A stretch of 64,000 nt of DNA from Maribacter luteus (GTDB lineage Bacteria > Bacteroidota > Bacteroidia > Flavobacteriales > Flavobacteriaceae): assembly GCF_009674825.1 (NCBI RefSeq), contig NZ_WKJH01000001.1, forward strand, positions 62,001 through 126,000, read 5' to 3'. Under the pieces are notes generated by a model. It had not been told where the DNA came from. It did no database searches and saw only the letters and a program-made list of their open reading frames with translations. How positions within the stretch are numbered: position 1 is the stretch's first letter; each line of letters begins with the position of its first letter. Both the position numbers and the translations under genes were made by a program. This document shows, one piece after another, positions 1 to 64,000 of the stretch.

Positions 1-2496
1 AATTGTTTTGAGATTGTAAGATCAATCCTAAACAAAGAAGATGATTATGAAGATTTATTTAATTCTAATGAAGCACTAAAGAATATTTCAACTACCCTAA
101 AGGTCAAGGAAAAAACCTTAGTGAGGAAACAACGGTTATCCAAACCCCAAAACTATTGGCTTTTGCGTTTCAAAGAAGGTGAAACCAATATTAATTTAAG
201 AATTGGATTTGCCAATAGTTACGATTTTGAATCAATGTCTAATATTTTAGGGTTTGAGGCAAAGGGAAAAGAATACCAATTTTACTTGAATGAAAAATTA
301 ATATGTGTATTCCGTAAAATGCTTAACGGGAAATTTAAAACATACTGGTATCAGCACCAAAATGAAACATGGGATGGTGAAAGTAATTTGCCTTATGCAT
401 ATGTCCTGTCAGAAGGTGAAAAAATCATAGTAAAAGATTTCATACAAACAGTCCCTAATTTATCGGAGCCAAGCCTATGGACTAAATTCTCTGATAATGA
501 ATGGAGATTGATTAAAGGATATGGAACACCGGATAAAGAAGCTGCAATACTTTTTCCAAAAGAATGGAAATGCCACCTTCCCTATTTGGAAGTGTCAATG
601 TTTGGTGAACAACTTGCCTGGTTAACCTTTGAAGGAGAAATGGAAATCAATTTAGATGCCGATTATAGAACCTACCATAGTGAAGTTAATTCTTTTGATT
701 GGACAATTGAAAGTCAAAGACCTTACTGGATGCAAAAGACCAATATGCCAGTGGTCCAAAAAAAACCAAGTATAATTATTTGGGACGACAATAATAGGAA
801 GCTACCAAAAGATAAATTTAAAACTTGGGTTAAACCACATAATTCAAAAGAAACTTGGCAGGAATTAAAGAGGTTGAGCTATATCCCAATAGGATGTGTT
901 GACCTTAAAATAGAATATCAAGGTCTTATTACTTATGACGAGTTTTTTAATTTAGGAAGCCTTCAAGTTGATTATTTGAATAAGTCTATTGACAAGGCTC
1001 AATTAAGCATAAAAAACCTGAATACATTTGATTTCAAGCTGGAGGAAACCCCAATATTGGATATAGAAAATCATAATAATGTTTTTTCATTAAGTGTCCG
1101 GACGAAATTTTCCAAGATACCCACAGGAATCAAAGGTTCAGTTGGTCTCAGGGGCCAGAAGAAGCTTTATTTTGAAATGGAATCACCCTTCGAAGGGATG
1201 GCCATAATAGATAAGAACGGGACAATTATAAGAGAAGAGGCTCCCTTATCATTGGCCAACCTTTACGGCTTAAGAATTTTAAGTTCTCGCACAAAGGAGA
1301 CTCTTCTTAAAATAAAGAATAGTATAAAACCTGATGTGAAAATCACAGTGCCACTTAAAGAAACTTCCCAACCGTTAATTGCATTAAAGGATGAAATTGT
1401 CAGGCTTTTTTATTTGGCAGACGCAATGGATTACAGAAATAAGGTTTATCTGGAAATAGCAGAAGGAAAGTCATATATAACATATGAAATTTCAGGCTTT
1501 AGCCATTCATTAAATATTGATCAACAACTAGAATATAAGGTGTGTTTGAATAATTCTGAAGATGATTTGGACTTATATGCCGTTCCTTTGAATTGCTCCG
1601 AGGAAAACATAGAAATAATTCCACTTGTTAAGGACAACAATTACTATATGATTCCCAAAACCTGTGTTACCCAACAATTTATTGTTATTTCTTCTAAGGA
1701 AAATGGCAATCAATTAATGCCACGATATGTCAATACAGACGAGCATTATACAGGTTTGGAAAAAGAGGAGCGAATCAATTCTTATCACCAAGAACTACAT
1801 CACAAAAACTTTGAAAGTGGTATATGGAAACAAGTGCTTTCCTATTTTAATATATGTATCCAAGAAGATATTCCTTTTTCAACATTCGACCAATTACGGG
1901 CTATTTCAAGAAGTTCACAAGTTGCCAGTAGGGCATTTTTTTATTTAGGGGTACATCAATATGAACGGGAAACATTTATTCATAGGTCCATTCCTGAAAT
2001 GGAAAAAGACTTAGGATTTTGTTTTCACTGGATAAAGAGGCTAGATTGGGAAAGTGCTTTGGGGGAAATTAATGGGCTCTATCCAAATTCTTTCCAACAA
2101 ACAGTATGTCTGATTTCTGATTATTTACAAGAAAACGATTTATCTGAATTGTTCCAATATATGAACGGCTCGTTAGAAGATGTAAAGAAAATTTATAATA
2201 CTGATATTTCCGATTTAAGGGCACAATTGGGAGAGCGTGTCCTGAATGAGTTGCCAACACTGAGTCCTAGAATTACAAAAGACTACAATATTCCTATTAA
2301 ACAACATAAACAGGTTCGACTTTTGATCCAATCCCCAATTGCAGTTGCAGAATCAATTGCTGACATTCAAAAACAATACCCTATTTGGGCAGGGGACGAT
2401 TTCTTGGACACCATAAGAAGAAACATTCAATACAGCCAGTACCTAAAGCCTGAATTTTATAATAAAACCATGTTACACGCCTTAAAAAATAATTAG
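1..2496 (+). CDS. Large protein of unknown function, 5' end outside window; partner of the DUF1998 helicase
   Basis: The reading frame is open from base 1 to the stop at 2494-2496, so the gene starts outside the window. The GTG at 121 is only an internal valine codon: 40 in-frame sense codons precede it. At least 831 residues are visible. I recognise no catalytic motif, signal peptide or membrane segment; the protein looks soluble and mixed alpha/beta. The stop lies 4 bases before the ATG of the giant helicase, so the two are very probably co-transcribed. A large uncharacterised protein directly upstream of a DUF1998 helicase is the layout of Druantia type III (DruH-DruE). That link rests on gene order and size only, since I cannot align the protein to DruH. 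Role in antiphage defence is inference. Confidence 0.7.
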   Translation, partial: NCFEIVRSILNKEDDYEDLFNSNEALKNISTTLKVKEKTLVRKQRLSKPQNYWLLRFKEGETNINLRIGFANSYDFESMSNILGFEAKGKEYQFYLNEKLICVFRKMLNGKFKTYWYQHQNETWDGESNLPYAYVLSEGEKIIVKDFIQTVPNLSEPSLWTKFSDNEWRLIKGYGTPDKEAAILFPKEWKCHLPYLEVSMFGEQLAWLTFEGEMEINLDADYRTYHSEVNSFDWTIESQRPYWMQKTNMPVVQKKPSIIIWDDNNRKLPKDKFKTWVKPHNSKETWQELKRLSYIPIGCVDLKIEYQGLITYDEFFNLGSLQVDYLNKSIDKAQLSIKNLNTFDFKLEETPILDIENHNNVFSLSVRTKFSKIPTGIKGSVGLRGQKKLYFEMESPFEGMAIIDKNGTIIREEAPLSLANLYGLRILSSRTKETLLKIKNSIKPDVKITVPLKETSQPLIALKDEIVRLFYLADAMDYRNKVYLEIAEGKSYITYEISGFSHSLNIDQQLEYKVCLNNSEDDLDLYAVPLNCSEENIEIIPLVKDNNYYMIPKTCVTQQFIVISSKENGNQLMPRYVNTDEHYTGLEKEERINSYHQELHHKNFESGIWKQVLSYFNICIQEDIPFSTFDQLRAISRSSQVASRAFFYLGVHQYERETFIHRSIPEMEKDLGFCFHWIKRLDWESALGEINGLYPNSFQQTVCLISDYLQENDLSELFQYMNGSLEDVKKIYNTDISDLRAQLGERVLNELPTLSPRITKDYNIPIKQHKQVRLLIQSPIAVAESIADIQKQYPIWAGDDFLDTIRRNIQYSQYLKPEFYNKTMLHALKNN

Positions 2497-2500
2497 AGAG

Positions 2501-5500
2501 ATGAACTTTCAAGAATTTTACCAAAAAACAGAAAAAAGATTAACCGATGCCATTCTCTCTCTTTGGGCTACCGGAGATAAGGAAATGCAAGACTATTTTA
2601 AGTATTTGTTTTCCCAGGAACCTATTATGGCGGAGGCAGTGTTTCAAAATACATTTCCTTGGGAACAGAGCAAGTTAAAGTTTGGTGAAGCCAATGGGGT
2701 ATTTAACCAAGAATTCATTAATGCTTTAGACACCATTAAAGATGAAGATTTTCAATTTCCCAAAGCTCGACATCCTTATAAGCACCAACTTGAGAGTTGG
2801 GATACTCTTTTAAATAAAAAAAAGTCAATAGCCGTTACGACAGGAACGGGATCGGGTAAAACGGAATGTTTTATGCTTCCCGTATTACACGACATCTATG
2901 AGAATTGTAATGGACAGCAAGGGATCAATGCTATTTTTTTATACCCTTTAAACGCGCTAATTGCAAGTCAGAGAAAAAGAATGCATGCCTGGTGCTCTGC
3001 TTTAGGTGGAATTAATTATGCACTTTTAACCGGCGACACAGACAATAAATCCAATAAAAAAGATAAGGATAAGGCACTTCCACAGTTAATTTCCAGGGAA
3101 CAGATCAGGGATACACCACCTCAGATTTTGTTTACCAATCCAACTATGTTGGAATATATGTTGGTAAGAAATGCCGACGTACCAATTATTGAAAAATCCC
3201 AAGGATCTCTTAGATGGATTTTGTTGGATGAAGCGCATACTCTTTCTGGGTCCAAAGCTGCAGAAACAGCATTGCTTATACGCAGGGTTGTAACTGCTTT
3301 CGGAGTTGATATCAGCAACATAAGATTTGCAATAACCTCAGCAACAGTAGGTAATGGCAATACAGATATGCTTAAAAGATTTATGGCAGACTTGTGTGGA
3401 ATTGCTTCAAACCAAATAGAGGTTATTCAAGGAGAAAGAGTTAATAATAAAATTGCAGATAAGGATATTCCTAACTTATCTTCAACATTAACCCAAAATA
3501 ACATTAAACTTTTAAGAAACGAATTGCTCACCTCTGCTGGACTTAGCCAAAGTGAAATTGGTAAAAAACTAAATATACCCGATAAGGCAGAACAATTAAA
3601 AGTCATCGATACTCTTGCCGAACAAGAAATAAATGGGGAAAAATTACTACCGGTAAGAGGTCATTTTTTTACCCGAGGCATTGGGGGCGTATATGTTTGT
3701 TCAGATCCTGAATGCGATATACATAAAGGTCACAAACCAAATAAGGCCTTGGGAACAATGTATACGATTGCTGGAGTAAATTGCGATTGTGGACAACCTT
3801 TGTTAGAATTAGTAGCATGTAACAGTTGTGGAAATATGATGATGGAAGGTGAAATCTCTGGGAATTCCGTTACGCAAAAAGCGAGTGTTGGTTATGAGGC
3901 CTTTCATTTGGAAAATGAAGAGAATGAAGAAACAGAACAAGAGGTGGCAAATAGAAATTTAGTGCGATTTATTAAAAATGATGGAAATCAAAACCTCATA
4001 AATTCGGAACTTATTAGTTGTTCAATATCTAGGGATAGTCAAATTGCAAACGGCGATAATCTACTGATGGCTCATGATCATAAATGCCCGCACTGTGGAG
4101 TACATAACGAAAATTCAATACACTTTCGAATTTCCTCGGCTTTCACCAATAGAATTTTATCTGATATTGTTTTGGATCAAACACAAGATGCCAAAAAGAT
4201 TACAAACAAAACCCTTTATAATGGAAAAAAATATATCTCCTTTACCGACAGTAGACAAGGTACTGCCAAAATAGCCGCATTAATAAACATTGATAGTGAA
4301 ACCGACTGGATTAGGTACCAGGTGTATCATTATTTGCTAAAAAATCTGAAAGAAAATCAATTGGATGCAAATCATGAAGAACTACTTCAAGCGAGAGCAC
4401 AATGCGCGAAACAATTGGATGAAGCATTGCCTTTCATGAAAAAGTATTATGAGGAACAAATTAAACAGATTAATTTTGCCCTAGAATCTGGAGGTGACGG
4501 ATCATTAAAAAATAGTAGATCCTCATGGAGGCATATCATGGAGGAAATTAAGGTCAAGGAGGGCTTTAACACACTTTTTAAGAAAGGAGCTCGAGGAAAT
4601 AATCTGGCAACCGAAAATGAAAGCTATGCGAAAGCCTTGTTATTCGATCAATTTGCCCGGAGATTACCAAGACAAAGATCTCTCGAAAACCTGGGATTGG
4701 TTAATTTGGTATATCCATCGCTCGACAATGTAACTTTACCTAAAATAGCAGAAACCCTTAATATAAATTTTGAGGAATGGAAAAGTCTACTGAAAATAGC
4801 CTTGGATTATGTTATACGCTATGGTTTTCACTTTGAGCTGAACCAATCTATAAGAAATTTTTCAACTAGATACCACACTAGTTATCTTTTATACCCCTCA
4901 AATACGGAGATTGCCAATGGAAAGAAATGGCCTGCATACAATCCCAACTCCACTGTACAATCACGTTTGGTTCTATTGATATGTGCTGGTCTAGGATGGC
5001 ATAATAAGGGCGATATAACTCAAGAAAGGGAGGACTTGTTAAATGAACTTTTAGAAAAAATATGGCGAACCCTTCAGTCTAAAGTCCTTACTAGGGACGG
5101 TGTTGGCTATAAATTGGATTTTTTTGAAAAATCACAATTTGAGTTAGCAGGAGTAGAATATTTATGTCCGGTTACAAATCGATTGTTGGATAAAGTATTT
5201 CGAGGCTATTCCCCTTGGATCAAAGGAAATCTTTTAGAACAAAATATCAGTAATTATCAAATAGACAAAAGTAAAAGTTACCAATTTCCAACTTTCCCTC
5301 ATCCTTATCATTCAAATCAGGAAAACATTCGGTTATCAAACGAAGAGGTGGGTAACTGGATTCAAAAGAATAGTTCTGGAGCTAGAGACAAAGGTTTATG
5401 GAATGATCTTCACGAAAGAATATTTGATTTTGAAAAATTGTATTTGGCAGGGGAGCACTCTGCACAACAAAGTAAAAAAAGGTTAAAGGATTTAGAAGAA

Positions 5501-8386
5501 CAATTTGAAAATGGGGAAATTAACATACTTAGTTGTTCCACAACCATGGAGATGGGTGTTGACATTGGAGGTATATCTGCTGTGGTAATGAGCAACGTAC
5601 CACCAATGCCCGCCAATTATCTGCAACGAACAGGTAGGGCCGGGAGACGTTCCGAAAACAAATCTCTGGCTTTAACTTTCTGTGCTCCCAATCCTATTGG
5701 TCTTCGTACCATGAACAATCCCAAATGGGCCTTGGAACACGCAATTGCTCCACCAAAATTAAAATTTGATAGTAAAAGCATTATAGAAAGACATGTAAAT
5801 TCATTGCTTTTTGGAGTTTTTGTTAGGGATAGAGAAAATGAAAACAAGGGACTAAACGTAAAAGAAAATATAGAAAACTTTTTCTTCAAAGATGCTCCCA
5901 CTATTGCCCAAAACTTTTTAAACTGGTTAGAAGATTCAGTTTGTTTAGATTATGAAAAAGCTTTGATATATCTTGTAAAGGATACTCCTATGCAAGATAT
6001 AAACCCTAAACAACTTGTTCAAATAGTCGCTGATAATTTTAAGGGAGTCATAGCAAAAATAAGGACACAAAAAGAAAGCTATGATAAAAAGCTGCAAGAA
6101 TTAGCTAAGGAATTTGGGGATAATAGCGCAGCCTATAAATCTGTGAACTACAGGAAAGGACAATTCTTCCAAAAATTTGTATTGGGGTATTTAGCAGAAG
6201 ATGGTTTTTTACCCAATGCAGGTCTGCCAACGGGTATAGTGGATTTTGAGAAAATCACTTTGTCAGATTTACAGAAAAAAAACCAGACTAAATTCAAAGA
6301 AAACCCAAGTTATCCTATTTCTAGGGCATTGACTGAGTTTGCTCCAGGAAACCATATTTTAATAGATGGGCTAAATTATAAATCCTCGGGTATAATTATG
6401 AAAAATACCTGGGGCAATGAAGGAGAGCGTAATGAGATTCAAGCATGTAAAAATTGCGGATATCAGAGAATCCTGGATGTAGATGAAAAAATCACAGATA
6501 ACTGCCCTAATTGTAATAGAAGCAACTCCTTTGTTGGTATAGAATTAGGCGAACATAAAGCAAATTTCACGGAACTAGTAGAGCCGGTAGGTTTCGCCAT
6601 AGATTTGTATAAAGAACCTACTAGGGTTATTTCGGAGAAGGCTAAGCCGCAGTATTTGGAACCCCTATTGCTTAACATAGCACCTTGGAATACAGATCAA
6701 CCAGGTTATTTAGACTTCCGGACCAGTGAACAAGAGAAAAAAGCACAGATTCTTTTTTACAATACTGGTGATGGGGAAGGTTATAGTCTTTGTTTAGATT
6801 GTGGGAGAGTTGAAACATCACATGATAAATTGGACGGTCACTATAGGTTGAGAGGAGGGAAAAATAATGATGGGGAGAATTTATGTGCTGCACAACATAT
6901 CCATGACCATATTATACTCGGAGGTAGGTTTAAAACAGATTTTACAGAAATTCGTCTTAAAAATGGAAGTGGCTCTTTTGTCAATGACAAAGCACTTACT
7001 TATTCCTTAGGTGTGATCTTTTGTAAAACTTTGGCTGAATACTTAGCCATAGAGGAGTCTGAACTGGGATTCGGTATAAAAAAATATAAGGGATATCATA
7101 CTATTTTTATTTATGATACTGCCAAGGGTGGGGCTGGTTACGCCTCTCAATTTAATATACATATTAAAGAAATATTGCAACATGCACTGACTATTTTAGA
7201 GCATTGTAATTGTACAAAGGCTTGTACTAAGTGCCTAATAGATAGAAGCTCCCAATGGCACATCGAAGACTTGGATAGGCACTTGGCCTTAGATTGGTTA
7301 AAACTCGCCATAGATAATGAGCTGCCAGATGAACTAAAAGGAGGAAAACGTAAGGTAAGTTCTATTTTTGGGTCTTTACGTGATGAGGTTAAGCGTTTAA
7401 ATTATCACTATGGTATTAAAGAAATGAATATTCATCTGAATAATTCTATCACCTATTGGGATATAGAAAGTCTAGATTGGCTTGAAAATTTAAAACGGGA
7501 TAGGATTAAAATCAATCTTGTCATAGAGGAAGAAATTGAATATTCGAATAACCAGGAGAAATTATCAATTTATTTATTGTCTCATAACTATGTTCTAAAA
7601 AAAGGTATTGGTAGTCAAATCTATAATCACAATTTGCATTTATCTATAATTCTAGAAAACAATACCGAAATCAATTACGTTTCGACAGGTGCTTATGCAA
7701 ATTTGGATACCAAATGGGGGAATGGAGCACAAGAGAAATTTTATAAGATAGAGGATATAGCCATTTCTGACTTTAAATCATTTGACCTTCCTGATTTAAC
7801 TTCAAGTAATTTGTTCGAGTCCCGCATAAGTACCATTCCAGTTAATAGCAATAGTAATGACTTGGCTCAAATTATGTCCTCCAACTTAAACAACCTTAAT
7901 GAATTAGTGACAAAAATCAAGGAAAGAACCTTTGAAGTCGCATATTTTGACAAATACAATCAATCGGAGTTTTCATTGCGATTATTGCTCCAATTCATCA
8001 ACCAAATAAGAAAGGTGTGGTCTATTGATATTTCTAAGCTCAAGGTTCATCTTGCCGGTTCAGATTTTAGAAGTTTTAATTATCCTGAATATATAATCCA
8101 CAACTACAAAGAACTTGATGATTATCTATACGACCTTAATGAACTTTCCAAAAATTTTGATTTTGAAATTACATTTAATGAGGAGCATAGACTACCGCAT
8201 TACAGGTATTTTGCTTTTACTTCTGAAAATACCTCTTTTAGTATTAGGATTGATGCAGGCATTGCCCATGGATTAAAACCGGTGGATCGATTAACTTCTT
8301 ATGATATGAAAATGGATAATCAGAGCTTTAAAATAAGAAAAGATGTAAGTCATGATATTATATATAATATAAGTATTGATTCATGA
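2501..8386 (+). CDS. Giant DEAH-box helicase with DUF1998-like C-terminal region (DruE-like)
   Basis: A protein of 1961 residues. A superfamily 2 helicase core is visible: Walker A GTGSGKT at 115-121, DEAH at 243-246, SAT at 280-282, and the late motifs MEMGVDIGG and QRTGRAGRR near 1013-1050. The two RecA-like lobes are separated by about 700 residues that include cysteine pairs (CDCG, CNSCG near 425-450; CPHCG near 530) likely to bind zinc. Near 1570 the cluster CNCTKACTKCL follows a GGAGYA segment, as in the DUF1998 region of MrfA-type and DruE helicases. About 350 further residues have no assignment. It probably translocates on nucleic acid as the motor of a defence system with the upstream gene. 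DISARM DrmA/DrmB is less likely because DUF1998 is fused here and no DISARM methylase is adjacent. Helicase assignment is firm; Druantia is a likeness only. Confidence 0.85.
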   Translation: MNFQEFYQKTEKRLTDAILSLWATGDKEMQDYFKYLFSQEPIMAEAVFQNTFPWEQSKLKFGEANGVFNQEFINALDTIKDEDFQFPKARHPYKHQLESWDTLLNKKKSIAVTTGTGSGKTECFMLPVLHDIYENCNGQQGINAIFLYPLNALIASQRKRMHAWCSALGGINYALLTGDTDNKSNKKDKDKALPQLISREQIRDTPPQILFTNPTMLEYMLVRNADVPIIEKSQGSLRWILLDEAHTLSGSKAAETALLIRRVVTAFGVDISNIRFAITSATVGNGNTDMLKRFMADLCGIASNQIEVIQGERVNNKIADKDIPNLSSTLTQNNIKLLRNELLTSAGLSQSEIGKKLNIPDKAEQLKVIDTLAEQEINGEKLLPVRGHFFTRGIGGVYVCSDPECDIHKGHKPNKALGTMYTIAGVNCDCGQPLLELVACNSCGNMMMEGEISGNSVTQKASVGYEAFHLENEENEETEQEVANRNLVRFIKNDGNQNLINSELISCSISRDSQIANGDNLLMAHDHKCPHCGVHNENSIHFRISSAFTNRILSDIVLDQTQDAKKITNKTLYNGKKYISFTDSRQGTAKIAALINIDSETDWIRYQVYHYLLKNLKENQLDANHEELLQARAQCAKQLDEALPFMKKYYEEQIKQINFALESGGDGSLKNSRSSWRHIMEEIKVKEGFNTLFKKGARGNNLATENESYAKALLFDQFARRLPRQRSLENLGLVNLVYPSLDNVTLPKIAETLNINFEEWKSLLKIALDYVIRYGFHFELNQSIRNFSTRYHTSYLLYPSNTEIANGKKWPAYNPNSTVQSRLVLLICAGLGWHNKGDITQEREDLLNELLEKIWRTLQSKVLTRDGVGYKLDFFEKSQFELAGVEYLCPVTNRLLDKVFRGYSPWIKGNLLEQNISNYQIDKSKSYQFPTFPHPYHSNQENIRLSNEEVGNWIQKNSSGARDKGLWNDLHERIFDFEKLYLAGEHSAQQSKKRLKDLEEQFENGEINILSCSTTMEMGVDIGGISAVVMSNVPPMPANYLQRTGRAGRRSENKSLALTFCAPNPIGLRTMNNPKWALEHAIAPPKLKFDSKSIIERHVNSLLFGVFVRDRENENKGLNVKENIENFFFKDAPTIAQNFLNWLEDSVCLDYEKALIYLVKDTPMQDINPKQLVQIVADNFKGVIAKIRTQKESYDKKLQELAKEFGDNSAAYKSVNYRKGQFFQKFVLGYLAEDGFLPNAGLPTGIVDFEKITLSDLQKKNQTKFKENPSYPISRALTEFAPGNHILIDGLNYKSSGIIMKNTWGNEGERNEIQACKNCGYQRILDVDEKITDNCPNCNRSNSFVGIELGEHKANFTELVEPVGFAIDLYKEPTRVISEKAKPQYLEPLLLNIAPWNTDQPGYLDFRTSEQEKKAQILFYNTGDGEGYSLCLDCGRVETSHDKLDGHYRLRGGKNNDGENLCAAQHIHDHIILGGRFKTDFTEIRLKNGSGSFVNDKALTYSLGVIFCKTLAEYLAIEESELGFGIKKYKGYHTIFIYDTAKGGAGYASQFNIHIKEILQHALTILEHCNCTKACTKCLIDRSSQWHIEDLDRHLALDWLKLAIDNELPDELKGGKRKVSSIFGSLRDEVKRLNYHYGIKEMNIHLNNSITYWDIESLDWLENLKRDRIKINLVIEEEIEYSNNQEKLSIYLLSHNYVLKKGIGSQIYNHNLHLSIILENNTEINYVSTGAYANLDTKWGNGAQEKFYKIEDIAISDFKSFDLPDLTSSNLFESRISTIPVNSNSNDLAQIMSSNLNNLNELVTKIKERTFEVAYFDKYNQSEFSLRLLLQFINQIRKVWSIDISKLKVHLAGSDFRSFNYPEYIIHNYKELDDYLYDLNELSKNFDFEITFNEEHRLPHYRYFAFTSENTSFSIRIDAGIAHGLKPVDRLTSYDMKMDNQSFKIRKDVSHDIIYNISIDS

Positions 8387-8463
8387 CCGGGTTTGTATAT
8401 GAACTTCACAAGTCTATGCAAAGGATGAAAATTAAGTAAAGCTTGAAAAACAGAATATGTAAA

Positions 8464-11400
8464 TCACCCAATATTATCGTTTATTTGATCAATGATAGAA
8501 ACTATTTCCCTAACCCTATTATCATCGAATAAACCAATAATCCCATCGTCACTAGCCTCATTAAAAGGTGGCTGTGTCAATAATTTTTTATCCAATGTGC
8601 CATTGTTGTTGAGATAATTAATGAGGGTTTGAATAAAGGTTATTTGAACGGGGCTAAGGTTCTTATCCTCAATATAATCAGCAAATAGCTCATTTACAAC
8701 TTGTATATCCAAACCTACCACACTTCTAATGAATTTACCCAGAGGTTGGTCTCCATATTCCTTCTCATACTCCTCTTTGGAGCCTAATTCTTCGTTGAAC
8801 AAAAAGGATTCCAAAAGTTCCAGTTCCTTTGGGGTAATGGGAATGTTTTTATGGAGCTTATCGATTACCAGATGGGACTTGTTTTTCCTAATAAAAGCCT
8901 CTACCCTATCCTTATAGCTTTTAAGACGCGTGTAGTTGGGCATTATATCAAATTCAGAGATTCTATGGGGCTGTAACTCATCAGAAAAATCTGTATAAAC
9001 CGGTTTGATCTGCTCCTTTTCAATGAATTTCAATAAGTCCCTTAACTCTGTTCGAATGTTCTCAACAACATTAACGTTGGCATTTATCCAAAATTCCTCT
9101 TCTTGAACTTGCTTTATTAATGCAAGTTTTTCCCGAACCTTTGGTACATTTCTTTTCTTCTGTAGGTTATTCGCTATTTGATAAATCTGTCTGACGTAGT
9201 TCTCCTCGGCCTTTCCATTCCCGGAAAGAATAGCCAATTGAAAATTGAGCACTAACAAATCAAATCGCTTTGCCCGCTCATCATCCCCTTTATTATAGGG
9301 TGCCAAACCAGATAGATCGGCACATAAATCATGTATATCCCCTACACTTAAATCATCCCAACGTTTGCGATCCTGAAATTCAGTTACAAGTGCCCAATGC
9401 TTTCTAACCTCAAACCTATTTTGATCCAAAGTATTGATCACTTCATGAAGTTGGTCTGTGTAATTCTGTGCCAAAGTGTCTTCTTCCGGAGTGGATTCCG
9501 TGTTGTTCCTAATGGCCATCAACACGTTTAACTTGGTTTCAAATATCTTTTCCGATAAAGTTTTGGTGCTTGAGGCCTTTATACCATCCGGAAATTCATT
9601 GAAAAAATTAAAGTTATCACAGATATCGAATATTATAAAATGTTCCTTATCCATTCCTGGCCCGAATAAATCGGGCCTTAAACGTGTTCCTCTTCCGATC
9701 ATCTGCCAAAATTTAGCATACGACTTTACCTCTTTAAAAAATACCAGATTCACCACTCTTGGGGCATCAACCCCTGTATCCATCATATCAACCGACACCG
9801 CTATTTGAGGTTCCAACTGAACTTTGTCCTCACAGAATTTCTCAAGCAGATCTTGGGCCTTGGATTCGTAATTATCAATAACACGTAAAAAACTTCCGGA
9901 ATACTCCGGGTAATTTTTATTGAATCGCTCCTCAATAAAAAGGGCATGTTTATGATTTTTTGCAAAAATAATCGTCTTACCCAGCTTATCACCTCCTTCA
10001 ACTTTTAAACCGTTGTTCATAAGATGGTCCAATACCAAATCCACCGTTTGGTTATTGAACAAAAATTTGTTTATGGCAGATTTTTCAATTTCTATATCAT
10101 CTTCATCACCGGAAGCCCCATCTATAAAAGTCTCCTCGAACTTTAGTTTATCTTCCTCGGACAACTCGCTATATTTTATTCCTTCACGAACAAACTTCAC
10201 CGGTATATCAATAGCTTTTGGTGGCTTCAAGAATTTGTCCTGTACGGCTTGGTTCAGCTCATAGGCATAGGTTGGGTTGTCATCCTCTATTTTGAATAAG
10301 GAATAGGTGTTATGGTCGATATCCTTTTTGGGGGTAGCGGTAAGTCCAATTAAAATAGCATCGAAATACTCAAAAATAGCCCGATACTTTTGATAAACCG
10401 ACCTATGCGCCTCATCAATGATTATGATATCAAAATGACCCGAAGTATAGAACCTTCCTTCCTCATTTTTAATGCTGTCTATACGGTTCATTATCGTCGG
10501 ATAGGTAGAAAAAACAAGACGGGTACCGTTATCTTCCGTTTCTTTGGTAAGGTCTATGGCACTTAAATGGGGCACATACTCTTTATAGGCATTTTTTGCT
10601 TGGGTTACCAAAGCGTTTCTGTCGGCTAAAAACAATACCCTTTTTGCCCAATTGCTTTTGGTCAACATGTCTACTATTGCGGCAGAAACCCTTGTTTTAC
10701 CACTACCTGTGGCCATTACCAATAAAGCCTCCCTATTTTTTCCTTTTAATTTTCCGTCATAGGTAGTGACCAAAGCTTCCGCAACCCTTTTTATGGCTTC
10801 CATTTGATAAGGCCTCCCTGCAATATCCCTGTTAACTTGAAATTGCCTTAGATCCTTTCGGGTATTTCTACGCTCAATAACATACTGTAGCTCGTCTTTG
10901 GTATAAAAACCACTTACCTGACGTTCCGGATAGAACAGATCGTCCCATAAATGGGTTTCAAATCCGTTGGTATAGAAAATGATTGGGCGTTGCCCGGTCA
11001 TTTTCTCTAAACAGTTGGCATATAAAAATGCCTGGTGTTTTCCTCTTTTGGGGTCGTGGAGTGTTTTCTTAGCCTCAACAACGGCCAGGGGCATACCATT
11101 ATCGTCCCAAAGTACATAGTCTGCATACCCAATTCCGGAAGGATTCACCGATACAGGCATGCCCGTAACTTTGTATTCCAGGTCCCTACCTTGTTTTAAA
11201 TCGTCCCAGCCCGCCTCTTTAAGAAGAATATCTATAAACAGTTTACGGGTCTCGGCCTCGGGCGTCAGTACCGGGCTTACCTCTTCAAAATCAACCTCTA
11301 TTTGGCGTTCTAACTTCCGTTCTTTTAACTCTTTTTCTTGTTGCTCTACCCGTTGCCGTAATAAAACGTTTTCCTTTTGTAGTTCGGTTACCTTTTCTTT

Positions 11401-11904
11401 CTCCCGTTTTTTCTCAAACAACAACCGCTCTATGGCCTCGGATTTCTCTTGAAGTTCCTTTACTGTTTTATCTTTTACTTCTCCTGTAGGGATCAAAACC
11501 TCATTAAAAGCCGGAACAACAGGGCTTACCTCATTGTAATTAATGCCAATGAAAGATAACAACCTAAACACACTACGAAGACAAATTAAAGCCTCTTTCG
11601 TATTTACCCTTTTACCATGGGCGGCAGCATTACCCACTTTTCTAACCAAGGTAAGTTCATGAAGTAAAGTCGCTTTGATATCATTTTTAAAATCTTCATG
11701 ATACATAAGGGCCGCCAAAGTAGTATCATAAGGCCGCTCATAATCAGGGTCGTTATCATAGAGCCAATTCACCGTTAGCTCCAAAACAATCCTACATTGA
11801 AGGGCAGCATACTTTGGAGCCTTGAATACGTACTTTTCCGCTTCTACGACTTGTTGATATAACTCGGGAAAATCAACTTTAATAAAATCGAAATTACTTT
11901 TCAT
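8464..11904 (-). CDS. hsdR: Type I restriction endonuclease subunit R
   Basis: The motor and nuclease subunit of a type I restriction system. From the ATG at 11904 the protein has 1146 residues. An N-terminal DUF4145-like helical domain (about 1-130) is followed by a coiled coil (about 150-200). Then comes a nuclease core with a D...EAK pattern (ADYVLWDDNG...VVEAKKT), a helicase with ATGSGKT, DEAH and TATP, and the type I motif QMIGRGTRLRP. I chose the ATG at 11904 over the one at 11943 because an AAGG precedes it and the homologous part begins there. The longer start adds 13 residues that run into the probable promoter. It lies 84 bases downstream of the DUF262 stop with a palindrome of the WYL type between, so it may have its own promoter. 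It should cut unmodified DNA with the HsdM and HsdS encoded at 14318-16956. Confidence 0.93.
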   Translation of the reverse strand: MKSNFDFIKVDFPELYQQVVEAEKYVFKAPKYAALQCRIVLELTVNWLYDNDPDYERPYDTTLAALMYHEDFKNDIKATLLHELTLVRKVGNAAAHGKRVNTKEALICLRSVFRLLSFIGINYNEVSPVVPAFNEVLIPTGEVKDKTVKELQEKSEAIERLLFEKKREKEKVTELQKENVLLRQRVEQQEKELKERKLERQIEVDFEEVSPVLTPEAETRKLFIDILLKEAGWDDLKQGRDLEYKVTGMPVSVNPSGIGYADYVLWDDNGMPLAVVEAKKTLHDPKRGKHQAFLYANCLEKMTGQRPIIFYTNGFETHLWDDLFYPERQVSGFYTKDELQYVIERRNTRKDLRQFQVNRDIAGRPYQMEAIKRVAEALVTTYDGKLKGKNREALLVMATGSGKTRVSAAIVDMLTKSNWAKRVLFLADRNALVTQAKNAYKEYVPHLSAIDLTKETEDNGTRLVFSTYPTIMNRIDSIKNEEGRFYTSGHFDIIIIDEAHRSVYQKYRAIFEYFDAILIGLTATPKKDIDHNTYSLFKIEDDNPTYAYELNQAVQDKFLKPPKAIDIPVKFVREGIKYSELSEEDKLKFEETFIDGASGDEDDIEIEKSAINKFLFNNQTVDLVLDHLMNNGLKVEGGDKLGKTIIFAKNHKHALFIEERFNKNYPEYSGSFLRVIDNYESKAQDLLEKFCEDKVQLEPQIAVSVDMMDTGVDAPRVVNLVFFKEVKSYAKFWQMIGRGTRLRPDLFGPGMDKEHFIIFDICDNFNFFNEFPDGIKASSTKTLSEKIFETKLNVLMAIRNNTESTPEEDTLAQNYTDQLHEVINTLDQNRFEVRKHWALVTEFQDRKRWDDLSVGDIHDLCADLSGLAPYNKGDDERAKRFDLLVLNFQLAILSGNGKAEENYVRQIYQIANNLQKKRNVPKVREKLALIKQVQEEEFWINANVNVVENIRTELRDLLKFIEKEQIKPVYTDFSDELQPHRISEFDIMPNYTRLKSYKDRVEAFIRKNKSHLVIDKLHKNIPITPKELELLESFLFNEELGSKEEYEKEYGDQPLGKFIRSVVGLDIQVVNELFADYIEDKNLSPVQITFIQTLINYLNNNGTLDKKLLTQPPFNEASDDGIIGLFDDNRVREIVSIIDQINDNIG

Positions 11905-11936
11905 AACCCTTATTTGAGATAAATATAAATTAAATC

Positions 11937-11955
11937 TATGCAATCATAATGCACA
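11937..11955. promoter_or_regulatory. Candidate WYL-regulator operator before hsdR
   Basis: TATGCA-N7-TGCACA, 11 of 12 arm positions matching the perfect palindrome before the WYL gene at 24198-24216, with identical 7-base spacing. It lies 33-51 bases upstream of the hsdR ATG at 11904, in the short gap after the DUF262 gene, which fits a promoter-proximal repressor site. Binding by the WYL protein is inferred from the shared motif. Confidence 0.5.
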
Positions 11956-11987
11956 CATGTAACTCTCGAGGAACTATTTATTGGGGT

Positions 11988-13784
11988 TTAAAGACTAAAA
12001 TAATACTCCTTCATCTTATTTGCCATTAACTTTCTTCTAAGTTGAAGAAAATCTTCATAATTATCGATATCCATACTAAATATCGTCTCTGAAATGCAGT
12101 TTTGACCTAGGTTCGTTTTCAGTTCATCCAACTCATTTATGCCTCCATATTTTAGAGCCCCCCCTTTGCATTGCTCCAATATCTCCCCAAAATAAACTTC
12201 CGGAGCCTTGGCACCAACTTGTATGTTCACCTCTTGCTGCATATACACATAATTGGCGATCTGGTTGTATTTGCCCCTGGTCAAGCCCGCTTTTTTGAGA
12301 TAGTTTCTAGGGAATATATGATGTATATCGCCCCTATAAGTGATCAAATCGCCTACGGTAATCTCTTTGGATAGGAACCCTTTGTCGTTCGCCCTAACCT
12401 GACTTGCCAAATACACATGAAAATAAGGGCTACTGGTGACCGACGTATTTAAGCTTTGAACCAAAGAGGCGTTCCAAAAGGCTTCGGACAGTTCGCCATC
12501 TTCTTTCTCCTGTAAATAATCCTGAAACGATTTTAGCTCAATTTGTCTGATGTCGAAATCAAAAGTAGACTCCGGGGAACCGGAATAGCGACCTGTTAAT
12601 ACCGAATACACATACCATCTACGTACATAGGTTTCTATGTTTGCAGGACTCTCGCCCTGTGCCTTTAACTTAAGATAAACGATGTACGCAAAGTTTATGG
12701 CGTTTTGTGACCGTATCATCTTTGAGGAAATGAAACCTGCGGATTTTATGATCATGACAAACCGCTTAAAATTGGTTTCATTCATAAAATGATAGACGCC
12801 ATCGGATAATTTTTTAAAGGAGGCTTCCGCAATTTCTTCCTCGTAGGTCCTAGTTTCAAAATTTCTTCCTGAAAGTAGGCTTACCAAATCGGATAGCTTG
12901 CCCCTATTGAACTGGGTGGTGAACGCCACCCTTAAAACATCGGTATATTTGGGGTCGTAAAGATCTTCGTTCTCATTTTTTAACCATGCCATTTTCTGGA
13001 AATACTCCGTTTTGGCAAAATCGGCGTCATTATCGGCGATAAATTGATAAAACTCCGGTGCCACGGCCAAATGACTAAAGTAATCTATCGCTTTTCGCAA
13101 CTCCTGACCACCATAAGTGTCATTGGCCGCAATTTTGCTCATGGCAAAGTCTGCCTGACTTAAGATCACCCCTTGTGAGTTTATACGGATAAAAATTTCC
13201 GTGACCGTTTCTATATCCAGTTCCCCGGCCAAATCTATAAGCCCGATCTGTTTTTTGGCCAAATTGAAGAGTTTGTTGATTGCCGCCACAATTTTATTTT
13301 GGTCCAACCCAGGATTGTTGTTTATAAAGTCGTTCGTGAAATTGAACGAGTTTACCGCACCGCTAAGTACCTTTGATATATCCGGTATCCATTGTTTGTC
13401 CTTAACAATAACAGGTGTTTGAACGGCAAACTTTTCTTCTATGGGGTTAAAGGCTATCTTAATCTTGACCCGTTTGTAGTTCTTATCGATAACGTAGTTG
13501 CCCAAAATGGCCGCCGTCAATGCCGTAACCCGTTGCTGCCCATCTATCAGTATTTTTTTGCCTTCAGAGGTAGAGCCATCCTTAAGCCTAATATTGGGGT
13601 TGCGCCAAGTGATGATATAGCCAATAGGATAGCCTTGGTACAAACTGTCCATAAGGTCCCGTACTTTGGAACCGTCCCAAACAAAAGGGCGTTGAATCTC
13701 GGGAATCGCTATTTCTCCACTTTTCACCCATGCCAAAAGGGTTTCTATAAGATGTTGGTTGACATTGTACTTTTGGATATCCAT
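11988..13784 (-). CDS. DUF262/DUF1524 (GmrSD-like) protein
   Basis: A 598-residue protein. The N-terminal DUF262 domain has the family motif DGQQR at 81-85, the ParB/Srx-like nucleotide-binding signature. Near residue 485 lies DIHHIFPRNYL followed by an asparagine-rich stretch, which matches the HNH-like nuclease motif of DUF1524. Proteins with this pair include the GmrS/GmrD type IV enzymes that cut DNA with modified bases, and many are found in restriction islands. Here the gene starts 3 bases after the stop of the DUF1643 gene, so it belongs to the hsd transcript. It could add restriction of modified phage DNA to the type I system, which is inference. Length and motifs look intact. Confidence 0.85.
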   Translation of the reverse strand: MDIQKYNVNQHLIETLLAWVKSGEIAIPEIQRPFVWDGSKVRDLMDSLYQGYPIGYIITWRNPNIRLKDGSTSEGKKILIDGQQRVTALTAAILGNYVIDKNYKRVKIKIAFNPIEEKFAVQTPVIVKDKQWIPDISKVLSGAVNSFNFTNDFINNNPGLDQNKIVAAINKLFNLAKKQIGLIDLAGELDIETVTEIFIRINSQGVILSQADFAMSKIAANDTYGGQELRKAIDYFSHLAVAPEFYQFIADNDADFAKTEYFQKMAWLKNENEDLYDPKYTDVLRVAFTTQFNRGKLSDLVSLLSGRNFETRTYEEEIAEASFKKLSDGVYHFMNETNFKRFVMIIKSAGFISSKMIRSQNAINFAYIVYLKLKAQGESPANIETYVRRWYVYSVLTGRYSGSPESTFDFDIRQIELKSFQDYLQEKEDGELSEAFWNASLVQSLNTSVTSSPYFHVYLASQVRANDKGFLSKEITVGDLITYRGDIHHIFPRNYLKKAGLTRGKYNQIANYVYMQQEVNIQVGAKAPEVYFGEILEQCKGGALKYGGINELDELKTNLGQNCISETIFSMDIDNYEDFLQLRRKLMANKMKEYYFSL

Positions 13785-13787
13785 ATA

Positions 13788-14318
13788 TCAATAAGGGTTT
13801 AGTTTTACGTTCTCGATGCCCCCAAGCCATCTATTGACCGGAGTTGGTGCAGGATGAAAAGGATTTTTTGCCGTTGTTAATTTTAAGTGGTAGCAGGGTA
13901 ATTTCTGTTCTTCTATGGTACTTCGTATTCTTTTTGCACTTTCCTTTAAATAATTATGACAATCTACTCCGTTGCCCCAACACAATAGCACCTTGGTAAT
14001 GTTGTACTTGTTGGAAGTCAACATGGTTTCTATAAACTGTATATTTTCTTTTACCAACAAGGGGTCTGGTTCTTTGGGCAGAAACTCCGGTTTAGAGGTT
14101 CTACCCGGGTAGAGGTTGACCATATACCAACCGTCACAGCCGTTTTTAATTGCCAAATGCTCTATGTTCCTAGAAGTGGGGTCTAAGGTGTCTTCATTGG
14201 CCGTACTAGGGTTAAGTGCCACGGCCAAAAACTCGTTTTTACCTTTTTTACCCAAAAGAAACCTTTTTACAGGGTCTTTTTCAGGAATGCAAACGATAGG
14301 CTTTAAGGCTATATCCAT
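13788..14318 (-). CDS. DUF1643 domain protein
   Basis: A 176-residue protein with the DUF1643 features FLAVALNPSTAN near residue 30, YMVNLYPGRTS near 64 and a late HPAPTP. The biochemical role of this family is not known to me. Its ATG shares one base with the hsdS stop (TAATG), so translation is probably coupled to hsdS, and the DUF262 gene follows after 3 bases. This tight packing inside an hsd operon suggests an accessory role in restriction or in handling damaged or modified DNA. No membrane segment or signal peptide is seen. Confidence 0.75.
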   Translation of the reverse strand: MDIALKPIVCIPEKDPVKRFLLGKKGKNEFLAVALNPSTANEDTLDPTSRNIEHLAIKNGCDGWYMVNLYPGRTSKPEFLPKEPDPLLVKENIQFIETMLTSNKYNITKVLLCWGNGVDCHNYLKESAKRIRSTIEEQKLPCYHLKLTTAKNPFHPAPTPVNRWLGGIENVKLNPY

Positions 14319-15475
14319 TACACCAACTCCCCTTTGAATGCCTTTTGCAATAGGCTGTTAAACAATGCCTCCGATTTTTGAAGGCTTTTTTCAGCGAGGG
14401 CTTTTTGAGCCTCTATGGCTTGCGCATGCTCTGCAAATTGGTTTTGGAGTTTAATAGGTGGATAAAGAAATTTTAATTCCCTAACATTTTTTAAACTTAT
14501 ATTTGCTCTTGCTCCTTCAACTTTATTTCCAATTAACCTATCTTGTATTTGAGGAGTAATAATTTGATTTAATAAGAAAACTGAATCAACTATTTCTGTA
14601 TTAAGTTCAATTTTAGCTACTGCTTGATTTATATTCGCTGGTAAAAACTTTTCTTCCATTAAGGCTCCTCTCCCAATACTTGCTCCAACAAGATTAACTA
14701 ATAGATCATTTTTTTTAAGTTTTGATCGTTCAAGTTTTTCATGAAATTCTTTTGCAACAAATTTATCTTTTTCACAATCAAGATGGCCTAACCTTACGTT
14801 TTCACTTGTAATAAATCGAATGCCACTTGAGATATACTCAAATCCTTGCCATTTAGGTGATGACCCTTTTGTTACAATAAATGAAACATCTTCAATTTTT
14901 ATTTCTTTCCACCCCTTAGGATTGGTCACCGGATCCCCAAACATATCTAAAAAGAGGCTTTGGGTAAGCTGGTCGTATTTTTCTATTAGGGCCTTGGTTT
15001 TTTGTTTGTAGCTGTCCGCGGCATCTAAAATAGCCGCTATCTTTTTTTGGGTCTCTAGTGGGGGGAGGGGGATTTTTATATTCCTAATTTTTTTTACCGA
15101 CAAATGCTTTACCGTTGCAAAAGATGTTGTATCCTCTATTAACTTTAATTCGCGTGGCAATAAACGTAAAAGATAATCATCACATAATATACTACTATCT
15201 TTTGACCATATTTTACATACTCGCTGATTTAATAAAGCTTCATTCCCTTTCCATTTTGCTAACCTAAAGTCACCATCCATTCCAATAAGAAAATCACCCG
15301 AATTAATTAAATATTTATCATCATATTCACCATCAAAATAAGTGTTGGTTTTCTCCTTTCCAACATCTCGAATCCTAATTATAGGCTTACCTACACCCTT
15401 GTCATTAAACAATTTAGAATTAAAAGCATAACCGGACAACACTTCAATATATTCTCCCAATTCAACTAGCTCCAT
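14318..15475 (-). CDS. hsdS: Type I restriction specificity subunit S
   Basis: A 385-residue specificity subunit with the usual two-repeat plan. The first target recognition domain (about 1-130) ends in KIPLPPLETQKKIAAILD with a helical spacer. The second (about 180-340) ends in FLYPPIKLQNQFAEHAQAIE with a second spacer. These LPP...Q segments are the conserved boundaries of HsdS. It should bind a bipartite DNA target and bring HsdM and HsdR to it. The ATG overlaps the hsdM stop by one base (TAATG). The two recognition domains differ strongly, as expected for an asymmetric target, so the recognised sequence cannot be predicted by eye. Confidence 0.93.
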   Translation of the reverse strand: MELVELGEYIEVLSGYAFNSKLFNDKGVGKPIIRIRDVGKEKTNTYFDGEYDDKYLINSGDFLIGMDGDFRLAKWKGNEALLNQRVCKIWSKDSSILCDDYLLRLLPRELKLIEDTTSFATVKHLSVKKIRNIKIPLPPLETQKKIAAILDAADSYKQKTKALIEKYDQLTQSLFLDMFGDPVTNPKGWKEIKIEDVSFIVTKGSSPKWQGFEYISSGIRFITSENVRLGHLDCEKDKFVAKEFHEKLERSKLKKNDLLVNLVGASIGRGALMEEKFLPANINQAVAKIELNTEIVDSVFLLNQIITPQIQDRLIGNKVEGARANISLKNVRELKFLYPPIKLQNQFAEHAQAIEAQKALAEKSLQKSEALFNSLLQKAFKGELV

Positions 15476-16956
15476 TAATTCAAAAGATTTTCTAAAGTTA
15501 ACAATGCATCCGTTCGTTCCTTATCCAGTTCTTTTATGGCTTTTATAATATCCTTGGGGTCATCATATTCAATCTCCTCATATACAATTTCCTTATACCG
15601 GTTAATGGATAGATCCCAATCGTTGTCCTTGATCTCTTTAAAGGGTACCATAAAGCTTTGGTCGGTACGTTTACGATCCGCTTCGGCTTCTAAATTGTGG
15701 TAGCGTTTTAAAATATCGGGGATATCGTTGTCCTTTATTTCATTACGCTTGTCATCTAAACTATAACCATCGGCTTTCATATCGTAAAACCATACGTTGT
15801 CGGTACCTCCAGAATTGGTCTTGGTAAAGAACAAAACGGCGGTGCTAACCCCGGCATAGGGCTTAAACACCCCACTGGGCATAGAGATTACGGCTTGCAA
15901 CTTTTGGTTTTCTACCAACTCTTCACGTATGCTCTTATGGGCATTACTGCTGCCAAAAAGCACGCCATCGGGTACAATAACGGCCGCCCGACCCCCTACT
16001 TTTAAGCTACGTAACATTAAAGACAAAAAGAGGAGTTCGGTCTTTTTTGTCTTGGTGGTCTGCAATAGGCTGCTTTCTACCTCGTCATAGTCCAAACTGC
16101 CTTTAAACGGTGGGTTGGCCAGGATCAAAGTGTAGGCATCGTTTACATCGCCATTGGCCTCGCTCAAGGCATCCTTACCGGTCAATACCGGGGTTTCCAA
16201 ACCATGCAATTGCAGGTTCATGGCCGCTATACGTAACATGGAAGGGTCGAACTCGTTACCATGAAACATATTAGCGTGAAAATGCTCCCTAAAGGTTTTG
16301 TCCTGAAACCAGTCGTTATGGTTATCGTAAATATATTCCCCGGCACTTACCAGAAAACCGGCCGTACCACATGCCGGGTCGCAGATAATATCGTCTTTTT
16401 TAGGTTGTGCCATGGCCACCATCATATTAATGATATGGCGAGGGGTTCTAAATTGCCCATTGGTACCGGCTTCGGCAATTTTTGAGAGCATATATTCGTA
16501 GAGGTCCCCTTTGGTGTCCCTATTGTCCAACGGCAATTGGTCTATTTGCTGCACCACCTTGTCCAATAGTTTGGGGGACTGGATCATAAAAATGGCCCCT
16601 TTCATAAACTTGGCAAACTCGCCACCTTCGGCCCCTATGGTCTTCATAAAATCGAAAGCGGTAAGGTCGTCCAGTTCCCGTTGTTGTTTGGTAAACAGGT
16701 CAAACATGGCCTCCGGGTCTTTGTTCTTAAAGTTGCTCCACCGTAAAGGAGCCTGTTTTTTGGTATAGATGGGCTTTTCAATGGGAATGCCAAGCAGGTT
16801 GGCCTGCTTTTCCATTCGAATCTGCCTATCGTCCAGCTGTTTTATAAAAATGAGGTAGGTAAACTGTTCGATTACGGTTAAGGGATTGGATATTCCGCCC
16901 GTCCAGAAATCGTCCCAAATCTTATCTATTTTGCTTTTAATCTCCCCTGTGATCAT
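15475..16956 (-). CDS. hsdM: Type I DNA adenine-N6 methyltransferase subunit M
   Basis: A 493-residue HsdM. The N-terminal helical domain (about 1-140) precedes the methyltransferase core with the AdoMet motif DPACGTAGFL at 193-202 and the catalytic NPPF at 281-284. The segment GQFRTPRHI (about 168-176), typical of HsdM, is present. It should methylate adenine at the site chosen by HsdS and protect host DNA. The ATG at 16956 follows the stop of the membrane/coiled-coil gene with one base between (TAA-C-ATG), and its stop overlaps hsdS. All motifs needed for activity are present. A second HsdM-like domain is encoded nearby in the kinase fusion at 20391-23009. Confidence 0.95.
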   Translation of the reverse strand: MITGEIKSKIDKIWDDFWTGGISNPLTVIEQFTYLIFIKQLDDRQIRMEKQANLLGIPIEKPIYTKKQAPLRWSNFKNKDPEAMFDLFTKQQRELDDLTAFDFMKTIGAEGGEFAKFMKGAIFMIQSPKLLDKVVQQIDQLPLDNRDTKGDLYEYMLSKIAEAGTNGQFRTPRHIINMMVAMAQPKKDDIICDPACGTAGFLVSAGEYIYDNHNDWFQDKTFREHFHANMFHGNEFDPSMLRIAAMNLQLHGLETPVLTGKDALSEANGDVNDAYTLILANPPFKGSLDYDEVESSLLQTTKTKKTELLFLSLMLRSLKVGGRAAVIVPDGVLFGSSNAHKSIREELVENQKLQAVISMPSGVFKPYAGVSTAVLFFTKTNSGGTDNVWFYDMKADGYSLDDKRNEIKDNDIPDILKRYHNLEAEADRKRTDQSFMVPFKEIKDNDWDLSINRYKEIVYEEIEYDDPKDIIKAIKELDKERTDALLTLENLLN

Positions 16957-16957
16957 G

Positions 16958-17995
16958 TTAGTTTTTTATTTTATCAATAGTTTTGTCAATGGCACTTATT
17001 TTATCCTTTTCTTTCATAATTTCAATTACTTTCGATTTTAGCCTGTCATTCTTGATCAAAATCTCCGAGTTATATTCCAAGCGTTCCTTACGAACAACAT
17101 CTATTTCCGATTTAATGGCTTTGATCTGTTCTTGTAATTCATTAATAATTGCCTCCTTATCTTTAATTATTTGGTCTTTTTCATTGACTACAAGTTTGTT
17201 CTTGGCAATTTCTTGCAAGATATCTGTTTTTTGACGCTCATAATTATAGATTTCCGTAATTGCTGCCTTTTTATTGTACTCTAACTGATGTAATTTCATG
17301 ATCCGTAAACCTGCCCAATAATTAAAAACGGCTTCTGCAAGGGGGTAATTACCATGTAGCAGATTCCCTCCTTCCCTAATAAAATTGTCATAATGGTCTA
17401 CTGAACGTTCTTTAAATTCTTCCCAATTACCTACTCCCTTATAGGATTTGTAAATAGGATAGGCCGCCAAAGCAAACCCAACCGGACCAATGGCTATACT
17501 TATGACTTTGGACATACTAGTATAAAAGGCGAAAGGCAGGGTAACCCCTAATGCAGACGTTAGCGCTCCTACTGTTGATGTAGCCAACATATACACACCA
17601 AAACCGGATAGTTGGGCCGCCCCGATAGTGGTAAGTGCCGTAATCGATGCGACTTGGTCCTTGCTCAAACCCTTGGCCTCCAACTCTAGGAGAAAAGACC
17701 TCTTTTCTTCCGAAGAAAAAGATTCGAATTTTTTAGCGAATAATTTAATGAACAGTTCCGATTCTTTTTCGTAATCGGTTTTAAGATGAGTGATCGGGAT
17801 GTTATGCTTATCTGCAATTTTCTGAAGAAAACCCGAATAATTGAGCCCGGATTGCAATAGGCCTTTTGCCGGTAAAAGCACTTTGGCAAGTTTGTTTTTT
17901 AAAAGTACCCTCGGGTTATCCTTTTTTTCAATTTCGAATAGTTTGTAGAGCACAAAACGCTCTTTCTCGGTTAGGATGTATAATGGAAATGGCAT
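16958..17995 (-). CDS. Glycine-rich membrane-segment and coiled-coil protein coupled to hsdM
   Basis: A 345-residue protein. Residues 1-115 are helical and charged. Residues about 119-190 are hydrophobic and rich in Gly, Ala and Thr (ALTTIGAAQLSGFGVYML, then IAIGPVGFALAAYPIY), which suggests two or three membrane-inserting helices. Residues about 240-345 form a long coiled coil. The middle resembles the YaaW/UPF0174 group, but I would not assign it firmly. The stop lies one base before the hsdM ATG, so it is part of the hsd operon. Membrane proteins of this kind are not standard parts of type I systems, so it could be an effector or a membrane anchor. A 142-base gap separates it from the DUF2130 gene. 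Confidence 0.7.
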   Translation of the reverse strand: MPFPLYILTEKERFVLYKLFEIEKKDNPRVLLKNKLAKVLLPAKGLLQSGLNYSGFLQKIADKHNIPITHLKTDYEKESELFIKLFAKKFESFSSEEKRSFLLELEAKGLSKDQVASITALTTIGAAQLSGFGVYMLATSTVGALTSALGVTLPFAFYTSMSKVISIAIGPVGFALAAYPIYKSYKGVGNWEEFKERSVDHYDNFIREGGNLLHGNYPLAEAVFNYWAGLRIMKLHQLEYNKKAAITEIYNYERQKTDILQEIAKNKLVVNEKDQIIKDKEAIINELQEQIKAIKSEIDVVRKERLEYNSEILIKNDRLKSKVIEIMKEKDKISAIDKTIDKIKN

Positions 17996-18137
17996 GGTTT
18001 TAATGGTCTGGTTATGGTTTGTCTGTTTTCCTATTATCTACAAAATTCAAAGTATAAAATCGACATGAAACAATGTTGGCCAATATTCAATTCGATGTAT
18101 TGATATAACTATATTGATAGAGCTCTTGGTATGCAAC

Positions 18138-19418
18138 TTACGACGTCTCAATCAATAAGTTATCGTCTTCATCGTCATAGCCCTCCCCCAATTCCAATGC
18201 TGGAATACTTTTTATTGCCTTGCCTGCTATACCTTTGATGGAAGCGTGCATATTAACGGCATTGTCTACCACTTTGGTTATTTGCTTTTCCCGCTGTTTC
18301 CAAATCCGGGCCATGGCGTTCTTTTCTTTTTGCAGGTCTATCTGCATTTGGGTAAATCCTTCTACGATACCCTCCATTTGCAAATGAAATTCATTGCTAG
18401 TCAAAAAGTCGTAAAGCATCCCCATTTTATCACCTTTATTCTCTTGGTTCTGCTTTAACTGGCTCCATTGCACTATGGATTGCCTTAGAACAGCACAGAG
18501 GCCTTTAAATTCTTCATAGGTGCAAATCCAAATACCATCCCTTAACCCCATTCTATCCATGTCACTTGGCGTTACTTCCGTGACCAGAACCCCAATATGG
18601 GCACCTTTATCCCGGATATCATTTTTAAATTTTTCTATCCAACCCTGTTGAAAAGATTTGGTACGCTTACTTTCATAGTAAATTGTTCCACAATTAGACA
18701 ATTCCCTGGTATTGACCACTTGTATACAGTCAGCACCATTTGCACCTTTTTTGATTTCTTCAATGGCGTCTAATGGAAACTGGGTAGCCAACCACTCTTC
18801 TATGGCCAATTCCATAACTTCTCCTTGCAATTGCATGGAGCCTTGCTCATGTTTACGTTTCATCTCTTCCGCAAGCTTCTTCTGGTCTTCGAGTTGCTTT
18901 TGTAGTTCCTTCACCTTAAATTCTGAAGCTTCTTCTGCTCTTTTTTTAATTTTTTCTTCAGCCTCTTTGAGCTGATCGTTCAACTCTCTTTGCGCTTCTA
19001 ATTTAGCAACTTCAGAAGCTTCACCAACTTCTCGTTTTAGCTTTTCGATTTCCACCTCTTTTTTAAGTAAGTCCTTTACTTTTTCAGATTTTTCGGCCAA
19101 TTCTTCTTGCATTGCCTTTAACCGGTCTTGATTATCTTCTTCAAGTTTTGCCTTCAGCCTTATTTCAATTGCTCTCTCTGCCTCCTTACTTTGTTTTTCC
19201 AATCGTTCTTGAAACATCTCGTTTTCACGTTTCTTTTTGGCTTCAAACTCTTCCTTTTCTTTTTGAAGTTCGGCCTCTTTTTGACTGTGATTATCCAATA
19301 GTTCCTTTTTTTCTTTTAGGAACTCCTGTTTTAACCCATCTTCTATTTGATGCTTTAGGATGTCATTTACATCAATTTGACTTCCGCAATCTGGGCATTG
19401 AATGGTGGTATTACTCAT
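18138..19418 (-). CDS. DUF2130 protein: zinc ribbon, coiled coil, nuclease-like C-terminal domain
   Basis: A 426-residue protein. It begins with CPDCG at 8-12, half of a zinc ribbon, followed by an almost unbroken charged coiled coil (about 25-190). The DUF2130 domain follows, with E200, D230 (GANGADC) and ESK at 249-251 (IYYESKRTKSF). The E...D...ExK order is that of PD-(D/E)XK nucleases, so a DNA-cutting role is possible. This is motif reading, not a proven fold. The last 60 residues are helical and acidic. A palindrome like the WYL site lies just upstream, suggesting a promoter here. Members of this family often occur in mobile or defence regions, but no function is established to my knowledge. 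Confidence 0.75.
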   Translation of the reverse strand: MSNTTIQCPDCGSQIDVNDILKHQIEDGLKQEFLKEKKELLDNHSQKEAELQKEKEEFEAKKKRENEMFQERLEKQSKEAERAIEIRLKAKLEEDNQDRLKAMQEELAEKSEKVKDLLKKEVEIEKLKREVGEASEVAKLEAQRELNDQLKEAEEKIKKRAEEASEFKVKELQKQLEDQKKLAEEMKRKHEQGSMQLQGEVMELAIEEWLATQFPLDAIEEIKKGANGADCIQVVNTRELSNCGTIYYESKRTKSFQQGWIEKFKNDIRDKGAHIGVLVTEVTPSDMDRMGLRDGIWICTYEEFKGLCAVLRQSIVQWSQLKQNQENKGDKMGMLYDFLTSNEFHLQMEGIVEGFTQMQIDLQKEKNAMARIWKQREKQITKVVDNAVNMHASIKGIAGKAIKSIPALELGEGYDDEDDNLLIETS

Positions 19419-19460
19419 GACGATCTAATTTTATGATTTGAGACAAATTTAAGATGGAAG

Positions 19461-19479
19461 TGTGCAGGTTATCTACACA
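19461..19479. promoter_or_regulatory. Candidate WYL-regulator operator before the DUF2130 gene
   Basis: TGTGCA-N7-TACACA, 11 of 12 arm positions like the perfect palindrome at 24198-24216, same spacing. It sits 43-61 bases upstream of the DUF2130 ATG, in the 67-base gap after the response-regulator gene. Confidence 0.5.
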
Positions 19480-19485
19480 TATGTT

Positions 19486-20394
19486 TCAACAATAATCTTT
19501 GTAAGTTTTTTTAAACCAAAGCAAAATTTCAAAAAGCCCAAATCGCAATGATTCCAATGCATAGTTTGATATCATATAAACATCATTATCCTGATTTTCC
19601 AAATAGTGGATATAAGATCCACAAGTATAATATATCCATTCATGTAAGTTCTTTATTTCTTTTGTTTGATAAACCATTGATGTTGGTTTCCACCCATTAT
19701 CTTTTGAAACATTACCGGATAAATGTTTTAATATATTATTTAAAGAATCATTGGCATTCGGAATAACTCTAATTGTTTGTAATCGCATTAGACAACTTTC
19801 ATGCACACTACGAATATTTGTAAGCACGCCTTTTAATTCAGAAGTATTCGAGGGTAAGGAATCAATTATAAGATGTAACACTTGGTTTTCAACATCATCG
19901 TTTAGATAGCCAAGTTCGAAGATTTCAAATATCTCCTGATTATTCTGACGAGCTTGGGTTTCTGGTAGCTTATCTGCCTCCTGAATCATTTGGGTCCAAA
20001 GATTTTCATACTCTTTTTCGTCCCCGAGTTTATCAAAGACTTTCCCGTCTTTAAAAGCAGCTGCATATTTATTTTCCTCTTTTGTGAAAGAGTCCTGCCC
20101 CGATAAAATATACCAAGGCAATTTTTTACGTACCTCTAACCGCAGTAAAGCCTTAGCAACTTTACCCATTGCCGCATCTTGGGTAGGTTTGCCTTTTTCT
20201 GAAGGGGTCTCATAAAAAATACCGTCTAACAATGCAGCGTCATAGGCTTCTATATTTTGCTCAAGTTCGGCAATACCCTCTTCTGCATTACTATATCCTA
20301 CCAGGGTTATACCTTTCAAATGAGCACTTTCCCTAATGCGCTTACGTTCTAAATGTTCGTCATCAAACCATATGACCTTGTACCGTTTCATCAT
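19486..20394 (-). CDS. Response-regulator-like receiver protein with unknown C-terminal domain
   Basis: A 302-residue protein. Residues 1-140 show the receiver pattern: acidic pair DD at 11-12 (FDDEH), phospho-acceptor candidate D57 (ALLDG), S98 (LSGQD) and K122 (VFDKLGD). All four conserved positions are in the right order. Residues about 145-302 look helical and carry no known DNA-binding or enzyme motif. The ATG overlaps the kinase-fusion stop by four bases (ATGA), so the two proteins are made together and are the likely phosphorelay pair. The output is unknown: it could control promoters, the restriction complex or a partner. The receiver call is by motif. It could still be a degenerate receiver that binds without phosphorylation. 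Confidence 0.75.
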   Translation of the reverse strand: MMKRYKVIWFDDEHLERKRIRESAHLKGITLVGYSNAEEGIAELEQNIEAYDAALLDGIFYETPSEKGKPTQDAAMGKVAKALLRLEVRKKLPWYILSGQDSFTKEENKYAAAFKDGKVFDKLGDEKEYENLWTQMIQEADKLPETQARQNNQEIFEIFELGYLNDDVENQVLHLIIDSLPSNTSELKGVLTNIRSVHESCLMRLQTIRVIPNANDSLNNILKHLSGNVSKDNGWKPTSMVYQTKEIKNLHEWIYYTCGSYIHYLENQDNDVYMISNYALESLRFGLFEILLWFKKTYKDYC

Positions 20395-23009
20395 TCTTCT
20401 AGTATTGGAAAATTAAAATTAAATGTAGTAACATATTCACTTTTTGTTAAAGGATATTTTCTTCCAAAAACCATTATATTATTACTTTCTTGTTGTTTCT
20501 CCGGCCAAAGTTCATTGGATAAAAACCAATCGGCCTTATGTTTTTTCACTATTTCATTCACTAACCAAAGACCAAAACCATCCCCTTTTTTAGAACTATT
20601 ACCATATCCCTTTTTTTTAAGATCATCCAATGAAATGTTCTTTGGTAAAGGTTCACCCGTATTAGAAACTGTGAAACAAATTCTTTTGGTATCTGCACCA
20701 TCATCAATTCCCCAAACAAAAATTTCAATTTTGCCTTTTTCATTGATAAAAGCATGTTTAAAGGCATTATCAATCATATTATCCAGTAAAGAATTGATTA
20801 ACTCCTTATTTCCTAAAACATACTCAAAATCAGCACTGGGATAGCTTCTGAAAAAATCTTTATCAAAATCAAATTCAATAAAATATCCTAAAGCCGATGA
20901 GTTTTCACTTTTACGCATTACATATTCTTCAATATGCTTTAATAAGTTTAATTTATGTAGTTTCTTTTGTTCTATTCTTTGGGATGAACTGAGTTTATTC
21001 GCAATTGTTTCCAATATGACTGCAAAATGCTTTTTTGAATCTTCTACATGCTCCCCAAGGGTATATAAATGGTCTTCTGAAACTTTTGTGTTCAATATTT
21101 CCGGCATCTCCTGATTGGATATATTCTTTAAGATAATATCAATATTTTTAAGCGCATGTCCTAAATCGGAAAGAGGGCCGGCAACTGTATGTCTTAAATA
21201 TGAGTTTTGTTCAATGATATCCGTTTCTAGGTTGTCCAACTTCTTTTCTAAACCTTGAATCATACCAATTTCCTGAAGCTGTTCCTTTAGTGGTGGCAGG
21301 TTTATTTTGATTTTCAGAAAATCTTCTTTTCGTAATCTAAGTACAGTTCCCTTTACCAAAATATTCAACTGTTCTTTAACCATGGGTGCATTCAAAGCTC
21401 TTACCAACCAGTATTTATTTACTTGTTTTTCATCAATGCTAAAGGCTAATACATCATTTGAAATATGAACCAAGGTATTTCTAGCGGGCAAAAAAGAGGT
21501 CTTAAGTTTTGTTCCTATTAAAGAAACCAGAAACACATCCTTATTTATAAACTTTCCGCTTTTTACATCCTTTTTATCCAAAGATTCAATATTTACATCA
21601 AAATCTTTTTGATCATTTTTTAAATCTTTAGAAGAAATATGCTTCGTTGAAATAAAAGGTACTTTGTGCTGATAGCTAACTTCATCCTCATTTTCAAAAT
21701 ATTCTATGGCTTGTTTAAAAGTTAATGTATCAACAATATTCAGGAACTCAATTAAAGGGGTTCCTTTTACCTTATTTAGCCAATATCTTTTTACGTCTAA
21801 GTAATAATGATTTTCAGCTATAACGTCTTGATTGATCAATTCAGGTAATAATGTTCCTTCAGGAATATATCCCACATGAGGTTTTTTATTAGGTTTTAGA
21901 ATATCCCATATCTCTTCTAACAATCCTTCAGGATAAAAAACCTTATCAAAACGATTTAAGTCGGTAACAAATTCAGAACCATGAAAAAATGCAACTTTGC
22001 CCTTGTTGATTTTATCTTTATTAAGTAATAAAACGGCAAAAGGAATATTTGTTTGCATTAAAAGCCCCCCGGGGAATGATATTACAGCTTCAAGGAAATC
22101 ATTTGCAATAAGATGTTTCCTAATTTGTTCGTCCTGCTGTCCAAATAAGAAATTTATAGGAACAATGGTAATTAACTTACCATCCGGTTTAAGGAGCTTT
22201 ATACCCTCCAGAATCATGAAGTGTTCTACCGATTTAATACCTGAAAAATTAACTTTATGATTAATGTCCAATGGGAGTCTAAAAGGAGGGTTTGAAACCA
22301 CCAAATCAAATTTTTTGGTAGACGGCCAAGAATTAAAAGTATCCACTTCAAGAAACTCACTATTGTTGAGTAGTCCATGAGCATTTAATCGTAAAATAGC
22401 TACGGCCCAGGTCAAACGAGTAATTTCATGACCTAAGTAGGTTTGGTTTTGAGTAAGTTCAATACCAAAAGTCGCCAAGCCCCCAAAAGGATTAAAGACT
22501 TCCGCACCTTTTTTTAAATCAGCCAATTGCATCAAAAACCACCCGATTTCTTTAGGCAGTACAAATTCACCGACTTTTTTCCCTTGTGAAGCAACAATAT
22601 GTTCTAGCAATGAGTCAAAAACCACACTAAAATCAGCTTTTTCCAAAAGTGGCCAGAAATCATCTCTCAATGGATATATCAAATAATCGATTAAAGGATA
22701 TTTTTTAGAAATCAAAGAATTGAAAACTTCATTGACCTCTATGAAAATTGCTTTGTCCTCAGGGACATTGTGTAACTCTAATCTTTGCTTCTCATAATAT
22801 TGGTCCAAACTATTGTTCTCTTCTTGGAATAGAGTATTTTGATCTTGAAGGTTGGTCCTTTCTGTAATAACTTTAAGCTGGATTCCTTCTTTTTTACAAG
22901 TTATCAGATACAAAAGAAGATAAAGGTCTTCTGTTGGCACTCCCTGATTTCGAAAATTCGAAACCAACTTTATAACACTTTCTTTAATTATATTTTCCAA
23001 AACGTTCAA
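20391..23009 (-). CDS. Fusion of type I DNA methyltransferase, HsdS-like recognition domain and histidine kinase
   Basis: An 872-residue protein with three parts. Residues about 130-400 are HsdM-like: GEFVLPKEI, then FNPFGGLATFGIEL at 172-185 where HsdM has DPACGTAG, and NPPF at 240-243. Residues about 405-575 look like one HsdS recognition domain ending in the hallmark INLPPLKEQ. A coiled coil follows, then an H-box-like YLRHTVAGPL with H607, and a GHKL ATPase with an N-box (LLDNMIDNAFKHAF, near 740-753), SNTGEPLP and GDGFGLWLVNEI near 810-821. The methylase motif I is altered, so activity is uncertain. The HsdS spacer helix runs straight into the kinase dimerisation helices. It overlaps the receiver gene by four bases. 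A sensor that reads DNA or its methylation and signals by phosphorylation is my inference; I know of no described example. Confidence 0.85.
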   Translation of the reverse strand: MNVLENIIKESVIKLVSNFRNQGVPTEDLYLLLYLITCKKEGIQLKVITERTNLQDQNTLFQEENNSLDQYYEKQRLELHNVPEDKAIFIEVNEVFNSLISKKYPLIDYLIYPLRDDFWPLLEKADFSVVFDSLLEHIVASQGKKVGEFVLPKEIGWFLMQLADLKKGAEVFNPFGGLATFGIELTQNQTYLGHEITRLTWAVAILRLNAHGLLNNSEFLEVDTFNSWPSTKKFDLVVSNPPFRLPLDINHKVNFSGIKSVEHFMILEGIKLLKPDGKLITIVPINFLFGQQDEQIRKHLIANDFLEAVISFPGGLLMQTNIPFAVLLLNKDKINKGKVAFFHGSEFVTDLNRFDKVFYPEGLLEEIWDILKPNKKPHVGYIPEGTLLPELINQDVIAENHYYLDVKRYWLNKVKGTPLIEFLNIVDTLTFKQAIEYFENEDEVSYQHKVPFISTKHISSKDLKNDQKDFDVNIESLDKKDVKSGKFINKDVFLVSLIGTKLKTSFLPARNTLVHISNDVLAFSIDEKQVNKYWLVRALNAPMVKEQLNILVKGTVLRLRKEDFLKIKINLPPLKEQLQEIGMIQGLEKKLDNLETDIIEQNSYLRHTVAGPLSDLGHALKNIDIILKNISNQEMPEILNTKVSEDHLYTLGEHVEDSKKHFAVILETIANKLSSSQRIEQKKLHKLNLLKHIEEYVMRKSENSSALGYFIEFDFDKDFFRSYPSADFEYVLGNKELINSLLDNMIDNAFKHAFINEKGKIEIFVWGIDDGADTKRICFTVSNTGEPLPKNISLDDLKKKGYGNSSKKGDGFGLWLVNEIVKKHKADWFLSNELWPEKQQESNNIMVFGRKYPLTKSEYVTTFNFNFPILEE

Positions 23010-23149
23010 ATCTTTTACTCTATGATAATTAATCTTAACCTTTTAAATGCTGAGGGTTATTTAATATAATTGGAATATGCAATACCTCTATTAATTTTTT
23101 AGTTTTAAAACTTGATTTTATTTACCGAAGCACATATCTAAAACAAAGG

Positions 23150-23168
23150 TGTGCATATTGTGTGCATT
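23150..23168. promoter_or_regulatory. Candidate WYL-regulator operator before the kinase fusion
   Basis: TGTGCA-N7-TGCATT, 10 of 12 arm positions like the palindrome at 24198-24216 with the same spacing. It lies between the WYL stop at 23178 and the fusion ATG at 23009, about 140 bases upstream of that ATG. This is the weakest of the four matches and also reads as a direct repeat of GTGTGCAT. Confidence 0.4.
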
Positions 23169-23177
23169 CTTTCTGCA

Positions 23178-24179
23178 TTAATCATAGTGCTTTTTACATT
23201 CTATAAGCCTAAATCTAATTTTATCTCTAAAATATTCGGGGGAAAGCACCTCTATATCATCACCATAAGACAAAATTAATTTCTCTAATTCAAAATTTGG
23301 TATTACTTCTAATGTCATATAAACATACTCGATATCGGTGTGTTTCTTTTTTTGTGAGCCATGTAATGGTTTTGTTTCAATATAAGGCCAGAGCTTCTTA
23401 GAAACTTTCATCTCAATAGTCTCAACCCTACCTTCTTTAATCGTCACCCCGATAACATCCTCAAAGTACTCTTCAAAGTTTATTTCGGTTTCCTCATAGA
23501 GCAATTCGATTTCTTTTATCTCCATAATCCTATCTAAAGGATAGTTGGTTAAACTTTTATAATCCGGATTACGCCCAAAAAGAAACCATCTTGAGTTGAA
23601 CTGCTTTAAATGGTAAGGAAAGAAATTAATGGTGAATTTATCTTTATCAAAAGGTTTATATGTAATCTCAATTGCCTTTTTATGATTAATGCTATTGAAG
23701 AGTTGCCCTAAAAACTCTAATCCCTTTAGATAAGGATTGTTTTCAAAAGACATGATATCATTTTGGGTTTCACCCAACATAAATGTTTGGTCCAACTTTG
23801 GCAATAACTCGTTAACCCATTCAAATTGTGGCATACCCTTAAATCTTGATAGTACCAACATGGCCGATTTTAATTGCTCTGCTTCAAGTTCATTTATAGG
23901 GTTATTGCTTATGGAAAAACTAGGATCTGCATAACTGTAATATGTATTTCGACCTTCTTTTATCTTTTTAAATTCAACCCCATATCCTTGACTGGATTCC
24001 ATGAATCGAATGTCTTCGTATAATTGTCTCTTCTGTATACCCTCAGAATTAGGGTTGTATTCTAAAAGAGCTTTGTTACAAACTTCTAAAAGGGTGGTGA
24101 TATTATATCTCCGACCCGGATTAGAAAAGCATCTGTCTAGGGCTTGATAACGAATAAGTGCATTTTTATTGATAGGCAT
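23178..24179 (-). CDS. WYL-domain transcriptional regulator
   Basis: A 333-residue regulator. Residues about 1-95 contain a winged-helix-like DNA-binding region (ITTLLEVCNKAL, RQLYEDIRFMES). The WYL domain lies at about 150-230, with SRWFLFGRNP where the family has its WYL signature. A C-terminal extension follows (about 235-333). Proteins of this design, such as BrxR and CapW, repress defence operons and are released by a ligand or damage signal. A perfect palindrome lies 19-37 bases upstream of its ATG, so it probably controls itself, and similar sites occur before three other genes of the island. It is the first gene of the minus-strand block. Confidence 0.9.
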   Translation of the reverse strand: MPINKNALIRYQALDRCFSNPGRRYNITTLLEVCNKALLEYNPNSEGIQKRQLYEDIRFMESSQGYGVEFKKIKEGRNTYYSYADPSFSISNNPINELEAEQLKSAMLVLSRFKGMPQFEWVNELLPKLDQTFMLGETQNDIMSFENNPYLKGLEFLGQLFNSINHKKAIEITYKPFDKDKFTINFFPYHLKQFNSRWFLFGRNPDYKSLTNYPLDRIMEIKEIELLYEETEINFEEYFEDVIGVTIKEGRVETIEMKVSKKLWPYIETKPLHGSQKKKHTDIEYVYMTLEVIPNFELEKLILSYGDDIEVLSPEYFRDKIRFRLIECKKHYD

Positions 24180-24197
24180 ATGTAAATGTAAAAAACT

Positions 24198-24216
24198 TGT
24201 GCACTAACAGTGCACA
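24198..24216. promoter_or_regulatory. Perfect palindrome before the WYL gene, likely its operator
   Basis: TGTGCA-CTAACAG-TGCACA. Counting inner bases, the perfect arms are TGTGCACT and AGTGCACA around AAC. It is centred about 28 bases upstream of the WYL ATG. It is the best copy of a motif repeated at 11937, 19461 and 23150. Autorepression through such a site is usual for WYL regulators of defence systems; here it is inferred. Confidence 0.65.
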
Positions 24217-24593
24217 GTATAAACAATATTTGTAATTATAAATTATACCAAAAACAAAGATATGCTAGTTAAATAAGTATAATCTCCGTTCCATGAGGCC
24301 TTTAATTTGTTCGTTTTTTATAATCTATTAGACTAAAAAATGCTATCCCAAGTTGTTTTTTTGGAATTTGAACTACCTATTAAAGGATTGGCAAACTTTA
24401 TGTTGAACTATTATTAAGGATAGGGTAAGTTTACCACTCCAAGTCCTATTGTGTAACAATGAACCTTAATTTCCCCGAATCTACTTCTTAAAATCGTATA
24501 GATAAAATTCAAGATTTATTATCTTTAAATTTAGAAACTTTTTGGTTATAAAATGCGTCTGTAAAGTATCCCAAAAAATGAACAAAATTAATA
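24217..24593. other. Divergent intergenic region between WYL and RecQ genes
   Basis: About 375 bases separating the two divergent blocks of the island. Apart from the WYL palindrome at its left edge I see no gene, tRNA or strong hairpin. A TAAATTTAG at about 24525 is a possible poor -7 box for the RecQ gene. An 11-codon reading frame from ATG 24578 ends at 24613, overlapping the GTG start of the RecQ gene. It may be a leader or chance. Confidence 0.4.
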
Positions 24594-27500
24594 GTGCATG
24601 TAACGAGGATTGACTTTAGCTCTAATCAATTATACTATATTAATCTGTGCCCAATGTTTAGTTTAAAAGCAGCCTATTACACGGAAGAAGTCAACCAGTT
24701 TCTTACAGGTTTTGTAGAGCCGGTTATATTAAAAGAACTAACCCATGAATTAAGTGGGTTTACGGTGCACAATGGCCCCAATTACATAGATAAGGATAAC
24801 CTGCCCCCATTGTACAAAGTAGCTTGGAACCTGCTTAACCGTGGCAACCATACCCGGGCATCATTACATTTAAGTTCATATTTGCTAAAGAAGTATTTTG
24901 GGGAGGAGTTATCCAAATTCAACACCGCTAAACCCGTTATTACTGCAGCCTCTATTACATTTGATGTAGACATAGACCCTGTTGAACTTACCCAGTTTAT
25001 AGAGGCCATACCGCTTCTAAAAGAAGAGGAAACCGTAGGTTGGGGTAGTTTCTATAGTAATATATATCAGTATATTAATAAAATCACCTTGTTTGCCCAA
25101 TTACATAAAACCATGCTATTTTGTCTTTTGGCAGACCCAAAACCTACCCATTTCATAATCAAGGGCCTGTCACAAGAAGAAACAGATCTTTTGCAAGAAG
25201 ATTTAAATCTTCTCTTTACCGCTCTAAACAACCTAATTGGGCCAGAAGAAACCCCGATTGCATTTTTAGGGGAAAATTCGTTGAACAATAGCGTAACGAT
25301 TAACTGTGAAAGCAATAACGGGGAAGATATTTACATCAGCAATGATTATGAAAAGAAGAATCATCTTCCCTTTACTTTTTTGTTTGACAGAAGAATACAA
25401 TACGCCCCCCTAGGCACATTATTGGAAGAAGAGGTAGAAGGTGCAAATGGCAACATACAGACCCAACGGTTTATCTATGACGCACCTGAGAAAGAGGAAG
25501 CCATACACTATTTTTTACAGAACATTTTTAGAAAGTCGGGCTTTAGGCCTGGCCAAGAGTCCATTATTAACAGGGCGCTTCCGGGACAAGACGTAATTGG
25601 CCTTTTACCCACCGGTGGTGGTAAGTCGCTAACCTTTCAGATCTGTGCTCTACTACAACCGGGTGTAACCGTGGTGGTAGACCCGATAAATTCTTTAATG
25701 AAAGACCAGTATGATAAGCTTCTGGAAAACGGTATTACCAATGTAAACTTCATCAACTCTTTTGATGACAAAGATACTCGGGATGTCAAATTTAAAGAAT
25801 TGCAAAAAGGAAATACGCTCATAGTCTTTGTTTCCCCGGAGCGTTTTCAGATGCAAAACTTTAGGACTACCCTTGCTGCCAGTAAAAACACAGGGGTGTA
25901 TTTTAGCTATGCGGTTATAGATGAAGCGCATTGCGTGTCGGAATGGGGCCATGATTTTAGGCATGTCTACCTAAACTTGGCAGAAAACCTTAGAAGACAT
26001 TGCCCAACCAAAAACCAGGACCTTACCTTTTTTGGATTAACCGCCACGGCTTCTTTTGATGTGTTGGCAGATGTACAAAGAGAATTGGGGCTTGCAGATG
26101 AGGCGGTTGTTACGTTACCCGCAGAAGCCATTGACCGTAAAGAGTTAAATTTTAAAATACTTTCTGTAGATCTGAATATAGAGGAGAATTTGGTGTTTCA
26201 TGAAAGGGAACGGCAATTGGCTCATGTAAAATACCCCGTTTTACATCAGTTTTTAGAAGATATGCCCAATAGTATTGCGCAACTGGAGGCCCAATATGGG
26301 TTAATAGGTACTAATGGTGAATTTTATGGTGATACAGATGGCAGGTATAAAAATGCAGGGGTAATTTTTTGTCCGTCCAAATCGGATAAGTTGGCCAGTG
26401 GTGTACTTCACCTTAAAAATGGTAGAGGTAATGAGTTTAGGGGCTTGAATAGTTTACCTTTCTTAAACATCTCCACCTTTTTTGGTAGTGGAAATGATGA
26501 CAGTATAGCCAATAAAAAAGTAGATGAAGCAGCAAAGGAATCACTGGGAAACCAGAATGACTTCCTAAGAAACAAGTCCAACCTCATGTTGGCCACCAAG
26601 GCCTTTGGCATGGGGATAGATAAGCCCAACATTAGATATTCCGTACACTACAGTTTTCCTAATTCCGTAGAAAGTTTTTATCAAGAAGCTGGTAGGGCCG
26701 GTAGGGATAGGCAACCCTCACTTTGTACCATTTTATACCATCCTCTGGATGCAGAAATGAATATAGAATTTTTCAGGAACGGCTTTAGGGGAGAACAAAG
26801 GGAAAAAGAAATTATAGACGAACTTCTAGACCAAGTACAGTATGAAGATGAGTTCTTTGTAAAACTATTTGCAGCAAAAATTAAAGAGAAGTTCAATGAG
26901 GTAAATGCTGTAAAACTATATAATGACAGATATGTTCGTTTTTATGGGCCTTATAAGGCGGTGGCAGAAGACCGAATTCAAATAGGTCTTTTGGACTTGG
27001 AGCGCAATTTAAGGAGTTATGACAATTCCACAAAAAATTTCAAAAGAGACAAAGCAGATGAAATATTAAGTTTTGCTAGAAAAATACTAAAGGAACTTTG
27101 TCCGGATGGTGAGTATTTGAAATGGTTTAAAAGCAAAAAGGCAGATGGTATTAAAACCTTGATAGAAAAAAAACAATCTGATAGATACACACTAATTATT
27201 GGATTTAATAATGATGTTATTTCTAGAATTACAGAGGTTATAAAAAGTCAGGGCTATCCTGGATTCAAGGATAAAATTGTAACAGCAGCTTATAGTTTCA
27301 CCTCTGGGCCAGAGGATTTGGTAGAAAATTTGTACAAAAAATATAGAAGTGCCAAACACCAAGAAAATATAAATGGACCGGATGAGCTCTTACTGAACCC
27401 GGACACTATTACTTTTATCAAGAATAATTACCATCGAATAAGAAACATAGCAGACACCCAAAGGGCAATATACAGACTGAACCTACTAGGTATTATAGAT

Positions 27501-28310
27501 GATTATGTCATTGATTATTCAGAAAGGGCCATAGAGGTAAGGTTCAAGGCCAAAAGTGATAAAGAATATTTAACCAATTTTGAGATGTATCTAAGAAGGT
27601 ACTTGGGTATAGAGACCTCTAAAAAATGGTTGTCAAAAGCAAAACGACAAGGAAAGGAAAACATTTTAATCGGGGTAATGTACACCCTTATAGAATTTAT
27701 CGAGAGTGAAGTAGCCAAAAAACGGGAACGCTCTATAAACTACATGCAGCAATTGTGTGAGGTGTATTTAGAAGTCGGTGAACGGGAGTTCCGTGACAGG
27801 ATGATTCGATATTTCACTTCTAAGTACGCCAGAACCGATTATTTACCCGCGGATACGGATAACGGCCGTAAAGCAAATTGTGACATTGTTAAAAAGTATA
27901 TTGGCTTTATAGACAACCCTCCTGATGGTTTAGGAGGTCAAATAGACAACGCCAAACACCTTCGTGGCGCATGCGATAACTTGAGGATAAATATGAAAGA
28001 AAATGCCAGCATAGATTTATTAACGGCATTCAGTCTTTTTGCACTAGAGTTAAAACAAGAAGATACGCTCACAAGTGCCCAAGAGAAACCTTTGGTGAAG
28101 CAAGCAAAAGAATTATATCAAAATGGGTTTAAACAAATGCTCAGGATAGATTCTTGGGATAGCGTTTTAGTGTTAATTGAAATTTTTAATACCAAAGTAT
28201 TGGATTTCAATTCTGCTGTGCGACCCATGTTAGAAGATTTATCATTAGAAATTTTGACCAATAGAACCAATTTCCAATTAACAAAGCTTATACATAAACT
28301 TACAGCATAA
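24594..28310 (+). CDS. Large RecQ-like DNA helicase
   Basis: Up to 1238 residues. The first 300 residues have no family I recognise. The RecQ core follows: FRPGQESII (about 320), Walker A PTGGGKS near 338, DEAHCVSEWGHDFR from about 442, GLTATAS, then a long insert before KAFGMGIDKPNIR and QEAGRAGRDRQ near 700. The C-terminal half (about 740-1238) is helical and does not show a clear RQC or HRDC domain, so this is not a housekeeping RecQ of about 600-700 residues. The start is uncertain: GTG 24594 is the first possible codon after an in-frame stop, and ATG 24654 is the next choice. The stop overlaps the next ATG by one base (TAATG). Its position in the island and its partner suggest a defence role, which is inferred. 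Confidence 0.85.
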   Translation: MHVTRIDFSSNQLYYINLCPMFSLKAAYYTEEVNQFLTGFVEPVILKELTHELSGFTVHNGPNYIDKDNLPPLYKVAWNLLNRGNHTRASLHLSSYLLKKYFGEELSKFNTAKPVITAASITFDVDIDPVELTQFIEAIPLLKEEETVGWGSFYSNIYQYINKITLFAQLHKTMLFCLLADPKPTHFIIKGLSQEETDLLQEDLNLLFTALNNLIGPEETPIAFLGENSLNNSVTINCESNNGEDIYISNDYEKKNHLPFTFLFDRRIQYAPLGTLLEEEVEGANGNIQTQRFIYDAPEKEEAIHYFLQNIFRKSGFRPGQESIINRALPGQDVIGLLPTGGGKSLTFQICALLQPGVTVVVDPINSLMKDQYDKLLENGITNVNFINSFDDKDTRDVKFKELQKGNTLIVFVSPERFQMQNFRTTLAASKNTGVYFSYAVIDEAHCVSEWGHDFRHVYLNLAENLRRHCPTKNQDLTFFGLTATASFDVLADVQRELGLADEAVVTLPAEAIDRKELNFKILSVDLNIEENLVFHERERQLAHVKYPVLHQFLEDMPNSIAQLEAQYGLIGTNGEFYGDTDGRYKNAGVIFCPSKSDKLASGVLHLKNGRGNEFRGLNSLPFLNISTFFGSGNDDSIANKKVDEAAKESLGNQNDFLRNKSNLMLATKAFGMGIDKPNIRYSVHYSFPNSVESFYQEAGRAGRDRQPSLCTILYHPLDAEMNIEFFRNGFRGEQREKEIIDELLDQVQYEDEFFVKLFAAKIKEKFNEVNAVKLYNDRYVRFYGPYKAVAEDRIQIGLLDLERNLRSYDNSTKNFKRDKADEILSFARKILKELCPDGEYLKWFKSKKADGIKTLIEKKQSDRYTLIIGFNNDVISRITEVIKSQGYPGFKDKIVTAAYSFTSGPEDLVENLYKKYRSAKHQENINGPDELLLNPDTITFIKNNYHRIRNIADTQRAIYRLNLLGIIDDYVIDYSERAIEVRFKAKSDKEYLTNFEMYLRRYLGIETSKKWLSKAKRQGKENILIGVMYTLIEFIESEVAKKRERSINYMQQLCEVYLEVGEREFRDRMIRYFTSKYARTDYLPADTDNGRKANCDIVKKYIGFIDNPPDGLGGQIDNAKHLRGACDNLRINMKENASIDLLTAFSLFALELKQEDTLTSAQEKPLVKQAKELYQNGFKQMLRIDSWDSVLVLIEIFNTKVLDFNSAVRPMLEDLSLEILTNRTNFQLTKLIHKLTA

Positions 28311-28933
28311 TGGAAAAGACCATAGCGCTTCAAAAAGAATTTGAATCCCTGATTTCGCAATTAGAACAACTAAAGGCTATTAATGAATTAACCGAAAACA
28401 ACTCTAAGAATGCAAAGAAAACAATTGATGCAACCGCAGAATTATCTAAATCCTTGAATGTATTTAAAGAGAACATTTCTGAAGACTATGTCAAAAAGAA
28501 AGAGGATTTACAACAAGTTATATCCAAGTTTGAAGCCAGTATAACGGCAATTAAAAATGATTTTGAAAATGAGGTAAAAAATCATCAAGATGCCATTGTT
28601 GCACTTAATCAAAGCAATCACAAGGAGATGAAAGAACTTCAAAAAAATCTAGCCCAAAAGGTAGAAGATTTTGAATTTCAGTTAAAGTCATCCACAGAGA
28701 CCGTTGAAATCTTTTTAGATAGTTTTAGAAAAGAGCTTAAATCAACATTTGATGATAATTTTAATTCATTTAAGGATGATATAAAAAATTTGTCAAATTC
28801 CGTTAGGCAATTAGAAAATGCTATATCAAAGAAACTTGAAGGAAATAGAAGAGAAACCAAAGATGTTAAAAAAATGGTTGTCGCTGTAGGGGTGTTTTTA
28901 TTAATTACTGCCATTGTTTTAAAATTCATTTAA
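28310..28933 (+). CDS. Coiled-coil protein with C-terminal membrane anchor, partner of RecQ-like helicase
   Basis: A 207-residue protein. Residues about 5-180 are nearly all charged heptad-like coiled coil, ending in EGNRRETKDVKKM. Residues about 187-206 (VVAVGVFLLITAIVLKF) are one hydrophobic helix, so it is a tail-anchored inner-membrane protein with a long cytoplasmic rod. Its ATG shares one base with the helicase stop, which implies coupled translation and a stoichiometric partnership. Pairing a DNA helicase with a membrane-anchored coiled coil recalls the logic of membrane-linked defence systems such as Zorya, but no sequence kinship to ZorA or ZorB is visible. Confidence 0.75.
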   Translation: MEKTIALQKEFESLISQLEQLKAINELTENNSKNAKKTIDATAELSKSLNVFKENISEDYVKKKEDLQQVISKFEASITAIKNDFENEVKNHQDAIVALNQSNHKEMKELQKNLAQKVEDFEFQLKSSTETVEIFLDSFRKELKSTFDDNFNSFKDDIKNLSNSVRQLENAISKKLEGNRRETKDVKKMVVAVGVFLLITAIVLKFI

Positions 28934-28981
28934 ATAAAAAGCATTTTTAAGATTAAAATCTTTTTAACCAGAAAGTATCTA

Positions 28982-29185
28982 ATGATTCAAAAGAGATTAA
29001 GTAAAGAAATATTAGAGGTCAATCTAAGTAATGGCATTTTCAGTGGTGGCCACATTAAAGAATATGATGAGAATGGAAATTTAATCTACTGGTCAGAGTT
29101 TAATTTTGGCGAAACTTATACTTCTAAGCTTACCTATGACCAAAATAACAGGATTCTTAGAGAAGAAATAGATATAATAGTGTAA
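28982..29185 (+). CDS. Small protein of unknown function
   Basis: A 67-residue frame, 48 bases after the coiled-coil gene and on the same strand. It contains EYDENGNLIYWSEFNFGET and LTYDQNNRILREE, repeats that resemble YD or MORN-like beta-hairpins seen in Rhs-related or immunity-type proteins. No catalytic motif is visible. It could be a real small gene of the island or a fragment of a longer repeat protein. The stop at 29185 is followed at 29192 by one arm of a 29-bp repeat. Confidence 0.5.
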   Translation: MIQKRLSKEILEVNLSNGIFSGGHIKEYDENGNLIYWSEFNFGETYTSKLTYDQNNRILREEIDIIV

Positions 29186-29191
29186 GCTTCT

Positions 29192-29220
29192 CTTAAAACC
29201 GAACTGTTTAAAAGTAGAAT
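29192..29220 (+). repeat. 29-bp inverted repeat, arm 1
   Basis: Begins CTTAAAACCGAACTG and is perfectly complementary to 30373-30401. The arms lie on either side of the tRNA-Met scar, 1.15 kb apart. It is too far from its partner to be a simple hairpin terminator. Confidence 0.8.
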
Positions 29221-29254
29221 AATAATCTTAATTTTAAAGTAAATTTCAATCAAT

Positions 29255-29743
29255 ATGTACATTACTGATAACCAAGCTCTACATTTACATCTAATTTCCA
29301 ACAAGGATTTTCTTGATCTGCTTAGAGGTGAGTTTAAAGAAAATGAAGTTGAAGAAATAATAAAATATTGCAAAGATATCACTGGTGATTATCTGGATGT
29401 GATGGATCAATTCTATGATTGGATTGCAGATTTAGATAGCGACACCAATATACTTACCATAGGATGGGATTCAAATAATTGGGGACCAGGTGGAAGCGAT
29501 TTTATAAGCTTCAATTTGGTTTTTGGTCTTGTTAAAATGTCATCTTCAGATTATGAAGATGAACATATAGAAATATTCGATAAAGAAAATTTCTCCCCTT
29601 GGGGTATAGAAGATTTAATGAATGATTTTATTGAAATTGATTCTGAGATTTATTCTGAGAAGGAATTATTAGGAATTGCTGAAAGCATGGGTATTGACAA
29701 AAATACGGCACTCACAATAAATGGTAAAGAAATAATCAGATAA
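29255..29743 (+). CDS. Acidic protein of unknown function
   Basis: A 162-residue acidic protein, last gene of the island before the tRNA scar. It starts at ATG 29255, 34 bases after the repeat arm. Features visible are a tryptophan/glycine stretch (ILTIGWDSNNWGPGGSDFI, about 67-85) and an aspartate/glutamate-rich C-terminal half. No signal peptide or membrane helix is seen. I recognise no family. The acidity and position at the end of an island would suit an immunity or anti-restriction protein, but that is only a guess. Confidence 0.6.
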   Translation: MYITDNQALHLHLISNKDFLDLLRGEFKENEVEEIIKYCKDITGDYLDVMDQFYDWIADLDSDTNILTIGWDSNNWGPGGSDFISFNLVFGLVKMSSSDYEDEHIEIFDKENFSPWGIEDLMNDFIEIDSEIYSEKELLGIAESMGIDKNTALTINGKEIIR

Positions 29744-30100
29744 AAGTATACTAATAAAAACTTAGATGTTTGGCAGCTTAGCGAGTAACTATATTGTCCA
29801 AGGTTTATATCTCAAACCACCACATCTAATGACCTCTCCTGTAAGCTTCCCTAAATAATTAAAAGAACCTGCCTCGAAAACCATCTTTTGAAAAACAATT
29901 CAATTATCAATCTTAAGATGCATCCACATATTGGAATTTTATATTCTTCAGTTGCTCAGACCAAAATCTTGTTTAGGAAAAAGTTATTGTTTATCTTGTG
30001 ATAATAGACTTAGAAATTTAATATTAACACAGTAAACAATTCGGTAAACAGTTTTATAGTATTTACCCATAATAGTGCCAAAATTCGAGGTTTTTTCAAG
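29744..30100. other. Non-coding island end next to the attachment scar
   Basis: I see no gene here. At about 30027-30047 the sequence AGTAAACAATTCGGTAAACA contains a tandem GTAAACA, and AAACAATTCGGT closely matches AAACAGTTCGGT in the repeat at 30373-30401. Such repeated short motifs close to an attachment site could be recombinase arm or accessory sites; this is speculative. Confidence 0.4.
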
Positions 30101-30142
30101 CTCATAACCCGAAGGTCGCTGGTTCGAGTCCAGTCCCCGCTA
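30101..30142 (+). pseudogene. 3' half of an initiator-type tRNA-Met(CAT): attachment-site scar
   Basis: From the anticodon loop CTCATAA (anticodon CAT) the sequence follows a tRNA to its 3' end: CCCGA of the anticodon stem, a T-arm GCTGGTTCGAGTCCAGT and the acceptor strand CCCCGCT with discriminator A. The bases 5' of the loop (TTCAAG) do not pair with CCCGA, and no D-arm or 5' acceptor strand precedes it, so only the 3' half exists. The CCC after the loop is as in initiator tRNA. Integrases that use tRNA genes leave exactly such a displaced 3' half at the far end of the element. The intact tRNA should lie outside the window to the left. Confidence 0.75.
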
Positions 30143-30165
30143 CTAAGTTTAAAGTACTCAAGAAC

Positions 30166-30196
30166 AACGGTTTAGTTTTCGCTAAACCGTTTTTTT
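30166..30196 (+). terminator. Rho-independent terminator after the tRNA scar
   Basis: A ten-base stem AACGGTTTAG / CTAAACCGTT with a six-base loop and a run of seven T. It lies 24 bases after the tRNA fragment and is probably the native terminator of the original tRNA gene, left with the displaced 3' half. This supports chromosome resuming at about 30143. Confidence 0.85.
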
Positions 30197-30337
30197 ATGC
30201 TTAATTTTAAAGAGTTAATTACCTTTGAATACGAAAATGAATATGAAAGTGCATACGATTTGTCTGTAAAACGAAACCTTCCTATCGTCTATTTTAAACT
30301 TTCAATTCCGTATTGGTATGCCGAGAAAGTGTCCTAA
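30197..30337 (+). pseudogene. Short reading frame, possible tyrosine-recombinase remnant
   Basis: An ATG frame of 46 codons starting directly after the terminator T-run. It reads FEYENEYESAYDLSVKRNLP, which recalls the N-terminal segments of flavobacterial site-specific integrases, then breaks into unrelated sequence and stops. No catalytic part is present. A remnant of an earlier integrase is possible given the adjacent attachment scar, but so is chance. Confidence 0.25.
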
Positions 30338-30372
30338 CCTATCTTTTGTCCATCTAGACTTAAAGTTAATCA

Positions 30373-30401
30373 ATTCTACTTTTAAACAGTTCGGTTTTAA
30401 G
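30373..30401 (-). repeat. 29-bp inverted repeat, arm 2
   Basis: Exact reverse complement of 29192-29220. It lies on the chromosomal side of the tRNA scar. The rest of 30338-30548 shows no gene. Confidence 0.8.
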
Positions 30402-30548
30402 GCATTGTGCTTATCGTTATATTCATTAGTTGAATGTTGCTAAACTTATTGAAAATCCCAGTGTTACTGTAATGTGTACCATAAAATATATTCAGCGGAT
30501 GTTCAGATAGCTCACCTGCAAGGTGAAATCCTCTTTTTACCTTTCCCC

Positions 30549-32309
30549 CTAAAACATCGTTTTGTTCAACCAATCAGTATGATTGTCAGCTGCTTGTTTA
30601 GCCCATTTTCGAGGGCGTTCGCCATAACACTCAAGAATGGCATCTACCCCGATTATGGTTCCTTTAGCTAATCTACCAAGTAAAGCAATCGGGATTTTCG
30701 TGTCCTTATTTTTTGGGATTAAATATCCATTGCTATCTGTCGTTACACCAAGATCATCATGTACTGCTTCAATCAACTGATCAGAGATCATACTTTTTAC
30801 CACTGGAGAATTAACGGCTTTAATTTTGGGAGAATCCAAAACCGAATCGATCATAATATTTACCGTAATCGATTCATTTACAGATTTAAAACTCCATCCA
30901 TCTTCTGTCAAATCAATATCAGGGGAATTTACCCAATTTAAATTAAGGAACCCGGCTTCAACCAAAGCCATTAATTGCTGGATACTTTCTACCGGAGGGC
31001 CATAGGAATATCTTTTCGTGGATTCATCCAATGCGATTATTTCGGCAACAACCGTATCTGAACATTGATTAAAAGATAATTGTTCGTAGATCGATGGTTG
31101 GCAATGGCGCCAAACCTGCCCAATACAAAAATCCAAACTTACCGATTTTTCACCCGTAGCCATTGCCACAAAATCTTGCATATTTTTTTTGGCTGAATGA
31201 TAGATTGATGTAATCAGCGAATGTTCGTAGGTATTATCACCTAACCATCTTATCACTAATTCTTCAATTTCTTCCTTTGACAATTTACTTTTCTTGGAAG
31301 GGATTGGCAAGTTTAAGAAAATGTTTGCTGCAATAGGGGCAAAAGCCGTCATTAAAAACTGGGGGCCCTTAGCATTTTTTTGGATGAGGTCGCTGCCTAT
31401 TTTTTCTTCAAAATCAAGTATTTGTTCTTTTGTAGGCTCAAACCATTTATCTATTTGTGCATTCAAAGGTTTGGGTACAGGAGGTAAACCGTCTAAAGAA
31501 AATGGAACGAGCGTATCTTTGATTCCATGATCAGAACAATACCTACAAGATTTAGTTTTTTCATCGGTAATAATGAAGGTACCGAATTTTTCCGCTATTC
31601 CTCGCACTACATCGATCATTGCCAATCCAAATCCACGAATACCAATGGTACTCTTTTCATTGAGATTTTTACAGTTTAAAAAATCGGCAATCGGGTATGG
31701 AGATTTAAAAAGATTTATATCTTCATTATTGGCAGCAAAATCGTCCCATTCCGAAATTTGTTGGGATAGTTTTGTGGGTTGATGGCCAATAGTCAGCAAT
31801 ATTTCATCGAAATCTTCATAAGTAGTTGTATTCGATTTGATTTCGATTTTGTTATTATCCAATAATTTTACTTCGATAATTTTCTCTTCATATAAAAAGG
31901 CAATATTCGAATTGATAAGCGGTTCAATAAGTGATTCAAATCGTTGAGAAAGGTATTCTCCAATTTGAGCACGCGGTGGGTACGTATCCGCAGTATAAGT
32001 CGGTATGGTTTTAAAATCTTTGCCAACCCATTCATGGTATGATGGAAATAATGGAATTTTTAACGTATTAACATCTATAGGACCCCTCCTTTTTAACTCT
32101 AAAACCCTTTCCGTAATATTTATCCAATTGGTCGATGCTTGAAAAATATCATAAACCGGACCATGACCGAACTTACCGGTAGCTTCAAATAATGATACCT
32201 GTATATTGGTTAAACTATTGGTATTCGCCAATTCCACTACTAGGTTTTCCAAAGCATAACTACCTCTGGGACCAACACCTATTATTCCGATTTTTCTTCT
32301 TTCTGTCAT
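30549..32309 (-). CDS. FAD/NAD(P)-binding protein
   Basis: A 586-residue protein with an N-terminal dinucleotide-binding motif IGIIGVGPRGS (residues 7-17), an acidic residue ending the second strand (SLFEA), and the HGPVYD...TNWIN segment of the FAD-NAD(P)-binding (NAD_binding_9) family. Members are flavoproteins of mostly unknown substrate, some acting as amine or amino-acid N-hydroxylase-like oxidoreductases. No signal peptide or membrane helix is visible, so it should be cytoplasmic. It is transcribed away from the arsR gene with 300 bases between them, and no neighbour shows its pathway. Length is typical for the family. Confidence 0.75.
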   Translation of the reverse strand: MTERRKIGIIGVGPRGSYALENLVVELANTNSLTNIQVSLFEATGKFGHGPVYDIFQASTNWINITERVLELKRRGPIDVNTLKIPLFPSYHEWVGKDFKTIPTYTADTYPPRAQIGEYLSQRFESLIEPLINSNIAFLYEEKIIEVKLLDNNKIEIKSNTTTYEDFDEILLTIGHQPTKLSQQISEWDDFAANNEDINLFKSPYPIADFLNCKNLNEKSTIGIRGFGLAMIDVVRGIAEKFGTFIITDEKTKSCRYCSDHGIKDTLVPFSLDGLPPVPKPLNAQIDKWFEPTKEQILDFEEKIGSDLIQKNAKGPQFLMTAFAPIAANIFLNLPIPSKKSKLSKEEIEELVIRWLGDNTYEHSLITSIYHSAKKNMQDFVAMATGEKSVSLDFCIGQVWRHCQPSIYEQLSFNQCSDTVVAEIIALDESTKRYSYGPPVESIQQLMALVEAGFLNLNWVNSPDIDLTEDGWSFKSVNESITVNIMIDSVLDSPKIKAVNSPVVKSMISDQLIEAVHDDLGVTTDSNGYLIPKNKDTKIPIALLGRLAKGTIIGVDAILECYGERPRKWAKQAADNHTDWLNKTMF

Positions 32310-32452
32310 ATTTGGTTTTTCTTCACAGTCTTGACCTGGATTTGGGTTATTGAACTAAAATCATATATAGATTATAAATTAGTAGCTCTCTTAGCGTCGG
32401 TTTCGCTTTATTCTCCCCCCTTGGGTAAAATTCAACTTTTATTTACACTATT

Positions 32453-32505
32453 TTTAAAGATACTGATTTTAAACTTTGAACTGTGCAGGAAAATGTGAAG
32501 GCCAC
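32453..32505 (+). repeat. 53-bp direct repeat, copy A
   Basis: Matches 34484-34536 at 41 of 53 positions without gaps by hand count (both begin TTTAAAGATA and share TTGAACTGT). The two copies bracket the arsR-permease-small protein module. Confidence 0.6.
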
Positions 32506-32552
32506 TTTTAAAATAAAAAAAATAAAGGGGTGTTTGTGTTTCCATTATTTTA

Positions 32553-32560
32553 TATATTTG
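32553..32560 (+). promoter_or_regulatory. Bacteroidetes-type -7 box of arsR
   Basis: TATATTTG fits the TAnnTTTG consensus. It lies 51 bases before the ATG at 32611, with the operator palindrome 12 bases downstream, where a repressor would block the start of transcription. A TTTG lies 16 bases upstream, closer than the usual 19. Confidence 0.55.
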
Positions 32561-32571
32561 CCTCCATATTT

Positions 32572-32593
32572 CATATGTACAAAAACACATATG
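32572..32593. promoter_or_regulatory. ArsR operator 1
   Basis: CATATGT and ACATATG form perfect arms around an 8-base centre. Read on the minus strand it begins ACATATGTGTTTT, the same 13 bases as operator 2. It overlaps the likely transcription start of arsR, which points to autorepression. Confidence 0.7.
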
Positions 32594-32610
32594 TTAAAAC
32601 AAGAAGATTA

Positions 32611-32946
32611 ATGGATGAACCTATTAATATATTCAAAGCCCTTTCGGATGCAACTAGATTAAAAATAATTTGGCTGCTAACCAACATGGATGAAAAGATC
32701 TGTGTTTCAGAAATTGTAGAGGTTTTAAACGAGTATCAATATAACGTATCGCGCCATTTAAAGATATTAAAACACGCAAAGTTGGTGGAAGAGGTAAAAG
32801 AAGGAAAGTGGGTATATTACTATTTAACACCGATTAAAAATGAATTTCGACAATTGATTCAAGAAGCCATAAAAACGATTCCAGAATCACAGATGAATAA
32901 TGAAATACAGAAGTGTAAAAAGTTATTGGCAGAACGCCATAAGTAA
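32611..32946 (+). CDS. ArsR-family metal-responsive repressor
   Basis: A winged-helix repressor of 111 residues from the ATG at 32611. It contains IFKALSDATRLKIIWLL, then the recognition-helix region YNVSRHLKILKHAKLVEE and the wing GKWVYYYL. An upstream ATG at 32530 would add 27 residues that read through the -7 box and the operator, so 32611 is the better start. One cysteine lies before the recognition helix (EKICVSEIVEVL) and another near the C-terminus, so metal or arsenic sensing is plausible but the ligand cannot be named. The palindrome before the gene and the similar one before the permease indicate that it controls both. Confidence 0.88.
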   Translation: MDEPINIFKALSDATRLKIIWLLTNMDEKICVSEIVEVLNEYQYNVSRHLKILKHAKLVEEVKEGKWVYYYLTPIKNEFRQLIQEAIKTIPESQMNNEIQKCKKLLAERHK

Positions 32947-33010
32947 GAATCAAATTCTACTGGACCCTAAATAAAGGAAAAATCAAGCATCTGCTTTTTT
33001 TTATAAATAC

Positions 33011-33030
33011 ATATGTGTTTTAGCGCATAT
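33011..33030. promoter_or_regulatory. ArsR operator 2
   Basis: ATATGTG-TTTTAG-CGCATAT, an imperfect palindrome sharing 13 consecutive bases (ACATATGTGTTTT) with operator 1 in opposite orientation. It lies 25-44 bases before the permease ATG, after the arsR stop, suggesting a second controlled promoter. Confidence 0.65.
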
Positions 33031-33054
33031 ATTATAACTATTTAAATAAACATC

Positions 33055-34062
33055 ATGAACGAAAATTTGAATTTAGCATTAGACGAATTTATACACGTAG
33101 GCGTGGTATTGGTATTCATAATTGCCCTTGTCTCCATAATCACCGGTCTCATAAGGGCTTTTATACCTCAGGAAAAACTTCAAAAACGGTTATCAAAAAC
33201 GGGGAAATACAGTGGTTTAATGGGAGCGATACTAGGAATCCCTACCCCTTTCTGTAGTGCATCCATGGTTCCCGTATCCATGGGGATGATAGAAATGGGA
33301 GCGCCTTTCGCCATGGTGTTTTCCTTTTTGCTTTCTGCCCCATTGGCCAATTTTGTTGTCGTTGGTTTTATTTTCGGTGTTTTCGGATGGAAAGTGGCAT
33401 TGGTTTATTTCTTGATTGTTTTTATTGGCTCCGTTTTTTTTGGAAGCATTGCCGGAAAGACATCCCTTAGACGTAGTGTAAAAAGAATTGACCTAAAGTC
33501 CAAAACAGCAACAAGTACTTGTGCTTCCCAACCGGCTGTCAGCTGTGGATCGGTTTCAAATAATGCAGTAGCATCCTGTTCAACAGCCCAAAACCCATAT
33601 GCAGATACACAATCGCCTTCCACAGACTTATGTGGACAAACGCGTGCATCCCATCCAAAACTTACAGAAGCTTTTAATTTTGGCTGGGCATTGTTTAAGC
33701 GCATATTCCCCTATGTTCTCCTTGGTGCGGTGATCAGTGCAATTTCTGCCGTATTTGTACCTGATGCATGGGTTGAAAAATATCTTGGAAATGATAGTCC
33801 ACTTGCAATACCTATAGCGGCAACCATTGGTGTCCCTTTGTATTTGCGCATCGAAATGGCCATCCCTATACTAAACGCACTCATTGTCAAGGGAATGAGT
33901 ATGGGTGCGGCCATGGCTTTGATTATTGGGGGAACTGGAGCGAGTTTACCAGAAATAGCCATTATTTCCTCCATGTTAAAACTCAAAGCCATTATCGCAT
34001 TTGTGTGTTCTGTTATGACCATGGCCATAGTGGGTGGTTTTATCTTTTACTTTTTCTTTTAA
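33055..34062 (+). CDS. Permease, probable metal efflux (SO_0444/UPF0718 type)
   Basis: A 335-residue inner-membrane protein with about eight hydrophobic segments in two halves. The N-terminal half holds GIPTPFCSASMVPVSMGM and the C-terminal half GVPLYLRIEMAIP with GGTGASLPE, the repeated motifs of the DUF318/ArsP permease group. Between the halves is a hydrophilic loop (about 145-200) with six cysteines and a histidine, which suits metal binding as described for SO_0444 Cu/Zn exporters. ArsR next door and the operator before the gene support export of a thiophilic metal. Which metal is not visible. Arsenic export by the same fold is the alternative. Confidence 0.8.
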   Translation: MNENLNLALDEFIHVGVVLVFIIALVSIITGLIRAFIPQEKLQKRLSKTGKYSGLMGAILGIPTPFCSASMVPVSMGMIEMGAPFAMVFSFLLSAPLANFVVVGFIFGVFGWKVALVYFLIVFIGSVFFGSIAGKTSLRRSVKRIDLKSKTATSTCASQPAVSCGSVSNNAVASCSTAQNPYADTQSPSTDLCGQTRASHPKLTEAFNFGWALFKRIFPYVLLGAVISAISAVFVPDAWVEKYLGNDSPLAIPIAATIGVPLYLRIEMAIPILNALIVKGMSMGAAMALIIGGTGASLPEIAIISSMLKLKAIIAFVCSVMTMAIVGGFIFYFFF

Positions 34063-34073
34063 AAACAAATTAT

Positions 34074-34415
34074 ATGCAATCCCTCTCCAATTTTTTTAAA
34101 TCCCTTATCCGAGCTTGTCCGTATTCCCTTGTTGGAAAGAAATGTGTGGATGCTGTCAAGGGCAAACCAAGTACCCATAAGAAATCAAAAAATAAAGCAC
34201 AATTGTTTAAAGCAGGCATAAAAACAGGGCGTAATATTTCACTGGTTGGAGTGTTTTGCCCTTTTCTTTGGTATGCCATATTATCGGGAGCCAGTAAGGA
34301 TTTTATTCTACTGAATTTAATACATTCGGGAATTATTGTAATTATAGGGCTTATAGTGCTAGGTATTAATTACCTGGCACTATACTCCTATTCAAAATCA
34401 ATTAAAAAAGGTTAA
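34074..34415 (+). CDS. Small membrane protein of the efflux module
   Basis: From ATG 34074 the protein has 113 residues, beginning 11 bases after the permease stop. An earlier ATG at 34005 lies inside the permease gene and is unlikely. The N-terminal 50 residues are basic with cysteines at positions 10 and 19 (RACPYSLVGKKC), followed by two hydrophobic helices (about 52-70 and 80-105). I recognise no family. Its position suggests a helper of the permease. Confidence 0.7.
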   Translation: MQSLSNFFKSLIRACPYSLVGKKCVDAVKGKPSTHKKSKNKAQLFKAGIKTGRNISLVGVFCPFLWYAILSGASKDFILLNLIHSGIIVIIGLIVLGINYLALYSYSKSIKKG

Positions 34416-34483
34416 AACAATGGCCTAAACATGCCTAATTACGCCCATTTCTCATATAGTGATTCAAGCTTTTATAGAACTTC

Positions 34484-34536
34484 TTTAAAGATAGTGGGTT
34501 TGAATTTTGAACTGTACGAGAAAAGGGTAAGGCTAC
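34484..34536 (+). repeat. 53-bp direct repeat, copy B
   Basis: Partner of 32453-32505, 41 of 53 positions identical by hand count. It lies after the small membrane gene and before the terminator. Confidence 0.6.
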
Positions 34537-34544
34537 ACACAACT

Positions 34545-34577
34545 AAAAAAGCCTTTCATAAATGAAAGGCTTTTTTT
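34545..34577. terminator. Bidirectional terminator
   Basis: The stem AAAAAAGCCTTTCAT / ATGAAAGGCTTTTTT with a two-base loop has T-runs on both strands. It lies between the convergent small membrane gene (+) and acyl-CoA ligase gene (-) and should serve both. Confidence 0.9.
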
Positions 34578-34606
34578 ATGGAGTATACTGAATAAACAAG
34601 AAACTC

Positions 34607-36403
34607 TTATTCTGAATACATTTTATCGATCAGTTCTTTATATTTTTTCTGTATTATTTTCCGTTTCAATTTCAAGGTTGCCGTAATTTCCCCGGCCTCC
34701 ATACTGAATTCTTTGGGCAGCAAAGTGAATTTCTTGATTTTTTCAAACTTGGAGAACTCTTTCTGCAGCTCTTCGAATCTTTTTTCAAAAAGTTCTATAA
34801 TCTGATTGTGGGTAATTAATTCTTCAACATCCTTAAAAGTGATCTTATGCTCCAAGGCGTATTTTTTCAAATTCTCAAAACTAGGGACGGCCAATGCCGT
34901 AACATATTTTTGTTGGTCACCTATTACCGCAATCTGTTCAATAAACGAATCATTGATCAAAGCGGTTTCCAATTTTTGGGGGGCAATATATTTTCCACCG
35001 GAAGTTTTCATCAAATCCTTGATCCTATCTGTAATAACTAAATTGTCTTTTTCATCTATTCTACCGGCATCACCCGTATAAAACCATCCATCTTTAATGA
35101 CTTTGGCCGTCTCTTCCGGTTTTTTATAATACCCTTTCATAACACCAGGACCTTTTACTAAAATCTCGTTATTATCGCCGATTTTAATCTGGGTTCCTTC
35201 AATAGTCTTCCCGGCTGAATTAAATTCAAAATGTGAGTCCCCGAACAAAGTAACCGTTGCCGTGGTCTCGGTTAATCCATATCCGCATTTAATATTGAGT
35301 CCAAAAGAATGAAAAAACGAAACCATATCAGCCGCCAAAGGCGCACCTCCGCATGGCATGAACTTTATACGTCCCCCAAAAACGTCCCGTAATTTACTGA
35401 GGACCAATTTGTCTGCAATTTTATATTTTAATTTTAGCGCAAAGGGTACTCTATTTTCAAGCCGTTTGTGCTTGTTATAATAATTGTTGCCCATGCCCAA
35501 GGCCCAACTTGCCAATTTCATCTTAGTTGGTGAGGCCTCTTTTCTTTTATCTTGTATGGCCGCAAAAATCTTCTCGAAAATACGGGGAACGGTGCACATT
35601 AATGTCGGCTTCACTTCTTTCAGGACATCAGCTATCTTTTTAGGATCTTGATTGAAATAAATTTCTATTCCCTTATAAAGACAAAAGAATACCCAGCTAC
35701 GTTCGTAAACATGGCTAAGCGGCAAAAAACTTAAGGAAACATCCTTTTCGGAAACGTTCAGTTCAAAATCATGTGCAACCAGAGAAGACCCGAAATTTGT
35801 ATAGTCTAGCATAACCCCTTTGGGTTCGCCCGTAGTACCGGATGTATAGATGATGCTTGCCAAATCGGTTATATCGCGCTCGTAATATCTTTTCTGTAGC
35901 TCCGTTTCTATTTGTCCATTAGGTTCTATTGTTACAAAATCTTCTAAATAAATGGAATTTTCCGAAGACCGCAATTCAATTGTATTCGTTAAAGCGACGA
36001 TTAGCTTTAAGCAGGCGGAGGTTTCCAGAAGCTCATAAGCCTTATCATACTCATTTTGATTTCCTACGAAAAGAAGACTGACCTCCGCATCATTTATCAC
36101 ATATTCCGCTTCTTTTTTTGAGTTTGTGGCATAAATCGGAATCGATACTGCCCTAACACCCATAATTGCAAGATCCGCAATTATCCAGTTTGGCATATTT
36201 TCAGCAAAAATCGCAACGTTTTGTTGTTCCGATATTCCAAAATGCAATAGTGCCTTTGACAGTTTTTCTATCCGATTCCCAAAATCGGTCCAAGAAATAC
36301 CTACCCATTCATTGAGCGTGTTATCTTTATAATAAATGGCGTTTTTACTTTTAAAACGCTGGGCATTTTGTATTATACTTTCTACTAAGTGCTTATAATC
36401 CAT
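34607..36403 (-). CDS. Long-chain acyl-CoA ligase (AMP-forming)
   Basis: A 598-residue member of the ANL superfamily. The phosphate-binding motif IIYTSGTTGEPKG lies near residue 180-195, GYGLTETTA in the middle, GWFYTGDAG near 440 and DRIKDLMKTSGGKYIAP before the C-terminal lid domain. The length and the KTSGGKY segment fit long-chain acyl-CoA synthetases (FadD15-type) of Bacteroidetes. It activates fatty acids to acyl-CoA at the cost of ATP for degradation or lipid synthesis. It stands alone, convergent with the efflux module and divergent from the protease gene. No signal peptide is seen. Confidence 0.9.
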   Translation of the reverse strand: MDYKHLVESIIQNAQRFKSKNAIYYKDNTLNEWVGISWTDFGNRIEKLSKALLHFGISEQQNVAIFAENMPNWIIADLAIMGVRAVSIPIYATNSKKEAEYVINDAEVSLLFVGNQNEYDKAYELLETSACLKLIVALTNTIELRSSENSIYLEDFVTIEPNGQIETELQKRYYERDITDLASIIYTSGTTGEPKGVMLDYTNFGSSLVAHDFELNVSEKDVSLSFLPLSHVYERSWVFFCLYKGIEIYFNQDPKKIADVLKEVKPTLMCTVPRIFEKIFAAIQDKRKEASPTKMKLASWALGMGNNYYNKHKRLENRVPFALKLKYKIADKLVLSKLRDVFGGRIKFMPCGGAPLAADMVSFFHSFGLNIKCGYGLTETTATVTLFGDSHFEFNSAGKTIEGTQIKIGDNNEILVKGPGVMKGYYKKPEETAKVIKDGWFYTGDAGRIDEKDNLVITDRIKDLMKTSGGKYIAPQKLETALINDSFIEQIAVIGDQQKYVTALAVPSFENLKKYALEHKITFKDVEELITHNQIIELFEKRFEELQKEFSKFEKIKKFTLLPKEFSMEAGEITATLKLKRKIIQKKYKELIDKMYSE

Positions 36404-36670
36404 ACACTATTATTGGTTCCAAATTAATATAGGAACATGTCCTGATCCAAACAAACGAAGTTACGAATAATTGCCCTCTTATTCTTAAAATGAAGGTTTT
36501 TACAATTTAATTATGACAGCTATTTACCATGCTAGAAAATCATTTATTCTGGCCTATGATCGGGAAAATTCCATGCCATATTAATTCCGCAATCAAAATT
36601 CATGGAGTATTGTAGCAAAGGAACCAAATCCTTACCTTTCCAAATTATTAAATACCAACCATATAACTAT

Positions 36671-39600
36671 ATGAAGAGTTTATTTTTAACCGCTTTAACA
36701 ATTGGCCTAACTTATATCTGTACCGCACAAACAAATCCGAAATGGGCACGTTACCCTTCCATTTCCCCTGATGGTAAAACCATTGCTTTCACCTATAAAG
36801 GAAATTTGTTTTCGGTCTTGGCCGATGGCGGTGTTGCAAAACAACTGACTTTCCATTCTGCCCACGATTACGCACCTGTATGGAGTAAAAATGGCCAACA
36901 ATTGGCATTTGCTTCCAATAGATACGGTAATTTCGATATTTATGTGATGGATGCCCAAGGAGGACCGGCCAAAAGATTGACCTATCATAGTAGTAACGAA
37001 ACTCCCTATAGTTTTTCTGCGGATGACACCCGAGTTTTGTTCGGGGCCAGTAGATTGGATGATTTCTCCCACAGACAATACCCTACCAGTACGCAACCTG
37101 AGTTATATAGCGTACCAACAATTGGCGGTAGGGTAGACCAGTTATTGACCGTACCTGCCCAAGATGTCCAAATAAATAGTGATGGCACAAAATTGGTTTA
37201 CCATGATAAAAAAGGGTATGAAAATCGTTTTAGAAAACACCACGTATCCGCTATTACAAGGGATATTTGGTCGTACGACCCAACCACTGGAAAACACCTG
37301 AAACTAACAGCTTTCAAAGGAGAAGACCGTAACCCGGTATTCGCAAAGGATGATAATACCATTTACTTTTTAAGTGAACGGGAAGGAAGTTTCAATGTCT
37401 TTTCAATGTCACTGGACAACACTTCGGAAACAAAGGCCCTCACACATTTTAAAACCCACCCCGTACGCTCTTTGAGTATGGGCAACGGCAAATTGGCTTT
37501 TAGCTATGACGGGGAAATTTACACTCTCATACCTGGTGAAGAAGCAAAGAAAGTCGACATCATAATCAGAACCCAGGAAGACCATAATTCAATAAAACAT
37601 ATTTCAGTAAATGGCGATGTACTAGAAATGGATATAGCTCCCAACGGAAAAGAAATTGCATTCATTAGTAGAGGGGAAGTTTTCGTCACCTCTGTAGACG
37701 GTTCGCTAACAAAACGAATTACCAATACACCGGAACAAGAACGTTTTGTCAAATTCACTCCGGATGGTAAATCGGTTGCCTATGCCAGTGAACGCAGTGG
37801 TAAATGGTCAATTTTCAAATCTTCAAAAGTGCGTTCACAAGAACCTTATTTCTTTGCGGCAACACTTTTCAAGGAAGACTCTTTAATTACTGCCAAAACG
37901 GATGTTTACCTACCCGAATTTTCACCGGATAGCACCTATATCGCTTATATCGAAGATAGAAGAACACTGAAAGTCAAAAACCTCAAAAATAATGAGGTGC
38001 ATACCTTATTGACGCCTAAAGAACTAATTCATATGGAAGATGGCGACCAATATTTTCAATGGAGCCCAGATAGCAAATGGCTCTTGGTAAACTGGCGCGT
38101 ATCTTTAAGTAATTCTGAGGTTTTATTAATTTCGAAAGACGGAAAACAACGTAAGAACCTAACACAAAGTGGATACTCCGATATTCTACCGAAATGGGTG
38201 AACGATGGCAATCAAATCTTATATTTTACCAATCGTGACGGATTAAAAAGCTACGCGACCAGTGGAAAGACTGAGATGGATGTGTATACCATGTTCTTGA
38301 ACCAAAAGGCATGGGACAAGTTCAATATCTCAAAGGAAGAATATGAGTTAACGCAAATGATAGAAGAGGCTGCGAAGGAGAAAGAAGAAGAAAATTCTGA
38401 TGACAAAAAGAATAAGAAGGAAAAAAAAGAACCCAAAAAGGTAAAAAACCTGAAATTTGATTTAGAAGACATTGAGCGAAGAAAGTCACGGTTAACCATA
38501 CACTCTTCGTTACTTGCCGATGCCGTTCTTTCTAAAGATGGGGAAAAACTGTATTACCTCACCCGTTTTGAAAAAGATTTAAATCTCTGGGAAACCGAAA
38601 TCAGAACAAAGAACACGAAAATGCTCATTTCTTTGGATGCAAAAACAGGAAGCCTACAATGGGATGCCAAAAAGGAAAATCTATTTCTATTGGCTGATGG
38701 TAAAATAGCCAAAGTTGACCTTACCATGGCCAAAACAGAACCTGTTGAACTAAGTTCAGAAATGTTATTGGATGCCGATGCGGAACGCAAATATATGTTC
38801 GACCATATTTGGCTTCGTACCAAGGGTATTTTCTACACTTCAACTTTTCACGGTGTAGATTGGAATGCCATGCGTACTGAATATGAAAAGTATTTGCCAC
38901 ATATCGGAAATGACTACGAATTTGCAGAAATGATATCTGAAATGCTTGGTGAACTGAATGTGAGCCATGCAGGAGGTGGTTTTTCCGACAATATCGAGAA
39001 CGGCGATAAAACGGCTTCGTTGGGTATATTTTTCGATTATGGTTATAAAGGTAACGGCTTTAAAATTACCGAAATAATCAAAGGCGGCCCCTTGGATAAG
39101 GCCGATTTCAATCTTCAACCCGGAATGGTAATCGACAAAATCAATGGCAAGACCATTGACAATTCAATAGATGCAGCATTTTACCTAAACCGGATTGAAG
39201 GAGAATTCACCTTATTGGATGTTTTGGATGAAGCCGGAAAGCGAAAACAAATCACCGTAAAACCCATTAACTTAGGCGAAGAAGGTGCTTTGTTATATAG
39301 GCGTTGGGTAAAGAACAATGAAAAGGAGGTCTTGGAGAAAAGCAACGGAACCTTGGGTTATGTGCATATTCCAGGTATGAGCGATGAACCCTACCGTTCC
39401 ATTTATGATGAAATGCTAGGCAAATTCAATGACAAAAAAGGCGTAATCGTAGACACCCGTTTTAATGGAGGTGGTGATTTGGTCGCGGATTTGGCCATGT
39501 TCTTTACCGGTGTACCGTTTTTATCCTATGAAACTGAAGATAGGGTTGTGGGCGGAGAACCTACCTCCCGATGGACAAAACCTACTTTGGCAATTTTCAA

Positions 39601-39898
39601 TGAATCAATGTACAGTGACGGCTCCTGTTTCGCAAGTGGTTATGTAGATTTGAAAATAGGTAAAACTGTAGGTATGCCCGTACCCGGAACCTGTAGTTGG
39701 GCCGGTTGGGAAAGATTACCAAACGGTGGGCGTTGGGGTGTTGTGCCCATAAGCTCAAAGAACAAAGCTGGGGAATGGATGGAAAACAATGAAACGAATC
39801 CGGAAATACTTGTCAAAAATCAACCTGAGGTAATTACCAAGGGTATAGATGAACAATTGGAAAAATCCATTGAGGTATTGATGAAAGAAGTTGAATAG
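36671..39898 (+). CDS. Tricorn-like S41 protease, secreted or periplasmic
   Basis: A large peptidase of 1075 residues from ATG 36671. An upstream ATG at 36602 would put 23 polar residues before the signal peptide MKSLFLTALTIGLTYICTAQ, so the inner start is better. The first half is WD40/TolB-like beta-propeller repeats (YPSISPDGKTIAF, YAPVWSKNGQQLAF and so on). A lysine/glutamate-rich linker (about 575-600) follows, then a C1-type helical part, a PDZ domain (about 795-880) and the S41 peptidase core. NESMYSDGSCF, with S982, fits the catalytic serine region of Tricorn proteases. It probably trims peptides outside the cytoplasm. Only the serine is assigned with any confidence. Confidence 0.88.
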   Translation: MKSLFLTALTIGLTYICTAQTNPKWARYPSISPDGKTIAFTYKGNLFSVLADGGVAKQLTFHSAHDYAPVWSKNGQQLAFASNRYGNFDIYVMDAQGGPAKRLTYHSSNETPYSFSADDTRVLFGASRLDDFSHRQYPTSTQPELYSVPTIGGRVDQLLTVPAQDVQINSDGTKLVYHDKKGYENRFRKHHVSAITRDIWSYDPTTGKHLKLTAFKGEDRNPVFAKDDNTIYFLSEREGSFNVFSMSLDNTSETKALTHFKTHPVRSLSMGNGKLAFSYDGEIYTLIPGEEAKKVDIIIRTQEDHNSIKHISVNGDVLEMDIAPNGKEIAFISRGEVFVTSVDGSLTKRITNTPEQERFVKFTPDGKSVAYASERSGKWSIFKSSKVRSQEPYFFAATLFKEDSLITAKTDVYLPEFSPDSTYIAYIEDRRTLKVKNLKNNEVHTLLTPKELIHMEDGDQYFQWSPDSKWLLVNWRVSLSNSEVLLISKDGKQRKNLTQSGYSDILPKWVNDGNQILYFTNRDGLKSYATSGKTEMDVYTMFLNQKAWDKFNISKEEYELTQMIEEAAKEKEEENSDDKKNKKEKKEPKKVKNLKFDLEDIERRKSRLTIHSSLLADAVLSKDGEKLYYLTRFEKDLNLWETEIRTKNTKMLISLDAKTGSLQWDAKKENLFLLADGKIAKVDLTMAKTEPVELSSEMLLDADAERKYMFDHIWLRTKGIFYTSTFHGVDWNAMRTEYEKYLPHIGNDYEFAEMISEMLGELNVSHAGGGFSDNIENGDKTASLGIFFDYGYKGNGFKITEIIKGGPLDKADFNLQPGMVIDKINGKTIDNSIDAAFYLNRIEGEFTLLDVLDEAGKRKQITVKPINLGEEGALLYRRWVKNNEKEVLEKSNGTLGYVHIPGMSDEPYRSIYDEMLGKFNDKKGVIVDTRFNGGGDLVADLAMFFTGVPFLSYETEDRVVGGEPTSRWTKPTLAIFNESMYSDGSCFASGYVDLKIGKTVGMPVPGTCSWAGWERLPNGGRWGVVPISSKNKAGEWMENNETNPEILVKNQPEVITKGIDEQLEKSIEVLMKEVE

Positions 39899-40086
39899 AT
39901 GTTCAAATAGATAGAATAAAGACCAGATACTTAAATGAATATGGCTTTACTATTCACTTCTACCCATTAATTCTTTCAATTTTTCTTTCCAGTTAGTTTA
40001 AAAGATTTAAATTTGCCGAAATATTGATAAAACGCAGTATGTTCTGTCGTACATGGTTTTATTTTTTTTGCTTTAATGTGAAAAAT

Positions 40087-40160
40087 GGTCGCGTAGCTCA
40101 GCTGGATAGAGCATCTGCCTTCTAAGCAGACGGTCGAAGGTTCGAATCCTTCCGCGATCA
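40087..40160 (+). tRNA. tRNA-Arg (anticodon TCT)
   Basis: The cloverleaf closes fully. The acceptor GGTCGCG pairs with CGCGATC (one G-T pair), there is a D-arm with AGCTCAGCTGGATAGAGC, and the anticodon stem TCTGC/GCAGA carries the loop CTTCTAA. The T-arm is GAAGGTTCGAATCCTTC. Discriminator A; CCA is not encoded. Frames read across it on either strand are not genes. Confidence 0.96.
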
Positions 40161-40172
40161 CAACACTCTCAA

Positions 40173-40205
40173 AACCACGCTATTTGGCGTGGTTCTTTGT
40201 TTTGT
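40173..40205 (+). terminator. Terminator after tRNA-Arg
   Basis: The stem AACCACGC / GCGTGGTT with a six-base loop is followed by CTTTGTTTTG. It starts 12 bases after the tRNA. The remaining bases up to 40495 show no gene. Confidence 0.8.
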
Positions 40206-40495
40206 GGAAAGTCTGAACGCAGTTCGAGGACTTGGAATAAAATAAAGAAACGACAGCAACAGCTGTTTGGCCTACAAAACATGTGTCCCTTCTCAAAAGC
40301 ATAAACTTTAGTTTAAAGCGATTCAATAAATGGTCGATAACTAATATTCCTTCAATTAAGAATTATTAATTATCCAATGTATTGAATGGGTATTCATCAA
40401 AAAGCTTAATTATCAATTGCTCATTTTATAATAGTGCCCAAAATATTATAGATAACCCCTTATAAGATATTGGTAATTCCTAATTTAAAGGCAGA

Positions 40496-41800
40496 TTGAA
40501 GACACAAACAACATCTATACGCACCGAGATTTTAGCCGGGATAAGTTCATTCTTGGCAACTTTTTACATCGTAATCGTAAATCCGTCTATATTATCAGAA
40601 GCAGGTATGCCATTTTCCGCAGTGGTTACCGCAACTGTGTTGGTAAGTGCTTTCGGTAGTATTACAATGGGTATTTATGCAAAAAACCCATTCGTGATTG
40701 CACCGGGAATGGGATTAAACGCGTTTTTTACATATACAGCGGTTAAGGGTCTTGGTCTTAGCTATGAAGCGGCTTTAGGGGCCGTTTTTTGGGCAGGTGT
40801 ACTATTCTTGATTCTAAGTGTTCTGAAGGCCAGGGACAAAATAGTGCAAGCCATACCACATACTTTACGATATGCAATTGCTGCAGGAATCGGACTTTTC
40901 ATTTGTTTTATAGGTTTTCAGAATGCCCACTTTATTATTGATGACCCTGTAACCCTAGTTAAATTGGAAAATTTGAAAGACCCTATTTGTTTAACCTTTT
41001 TACTGGGTTTGGCTGCAACGGCCATATTGGTTGTTAAAAAAATTCCAGGAGCTATGATTATCGGCATAATGCTTACGACCCTTATGGCTTGGCCCATTGG
41101 AAGATGGTGGGGAGATGCGTCTGTAATCAATTTTGGCTCTTCTACCCTAGTGAATTATAACGGCCTTATTTCCATGCCCGATTTCAGCCTTTTTTTGAAG
41201 GCCGATCTCGTCGGCTCCCTTCAATATGCGTTTTTACCGGTTATTTTCGTCTTTGCATTTACCGATCTGTTCGATAGTATCTCAACCTTTGTTGGGCTAG
41301 CTGAAGCATCCGGGTTCAAAGACAATGACGGAAACCCCAGAAACCTTAAGAAATCACTTTTGGTAGATTCTATCACCACCATTTTTTCAGGTCTTATCGG
41401 CAGCAGCTCAGGTACGGCCTATATAGAATCTGCCGTAGGTATTCGGGAAGGTGGTAAAACAGGACTAACGGCCATTACAGCCGGACTTTTATTTCTACCT
41501 TTTCTGTTCTTCTCCCCATTATTGTCCATAGTCCCAAGTATCGCCACATCCATTGCGCTAGTATTGGTGGGTTCTTTCATGATGATGCCTTTGGCGAAAG
41601 TGGACTGGAAAACCTTGGATGAAGCCATTCCCGCATTTTTGACCATGGTGCTTATGCCACTGACCTACAGTATATCGACAGGTATTATTTTTGGATTCCT
41701 CAGTTGGACATTATTGAAACTGTTTTCAGGTAAAAAACATGAAATCAATCCCGTAATCATAATCATCAACCTATTAGCGCTGGTATTTCTATGGATTTAA
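40496..41800 (+). CDS. NCS2-type purine permease (AzgA-like)
   Basis: A 434-residue membrane transporter with about twelve hydrophobic segments. Family motifs include GMGLNAFFTYT near residue 74, FVFAFTDLFDSISTFVGL near 255 and GSSSGTAYIESAVGI near 305, typical of proton-coupled adenine/guanine/hypoxanthine permeases. The only start after the in-frame stop at 40481 is TTG 40496; AAAGG lies about four bases before it, so a TTG start is likely. Its 3' end overlaps the nucleosidase ATG by ten bases. A nucleosidase that releases adenine next to a purine importer makes sense as a salvage pair. Confidence 0.88.
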   Translation: MKTQTTSIRTEILAGISSFLATFYIVIVNPSILSEAGMPFSAVVTATVLVSAFGSITMGIYAKNPFVIAPGMGLNAFFTYTAVKGLGLSYEAALGAVFWAGVLFLILSVLKARDKIVQAIPHTLRYAIAAGIGLFICFIGFQNAHFIIDDPVTLVKLENLKDPICLTFLLGLAATAILVVKKIPGAMIIGIMLTTLMAWPIGRWWGDASVINFGSSTLVNYNGLISMPDFSLFLKADLVGSLQYAFLPVIFVFAFTDLFDSISTFVGLAEASGFKDNDGNPRNLKKSLLVDSITTIFSGLIGSSSGTAYIESAVGIREGGKTGLTAITAGLLFLPFLFFSPLLSIVPSIATSIALVLVGSFMMMPLAKVDWKTLDEAIPAFLTMVLMPLTYSISTGIIFGFLSWTLLKLFSGKKHEINPVIIIINLLALVFLWI

Positions 41801-42594
41801 AAAAAATCTTACTGTTCATTTTAATCATGGGGTTCTGTAGCCTATCTGCCCAGCGAATTGCCATTATGGGGGCAATGGATGAAGAGATAACCATGCTTTT
41901 AGATTCCCTGAAAAACAAAAAGGAAATCAAAAAAGAAGGAGTTACCTTTTACACCGGCAAACTAAAAGGACGAAAAGTAGTACTTCTAAAAGCAGGAATA
42001 GGCAAGGTAAACGCTGCCTATAGCACAGCAATCCTGGCGACTAACTTTAAACTGAAAGCCATTATATTTACTGGTGTTGCAGGAGGCTTGGACCCACAAA
42101 TTAATCCTGGTGACATTGTAATATCCGAGAATTTGGTACAATATGATTTTGGCGAGTTAAAGGCTGGGGCATTCAAAACATGGCCTACTAAAAATTTAGC
42201 CCAGAACAACGACCGCAATCCTTTGTACATACCGGTAGACCCTTATTTATTGGATTTGGGCAAAAAAGTTTCCGAACATATAGAACTAAGACCTTTTGAA
42301 GGTAAGACCCCTAAGTTTTTCGTTGGTACCATAACAACCGGAGACACCTTTCTGAGCGACACAACAAAAGCCAAAGAACTGTATTCCAATTTCAATGCCC
42401 TTGCAACTGAGATGGAAGGTGCTGCCGTTGCCCAAATCTGTTCAATGCTGAAAATACCTTTTATTGTTATTCGAAGCTGTAGCGACAATGCCAACACCCA
42501 GGCCCATACCGATTATTTTAAATTTGTAAAGGTAGCGGCCATCAATTCAGCCCATATGGTGCTAGAGGTCTTAGAGAATTATAAACGTCCATAA
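41791..42594 (+). CDS. MTA/SAH-type nucleosidase with signal peptide
   Basis: A 267-residue nucleoside hydrolase of the MTAN/PNP family. The N-terminus (MDLKKILLFILIMGFCSLSAQ) is a typical signal peptide, after which the usual start IAIMGAMDEEITML follows. Further motifs are GVAGGLDP (about 99), TGDTFLSD (about 183), EMEGAAVAQIC (about 207) and SCSDNA with the catalytic aspartate (about 230). It cleaves methylthioadenosine or S-adenosylhomocysteine to release adenine. Cytoplasmic MTAN is usual; here the enzyme appears to be exported, so it would produce adenine for the overlapping permease gene. The ten-base overlap implies coupled translation. Periplasmic location is inferred from the leader. 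Confidence 0.85.
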   Translation: MDLKKILLFILIMGFCSLSAQRIAIMGAMDEEITMLLDSLKNKKEIKKEGVTFYTGKLKGRKVVLLKAGIGKVNAAYSTAILATNFKLKAIIFTGVAGGLDPQINPGDIVISENLVQYDFGELKAGAFKTWPTKNLAQNNDRNPLYIPVDPYLLDLGKKVSEHIELRPFEGKTPKFFVGTITTGDTFLSDTTKAKELYSNFNALATEMEGAAVAQICSMLKIPFIVIRSCSDNANTQAHTDYFKFVKVAAINSAHMVLEVLENYKRP

Positions 42595-42702
42595 CCCAAC
42601 AAAAGAAATGCATTGCACCTATATGCATACCGTTTGAACAAACCCATGGCAAACATAAAATACCTTTTTAAGAGGTAAAGAAAAAAGTTCCCAACCTTTT
42701 GC

Positions 42703-43497
42703 TCAGTTCTCGTTCGATGGTTTACCAATAGTCGCCAAAATACCCCCATCAACATATAAAATATGTCCGTTTACAAAATCACTGGCTTTCGATGCCAAGA
42801 AAATCGCGGCTCCCATCAATTCATCTGGATCACCCCATTTTGCAGCTGGGGTACGGTTAATGATAAAATCATTGAACGGATGACCCCCTACTCGAATAGG
42901 GGCCGTTTGTGAAGTGGCAAAATAACCAGGCCCGATTCCGTTGGTCTGGATATTATGTTTGGCCCATTCCGTTGCCATATTTTTTGTCAGCATTTTAAGT
43001 CCGCCCTTGGCTGCTGCATATGCACCCACCGAATCCCTGCCAAGTTCACTCATCATGGAACAGATATTGATGATCTTACCTTGTTTACGGACAATCATTG
43101 ATTTTACAACATGCTTTGATACGATGAACGGACTTACCAAATCTATATCGATGACCTGCCTAAAATCTGCCACTTCCATTTCTTCAAGAGGGGTCCGCTT
43201 TATAATCCCCGCATTATTTACTAGAATATCTATGGGTCCGACTTCTTTTTGGATCTTATCAATGGCCTCTATGACCTGAACCTCATCTGTTACATTGAAT
43301 TTATAACCAAAGGCTTTTATTCCTTCTCTTCCATATTCCTTAATCGCTTTATCAATCTTTTGCTGGGATGAGTTCCCATTAACGACCAAAGTGGCTCCTG
43401 CTTTTCCCAAGCCCATGGCCATGGACATACCCAATCCGTGGGTACTTCCGGTTACAAGGGCTATTTTTCCTTTAAGATCGAATAATTCTAGAGACAT
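42703..43497 (-). CDS. kduD: KduD-like 2-dehydro-3-deoxy-gluconate 5-dehydrogenase (SDR)
   Basis: A 264-residue short-chain dehydrogenase with the cofactor motif TGSTHGLGMSMA (residues 16-27), NNAG near 91, and catalytic YAAAK. It closely follows the KduD/IdnO pattern (LFDLKGKIALVTGS and a closing VDGGILA). With KduI it takes 5-keto-4-deoxyuronate to 2-keto-3-deoxygluconate; gluconate 5-dehydrogenase activity is the alternative. It is the last gene of a four-gene minus-strand operon, 5 bases after kduI. Confidence 0.85.
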   Translation of the reverse strand: MSLELFDLKGKIALVTGSTHGLGMSMAMGLGKAGATLVVNGNSSQQKIDKAIKEYGREGIKAFGYKFNVTDEVQVIEAIDKIQKEVGPIDILVNNAGIIKRTPLEEMEVADFRQVIDIDLVSPFIVSKHVVKSMIVRKQGKIINICSMMSELGRDSVGAYAAAKGGLKMLTKNMATEWAKHNIQTNGIGPGYFATSQTAPIRVGGHPFNDFIINRTPAAKWGDPDELMGAAIFLASKASDFVNGHILYVDGGILATIGKPSNEN

Positions 43498-43502
43498 AAT
43501 GT

Positions 43503-44342
43503 TTATTTTAAATCAGTTATTTTGGCAACATCCATATCGCCATAATCCAAGTTTTCACCCGCCATACCCCAAATAAAGGTGTAATTAGACGTTCCCGATC
43601 CACAGTGAATAGACCATGGTGGGGAAATAACCGCTTCATGGTTCTGCATCCAAATATGGCGTGTTTCTTGTGGTTGTCCCATAAAATGGCAGACCGATTG
43701 CCCTTCAGGTACATCTAAATAGAAATATACTTCCATTCTACGGTCATGCACATGTGCTGGCATGGTATTCCAAACGCTTCCGGTCTTCAGTTCGGTCATT
43801 CCCATTTGTAATTGACACGTGGTAACCACACCACCAATTATCATTTGATTGACTGTCCTATGATTTGCAGTCTCCAAAGACCCCAATTCCAACTTATTTG
43901 CTTCAGCAAGACTCACTTTTTTAGTAGGATAATGAGTATGGGCGGGAGCGGAATTCAAATAAAATTTGGCGGGTTTATCGGCCTCATCACTTTTAAAAAT
44001 TACTTCTTTAGCTCCTCTTCCGATATATAGGGCGTCTTTATGCCCCAAAACATACGTGGTACCATCTACCTCAACTGCCCCATTAGCCCCTACATTGATA
44101 ATACCCAGTTCGCGTCTTTCTAAAAAATATTCAGCTTTCAAAGGATCTATGGTTTCCAACTTCAATGGCTTTTCAGGAACCGCCGACCCCGCGATATACC
44201 GATCATAATGCGTGTAGGTCAGATTGACTTTCCCTTTTTGCATCAAATTGGAAATAAGGAATTCATTGCGCAATTCGGTTGTGTCATACTTTTTCACGGC
44301 TTCAGGACTTGAAGCATACCTAGTTTCGACCAAAGTTGTCAT
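43503..44342 (-). CDS. kduI: 5-dehydro-4-deoxy-D-glucuronate isomerase
   Basis: A 279-residue cupin of the KduI family, close to the 278 of characterised enzymes. The zinc-binding residues are visible in [17 protein letters not shown] (two histidines and a glutamate) and [18 protein letters not shown]. It converts DKI (4-deoxy-5-keto-uronate) to DKII, the substrate of KduD. Flanked by uxuA upstream (32 bases) and kduD downstream (5 bases). It shows that the host can use unsaturated uronates from pectin- or ulvan-like sugars or alginate side products as well as DEH. Confidence 0.93.
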
Positions 44343-44374
44343 TTTACTATTTTTCTTTGACTGTTCTATAAAAA

Positions 44375-45571
44375 TTATTCGTTAAAGAGGGCTTTACGTA
44401 TACCCCATTCGAGTCCGCGCAGTTCTGCCAATCCCCTTAAACGGCCAATCCCCGAATATCCCGGGTTGGTCTTTTTTCGAAGGTCATCGAGCATCTTGTG
44501 ACCATGATCGGGACGCATTGGCATACGCAAGTCTTTTCTACCAGATGATTTTCGTTTTTCGTGTTCTACGATCAAGGCCTTCATAACATTGTACATATCA
44601 ACATCACCTTCTAAATGATTTGCCTCATGAAAATTTCCATTGGCATCCCTTTGTGTACTACGAAGGTGAATAAAGTGAATACGACTACCCAAACGTTCAA
44701 CCATTCCCGGTAGATCGTTATCCTTTCGAACGCCGAAAGACCCTGTACAGAAGGTGAGTCCGTTATTTGGGCTATCAACAGCCTTATAAAGCTCAACAAT
44801 ATCCTGTTCGGTGCTTACCACCCTTGGTAAACCTAAAATGGGATAAGGAGGATCATCGGGATGTATGCACATTAAAACCCCTGCTTTTTCAGCCGTTGGA
44901 ATGATATGCCCTAAAAACTCGAACAAATGTTTCTTTAATTTCACCCCATCAATAGCATCATAAGTAGCCAAAATAGAATTGAACTCCTCTAAGGAATATC
45001 CTTCTTCAGCACCTGGAAGCCCTGCTATGATATTATTTGATAATTGTTGTTTTCCTTCTTCGGACAAACCATCATAATATTTTTTAGCAGCAGCAACTTC
45101 TTCTTCTGAATATGTTTTTTCTGCTCCGGGACGTTTCAACAAAAACAATTCAAATGCAGCAAAAGCAGCAGCTTCGAACCGTAATGCCTTGGAACCGTCT
45201 TCTACCTGGAACTCAAGATCGGTTCTTGTCCAATCCAAAACAGGCATAAAATTATAGCAAACGATATCGATACCGCATTTACCTAAATTGGCCAAGGTCT
45301 CCTTATAGTTATCAACATACTGCAAATAACCTTCTGCTTGGGTTTTAATTGCTTCATGTATCGGTACGCTCTCAACGACCGACCATGTAAGCCCAGCAGC
45401 TTCAACTTCATTTTTCCTTTTAGTAATTTCCGAAACGGTCCAAACCTCTCCGTTCGGAATATGATGTAAGGCGGTAACCACTCCGGTAGCACCTGCCTGT
45501 CTAATATCTGAAAGGGATACAGGGTCATTTGGCCCATACCATCTCCAAGTCTGTTCTAAAGTCATACTCAT
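44375..45571 (-). CDS. uxuA: Mannonate dehydratase
   Basis: A 398-residue UxuA of normal length. It starts [20 protein letters not shown], the family N-terminus; the loop [17 protein letters not shown] and [11 protein letters not shown] near the end carry metal-binding residues. It dehydrates D-mannonate to 2-keto-3-deoxygluconate, which KdgK then phosphorylates. A second ATG two codons in is possible. It lies between the SDR gene (12 bases) and kduI (32 bases) in one operon, feeding glucuronate-derived carbon into the same KDG pool as alginate. Confidence 0.93.
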
Positions 45572-45583
45572 TATTCTATATTA

Positions 45584-46414
45584 TTAAACACCACTGAAAG
45601 CACTAAAACCACCATCTATAGGCACTACCACACCGGTAACGAAAGCGGCACCCTTATCACTTAGCCATAAGGCCGTGCTTATTAAATCCTCTGGTTCACC
45701 AAAACGCCCCATGGGTGTCTGACCGATAATCGTATTCCCTCTTGGGGTCAACTCACCATCTTCACCTAACAACAAAGCCCTGTTTTGATCGGTTAGGAAA
45801 AATCCAGGCGCCAAGGCATTAACGCGTATCCCTACTTTTGAGAAATGCACTGCCAACCATTGGGTAAAATTGGAAACAGCAGCTTTTGCACCACTATAAG
45901 CCGGTATCTTGGTCAAAGGTGTAAAGGCATTCATGGAAGATATATTCAAAATACTGCAATCCTTTCTACCGACCATATCCTGCGCAAAAATCTGGGTAGG
46001 TAAAAGCGTACCGATAAAATTAAGATTAAAGGTGAATTGGATACCATTGATGTCCAAATCGAAAAAAGTTTTAAACCCTTCTGTGGTCTTCTTCAGATCC
46101 TCTATTTCCAAATACGGGTTGCTTGTTGTTCCCAAGGGATGGTTGCCCCCAGCTCCATTCACCAAAATATCGCATGGCCCCAATTGACTATTGACCTCCT
46201 TTTTGGCAGATTCAAGGGAATCTTTCTCCAAAACATTGGCAACCACACTTATGGCAGTACCACCATGGGAGTTTATATCTTCAGCCACCTTATCAGCGGC
46301 CTCCTTTTTTAGGTCCAAAACCGCAATTTTATGACCTTCTTTAGCAAAGGCCTTGGCCAATGCGCTGATTAGAACCCCACCGGCCCCCGTTAACACTATT
46401 ACTTTTTTATCCAT
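45584..46414 (-). CDS. SDR oxidoreductase, probable D-mannonate/fructuronate reductase
   Basis: A 276-residue SDR with TGAGGVLISALA (cofactor loop), NGAGGNHP in place of NNAG, and catalytic YSGAK. In Bacteroidetes such SDRs stand beside uxuA and are taken to replace the unrelated UxuB, reducing fructuronate to mannonate. The substrate is inferred from position only. First gene of the uxuA-kduI-kduD operon; its promoter should lie in 46415-46700. Confidence 0.75.
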   Translation of the reverse strand: MDKKVIVLTGAGGVLISALAKAFAKEGHKIAVLDLKKEAADKVAEDINSHGGTAISVVANVLEKDSLESAKKEVNSQLGPCDILVNGAGGNHPLGTTSNPYLEIEDLKKTTEGFKTFFDLDINGIQFTFNLNFIGTLLPTQIFAQDMVGRKDCSILNISSMNAFTPLTKIPAYSGAKAAVSNFTQWLAVHFSKVGIRVNALAPGFFLTDQNRALLLGEDGELTPRGNTIIGQTPMGRFGEPEDLISTALWLSDKGAAFVTGVVVPIDGGFSAFSGV

Positions 46415-46981
46415 TTCCAGATTCGTTAAATTTTAATTTTTATGGGCAACGACTATATGAATCTATAGCACTTCTTCAAATTTCTGGGTTTTATGCCAAA
46501 TGAACTAACCAACCAACTAAACAATTGTACATAAAGGGTCTAATCACGTTCATTTTTGTGACCTTAAAGTTACGCATTGCCTTTGTTCTATCCATCCTGT
46601 AATATCTTGTTTCTTGTTAGAAAAATTATAAAACATATTATAAGGTTATTTAAGAAAAAAGATAATCGCAGTACTTGTAGTTTTTGCTATTAATAATCCA
46701 AGTTTTAAACAAAAGGCATCTACCCTATTAAACGCTTCAGGATTTACCAAATCCTGAATTCAAGTTATAGCTCTGGAGAATTGAATGCCCAAATTCTTCA
46801 TTGGACATTATGCAGTCGCGGTAATTAAATAATCATAGAAGATTATTTTCTAAAGTAACAGCTAAAGAAATTTGAAAAAAGAATTCTAGGGGCTATTTCA
46901 ATAATATTGTACTTCTTATAAAAAGCTACGAACAATACAAATTAATTCTAACGTATTAGTTGTTCATAGCATAAATTATTC
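46415..46981. other. Intergenic region upstream of the hexuronate operon
   Basis: About 570 bases without a convincing gene. It should hold the promoter of the minus-strand operon below it. At 46736-46758 TTCAGGATTT-ACC-AAATCCTGAA forms a perfect ten-base palindrome with a three-base centre and no T-run, so a regulator site or RNA hairpin rather than a simple terminator. The palindrome does not match the GntR sites at 54262 or 61247. Confidence 0.4.
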
Positions 46982-47033
46982 TTATTGGATTTTGTTTTGA
47001 ACAAGTAAAAAAGATCAAAACAAAACCCAATAA
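46982..47033 (-). terminator. Long hairpin after the hydroxyacid dehydrogenase gene
   Basis: The arms 46982-47000 and 47015-47033 pair at 18 of 19 positions around a 14-base loop. The hairpin begins 14 bases after the stop of the minus-strand gene, where a terminator is expected. The tail after it is A/T-rich but lacks a long T-run. Confidence 0.65.
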
Positions 47034-47046
47034 AATCAAAAAGAAA

Positions 47047-47934
47047 CTATTTCTGTAATTTTAAGAAATAATCAAAGATTTCAGGAACATTACCACTACC
47101 CATATCCGCATCAAAAGCAGCCTGAAGGTTAGACGAAGTAGCCTCCGCAATCTTGGAAACCGTACCTAGATCTTTCATCATATGTACGAAATAACCTAAA
47201 TCTTTATTGGCATTGGCAATCGAGAATCCCAAATCACTTACGTTATCCACGGCATAGTTTTTACAGAATTTCATGAACGGCGAATTCGATGGTCCGGCAG
47301 ACATGATATCAAACAATTGTTGTCCATCGACTCCAGCTAGTTTCGCTGCTGCGAATGCTTGTGACATAGCTACCACGGTAGTCATACCCATAAAATTATT
47401 AATCAACTTTGTGGTATGACCGGCACCCAAGGCTCCTAAATGGAATATGTTCTCACCTTGCTCTTCCAAAACAGGTTTTACTTTCTCGAAAGTTTCTTTA
47501 TCCCCGGCTGCCATAATATTTAGCAGTCCGTCTTTAGCGTGCGCAGGTGTACGACCTAGGGGAGCATCTATCATACCGGCACCTTTATCGGCAAGATCTT
47601 TACCGATCTTACGGGTAGACGAAGGAATCGATGTTCCAAAATCAATCAAAACCGCGCCTTCCTTTATTCCTGCCAGTATACCATCATCGCCATAAACGAT
47701 CTTCTCCACAACAGCGGAAGTAGTCAGACAAAGCATTACGATATCACTTTTTTCAGCCAATTCTTTTGGCGAGACCGCTTCACTGGCATTACCACGAGCG
47801 ACAACGGTGGCGACTGCTTCCTTATCTAAGTCTATAACGGATAGTTGATAACCTCTATTCTGTAGATTTTCAACCATGTTAGCTCCCATAAGGCCAAGGC
47901 CGATAAATCCTATTGAGGGTTTTTTCATGTTCAT
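47047..47934 (-). CDS. Beta-hydroxyacid dehydrogenase (3-HIBADH/tartronate-semialdehyde reductase family)
   Basis: A 295-residue NAD(P)-dependent oxidoreductase from ATG 47934. The TTG at 47943 and ATG 47928 are other possible starts. It has the Rossmann motif GFIGLGLMGANM, the substrate-binding DAPLGRTPAHAKDG, and the catalytic lysine in GHTTKLINNF. The family reduces tartronate semialdehyde, 3-hydroxyisobutyrate and related compounds. Placement within the alginate locus suggests a side role in uronate breakdown, perhaps a DEH or semialdehyde reductase; this is inference. It stands as a single unit with its own hairpin downstream and a palindrome upstream, separate from the eda operon. Confidence 0.83.
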   Translation of the reverse strand: MNMKKPSIGFIGLGLMGANMVENLQNRGYQLSVIDLDKEAVATVVARGNASEAVSPKELAEKSDIVMLCLTTSAVVEKIVYGDDGILAGIKEGAVLIDFGTSIPSSTRKIGKDLADKGAGMIDAPLGRTPAHAKDGLLNIMAAGDKETFEKVKPVLEEQGENIFHLGALGAGHTTKLINNFMGMTTVVAMSQAFAAAKLAGVDGQQLFDIMSAGPSNSPFMKFCKNYAVDNVSDLGFSIANANKDLGYFVHMMKDLGTVSKIAEATSSNLQAAFDADMGSGNVPEIFDYFLKLQK

Positions 47935-47965
47935 TGTTTTCAATTAATAAATGTTGGCACAAAGA

Positions 47966-47979
47966 TATGCATTTGCATA
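47966..47979. promoter_or_regulatory. Palindrome upstream of the hydroxyacid dehydrogenase gene
   Basis: TATGCA-TT-TGCATA, perfect arms, 32-45 bases before the ATG at 47934. It may be an operator. The rest of 47944-48213 shows no supported gene; a frame on the + strand there runs antisense into eda. Confidence 0.35.
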
Positions 47980-48213
47980 CTTCCGTACCTGATCGGATCC
48001 AATTCCAAAATTTCAAAAATATAGTGGGTAAGACCTACTTCTTATGAAAAAAACAAATGGTATCACTATGGTAAATTGGTATTTTCCTGATTCTTGTCAA
48101 AAAAACAACGCTCTTTTGATGTTTATGATAAAAATGCTTTTTGCCAATGATAGCCTTACTGATTATCTACGTTTTCATGGAAGCAAGACCCATGATAATA
48201 AAATCTATATCCG

Positions 48214-48248
48214 GAGCAAGCAATTATGGTCAAATCAATTACTTGCTC
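48214..48248 (-). terminator. Hairpin after eda
   Basis: GAGCAAGCAATT and AATTACTTGCTC pair with one mismatch around 11 bases. It lies 14 bases after the eda stop on the minus strand, at the end of the five-gene operon. There is no long T-run, so termination strength is uncertain. Confidence 0.5.
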
Positions 48249-48262
48249 TGGTTCTTGTACTA

Positions 48263-48931
48263 TTACTTTCTTACTGTTTTTATAGTTTCCAAAGCTTCGC
48301 GAACTGCTTTTTCCAGACCTTTATAATCTTTATTGGCGAGTACATCCTTACTGATCAATTGCGATCCCATGCCTACACAAGTAACACCAGCCTCGAACCA
48401 ACCTTTAAGGTTGGAAGTTTCGGTTGAAACACCACCAGTTGGCATAACACTTGTCCATGGTTGAGGACCTTTTATTGCCTTTACAAATCCAGGACCATAG
48501 GTTGATCCCGGGAATAATTTCACTATCTCACATCCCAATTCCTCTGCCCTATTGATCTCGGTCAAAGAACCACAGCCCGGTGACCACAATACTTTTCTAC
48601 GGTTACAGGCTATCGCTATATCTTCACGTAATGAAGGGGTAACAATGAAATTCGCACCTAATTGCATGTATAAAGAAGCCGCCCCTGCATCGGTAATTGA
48701 ACCAACGCCCAAAATCATTCCGGGAAGTTCCGCAATGGCATATTTGTTCAATTCACCAAAAATCTCAAAGGCAAAATCACCCCGACTTGTAAACTCCATT
48801 AATCTGGCTCCACCGTCATAACAAGCTTTCAATACTTTTTTACCCAATTCAATATCCGGATGGTAAAACAAAGGCACCATGCCTGTTTCTTTCATCACGT
48901 TTGCCACTTCAATTCTTGAATATTGTGCCAT
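48263..48931 (-). CDS. eda: KDPG aldolase
   Basis: A 222-residue class I aldolase. Visible are the catalytic glutamate and arginine (LMEFTSRGDF), GVGSITDAG, and the Schiff-base lysine in CEIVKLFPGSTYGPGF. It splits 2-keto-3-deoxy-6-phosphogluconate into pyruvate and glyceraldehyde 3-phosphate, the last committed step for alginate, mannonate and DKII carbon. Four bases after the phosphofructokinase stop, so co-transcribed, and last gene of the operon that begins at the transporter. Confidence 0.93.
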   Translation of the reverse strand: MAQYSRIEVANVMKETGMVPLFYHPDIELGKKVLKACYDGGARLMEFTSRGDFAFEIFGELNKYAIAELPGMILGVGSITDAGAASLYMQLGANFIVTPSLREDIAIACNRRKVLWSPGCGSLTEINRAEELGCEIVKLFPGSTYGPGFVKAIKGPQPWTSVMPTGGVSTETSNLKGWFEAGVTCVGMGSQLISKDVLANKDYKGLEKAVREALETIKTVRK

Positions 48932-48935
48932 ATAC

Positions 48936-50159
48936 TTATTTTTTGTTTAATATTTTTTTAAAATCGTATGCTGAAGGTTCATTTACATACTTCCTAGCAG
49001 CTTCGTAATCGTTCTCTTTTAAATAATCTAAATTCTGAAAACATAGATGTGCAAATTCGGATTCTATATCGACCAATCTTGGGGGTATTTTACCGCTCAC
49101 ATCTTGCATATCGGTTAAGAACATTGGGGTTATTTCCCCTCTGGAGTTTGCACTCACCATACAGCCACTAAGTCCTTGGTCATAAAGCTTCTTTACCCCG
49201 ATGCCCAATAAGGTACATAGCGTAAGATCAAACCCTATCGGTCTGCAACAACGTAGTTCATAACCCAACTCTACCGGCCTACTTTTAACATTCAATCCTA
49301 ATTTCCCCAATTCTTTTTGGAGAAGTACATTGAGTATATGAGATTTACTAACATTACCCAATTCAGGATGGCCATGGTCATCATAAGTGAAATTAATACC
49401 TATTTTATCCAATTCTGATTTTGGCATGGAATGAAAAACACCTTCACTCACCATTGCCACACCATACTTGATTCCCTTAACTTTTCTCTTGACTATTGAA
49501 GAAATTATAAGACGAATTACCTTATCAAGGGTAAGATCTGTATTATTGAACATTTCTGGGATAACCATCATTGGAAAATGACAGCTTGTAGCAATACCAA
49601 ATGCCAAATGACCAGCTGATCTACCCATGGCACACATAACAAACCAATTATGGCTCGTACGCGCATCTTCGTAAGTTGTATTTCCGATCCGTACGCCTTC
49701 ATCCTTGGCAGAATGGAACCCGAATGTGGGATTCCTGTCCGGCAAAGGCAAGTCATTATCAATTGTTTTTGGAACGTGGATATTGGATATAAAAATGTTT
49801 TCCTTTTCAAGGTAGGTAGTAATTCTATTGGCAGTAGAGGCGGTATCATCACCACCAATACTGACCAATAGTTTTACATCGTTATCTAAAAACAGGTTAG
49901 TGTTTAGACTTTCGTTTTTAGGTTTGAACCTACTCATGACCAAGGTTGAACCACCTCGGCTAAAAATTCTATCAGCATGATCAAAATCAAATTCCTTTAT
50001 TTCCGGATTCTCACTGAAAATGCCTTTAAACCCTTCGTGCAATCCTAAAACCCTATAACCATCCTTTAAAAAAACCTTGGCCACCGTGCTGATCACTGAA
50101 TTGATTCCAGGTGCGGGCCCTCCCCCACAAATAATCAATACCGATTTACCATTGGCCAT
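48936..50159 (-). CDS. Phosphofructokinase of PPi-dependent type
   Basis: A 407-residue member of the phosphofructokinase family. The phosphate-donor site reads GGDDT at 102-106 and the catalytic loop PKTIDND at 130-136. ATP enzymes normally have GGDGS and PGTIDND; the second aspartate and the lysine are marks of pyrophosphate-dependent enzymes. Such enzymes work in both directions, so it may return triose carbon from the Entner-Doudoroff route to fructose 6-phosphate. It lies 42 bases after kdgK and 4 bases before eda, firmly within the operon. Donor choice is predicted from residues only, and a different sugar phosphate substrate is possible. Confidence 0.82.
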   Translation of the reverse strand: MANGKSVLIICGGGPAPGINSVISTVAKVFLKDGYRVLGLHEGFKGIFSENPEIKEFDFDHADRIFSRGGSTLVMSRFKPKNESLNTNLFLDNDVKLLVSIGGDDTASTANRITTYLEKENIFISNIHVPKTIDNDLPLPDRNPTFGFHSAKDEGVRIGNTTYEDARTSHNWFVMCAMGRSAGHLAFGIATSCHFPMMVIPEMFNNTDLTLDKVIRLIISSIVKRKVKGIKYGVAMVSEGVFHSMPKSELDKIGINFTYDDHGHPELGNVSKSHILNVLLQKELGKLGLNVKSRPVELGYELRCCRPIGFDLTLCTLLGIGVKKLYDQGLSGCMVSANSRGEITPMFLTDMQDVSGKIPPRLVDIESEFAHLCFQNLDYLKENDYEAARKYVNEPSAYDFKKILNKK

Positions 50160-50201
50160 TTTAAAACGAATCGTTTAAAGTCATAGAATCATATGTGCTG
50201 T

Positions 50202-51242
50202 TTATCTGGCCACACGACCAGATGCATCACCACCCATTAGTTTTTCTACCTCGGCCACGGTCACCAAGTTGGCATCACCTTTAATAGTGTGTTTTAAACA
50301 GGAAGCTGCTACGGCAAAATCCAAGGCATTTTGATCATCTTCAGGATATTTCAACAATCCGTAAATCAGACCACCCATGAACGAATCTCCGCCACCTACA
50401 CGATCTACGATATCAGTAATCTGATATTGACGGGTCTCATACATTTTCTTACCATCATATAAAACTCCTGCCCAAGTGTTATGTGACGCCGAAATAGATC
50501 CACGAAGTGTGGTAATCACTTTTTTGGCACGTGGAAATTTCTCCATCATCTGCTTACATACAGACAAAAAGGCTTCCGCTTTTACATCATGACCTTGGGT
50601 CTGAACCGTAATACCTTCTGGTTTAATTCCGAAATGCATTTCAGCATCCTCCTCGTTTCCTAGGATAATATCACAATATGAAGTCAACTCGGTCATAATC
50701 GTTTCACGATCACCGCCATATTTCCATAATTTAGCACGATAATTCAAATCTGTGGAGATGGTTATCCCTTTTTCACTAGCAACCTTAACGGCCTCAAGGC
50801 AAACATCGGCTGCCCCTTGTGAAATTGCCGGTGTAATACCTGTCCAATGGAACCATTCTACCCCGTCGAATACAGCATCCCAATCGATCATTCCTGATTT
50901 TATTTCACTAATAGCGGAATGGGCCCTGTCATAGACCACTTTACTACCCCTACTAACGGCTCCTGTTTCCAAAAAATAGATTCCTAGACGATCACCACCA
51001 TAAACGATCTTATCGACCCCAACACCACGCTTGCGCATTTCCATAAGGGCACACTCTCCAATGTCATTTTTTGGAAGTCGTGTTACAAAATCTACGGGTA
51101 CACCATAATTTGCTAAAGAGACCGCTACATTGGATTCCCCTCCTCCATAAACCACATCAAAACTGTTGGCTTGGGAAAACCTTAAAAATCCTGGAGGTGC
51201 CAATCTTAGCATTATCTCTCCGAAAGTGACTACTTTTTTCAT
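50202..51242 (-). CDS. kdgK: 2-keto-3-deoxygluconate kinase
   Basis: A 346-residue PfkB-family sugar kinase. It begins MKKVVTFGEIMLRLAPPG, has YGGGESNVAVSLANYG near residue 31, and the catalytic DRVGGGDSFMGGLIYGLL near 285. It phosphorylates KDG at the 6-hydroxyl to give KDPG, the Eda substrate. It follows the SDR gene by 58 bases and precedes the phosphofructokinase by 42 bases. Its place links the alginate, glucuronate and KduID branches, which all give KDG. Confidence 0.93.
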   Translation of the reverse strand: MKKVVTFGEIMLRLAPPGFLRFSQANSFDVVYGGGESNVAVSLANYGVPVDFVTRLPKNDIGECALMEMRKRGVGVDKIVYGGDRLGIYFLETGAVSRGSKVVYDRAHSAISEIKSGMIDWDAVFDGVEWFHWTGITPAISQGAADVCLEAVKVASEKGITISTDLNYRAKLWKYGGDRETIMTELTSYCDIILGNEEDAEMHFGIKPEGITVQTQGHDVKAEAFLSVCKQMMEKFPRAKKVITTLRGSISASHNTWAGVLYDGKKMYETRQYQITDIVDRVGGGDSFMGGLIYGLLKYPEDDQNALDFAVAASCLKHTIKGDANLVTVAEVEKLMGGDASGRVAR

Positions 51243-51300
51243 ATAAAATCGGATTATTTTATTCTTTTTTTAAACTGAATTTAAGTTCTCTATTCTAAAT

Positions 51301-52065
51301 TTAAATTCCTAAGCCTTGGCCCCCACCTACTTGAATGGTCTCAGCCGTTAGGAAAGAAGCGTCATCACTAACCAAAAATGAAATCACCGAAGCTACTTCT
51401 TCAGGTTGTCCTAATCTACCCAACAAAATATTGTTTTTCCATGAAGCGAAAACTTCCGGTTTGGTTGATTTGATCTGCGCATGGAAAGGTGTATCGATAG
51501 TACCTGGAGATACTGCATTAACCCTAATTCCATATTCTGCCAAATCTTTTGCTAAAGCCCTTGTAATAGCATGTACAGCAGCTTTGGACGTACCATAGAT
51601 ACCAGCACCTGGCCCTCCAGCATTCCACCCGGCAATTGAAGTATAATTAATAATTGAGGCGTTCTCCCCTTTTTTAAGGAATGGAATGGCCGCTCTTGAA
51701 GCGAAAAAAGTTGAATCAAGGTTCAATGCCATGACAAATCTGTAAAATTCTGTAGTCATTTCTTCAAATCTTGATCTTCCGCCCAAACCACCGGCATTAT
51801 TTACCAACACATCAATTTTACCGTATTTTTCACCGATTTTAGTGATGTTGGATGTAACTTCTTCTTCTTTTGTAACATCAAAACCATAGTACTCAGCAGT
51901 AATACCTTCAGCCTTAAGCTCTTCTATTCTTTTGGCTCCTTCCTCATCTTCAATACCATTAAGGACAACGGTATACCCGTCTTTTCCCAATCTTTTCGCT
52001 ACTTGGAAACCAATACCACCGGTTGCTCCTGTAATTACTGCTACTTTTCCTTCTGACTTGCTCAT
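51301..52065 (-). CDS. SDR oxidoreductase, probable DEH reductase
   Basis: A 254-residue SDR with TGATGGIGFQVA near residue 14, NNAGG and catalytic YGTSKAA, ending in QVGGGQGLGI. Position between the uronate transporter (31 bases) and kdgK (58 bases) fits the alginate pathway reductase that turns 4-deoxy-L-erythro-5-hexoseulose uronate into KDG. The closest functional pattern is the DEH reductase of alginolytic flavobacteria. NADH or NADPH preference cannot be told with confidence by eye; a glucose/KDG dehydrogenase role is the alternative. Confidence 0.8.
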   Translation of the reverse strand: MSKSEGKVAVITGATGGIGFQVAKRLGKDGYTVVLNGIEDEEGAKRIEELKAEGITAEYYGFDVTKEEEVTSNITKIGEKYGKIDVLVNNAGGLGGRSRFEEMTTEFYRFVMALNLDSTFFASRAAIPFLKKGENASIINYTSIAGWNAGGPGAGIYGTSKAAVHAITRALAKDLAEYGIRVNAVSPGTIDTPFHAQIKSTKPEVFASWKNNILLGRLGQPEEVASVISFLVSDDASFLTAETIQVGGGQGLGI

Positions 52066-52096
52066 TTTTTTAAAAATTTATTATTTTATAATTCTG

Positions 52097-53386
52097 TTAT
52101 TTTTCTACTGACTCGATTTTTCTTGCGAAGTAATAAATGGCACCAACACCTAGCGGGACAAATATTCCAATTACAACAAAAATGGGTGTATAAGAGTAGT
52201 TATCTACAATTACCGGAACCAAGAAGTTCATGATAATAACGGATAAAACACCGATCATTCCTCCTAATCCCGCTAACGATCCCACAGATTTTCCACTAAA
52301 GAAATCACTTGGTAATGTTTGAACGTTACTAATGGCAAATTGGAACCCGAACAATACAAAAAATACAATCGCTACAAATTTTTCGGCGGTATCCCCTATA
52401 AGTACGGTCGCAATTAATCCGGCAAGCATAATTACACCACCAATTAAAATCGTCGTCTTTCTTCCTTTATCTATTGAGTTCGTTTTCGCAATGATTTTAC
52501 CTGAAACATACCCTCCGATAATACTTCCCAATGCGGCACCGACATAAGGCAACCAAAGGAACATACCTACTTCCTTGACGTTAAATCCATAAATATCGAA
52601 AAGATAAATGGGCATCCAAGTGACAAAAATCCACCAAATAGGTTCTAAAAAGAATCGACCGACTACTACGGCCCAAGACTCTTTGAATGAAAGAATTTCC
52701 TTTAAGCTTTTACCTTTAGTATCCTCTGTTGCATTTTGATCGGCCAAACTTTGACCTTCAAGAATAAAATCTTGCTCTTCTTTTGTAATCCAAGGGTGTT
52801 TTTTCGGACCCGCTTTATTAATTAGCAACCATGGAATAATCCAAAGTATCCCAAAAGAACCTACTACCATAAACGTAATTCTCCACCCAAAAGCAACGAA
52901 CAATGTCGCAATAAACGGTGGGGCTATGACGGATCCAATAGAAGCTCCGGCATTGAATAATCCTTGAGCAATTGCCCGTTCCTTAATTGGAAACCATTCA
53001 GCATTACTTTTTACACCTCCTGGCCAATTCCCAGCTTCAGATAACCCTAAAGTGGTTCTGAAAAAAGCAAGGGAAAAGAATCCTCTAACCGTAGAGTGTA
53101 AAAAAGAGGATATACCCCAAACCCCTATACTGATCACATAACCAATTCTCGTTCCTACTTTGTCAAATAATTTACCGGAGAAAAGTTGACCTAAAGCATA
53201 AGCGACCATAAATACATTGGAAATTAATCCATAATGATACTTTGTAAGACCAAGAGATTGAGCAATTGAGCCCTCTACATCTTCACCTCCCCACATAATT
53301 GAAAGTGCACTTCGGTCAATATAATTAATAACCGTGGCCAAAAATATCAGCCCAATAATCACCCATCTTAATCCCTTTACTTTCAT
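52097..53386 (-). CDS. MFS uronate transporter (ExuT/ACS family)
   Basis: A 429-residue transporter with twelve predicted membrane helices. It has the anion:cation symporter signature ATVINYIDRSALSIMW at the first helix and GLSEAGNWPGGVKSNAEWFP near residue 115, as in hexuronate transporters. It should carry DEH or other uronate monomers across the inner membrane. It is the first gene of the operon transporter-SDR-kdgK-pfk-eda. The 163 bases before it hold the operon promoter; I see no clear copy of the GntR palindrome there. Confidence 0.9.
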   Translation of the reverse strand: MKVKGLRWVIIGLIFLATVINYIDRSALSIMWGGEDVEGSIAQSLGLTKYHYGLISNVFMVAYALGQLFSGKLFDKVGTRIGYVISIGVWGISSFLHSTVRGFFSLAFFRTTLGLSEAGNWPGGVKSNAEWFPIKERAIAQGLFNAGASIGSVIAPPFIATLFVAFGWRITFMVVGSFGILWIIPWLLINKAGPKKHPWITKEEQDFILEGQSLADQNATEDTKGKSLKEILSFKESWAVVVGRFFLEPIWWIFVTWMPIYLFDIYGFNVKEVGMFLWLPYVGAALGSIIGGYVSGKIIAKTNSIDKGRKTTILIGGVIMLAGLIATVLIGDTAEKFVAIVFFVLFGFQFAISNVQTLPSDFFSGKSVGSLAGLGGMIGVLSVIIMNFLVPVIVDNYSYTPIFVVIGIFVPLGVGAIYYFARKIESVEK

Positions 53387-53549
53387 ATTCTATTATTTTA
53401 TTTTTTGAGTATCTATTTAATCGCGGAGTCCTATTAAGCCAGAAACTGACTTAGCAACTAAAACTGATCTAAATTATTTACCTTCCCAGTTTGTTTAAAC
53501 TTAAAAAAGATAAAAGTGCGAGATTCTATCTTTTTCCTTAGACAAGTTT

Positions 53550-54254
53550 TCATTCAATATTATAACAATACTGATACAACATTTTAAAGTGTACTTTCAT
53601 TTTTTCTTTGGCCAATTTTGGGTCTTGTTTTTTAATCGCCTCATAAATATCATTATGTTCCTGTATACCTAATGCCGCCCTATTCACATTACACACATGG
53701 TATTTCTCGAAATTAGTGATAATCTCAGGCGTTATGATCAACATAAACGTATTCATTGTACTGTTACCACTCGCTTTCGCTATGGATAAATGAAACAATA
53801 AATCTTCTTGAACAGCATCCTCTCCATTTTCTACCTTTGCGGCATAAGCATCCAATGCAATTTTCATTTGCGCCAAATCTTCATCGGTTCGTCTTAAAGC
53901 TGCCAATCTACAGGTTTTCAACTCCAATAAAATTCGTGTCTCAACAAGGGATTTAAAATCCGGGGTTTCCAATTCAAGAATATCCTTAAGCATTCCTTTC
54001 ATGGCGATTGGCCCAATATCGGCAATAAATGTCCCGCTCTGAGGTCTGGATTTCAATAGCCCATAGAACTCCAATCTTTGTATGGCTTCCCTTAAACTAC
54101 TTCTACTTACCCCAAATTTTTCCGCTAACATTCGTTCTGACGGAAGCTTATCACCTGGCTCCAAGTTTTTAAAGGTGATCAAGTCACGAATTTTCGTGAT
54201 AATATCTTTTTGAACTTCCCTGTTTTCTGCTTTTGTAAGTACTTCTAACTTCAT
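53550..54254 (-). CDS. FadR-subfamily GntR regulator of the alginate locus
   Basis: A 234-residue regulator. The N-terminal winged helix shows GDKLPSERMLAEKFGVSRSS and LREAIQRLEFYGLLKSRPQSG (residues about 38-80). The C-terminal FCD helical domain (about 95-225) has histidines and an aspartate or glutamate suited to a metal-bound carboxylate ligand. Uronate-type regulators of this group (ExuR, UxuR, KdgR-like) are released by pathway intermediates. A large palindrome stands 8-45 bases before its ATG, and a related triple site before susC. It probably represses both until a DEH or KDG-like inducer appears; the ligand is inferred. Confidence 0.9.
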   Translation of the reverse strand: MKLEVLTKAENREVQKDIITKIRDLITFKNLEPGDKLPSERMLAEKFGVSRSSLREAIQRLEFYGLLKSRPQSGTFIADIGPIAMKGMLKDILELETPDFKSLVETRILLELKTCRLAALRRTDEDLAQMKIALDAYAAKVENGEDAVQEDLLFHLSIAKASGNSTMNTFMLIITPEIITNFEKYHVCNVNRAALGIQEHNDIYEAIKKQDPKLAKEKMKVHFKMLYQYCYNIE

Positions 54255-54261
54255 ATAATCA

Positions 54262-54299
54262 TTTTAACAAAATTGGTTAACCAGATTGGTTTGTTAAAA
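54262..54299. promoter_or_regulatory. GntR autoregulatory site
   Basis: Outer arms TTTTAACAAA and TTTGTTAAAA form a perfect ten-base dyad. Inside lies TTGGTTAACCAG (54273-54284), a classic GntR/FadR palindrome, then a second half site TTGGT. It covers the promoter region just before the regulator's ATG. Confidence 0.7.
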
Positions 54300-54374
54300 T
54301 TAAACAATTAATCCAACATAAATAGAACACTAAGGGTTCAAAAAAATCTGTTGTTAATCTTAAAATTTGGAGTA

Positions 54375-54394
54375 CTGGTCCAAAAAAGGACCAG
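54375..54394. terminator. Hairpin between the PL7 gene and the regulator
   Basis: CTGGTCC-AAAAAA-GGACCAG, a perfect seven-base stem. It lies 74 bases after the PL7 stop and could end the susC operon on the minus strand. The T-run sits in the loop rather than after the stem. The TGGT...ACCA arms also resemble a GntR site, so an operator is the alternative. Confidence 0.45.
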
Positions 54395-54468
54395 CACTGC
54401 CAAAAACTCAAACTAACTCAACTACTAATCAAAACTTATACTTTTTCGACTTAACATTTTCAATTAAC

Positions 54469-55377
54469 TTAATGCTTTACTTCCAAATCATAAAACTTGA
54501 CCTTTGCAAAAGACCCTTGATCTCTAGATTGGAAATAATTACCAGCTTTAAAATAGTTCTCGAATACTCCCCATTTTTTAATATTCCTGTCGTCATATAC
54601 AGCAAACTCATTATTATTTAAGGATACTACCATTTTACCATCGCTAACCGTGACATTTATTGTAAATTTCCTAAAACCAACTTCCTCTTCGAAAGTAAAA
54701 CCTTTATCATCGGTCCAAGCTTCTTCATATAGTAAGCCTTCTTCCGTGGTAACGTCAGGATATTTCAAAACTTTGGTCTTTACCCTAATTTTACCATTTT
54801 GCCAATATATCTTCAACATTGGGGGAGCATTATTGTCTTTTTGCCCAATTAAATTTCGCTGTTCATTGGTTAAACGACCATGAATCTGTAGTATAATTAC
54901 CTTATGATACTTTCCGTCCTTATCCTTAGAAACCTCATCCATTGCAATTTTAGCCTTCAAAATTCCGCCTTGACCAAAAGTCCAATTTACATTATCATTC
55001 CCTGGAACCATTTGCTCCCGAAGTTCAGATCTTGAGTACTTCGTATTTGCAGTTGTCGCTTCTGTTGGGTAAGCATGAAAAACCAAAGCCCCTGAAGATG
55101 AGTCATTATACATAAAAGGCTTCAAAACTTCATTGGTCGCATACTCCAAAATATCTGGTGGTTCTACACTTATTGCACCACCTTTACCATTACCCTCGGG
55201 AATGGTTACTTTCCAATGGGACAAATCAATTTTTGATAACTTATATTTTTTTTTCTTCACTCTCCTTTCTTTTTTGACTTCATTTTCTACAACGTTGCTA
55301 GCCGTTTGACAAGCAACGTTTGTAGAAGTCAATGTGAAAATGAGAATGATTAATATAGGATTTAAAGTAATCTTCAT
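54469..55377 (-). CDS. PL7 alginate lyase, lipoprotein
   Basis: A 302-residue lyase. The leader ends in TNVAC, with C23 as the lipid-anchored cysteine. The three family motifs are present: RSELRE near 116, QIH near 162 and YFKAGNYFQS near 277. They hold the catalytic arginine, histidine and tyrosine of the beta-jelly-roll PL7 lyases. QIH is commonly linked to guluronate-containing substrates. It cuts alginate by beta-elimination, probably at the cell surface or in the periplasm. Nine bases after the PKD gene and last gene of the susCD operon. A lysine-rich stretch (about 37-46) links the anchor to the domain. Confidence 0.93.
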   Translation of the reverse strand: MKITLNPILIILIFTLTSTNVACQTASNVVENEVKKERRVKKKKYKLSKIDLSHWKVTIPEGNGKGGAISVEPPDILEYATNEVLKPFMYNDSSSGALVFHAYPTEATTANTKYSRSELREQMVPGNDNVNWTFGQGGILKAKIAMDEVSKDKDGKYHKVIILQIHGRLTNEQRNLIGQKDNNAPPMLKIYWQNGKIRVKTKVLKYPDVTTEEGLLYEEAWTDDKGFTFEEEVGFRKFTINVTVSDGKMVVSLNNNEFAVYDDRNIKKWGVFENYFKAGNYFQSRDQGSFAKVKFYDLEVKH

Positions 55378-55385
55378 TTATTTAC

Positions 55386-56345
55386 TTATTCTGAAGGATA
55401 CACTTTTACATTATCAACGTATAATTCATCATTCGTTATGGCATAAATCCATATGGACACTTGTCCTGTAGCATTAGAGGTAAATTGACCGGTCATTATT
55501 TTAAAATCCCCTTTTCCATTAGCAACATCACCAACAACCTGAACAAGTGCACCGGCTTCAGAACTTGCTACTGCATCAACCCCATCACTGAATTGACCAT
55601 CAAGTATCTCTACAATTACCCTGTCTCCTCCTTCTATATCGTCCTTATCAGTCTTAATCGCATGGCTATATTCAATAACATAATCCGTATTCGGAGTAAC
55701 CGTGATAGCTTGGTATGCATATCTTGTTGCCTCACTAACTGAAGGACCTGCAGATGTAGAGCTTGTCCATTTAGCCCCAGGAGTTTTGGTCGAACCTGAA
55801 TCGGACCCATCATAATTTAACGGATCACCATCACTACTTGCATTGAAAGCACTAGTTGTTCCACCAGTAAACGCGGCAATTTTCCAATCATCCTGACCAG
55901 CGGAGAAATCACCATTCAGAATTTCAGGATCAATTGCGGGTGGTTCTTCTGGTTCAACCACTGTAATGGTTTCTGAATATGTACTGGTTACGTTCAACTT
56001 ATCTGTTGCTGTTAAAGTAATCGTATAAGTACCCTCGGCAGGATATGTGTTCATCCCATCAACATCGGTAGAAATATTACCGTCGCCAAAATCCCAAAAA
56101 TAATCCGTTGCACTAGATGAAGAATTTGCAAAAGTATATGTCAAATAATCATCCGTTACCGTTGATGAAAAACTAGCACTCGGCGGTGTTTCATCAGTTT
56201 TTGAATTTGATTCCGCCAAGTCATATTCCAATGAAGAAATAGTGGGGTCACAAGAAATCACAGAAAGTGAAATTATAGTTGTCAAGACCATCAATACCGA
56301 AGTATTGAATGGTCTTTTTATTAGCTTATTATATTTCATAATCAT
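55386..56345 (-). CDS. PKD-domain lipoprotein, probable surface glycan-binding protein
   Basis: A 319-residue lipoprotein (ATG 56345, or 56339 two codons later). The lipobox is SVISC, C32. A PKD domain follows (about 50-130) with the signature YFWDFGDG. Residues about 140-319 start ILNGDFSAGQDDWKI and have the look of a carbohydrate-binding jelly roll. Placed after susD by 23 bases and before the PL7 lyase, it probably holds alginate at the surface for the SusCD pore, as SusE/F-type proteins do. No catalytic motif is seen. Confidence 0.83.
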   Translation of the reverse strand: MIMKYNKLIKRPFNTSVLMVLTTIISLSVISCDPTISSLEYDLAESNSKTDETPPSASFSSTVTDDYLTYTFANSSSSATDYFWDFGDGNISTDVDGMNTYPAEGTYTITLTATDKLNVTSTYSETITVVEPEEPPAIDPEILNGDFSAGQDDWKIAAFTGGTTSAFNASSDGDPLNYDGSDSGSTKTPGAKWTSSTSAGPSVSEATRYAYQAITVTPNTDYVIEYSHAIKTDKDDIEGGDRVIVEILDGQFSDGVDAVASSEAGALVQVVGDVANGKGDFKIMTGQFTSNATGQVSIWIYAITNDELYVDNVKVYPSE

Positions 56346-56368
56346 TATTTTAAATTAATTGAATGCTT

Positions 56369-57790
56369 TTAATATCCTGGATTTTGTGTTAGCACACCTT
56401 TGCCCAAGTTAATCTCATTCTGAGGTAATGGCAACAACAAATCAGAAGATGAATACCCATAATTATTTGCAGCCGAGAAAGCTGATAAAACAGATTCTGC
56501 CTGTCCAAACCTCACCAAATCAAAAAATCTTTGGTTTTCAAAAGCCAGTTCAACCCTTCTCTCATCCAATAAATCTTGTTTTGTTATGAGACCTACAGTC
56601 TCGGTCAAACCTGCACGGTCCCTAACTTTCTGGAAAGAAGCCAAAGCATCAGCATCGTTCGTTTGGTCAGCACCAGCCATAATTGCTTCTACATGCATCA
56701 ACAAAACATCTGCCAGTCGAAGAACAATCCAATCGTTACCTGCCAACGTAGGATCTGAAGACACAGGATCTATACCAAGGTCTTCATCCCCATTCGGTAA
56801 ATATTTTACCACTTGGTATTGTCCGGCCTGACTTGGGTCTGGTCTATATGAATATGCTGTTCTGTTACCTCCTAATAAATCCAAAGCAGCTACAGCTTCA
56901 TCAGTAACATAATTTACCCCACTGGTTCTACCAACCGCATTCAACCATTCTGCTGAAAAATTTTGGCTATCCCCATCTAAATCCGATATATAACCAACGG
57001 AGAATATAACCTCTGAATTGGTTTCATTATAAAATACATCCTTGAAATTGTCTTCCAATTCATACCCACTTCCAATTACGTCCTCACATAAAGAACGTGC
57101 CTGGGTATAATTTCCCAATGTTAGATAAACTTTTGCCAACAATCCTTGGGCAGCAGCTCTTGATGCCCTTGTTCTATAAGTATTATCCAATGTTTCAACT
57201 GCCGTTAATAAATCACTAACTATCAATTCGTAAATAGTAGCCGATGCAACCCTTGTAAATTGCACATCGGTTTCTAAGGGAGAGATAACTCTATCAATCA
57301 AAGGAATATCTCCGTACAATCTAACTAAGTTAAAATAGGCATAGGCCCTAACAAACTTAGCCTCTCCTTCATAAGCCGAAGAAATACCAGCATCTTCAAT
57401 TACATCCAAATTATCCAAAACTACATTGGCCCTATAAATGATATTATAAAAACTGGAATAATAATCCTTCACAATACCATTGGTTGCCTGAACGTTATAA
57501 CTCTCAAATTGAGCTGATTCCCCCTCACTACTTTTAGTACGTGTATTATCACTTCGCATTTCGGTAAGATAAAACTCATACATAACACTGTGGTTATCAT
57601 CTGTGTCAGTTGAATTTGTCCCTTGAATACCATCATACATATTTATTACCGCGGTATATACCTCATCAGCATCGCTAAAATAACTATCAGCGGTTGTACC
57701 GGAAGAGGGTACTGGCTCTAAATAATCACTTTCACAGGATGAAACAGCTACTCCTAATAAAAGCAATACTATAATCTTTATTTGTTTCAT
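56369..57790 (-). CDS. susD: SusD-like alginate-binding lipoprotein
   Basis: A 473-residue SusD/RagB protein. The lipobox is VSSC (C19) after a hydrophobic leader. It contains the TPR-like helices typical of the family (YEGEAKFVRAYAYFNLVRLY near 140) and the C-terminal LLDERRVELAFENQRFFDLVR near 410. It sits on the outer face of the outer membrane as the lid of the SusC pore. Located 29 bases after susC and transcribed with it. The ligand is inferred to be alginate oligosaccharides from the lyases on both sides. Confidence 0.93.
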   Translation of the reverse strand: MKQIKIIVLLLLGVAVSSCESDYLEPVPSSGTTADSYFSDADEVYTAVINMYDGIQGTNSTDTDDNHSVMYEFYLTEMRSDNTRTKSSEGESAQFESYNVQATNGIVKDYYSSFYNIIYRANVVLDNLDVIEDAGISSAYEGEAKFVRAYAYFNLVRLYGDIPLIDRVISPLETDVQFTRVASATIYELIVSDLLTAVETLDNTYRTRASRAAAQGLLAKVYLTLGNYTQARSLCEDVIGSGYELEDNFKDVFYNETNSEVIFSVGYISDLDGDSQNFSAEWLNAVGRTSGVNYVTDEAVAALDLLGGNRTAYSYRPDPSQAGQYQVVKYLPNGDEDLGIDPVSSDPTLAGNDWIVLRLADVLLMHVEAIMAGADQTNDADALASFQKVRDRAGLTETVGLITKQDLLDERRVELAFENQRFFDLVRFGQAESVLSAFSAANNYGYSSSDLLLPLPQNEINLGKGVLTQNPGY

Positions 57791-57819
57791 AATATTTGTA
57801 TTATTTATTATTGTTTTAA

Positions 57820-60800
57820 TTAGAAATCAAGATTTAGACCTATTGAAATGGTTCGATATATTGGCGAACCAGCCCTTTGGTAACCATAGGTCGTAGGACT
57901 TGTTCTATCAATTGATTCTGGATTAAAACCGGTATAATCATCAGCAGTTTTATACATAAGGTTCTGTCCGGCAGCGTATATCCTAAGTTTGGATATTCCG
58001 TACTTAGAAACAAAATCACTTGGAAAAGTAAACCCGACATTAACATTACGAAGTGCGATATATGAAGCATCTTGAATGATGTCATCGGTAAATATTTTCT
58101 CTTTTATGAATTCCTGATCCGGAGTTATATCTGGATCAAAATCTTGGGAGCTATTGAAATGGTTGAAGATGTATTGATCTCCCATATTTCTAACTTCCGC
58201 TCCGTGTGATCCTTGGAACATAAAGCTTAAATCGAAATCCCCGATTTTAAAATCATTCGTAAAACTCCAAACCAACTCTGGGTAAGGATCACCTAATGCC
58301 GCCTTATCTTCATCATCTATAATACCATCACCATTTAAATCCTTAACGTATACGTCTTGAGCCTCACCACCAATAGGGTGATACGGATCATTGATATATT
58401 CCAAGGGAATATCCCTATCAACTACCCAACCATAGAAGGTTGAAATAGGCTGACCTTCCAAATTGATCCATTCAGCAGCCCTTTTACTATCCACATTTGT
58501 TATTTGACCATTTGAATCCGCAAAATCGACCAATGTGTTTTTGTTAGTAGTAGCGATCAAGGTTGACGACCATCTGAAATTCTCTTGAGTTATATTTCGA
58601 GTACGAAGTTCAAGTTCAAAACCTTCATTCTGGACTTCTCCAAGGTTGACCAATGCACTATCAAAACCAGTTGTTACAGAAACAGGGTTATCCAACAGTA
58701 ATTGATCACTAGTTCTTTTGTAATAATCAAGGGAACCTGAAATTGCATTTTTAAAGAATCCGAAATCAACACCAGGGTTAAATTCTATCAATCGTTCCCA
58801 CTGAAGATCTGCATTGGCAATGTTTAAAGCATTGAACCCTCCTGTTAAATTACCATCTACAACCGCAGTTGTCGCCCCCAATAAAGCAAGGGAAGGATAA
58901 TAATCGACAAGTACATTACCCGTACTTAAATTACTAGTACTACTGCTACTATCAGGATCCACACTACCAGTATTTAACCTATCGTTACCGGTTACACCGT
59001 AACTGGCCCTTAATTTAAGACTACTTACAACTTCACTGTTAGCAAGAAAATCTTCATTAGCAACATTCCAACCAATGGAAGCTGCTGGGAAGTTACCATA
59101 TTTAAAATCCTTACCAAAAATAGAACTACCATCTCGTCTTAAACTCAAAGATGCCAAATACTTATTGTCATAGGCATAATTGAACCTAGAAACATAACCA
59201 ATGGTATTTTTCTCCCATTCAAAAGCGTCAGCATCCGATATTGTAGTGGCATTTACAATTTGCTTCACATCGTCAGAAGTATATCCCGTACCTGTAATGG
59301 TTGAAAAAGACCATTTTCTAGTTTCTGCGGATACACCCAAGATAGCACTGAAATCATGTTTACCGAAAGATTTGTTATATGAGAAGAAATTATCAGAGAT
59401 AAGATAAATTTCCCTTTGACCAATTTCATTCATTGAGGCCGCGGAAGCACCATTTCTGTTAGATTCAACACCCTGCCACCTAGTTCTCTTGGTATCTTGG
59501 TAAGAACCAGAAAGTGTAGTTTTAAAGTTCAAGCCATCAATTATCTCATAGTCTCCATAAACACTACCGAATAACTTGAATTTTTTATCTCTTCTATCAC
59601 GTTCCAAAACCTTCGCCGCAGGATTGGTATTTGAAGTATTACTGATGTCAGTACCACTTACAACAGGGGTTCCTGTAACCAAATCATAATCATCGAAATG
59701 ACGTTGCAAGGCATAATCTCCGATTTGAACATCGGCATACACCCCTCCATCTCTGACCCTATTCAGGAATTGAATCGTATTGGCATCATGATAAACAGGT
59801 AGCCAATTCGTCTGTCTTAAAATATCATGGGTTGAACCGTCAAAACGTCTTCTATTAGTATAAGAAGGTGAAAAGTTCGCTCCTACAGTAATCTTATCAT
59901 TTATTTTTGTGTCTACCTTAAGTCGAAGTCCATACTTCTTAAAATCATCTGTTAATAAAACACCTTCATCATGACTATAATTTAAACCAGTACTGAATTT
60001 TGTTTTATCATTTCCACCCCTGGCGGTTAAGGAATGACTGGTAATAGTACCTCCATCAAAAATAACATCTTGCCATGAGCGATCAACACCGATCAATTGC
60101 TTATATCTGGTTCTATCAGAAAGCGTTCCTGTGGCTGCCAACTCAGCCGCAGCAGTTTCTGCAATTGAAAATGTATACGCGTCACTATGCCTAGCTTCTT
60201 TATAACCTGTGAAAGTACTGTAATTGATTCTTGTCTTGCCTTCCAAACCAGATTTAGTAGAAATCATGATAATACCATTAGCTCCTTTTGACCCATAAAT
60301 GGCTGAAGAAGCGGCATCTTTAAGAATTTCAAAAGATTGTACATCGTTCATATTCAATGAACCCAAGAAATCCGCATCTACAATAACACCATCAACAACA
60401 ACCAAAGGAGTAGAATCACCGGCCATTGAGCCAACACCCCTTATACTGATAGTAGGAGCAGAACCAGCTTCACCATCAGTCGCTTGGATATTAACACCCG
60501 ATACCTGACCAACAAGTGCATCATCGACCCTTGCCAATGCTATTTGATCCAAATCATCATTTACAACTTTAGAAATGGAACCCGTAGTATGACTTTTCTT
60601 TTGAGTACCATAACCAATAACTACAACCTCCTCTAATTGAGCGGCATCTTCTTTTAAAATAACGTCCAATTTCTTTTGGTCAGAAATAATGACAGTTTCG
60701 GTAACATAACCTAAATACGAAAACTGTAATACATCCCCACTACTTACACCAATTTGGTACAACCCATCAAAATCGGTTGCCGTTCCCCTTGTTGTGTTCA

Positions 60801-60960
60801 ATATTACAACGTTTACACCTGGGATGGGAACATTGGCCTCATCGGTTACCGTACCTGAAAGCTCATAGCTATCCTGTGCGAATAATGTAGCATTGAAAAG
60901 CAACACTACCATTAAGATTAATCTTGATTTTAAATTCATTTGTGATCTTATTAAGTTCAT
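57820..60960 (-). CDS. susC: SusC-like TonB-dependent outer-membrane transporter
   Basis: A 1046-residue transporter from ATG 60960. The more upstream ATG 61017 would put 19 extra residues before the leader. ATG 60939 is another choice. After the signal peptide comes a carboxypeptidase-like domain (SGTVTDEANVPIPGVNVVIL, about residues 35-110), a TonB box region EEVVVIGYGTQKK, the plug and a 22-strand barrel. It imports oligoalginate through the outer membrane using TonB energy, with SusD as the lid. First gene of the susC-susD-PKD-PL7 operon. The triple GntR palindrome 287-324 bases upstream suggests control by the regulator at 53550. Confidence 0.93.
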   Translation of the reverse strand: MNLIRSQMNLKSRLILMVVLLFNATLFAQDSYELSGTVTDEANVPIPGVNVVILNTTRGTATDFDGLYQIGVSSGDVLQFSYLGYVTETVIISDQKKLDVILKEDAAQLEEVVVIGYGTQKKSHTTGSISKVVNDDLDQIALARVDDALVGQVSGVNIQATDGEAGSAPTISIRGVGSMAGDSTPLVVVDGVIVDADFLGSLNMNDVQSFEILKDAASSAIYGSKGANGIIMISTKSGLEGKTRINYSTFTGYKEARHSDAYTFSIAETAAAELAATGTLSDRTRYKQLIGVDRSWQDVIFDGGTITSHSLTARGGNDKTKFSTGLNYSHDEGVLLTDDFKKYGLRLKVDTKINDKITVGANFSPSYTNRRRFDGSTHDILRQTNWLPVYHDANTIQFLNRVRDGGVYADVQIGDYALQRHFDDYDLVTGTPVVSGTDISNTSNTNPAAKVLERDRRDKKFKLFGSVYGDYEIIDGLNFKTTLSGSYQDTKRTRWQGVESNRNGASAASMNEIGQREIYLISDNFFSYNKSFGKHDFSAILGVSAETRKWSFSTITGTGYTSDDVKQIVNATTISDADAFEWEKNTIGYVSRFNYAYDNKYLASLSLRRDGSSIFGKDFKYGNFPAASIGWNVANEDFLANSEVVSSLKLRASYGVTGNDRLNTGSVDPDSSSSTSNLSTGNVLVDYYPSLALLGATTAVVDGNLTGGFNALNIANADLQWERLIEFNPGVDFGFFKNAISGSLDYYKRTSDQLLLDNPVSVTTGFDSALVNLGEVQNEGFELELRTRNITQENFRWSSTLIATTNKNTLVDFADSNGQITNVDSKRAAEWINLEGQPISTFYGWVVDRDIPLEYINDPYHPIGGEAQDVYVKDLNGDGIIDDEDKAALGDPYPELVWSFTNDFKIGDFDLSFMFQGSHGAEVRNMGDQYIFNHFNSSQDFDPDITPDQEFIKEKIFTDDIIQDASYIALRNVNVGFTFPSDFVSKYGISKLRIYAAGQNLMYKTADDYTGFNPESIDRTSPTTYGYQRAGSPIYRTISIGLNLDF

Positions 60961-61149
60961 AATTTTTATTAACCAATACTTTAAACAGTATTGATAAATG
61001 AGATGATTAAATCTCAAAGCCCTTACTTTACTTTAGCATGACGCTACTGAAAAATCCATGAATTTTGGTTAATTTTGCAGAAATCATGTTTTGTGAAGCA
61101 TTACATGTTCTAACGATTTACTTCTATCTGAAAAGAAGTGACCATTTAG

Positions 61150-61181
61150 AAAGGGATAGGCTGGCACCTATCCTTTTTTTG
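61150..61181 (+). terminator. Terminator-like hairpin on the + strand in the susC leader
   Basis: GGATAGG-CTGGCA-CCTATCC, extended by A-T pairs, followed by seven T on the + strand. No + strand protein gene lies before it. It may end a small + strand RNA, or act as a structure in the long susC leader on the minus strand, where the T-rich side is weaker. Confidence 0.6.
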
Positions 61182-61246
61182 TTTTATCTATCCAGTTTCA
61201 TTGAAAATTGATTTTGTGTGAGTTAGTAATAATTTTATCTAGTTTT

Positions 61247-61284
61247 TTGGTTATCCAAACTGGTTGACCAATTTGGATAACCAA
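61247..61284. promoter_or_regulatory. Triple GntR-type operator before susC
   Basis: Three TTGG...CCAA boxes: TTGGTTATCCAA (61247-61258), TGGTTGACCA (61261-61270) and TTGGATAACCAA (61273-61284). The outer two, with one more base each, are perfect 13-base inverted arms. The middle box resembles TTGGTTAACCAG before the regulator gene. It overlaps the likely -7 box. Confidence 0.7.
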
Positions 61285-61289
61285 ATATA
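61282..61289 (-). promoter_or_regulatory. Likely -7 box of the susC operon
   Basis: The minus strand reads TATATTTG, matching TAnnTTTG, the same octamer as before arsR. It overlaps the right box of the operator. No clear -33 TTTG is at the usual distance. A start near 61276 would give a leader of roughly 315 bases. Confidence 0.45.
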
Positions 61290-61454
61290 TGTTATTAATG
61301 TGTTAAAAAAAAATCCGAACCCAAATTAAATGTTAAAATTTAATTTGGATTGGATTTTAGCCCTTTCTATTTTACGAAATACGTAAAACAATCCAGTAAA
61401 ATAAGTTATTCCATAAAATCTACTCGAATCAGAATAGCAGGTTTTTATTATATG

Positions 61455-61832
61455 TTAAGACTCTTTATCACCAAAATAAGATACCGCACCACCACTCAAG
61501 AAATCTTCCCTTACAGGGCTAAAGGTGTCAATCAGCATTCCTTCTTCCAAACAAACCGCACTATGTAATAAATTTGGCTCTATATAAACCCCATCGCCTG
61601 CTTCCACAATTTTCTTCTCCCCATCAATTTCAAACTCAAATTTACCCGAAACACAGTAGGTAGCTTGTGTGTGAAAATGTTGGTGCGGCGCTCCTAATGC
61701 CCCTTTTTCAAATTTTACTTTTACCATCATGATCTGGTTATCGTAACCTAAGAACTTTCTTGACACTCCTCCTCCAAGTTCTTCCCATTCCAATTCTTTA
61801 GAAATGACGTATTTCTCACTAAATCGCTTCAT
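61455..61832 (-). CDS. kdgF: KdgF-like cupin, DEH-forming
   Basis: A 125-residue single-domain cupin. The metal and catalytic residues match KdgF: H50 and H52 (APHQHFHTQ), Q56, H90 (NLLHS) and D102 (LIDTFSP). It converts the unsaturated monouronate released by lyases into its open-chain keto form, DEH. It starts 23 bases after the PL17 stop and is its operon partner. Length equals the family's usual 110-130. Confidence 0.9.
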   Translation of the reverse strand: MKRFSEKYVISKELEWEELGGGVSRKFLGYDNQIMMVKVKFEKGALGAPHQHFHTQATYCVSGKFEFEIDGEKKIVEAGDGVYIEPNLLHSAVCLEEGMLIDTFSPVREDFLSGGAVSYFGDKES

Positions 61833-61855
61833 TTTTTTATTTTTTTATGATTAAT

Positions 61856-64000
61856 TTAATTGTAATAATAAGAACCCACCCAAGTGTAATTCTTTTCATT
61901 TATTTTCAATGTATGTTTCGCTTCTTTAGAAGCGTTCGTATTTGCAATAATAAATAGTTTAGTATTTCCTTTTATAGTAGTAATTGAAATAGCTGTATAG
62001 TCCACTGTATCCAACACCACTTTCAACGCTGCAATATTACTATTGGAGTTCACAGCAGATTCCGATACAGGGCTATAACTACCATGTGCTTCAACCACCG
62101 AAACAAAAAGACTGTTTTGAACTTCTTTTCTCCGAATTAGAAAACCTGCTTCTCTTCTAAGGTTAAATTCAGGGTCATTCGCCCCTATTCTAACAAAGCT
62201 TAGTTCATCATTTTTCAATGTCGCCGACGTTAAGGTGTAGAAACTCCCTTTATCCAACCAGCTTAATTTGGTGTTTTCCCCTATTGGGTGCCCACTGCCT
62301 TCCGACCATAAATGTTGATATCCATTATCTTTCCCTAAAGGCTCAAGTATTTGCGGAACCTCGTATTCAAAATTCGTTTTTAATACTTGCCCCATAAAAT
62401 AAAAGGGTAGGTCATATTGATTTACACTATCTGATTTTACTTTGAATATATCAAGCAAGAATGGCTTTTCAAATCCTTCTTCCTTAATAATGGCCATGGT
62501 CCTATGCATTTCCGTTCCGGGATAGGCATTTGTTTCCTTAGCACTTACCAATTGTATCTCGGGTTTAGATGCATCAAAAAGGTACAAATCTGGATGATAC
62601 TTGCTTCCAATATCAAATTTACCCTGATAGTGGGACTTCCCATTCTGCACCAACGTATTATGGGCAATAGTCTGTTTGGCCCATGTTTTATTTTCCTTTA
62701 AATAGTTGCCACCACCTTTTTGTTCAATATTTACAAAACGTGCCAATCCGTAATCCTGCAATACTTCATCCCCCTTTTCATAGAACGAAAAGGACAATTT
62801 ATCATAATGACCATGACTTGAACCTTGGGCTGAATATTTAAAAACAAGTTCTAAATCTTCACTTCGTAAAATACCGACACCTCCCTGATTTCCATCCGGA
62901 CCATCGGTTAAGTTGATTGATTTTTTGTCGAACGGCTTGGCTTTTCCATTTTTTATACCAAGTGCAACTGCCAAACCAGAATCATCTAACAAGACTTTGT
63001 TTTGTTTTGCCGCAATACTTAACAAGCCTGGATCTTGATTTCCGAAATAATAAGAAATATCAACGGCTGTAACCAAAGCATCATTATAATAAGACATTCC
63101 TTTTTGTCCGTCGTTAAGCGGAAAAAAATCCCCATCTGCATCAGATAAATTCAATAGCGCATTGATCGATTTTAAAAGAACACCATCTTTATATTCAAAA
63201 ATTTTCAATTCAGGTTTTACGTTGTGTAGCCCTTCAGCAAAAATCAAAAATGGATACATGGCATAACGCTGATAATACGGACCTTCATTATAATAGCCAT
63301 CTGGTGAAAAAGGTTCTTCTATATTGGCTAAAAAACCAGCTTTTCCATCTTTATTCAAAAAACCACCATCATCATCTTTTGCTGTTTTGTCCAAATTCAC
63401 ACCTTTGATACCATATAGGGCCCGATCAATCAACTCTTTATCATTCATTACCAAACCAATCATACCAACAGCTGCATTACCCCACGTACTATGGTTATGG
63501 ACTCTTTGGTAAAATTGCGGACTGTCCACTGAAATATGATCTGCAAATGGTCTAAAAAGATTCTTTTCTAGTTTCTTTCTTTCGGCTTTACTTAAATAAT
63601 TATAAATACAATCATAAGCCTGGCTAACATAAACCAACCAATTGGAATCGTTTAGGCATTGCCAAAACAATTTACCCCTGGCGTACGACCTTGTTTTAGG
63701 ATGCAACGGTAATGTTCTATACATTCCTTCATATTGCATTAGCATGTCTTTTACGTACTTAGCATATTTTTCGTCATCCAAAATTTGGTATAAAACACCT
63801 GCTTTTTGCATGACTACCATATTACGCTTGTGTCTTACATGTGTGTAACCACCTGAATAATCCTTTGGGATTGGCGTATCAATGCCAAGAGCTATTTCGG
63901 CATCAACCTCTTCTTTCACTTGTTCCAAGGTTGCGTCAAAAATGGGAATACTACCCAATTCGGCCCTGATTTTTTCTACCCCTGCTTTGGTTAAAATCAG
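61856..64000 (-). CDS. PL17 oligoalginate lyase, 5' end outside window
   Basis: The frame is open to base 64000, so the start lies outside the window; the TTG at 63958 is an internal leucine, with 14 in-frame codons before it (LILTKAGVEKIRAE, a normal PL17 N-terminal segment). At least 714 residues are seen. The alpha/alpha barrel lyase domain (about 1-330) has YQRVHNHSTWGNAA and NEGPYYQRYAMYPF. The heparinase II/III-like beta-sheet domain follows (SSHGHYDKLSFSFYEKGDEV, then AHNTLVQNGKSH). It cleaves alginate oligomers to unsaturated monomers, supplying KdgF. A signal peptide, expected at the N-terminus, is outside the window. Confidence 0.93.
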   Translation of the reverse strand: MILTKAGVEKIRAELGSIPIFDATLEQVKEEVDAEIALGIDTPIPKDYSGGYTHVRHKRNMVVMQKAGVLYQILDDEKYAKYVKDMLMQYEGMYRTLPLHPKTRSYARGKLFWQCLNDSNWLVYVSQAYDCIYNYLSKAERKKLEKNLFRPFADHISVDSPQFYQRVHNHSTWGNAAVGMIGLVMNDKELIDRALYGIKGVNLDKTAKDDDGGFLNKDGKAGFLANIEEPFSPDGYYNEGPYYQRYAMYPFLIFAEGLHNVKPELKIFEYKDGVLLKSINALLNLSDADGDFFPLNDGQKGMSYYNDALVTAVDISYYFGNQDPGLLSIAAKQNKVLLDDSGLAVALGIKNGKAKPFDKKSINLTDGPDGNQGGVGILRSEDLELVFKYSAQGSSHGHYDKLSFSFYEKGDEVLQDYGLARFVNIEQKGGGNYLKENKTWAKQTIAHNTLVQNGKSHYQGKFDIGSKYHPDLYLFDASKPEIQLVSAKETNAYPGTEMHRTMAIIKEEGFEKPFLLDIFKVKSDSVNQYDLPFYFMGQVLKTNFEYEVPQILEPLGKDNGYQHLWSEGSGHPIGENTKLSWLDKGSFYTLTSATLKNDELSFVRIGANDPEFNLRREAGFLIRRKEVQNSLFVSVVEAHGSYSPVSESAVNSNSNIAALKVVLDTVDYTAISITTIKGNTKLFIIANTNASKEAKHTLKINEKNYTWVGSYYYN

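What the first reader, a model, noticed from the sequence alone, without database searches (positions are those of the whole stretch)
19486..23009. Methyltransferase-recognition-domain-histidine kinase fusion with an overlapping receiver gene: candidate DNA-sensing phosphorelay
One polypeptide carries an HsdM-like fold (NPPF at 240-243), an HsdS half with its LPPLKEQ boundary, then an H-box (H607) and a GHKL ATPase. The next gene overlaps by four bases and keeps all four receiver residues (DD11-12, D57, S98, K122). Joining a type I specificity module to a kinase would let the cell signal on the presence or methylation of a DNA site. I know of no described system built this way. Detocs is a two-component defence system but has no methylase or recognition domain. 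The altered AdoMet motif hints that the methylase part may bind or sense rather than modify.
Basis: partly seen in the sequence, partly recalled or inferred. Interest (0 to 1): 0.92.

Follow-up and report, generated by a model that had tools for sequence, protein, structure and literature searches.

The report
Methyltransferase-derived sensor kinase beside restriction genes
Bacteria of the Bacteroidota carry a signalling protein in which the DNA-reading part of a restriction enzyme is built into a sensor kinase, with a partner receiver gene beside it, usually next to a restriction system that destroys foreign DNA; what switches it on and what it triggers are not known.

Summary
Window 20391-23009 (-) encodes one 872-aa protein: N-6 methyltransferase, one type I specificity domain (TRD), H-box, GHKL ATPase. 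The next gene overlaps by 4 bp and encodes a receiver. It is no assembly fusion: of 64 homologous loci (L036 and L047 are copies), nearly all Bacteroidota, 61 have the receiver gene directly downstream. H607 is invariant in 60/60 and aligns with the phospho-acceptor histidine of solved kinases. Kinase and receiver diverge together across genes (partial r 0.75, 0/2000 permutations), as expected of a phosphotransfer pair. A WYL gene and hsdM-hsdS-hsdR usually flank the pair; a TGCA-N7-TGCA palindrome lies 15 bp before a TTTG box.

Reading the restriction system's own site is disfavoured: the kinase's TRD is conserved, the neighbouring HsdS TRDs are hypervariable and uncorrelated with it, and the catalytic motif is canonical in only 37/60. 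I read it as a methyltransferase turned sensor with a fixed input; the receiver's output domain is unidentified. Structure prediction was never available. Nearest published relative: HEF_HK/Response_reg_2 (PMC8011034), without this fusion as far as read.

The parts
20391..23009 (-). MSK: methyltransferase - specificity (TRD) - histidine kinase fusion, 872 aa, TTG start
21780..22634 (-). N-6 methyltransferase-like domain (aa 126-410), NPFGGLAT motif I, NPPF motif IV
   Evidence: Pfam N6_Mtase 2.3e-29; family profile matches 3lkd and EcoR124II HsdM 7bst_D
21279..21767 (-). single TRD / half specificity domain (aa 415-577) ending LPPLKEQ
   Evidence: Pfam Methylase_S 4.4e-5; family profile matches S subunits 5ybb_D, 3okg
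20940..21278 (-). linker and DHp/H-box region (aa 578-690), H607 at 21189-21191
   Evidence: H607 60/60; aligned with H-box histidine of solved kinases; TRD-to-H607 length 41 aa in 45/60, window shortest with 30
20394..20939 (-). GHKL catalytic ATPase domain (aa 691-872), N744/N748, N783/G785, G811/G813
   Evidence: HATPase_c 1.3e-9; residue counts
19975..20394 (-). receiver domain of REC (aa 1-140), phospho-acceptor D57
   Evidence: D11, D12, D57, K122 in 61/61, T/S98 in 61/61
19489..19947 (-). REC C-terminal output domain (aa 150-302), R195 and H263 invariant; 46 of 61 homologues are 375 aa or longer, with a CSD/S1-like end in those that Pfam recognises
   Evidence: HEPN/DUF4145 likeness inconclusive
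23178..24179 (-). WYL-domain regulator upstream of MSK
   Evidence: Pfam WYL 5.5e-10, WCX 2e-7; within 6 genes upstream of MSK in 56/64 loci
23152..23177 (.). two overlapping TGCA-N7-TGCA sites (three half-sites) between WYL and MSK
23144..23147 (-). TTTG promoter-box-like element, 15 bp after the first TGCA-N7-TGCA pair
   Evidence: identity as -7 box is from established knowledge of Bacteroidota promoters, not from a call
24200..24214 (.). TGCA-N7-TGCA upstream of the WYL gene
11939..11953 (.). TGCA-N7-TGCA over the predicted start of hsdR
18138..19418 (-). DUF2130 protein between REC and hsdM (also in some other loci)
   Evidence: Pfam 2.5e-73
16958..17995 (-). unidentified 345-aa protein with partial JukA likeness
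   Evidence: PADLOC 5.4e-12
15475..16956 (-). HsdM of the linked type I system
   Evidence: PADLOC MTase_I 2.1e-183
14318..15475 (-). HsdS with two specificity stretches
   Evidence: Pfam Methylase_S 1.6e-33, 2 stretches
8464..11943 (-). HsdR of the linked type I system
   Evidence: PADLOC REase_I 4.1e-178

Best explanation
MSK is a soluble dimeric histidine kinase whose input module is a captured type I methyltransferase with one TRD. Two copies would form a symmetric M2-TRD2 clamp on DNA. Occupancy of that clamp (by DNA, AdoMet or a DNA-mimicking inhibitor) is passed through the helix that follows the TRD into the phospho-acceptor bundle and changes autophosphorylation of H607. The phosphate goes to D57 of the co-encoded receiver, and its C-terminal domain carries the response, either on the linked type I restriction enzyme or as a separate effector. 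The input is of one kind throughout the family and does not follow the target sequence of the neighbouring HsdS. A WYL regulator acting at TGCA-N7-TGCA beside the promoter controls the operon, probably as repressor. Shown: architecture, gene order, conserved active residues, kinase-receiver co-divergence, conserved TRD, decoupling from HsdS, conserved palindrome. Inferred: dimer clamp, DNA binding, signal, phosphotransfer, output, direction of WYL control.
For: H607, N748, N783, G785, G811, G813 in 60/60 and N744 in 59/60; receiver D11, D12, D57, K122 in 61/61. H607 lies under the H-box His in 4 of the 5 alignments printed; the fifth (3sl2) lacks that region. REC directly downstream in 61/64 loci. 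Kinase~receiver Spearman 0.79 (DHp and CA each) against 0.45-0.50 with the MTase of the same chain; partial r 0.75, 0/2000. Among 119 locus pairs with MSK-TRD identity of 0.6 or more, receivers are 0.80 identical (median) when kinases are 0.5 or more, and 0.33 when kinases are below 0.35 (29 pairs). BLOSUM means 1.69-2.35 over MSK TRD aa 451-575 against 0.04-1.02 over HsdS aa 1-125 and 201-325. Motif IV canonical 37/60 in MSK, 53/56 HsdM frames, 3 misses fragments. TRD-to-H607 length 41 aa in 45/60, 39 in 11/60. Operator exact in 32/49 WYL-MSK gaps, one mismatch in 11 more, 6 without.
Against: No structure, binding or kinase data. No receiver or HEPN family match for REC, E 0.013 at best to solved receivers; output domain unidentified. 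HisKA matches 1 of 34 members only. The window MTase keeps NPPF and could still methylate. Co-divergence of kinase and receiver is also what block recombination of adjacent DNA would give, and in some pairs the C-terminal domain travels with the block (L068/L071 0.78). HsdS TRDs are near the floor of alignable identity, so their lack of correlation has little power; on a small subset (12 loci, 66 pairs) MSK-TRD against HsdS-TRD2 gave 0.245, p 0.047. The window is itself an outlier in linker length (30 aa).
Confidence: 0.6

Rival explanations
1. Guard/decoy: the constant methyltransferase-TRD part imitates HsdM-HsdS and senses phage anti-restriction factors (DNA mimics, AdoMet-removing enzymes); kinase and receiver then trigger a back-up response. 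This is a special case of the best explanation.
For: Conserved clamp decoupled from HsdS, often without canonical catalysis, mostly kept beside restriction genes. PrrC beside a type I system is a recalled precedent.
Against: No inhibitor tested; of 57 loci with 4 kb or more downstream, L049, L084, L090 and L094 show no HsdM-type gene near the pair, and G067 and G207 have none directly beside it (G207 has HsdM-like pieces about 8 kb away).
Confidence: 0.25
2. Self-methylation monitor: MSK reads the methylation of the site that the linked type I system modifies and delays or relieves restriction.
For: Operon-like order with hsdM-hsdS-hsdR; presence on a mobilizable plasmid. A weak correlation with HsdS TRD2 in a 12-locus subset (0.245, p 0.047).
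Against: Over all usable pairs MSK TRD is uncorrelated with HsdS TRD1 and TRD2 (Spearman -0.13 and 0.02; 1081 of 1711 pairs have HsdS data); pairs with MSK-TRD identity of 0.6 or more have median HsdS TRD identities of 0.16 and 0.17 (84 pairs with data). Example L058/L091: MSK TRD 0.96, HsdM 0.94, HsdS TRDs 0.28 and 0.11.
Confidence: 0.08
3. The kinase part works only as a GHKL ATPase/clamp, paraMORC-like, and the receiver only as a binding partner; no phosphotransfer.
For: Published relation of RM-linked GHKL proteins to paraMORC (PMC8011034, abstract); HisKA in 1 of 34 members only.
Against: H607 60/60 under the H-box His, receiver residues 61/61, kinase-receiver co-divergence.
Confidence: 0.07
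4. Assembly or sequencing fusion.
For: None found; only L052 has the protein in two frames.
Against: Single open frames of 823-954 aa in all 11 of 395 Bacteroidota genomes with a match, and 59 complete frames among 64 loci.
Confidence: 0.005

Closest known systems
HEF_HK / Response_reg_2 two-component-like elements (PF19191, PF19192; Bellieny-Rabelo 2021, PMC8011034; abstract, introduction and sections 7 and 8 read, rest by term search)
   Same: Soluble kinase-like plus receiver-like gene pair located beside restriction-modification genes, type II above all, type I too
   Different: Their kinase is tied to HATPase_c_3/paraMORC; a term search of that paper found no N6_Mtase, WYL or 'fused'. PF19191 and PF19192 are not among the families shown for members here
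Type I restriction-modification HsdM/HsdS
   Same: Source of the input module; profile matches to HsdM and S subunits
   Different: No HsdM_N hit, one specificity stretch instead of two, conserved instead of hypervariable TRD, kinase attached
CapK-CapS (PMC13373217; abstract and outline read)
   Same: Kinase that responds to DNA and controls an immune operon
   Different: Anti-sigma-type kinase with STAS-like repressor; the abstract names no methyltransferase or receiver
BrxR/CapW WYL regulators (PMC9122601, passages read)
   Same: WYL regulator with inverted-repeat operator at defence operons, also beside type I systems (34 of 210)
   Different: Reported BrxR repeat is 11 bp with a 5-bp spacer; here TGCA-N7-TGCA
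Detocs (recalled, not read)
   Same: Two-component defence system
   Different: No methylase or recognition domain (recalled)

Membership tests
Two-component system | H-box phospho-acceptor histidine | tested here: met
   H607 60/60; under the H-box His of 4i5s, 5c93, 4u7n, 4jas. Pfam HisKA itself in 1 of 34 members
Two-component system | GHKL ATPase with N and G boxes | tested here: met
   HATPase_c in 33 of 34 C-termini; residues
Two-component system | Receiver with acidic pair, Asp, Thr/Ser, Lys | tested here: met
   61 of 61; family and fold match absent or weak
Two-component system | Phosphotransfer between the two proteins | not testable with these tools
   Indirect only: co-divergence
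HEF_HK/Response_reg_2 | PF19191 / PF19192 match | tested here: not met
   Absent from window hits, from the 25 families shown of 35 for REC and from all 17 for 34 C-termini
Type I HsdM | N6_Mtase domain | tested here: met
Type I HsdM | HsdM_N domain and equivalog cut-off | tested here: not met
   No HsdM_N in MSK; TIGR00497 44.7 bits against cut-off 242.75
Type I HsdS | Two hypervariable TRDs | tested here: not met
   One stretch; conserved
MADS | MAD2 equivalog match | tested here: not met
   PADLOC mad2 3.8e-18 over the MTase part; no NCBIfam MAD2 among the six families for MSK
HEPN/DUF4145 output domain | Profile similarity to DUF4145-type HEPN | tested here: inconclusive
   hhalign probability 1.3%, E 0.039, though R, E and H align; no HEPN family among those shown for REC
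BrxR/CapW-type WYL regulator | WYL domain and inverted-repeat site at the operon | tested here: met
   binding itself not testable here
Detocs | Match to its genes | not tested
   No Detocs name among the PADLOC rows shown, a capped list; whether the library holds Detocs was not checked

The most novel reading that the evidence does not exclude
A new class of signal transduction: a histidine kinase that uses a retired type I methyltransferase as its sensor, reads a constant DNA state or an anti-restriction attack shared by many phages, and through its receiver switches on an RNA- or restriction-directed defence. The restriction system beside it is exchangeable cargo.
Probability: 0.35. Interest if true: 0.92.

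Novelty: new variant of a known kind. Interest (0 to 1): 0.78.

Why it matters
If right, it is a sensor kinase whose input is a DNA-modifying enzyme's own recognition machinery, a direct route from a DNA event to a phosphorelay. It would show how a restriction system can be watched or backed up by signalling, and it offers a defined, testable pair (H607/D57), a conserved output domain of unknown function, and a conserved operator.

Tried and rejected
Assembly fusion: rejected. Matching of MSK TRD to HsdS specificity: tested and not found over all usable pairs. A first parsing of HsdS domains covered nearly the whole protein, and a second kept only 12 of 47 loci and gave a weak TRD2 correlation (0.245, p 0.047); the main numbers come. 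HEPN identity of the output domain: inconclusive. The palindrome as MSK's own binding site: considered, because half-sites with a 7-bp spacer resemble a type I target. Of 20 WYL orthologues of 41-59% identity besides the window's, 16 have no MSK in their 1.5-kb flanks; 8 of these carry the site exactly (up to 300 bp upstream or 400 bp downstream of WYL), 3 more with one mismatch right after the stop codon, and 5 neither. None of 9 distant WYLs (36-38%) has it exactly. I therefore assign it to WYL; MSK genes further than 1.5 kb away could not be seen, and one locus with MSK (L110) lacks the site. Five loci without WYL within six genes still have a site upstream of MSK (L036 and its copy L047, L039, L056, L065), so binding by MSK is not excluded. 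TGCACA alone is not enriched over the whole window (19 found, 23 expected). The single-protein genome scan found no relative. Literature searches bearing on the fusion (side questions 18 and 98) listed no paper that, in what I read, describes it; the library lacks most subscription papers and holds no bioRxiv. DefensePredictor (PMC13092281, passages only) names HATPase and REC among domains of predicted systems in a figure legend; the figure is not held, so overlap cannot be excluded.
Full report
OBSERVATION. The two reading frames are as described: 20391-23009 (-), 872 aa, TTG start, and 19486-20394 (-), 302 aa, sharing ATGA. Pfam finds N6_Mtase, Methylase_S and HATPase_c in order in the first and nothing in the second. 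The window genome has one copy of the full protein.

IT IS A FAMILY. Among 60 related genomes, own included, one other (G024) has a near-full-length homologue. Plasmid records gave three records of a Myroides plasmid with both genes side by side. A profile scan of GTDB species genomes returned 63 loci, nearly all Bacteroidota by record title, with one labelled Balneolaceae and one Fibrobacter. One IMG/VR contig, L036, has the same genes as L047. The scan rests on two short peptide patterns and so undercounts; G207 and G067 do not figure in it. In phylum-wide sampling 11 of 395 genomes, own included, have the kinase part at E 1e-20 or better, all in frames of 823-954 aa.

GENE ORDER. In 64 loci (63 distinct) the receiver gene follows directly in 61, at -32 to +22 bp. 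Of the other three, L037 and L061 end at the contig edge and L052 has MSK in two frames followed by the receiver. A WYL gene lies within six genes upstream in 56 of 64; of the eight without, three have under 300 bp upstream. HsdM lies within six genes downstream in 49 of 57 loci with at least 4 kb there. Of the eight others, L056 and L065 have it upstream, L075 and L096 have an HsdM-length frame that scored best as MSK, and L049, L084, L090 and L094 show none. HsdR is present in 37 of 50 loci with at least 9 kb downstream.

KINASE AND RECEIVER. Alignment A6 holds 60 MSK proteins, window included (left out: L047 as copy; L052, L061, L062, L085 as split or incomplete); A7 holds 61 receivers. H607, N748, N783, G785, G811 and G813 are in 60 of 60, N744 in 59. 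In the receivers D11, D12, D57 and K122 are in 61 of 61, and position 98 is T or S in all. A profile of the kinase region (26 sequences) matches solved kinases, and H607 sits under the H-box histidine in 4i5s, 5c93, 4u7n and 4jas; the fifth printed alignment, 3sl2, lacks that region. Pfam's HisKA reports only 1 of 34 members, HATPase_c 33 of 34. For the receiver, no receiver family appears among the Pfam families shown, and its profile meets solved receivers only at E 0.013-0.016.

MODULES EVOLVE SEPARATELY. Over 59 loci (1711 pairs) identity of DHp and of CA each correlates with the receiver domain at 0.79, more than with the MTase in the same chain (0.45, 0.50). HsdM (1176 pairs) and HsdS TRDs (1081 pairs) correlate with no MSK domain (-0.13 to 0.03). 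Given MTase and TRD, kinase~receiver is 0.75 (0 of 2000 label permutations). The receiver protein's C-terminal domain follows the MTase (partial 0.40, 0 of 2000), not the kinase (0.04, 418 of 2000) nor its own receiver (0.00, 238 of 500). L045/L066 share the TRD (0.79) but not DHp (0.19), CA (0.29) or receiver (0.36). L068/L071 and L068/L079 share kinase (DHp 0.84, 0.80) and receiver (0.84, 0.84) but not the TRD (0.30, 0.27); the C-terminal domain goes with the block in the first (0.78) and not in the second (0.20). I read this as exchange of a matched kinase-receiver block between sensors and outputs. Recombination of adjacent DNA is part of the explanation and cannot be separated fully from selection for matched partners.

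THE SENSOR. The TRD of MSK is nearly as conserved as its MTase (BLOSUM means 1.64 and 1.93; 1.69-2.35 in 25-aa windows over aa 451-575, with a gappy stretch of 0.34 at 426-450), against 0.04-1.02 over HsdS aa 1-125 and 201-325 in the same loci (60 and 50 sequences, separately aligned). Among pairs with MSK-TRD identity of 0.6 or more, HsdS TRD medians are 0.16 and 0.17 (84 of 119 pairs with data). A 12-locus subset gave a weak correlation with HsdS TRD2 (0.245, p 0.047), and HsdS TRDs are so diverged that the correlation test has little power; the conservation contrast is the stronger evidence. So the sensor does not follow the target of the linked restriction enzyme. The MTase keeps NPFxGxA and E195 in 60 of 60, so ligand binding is likely, but motif IV is canonical [NDS]PP[FY] in only 37 of 60. 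Of 56 HsdM frames in these loci 53 have NPP[FY] and the three misses are fragments. The window protein itself has NPPF and may still be active. The stretch from the TRD boundary (Q577) to H607 is 41 residues in 45 of 60 and 39 in 11; the window has 30. A nearly fixed connection fits direct mechanical coupling (inference).

THE OUTPUT. The C-terminal part of REC has two invariant residues, R195 and H263 (61 of 61). It resembles DUF4145/HEPN domains by eye, but hhalign against the HsdR N-terminal domain gives 1.3% probability, so this is open. 46 of 61 receivers are 375 aa or longer, 15 are 311 or shorter. Matches to cold-shock/S1-like domains occur (S1CSD-TOTE-2 in 15 of 61 at E up to 0.1; weak PDB matches from E 0.0045). 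An RNA-directed output is a guess.

EXPRESSION. TGCA-N7-TGCA is exact in 32 of 49 WYL-MSK gaps (2776 bp), with one mismatch in 11 more and absent in 6; in three of those six (L070, L083, L093) an exact site lies just outside the gap as measured. Among spacings 3-15 only 7 is enriched in the gaps; the rest of the loci has 32 such sites in 1.12 Mb. TTTG follows at exactly 15 bp in 28 of the 32 (three have no TTTG before the predicted start, one has it at 7 bp). The window has four sites in 64 kb, where that background rate predicts about two: 11939, 23152, 23163 and 24200, all at or just before gene starts of this cassette. WYL orthologues with no MSK in 1.5-kb flanks carry it too (8 of 16 exact, 3 more with one mismatch), and WYL relatives are found in 57 of 299 family genomes at E 1e-40 against 6 of 299 for the receiver at E 0.001. 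WYL is therefore probably a wider defence regulator with this operon in its regulon; repression is inferred from BrxR precedents (PMC9122601, passages).

COMPARISON AND LIMITS. The closest published kind is HEF_HK/Response_reg_2 (PMC8011034), which differs in kinase family, in its leaning to type II systems, and in lacking this fusion as far as I read. I saw no description of this architecture in the searches named in Tried and rejected. AlphaFold was never available, so no fold was predicted or searched. Confidence (my estimates): fusion and family near certain; phosphotransfer pair about 0.85; nucleic-acid-related input about 0.6; defence-related output about 0.5.

Noticed in passing
121-8386 (+): Druantia type III pair: DruH-like (PADLOC 2.8e-28) and DruE (E 0). 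Three WYL orthologues (L109, L118, L127) have a relative of window 121-2496 in their flank, so the same regulator family may control Druantia.
   Followed up: partly
24594-28933 (+): 1238-aa RecQ/DpdF-like helicase divergent from WYL, followed by a 207-aa coiled-coil-like protein with a hydrophobic C-terminus.
   Followed up: no
L036/L047 (Rufibacter roseus): MSK-REC lie downstream of genes that look phage-like (by eye) on a contig held in IMG/VR; a 782-aa HsdM follows in L047. No WYL within 10 kb upstream, but a TGCA-N7-TGCA at -267.
   Followed up: partly
L071/L079: Near-identical WYL, MTase, TRD and kinase (0.92-0.96) but receiver proteins only 0.59 identical and of different length (385 and 296 aa): a swap in the output part.
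   Followed up: partly
11988-14318 (-): DUF262-like protein (PADLOC HEC-05 6.3e-30) and a 176-aa protein between hsdS and hsdR.
   Followed up: no
40087-40161 (+): Single tRNA-Arg(tct) in the window, a possible island boundary.
   Followed up: no
L023, Myroides odoratimimus plasmid pFM-G13: The whole cassette lies on a 43-kb mobilizable plasmid, with a phospholipase-D-like gene between hsdS and hsdR.
   Followed up: no
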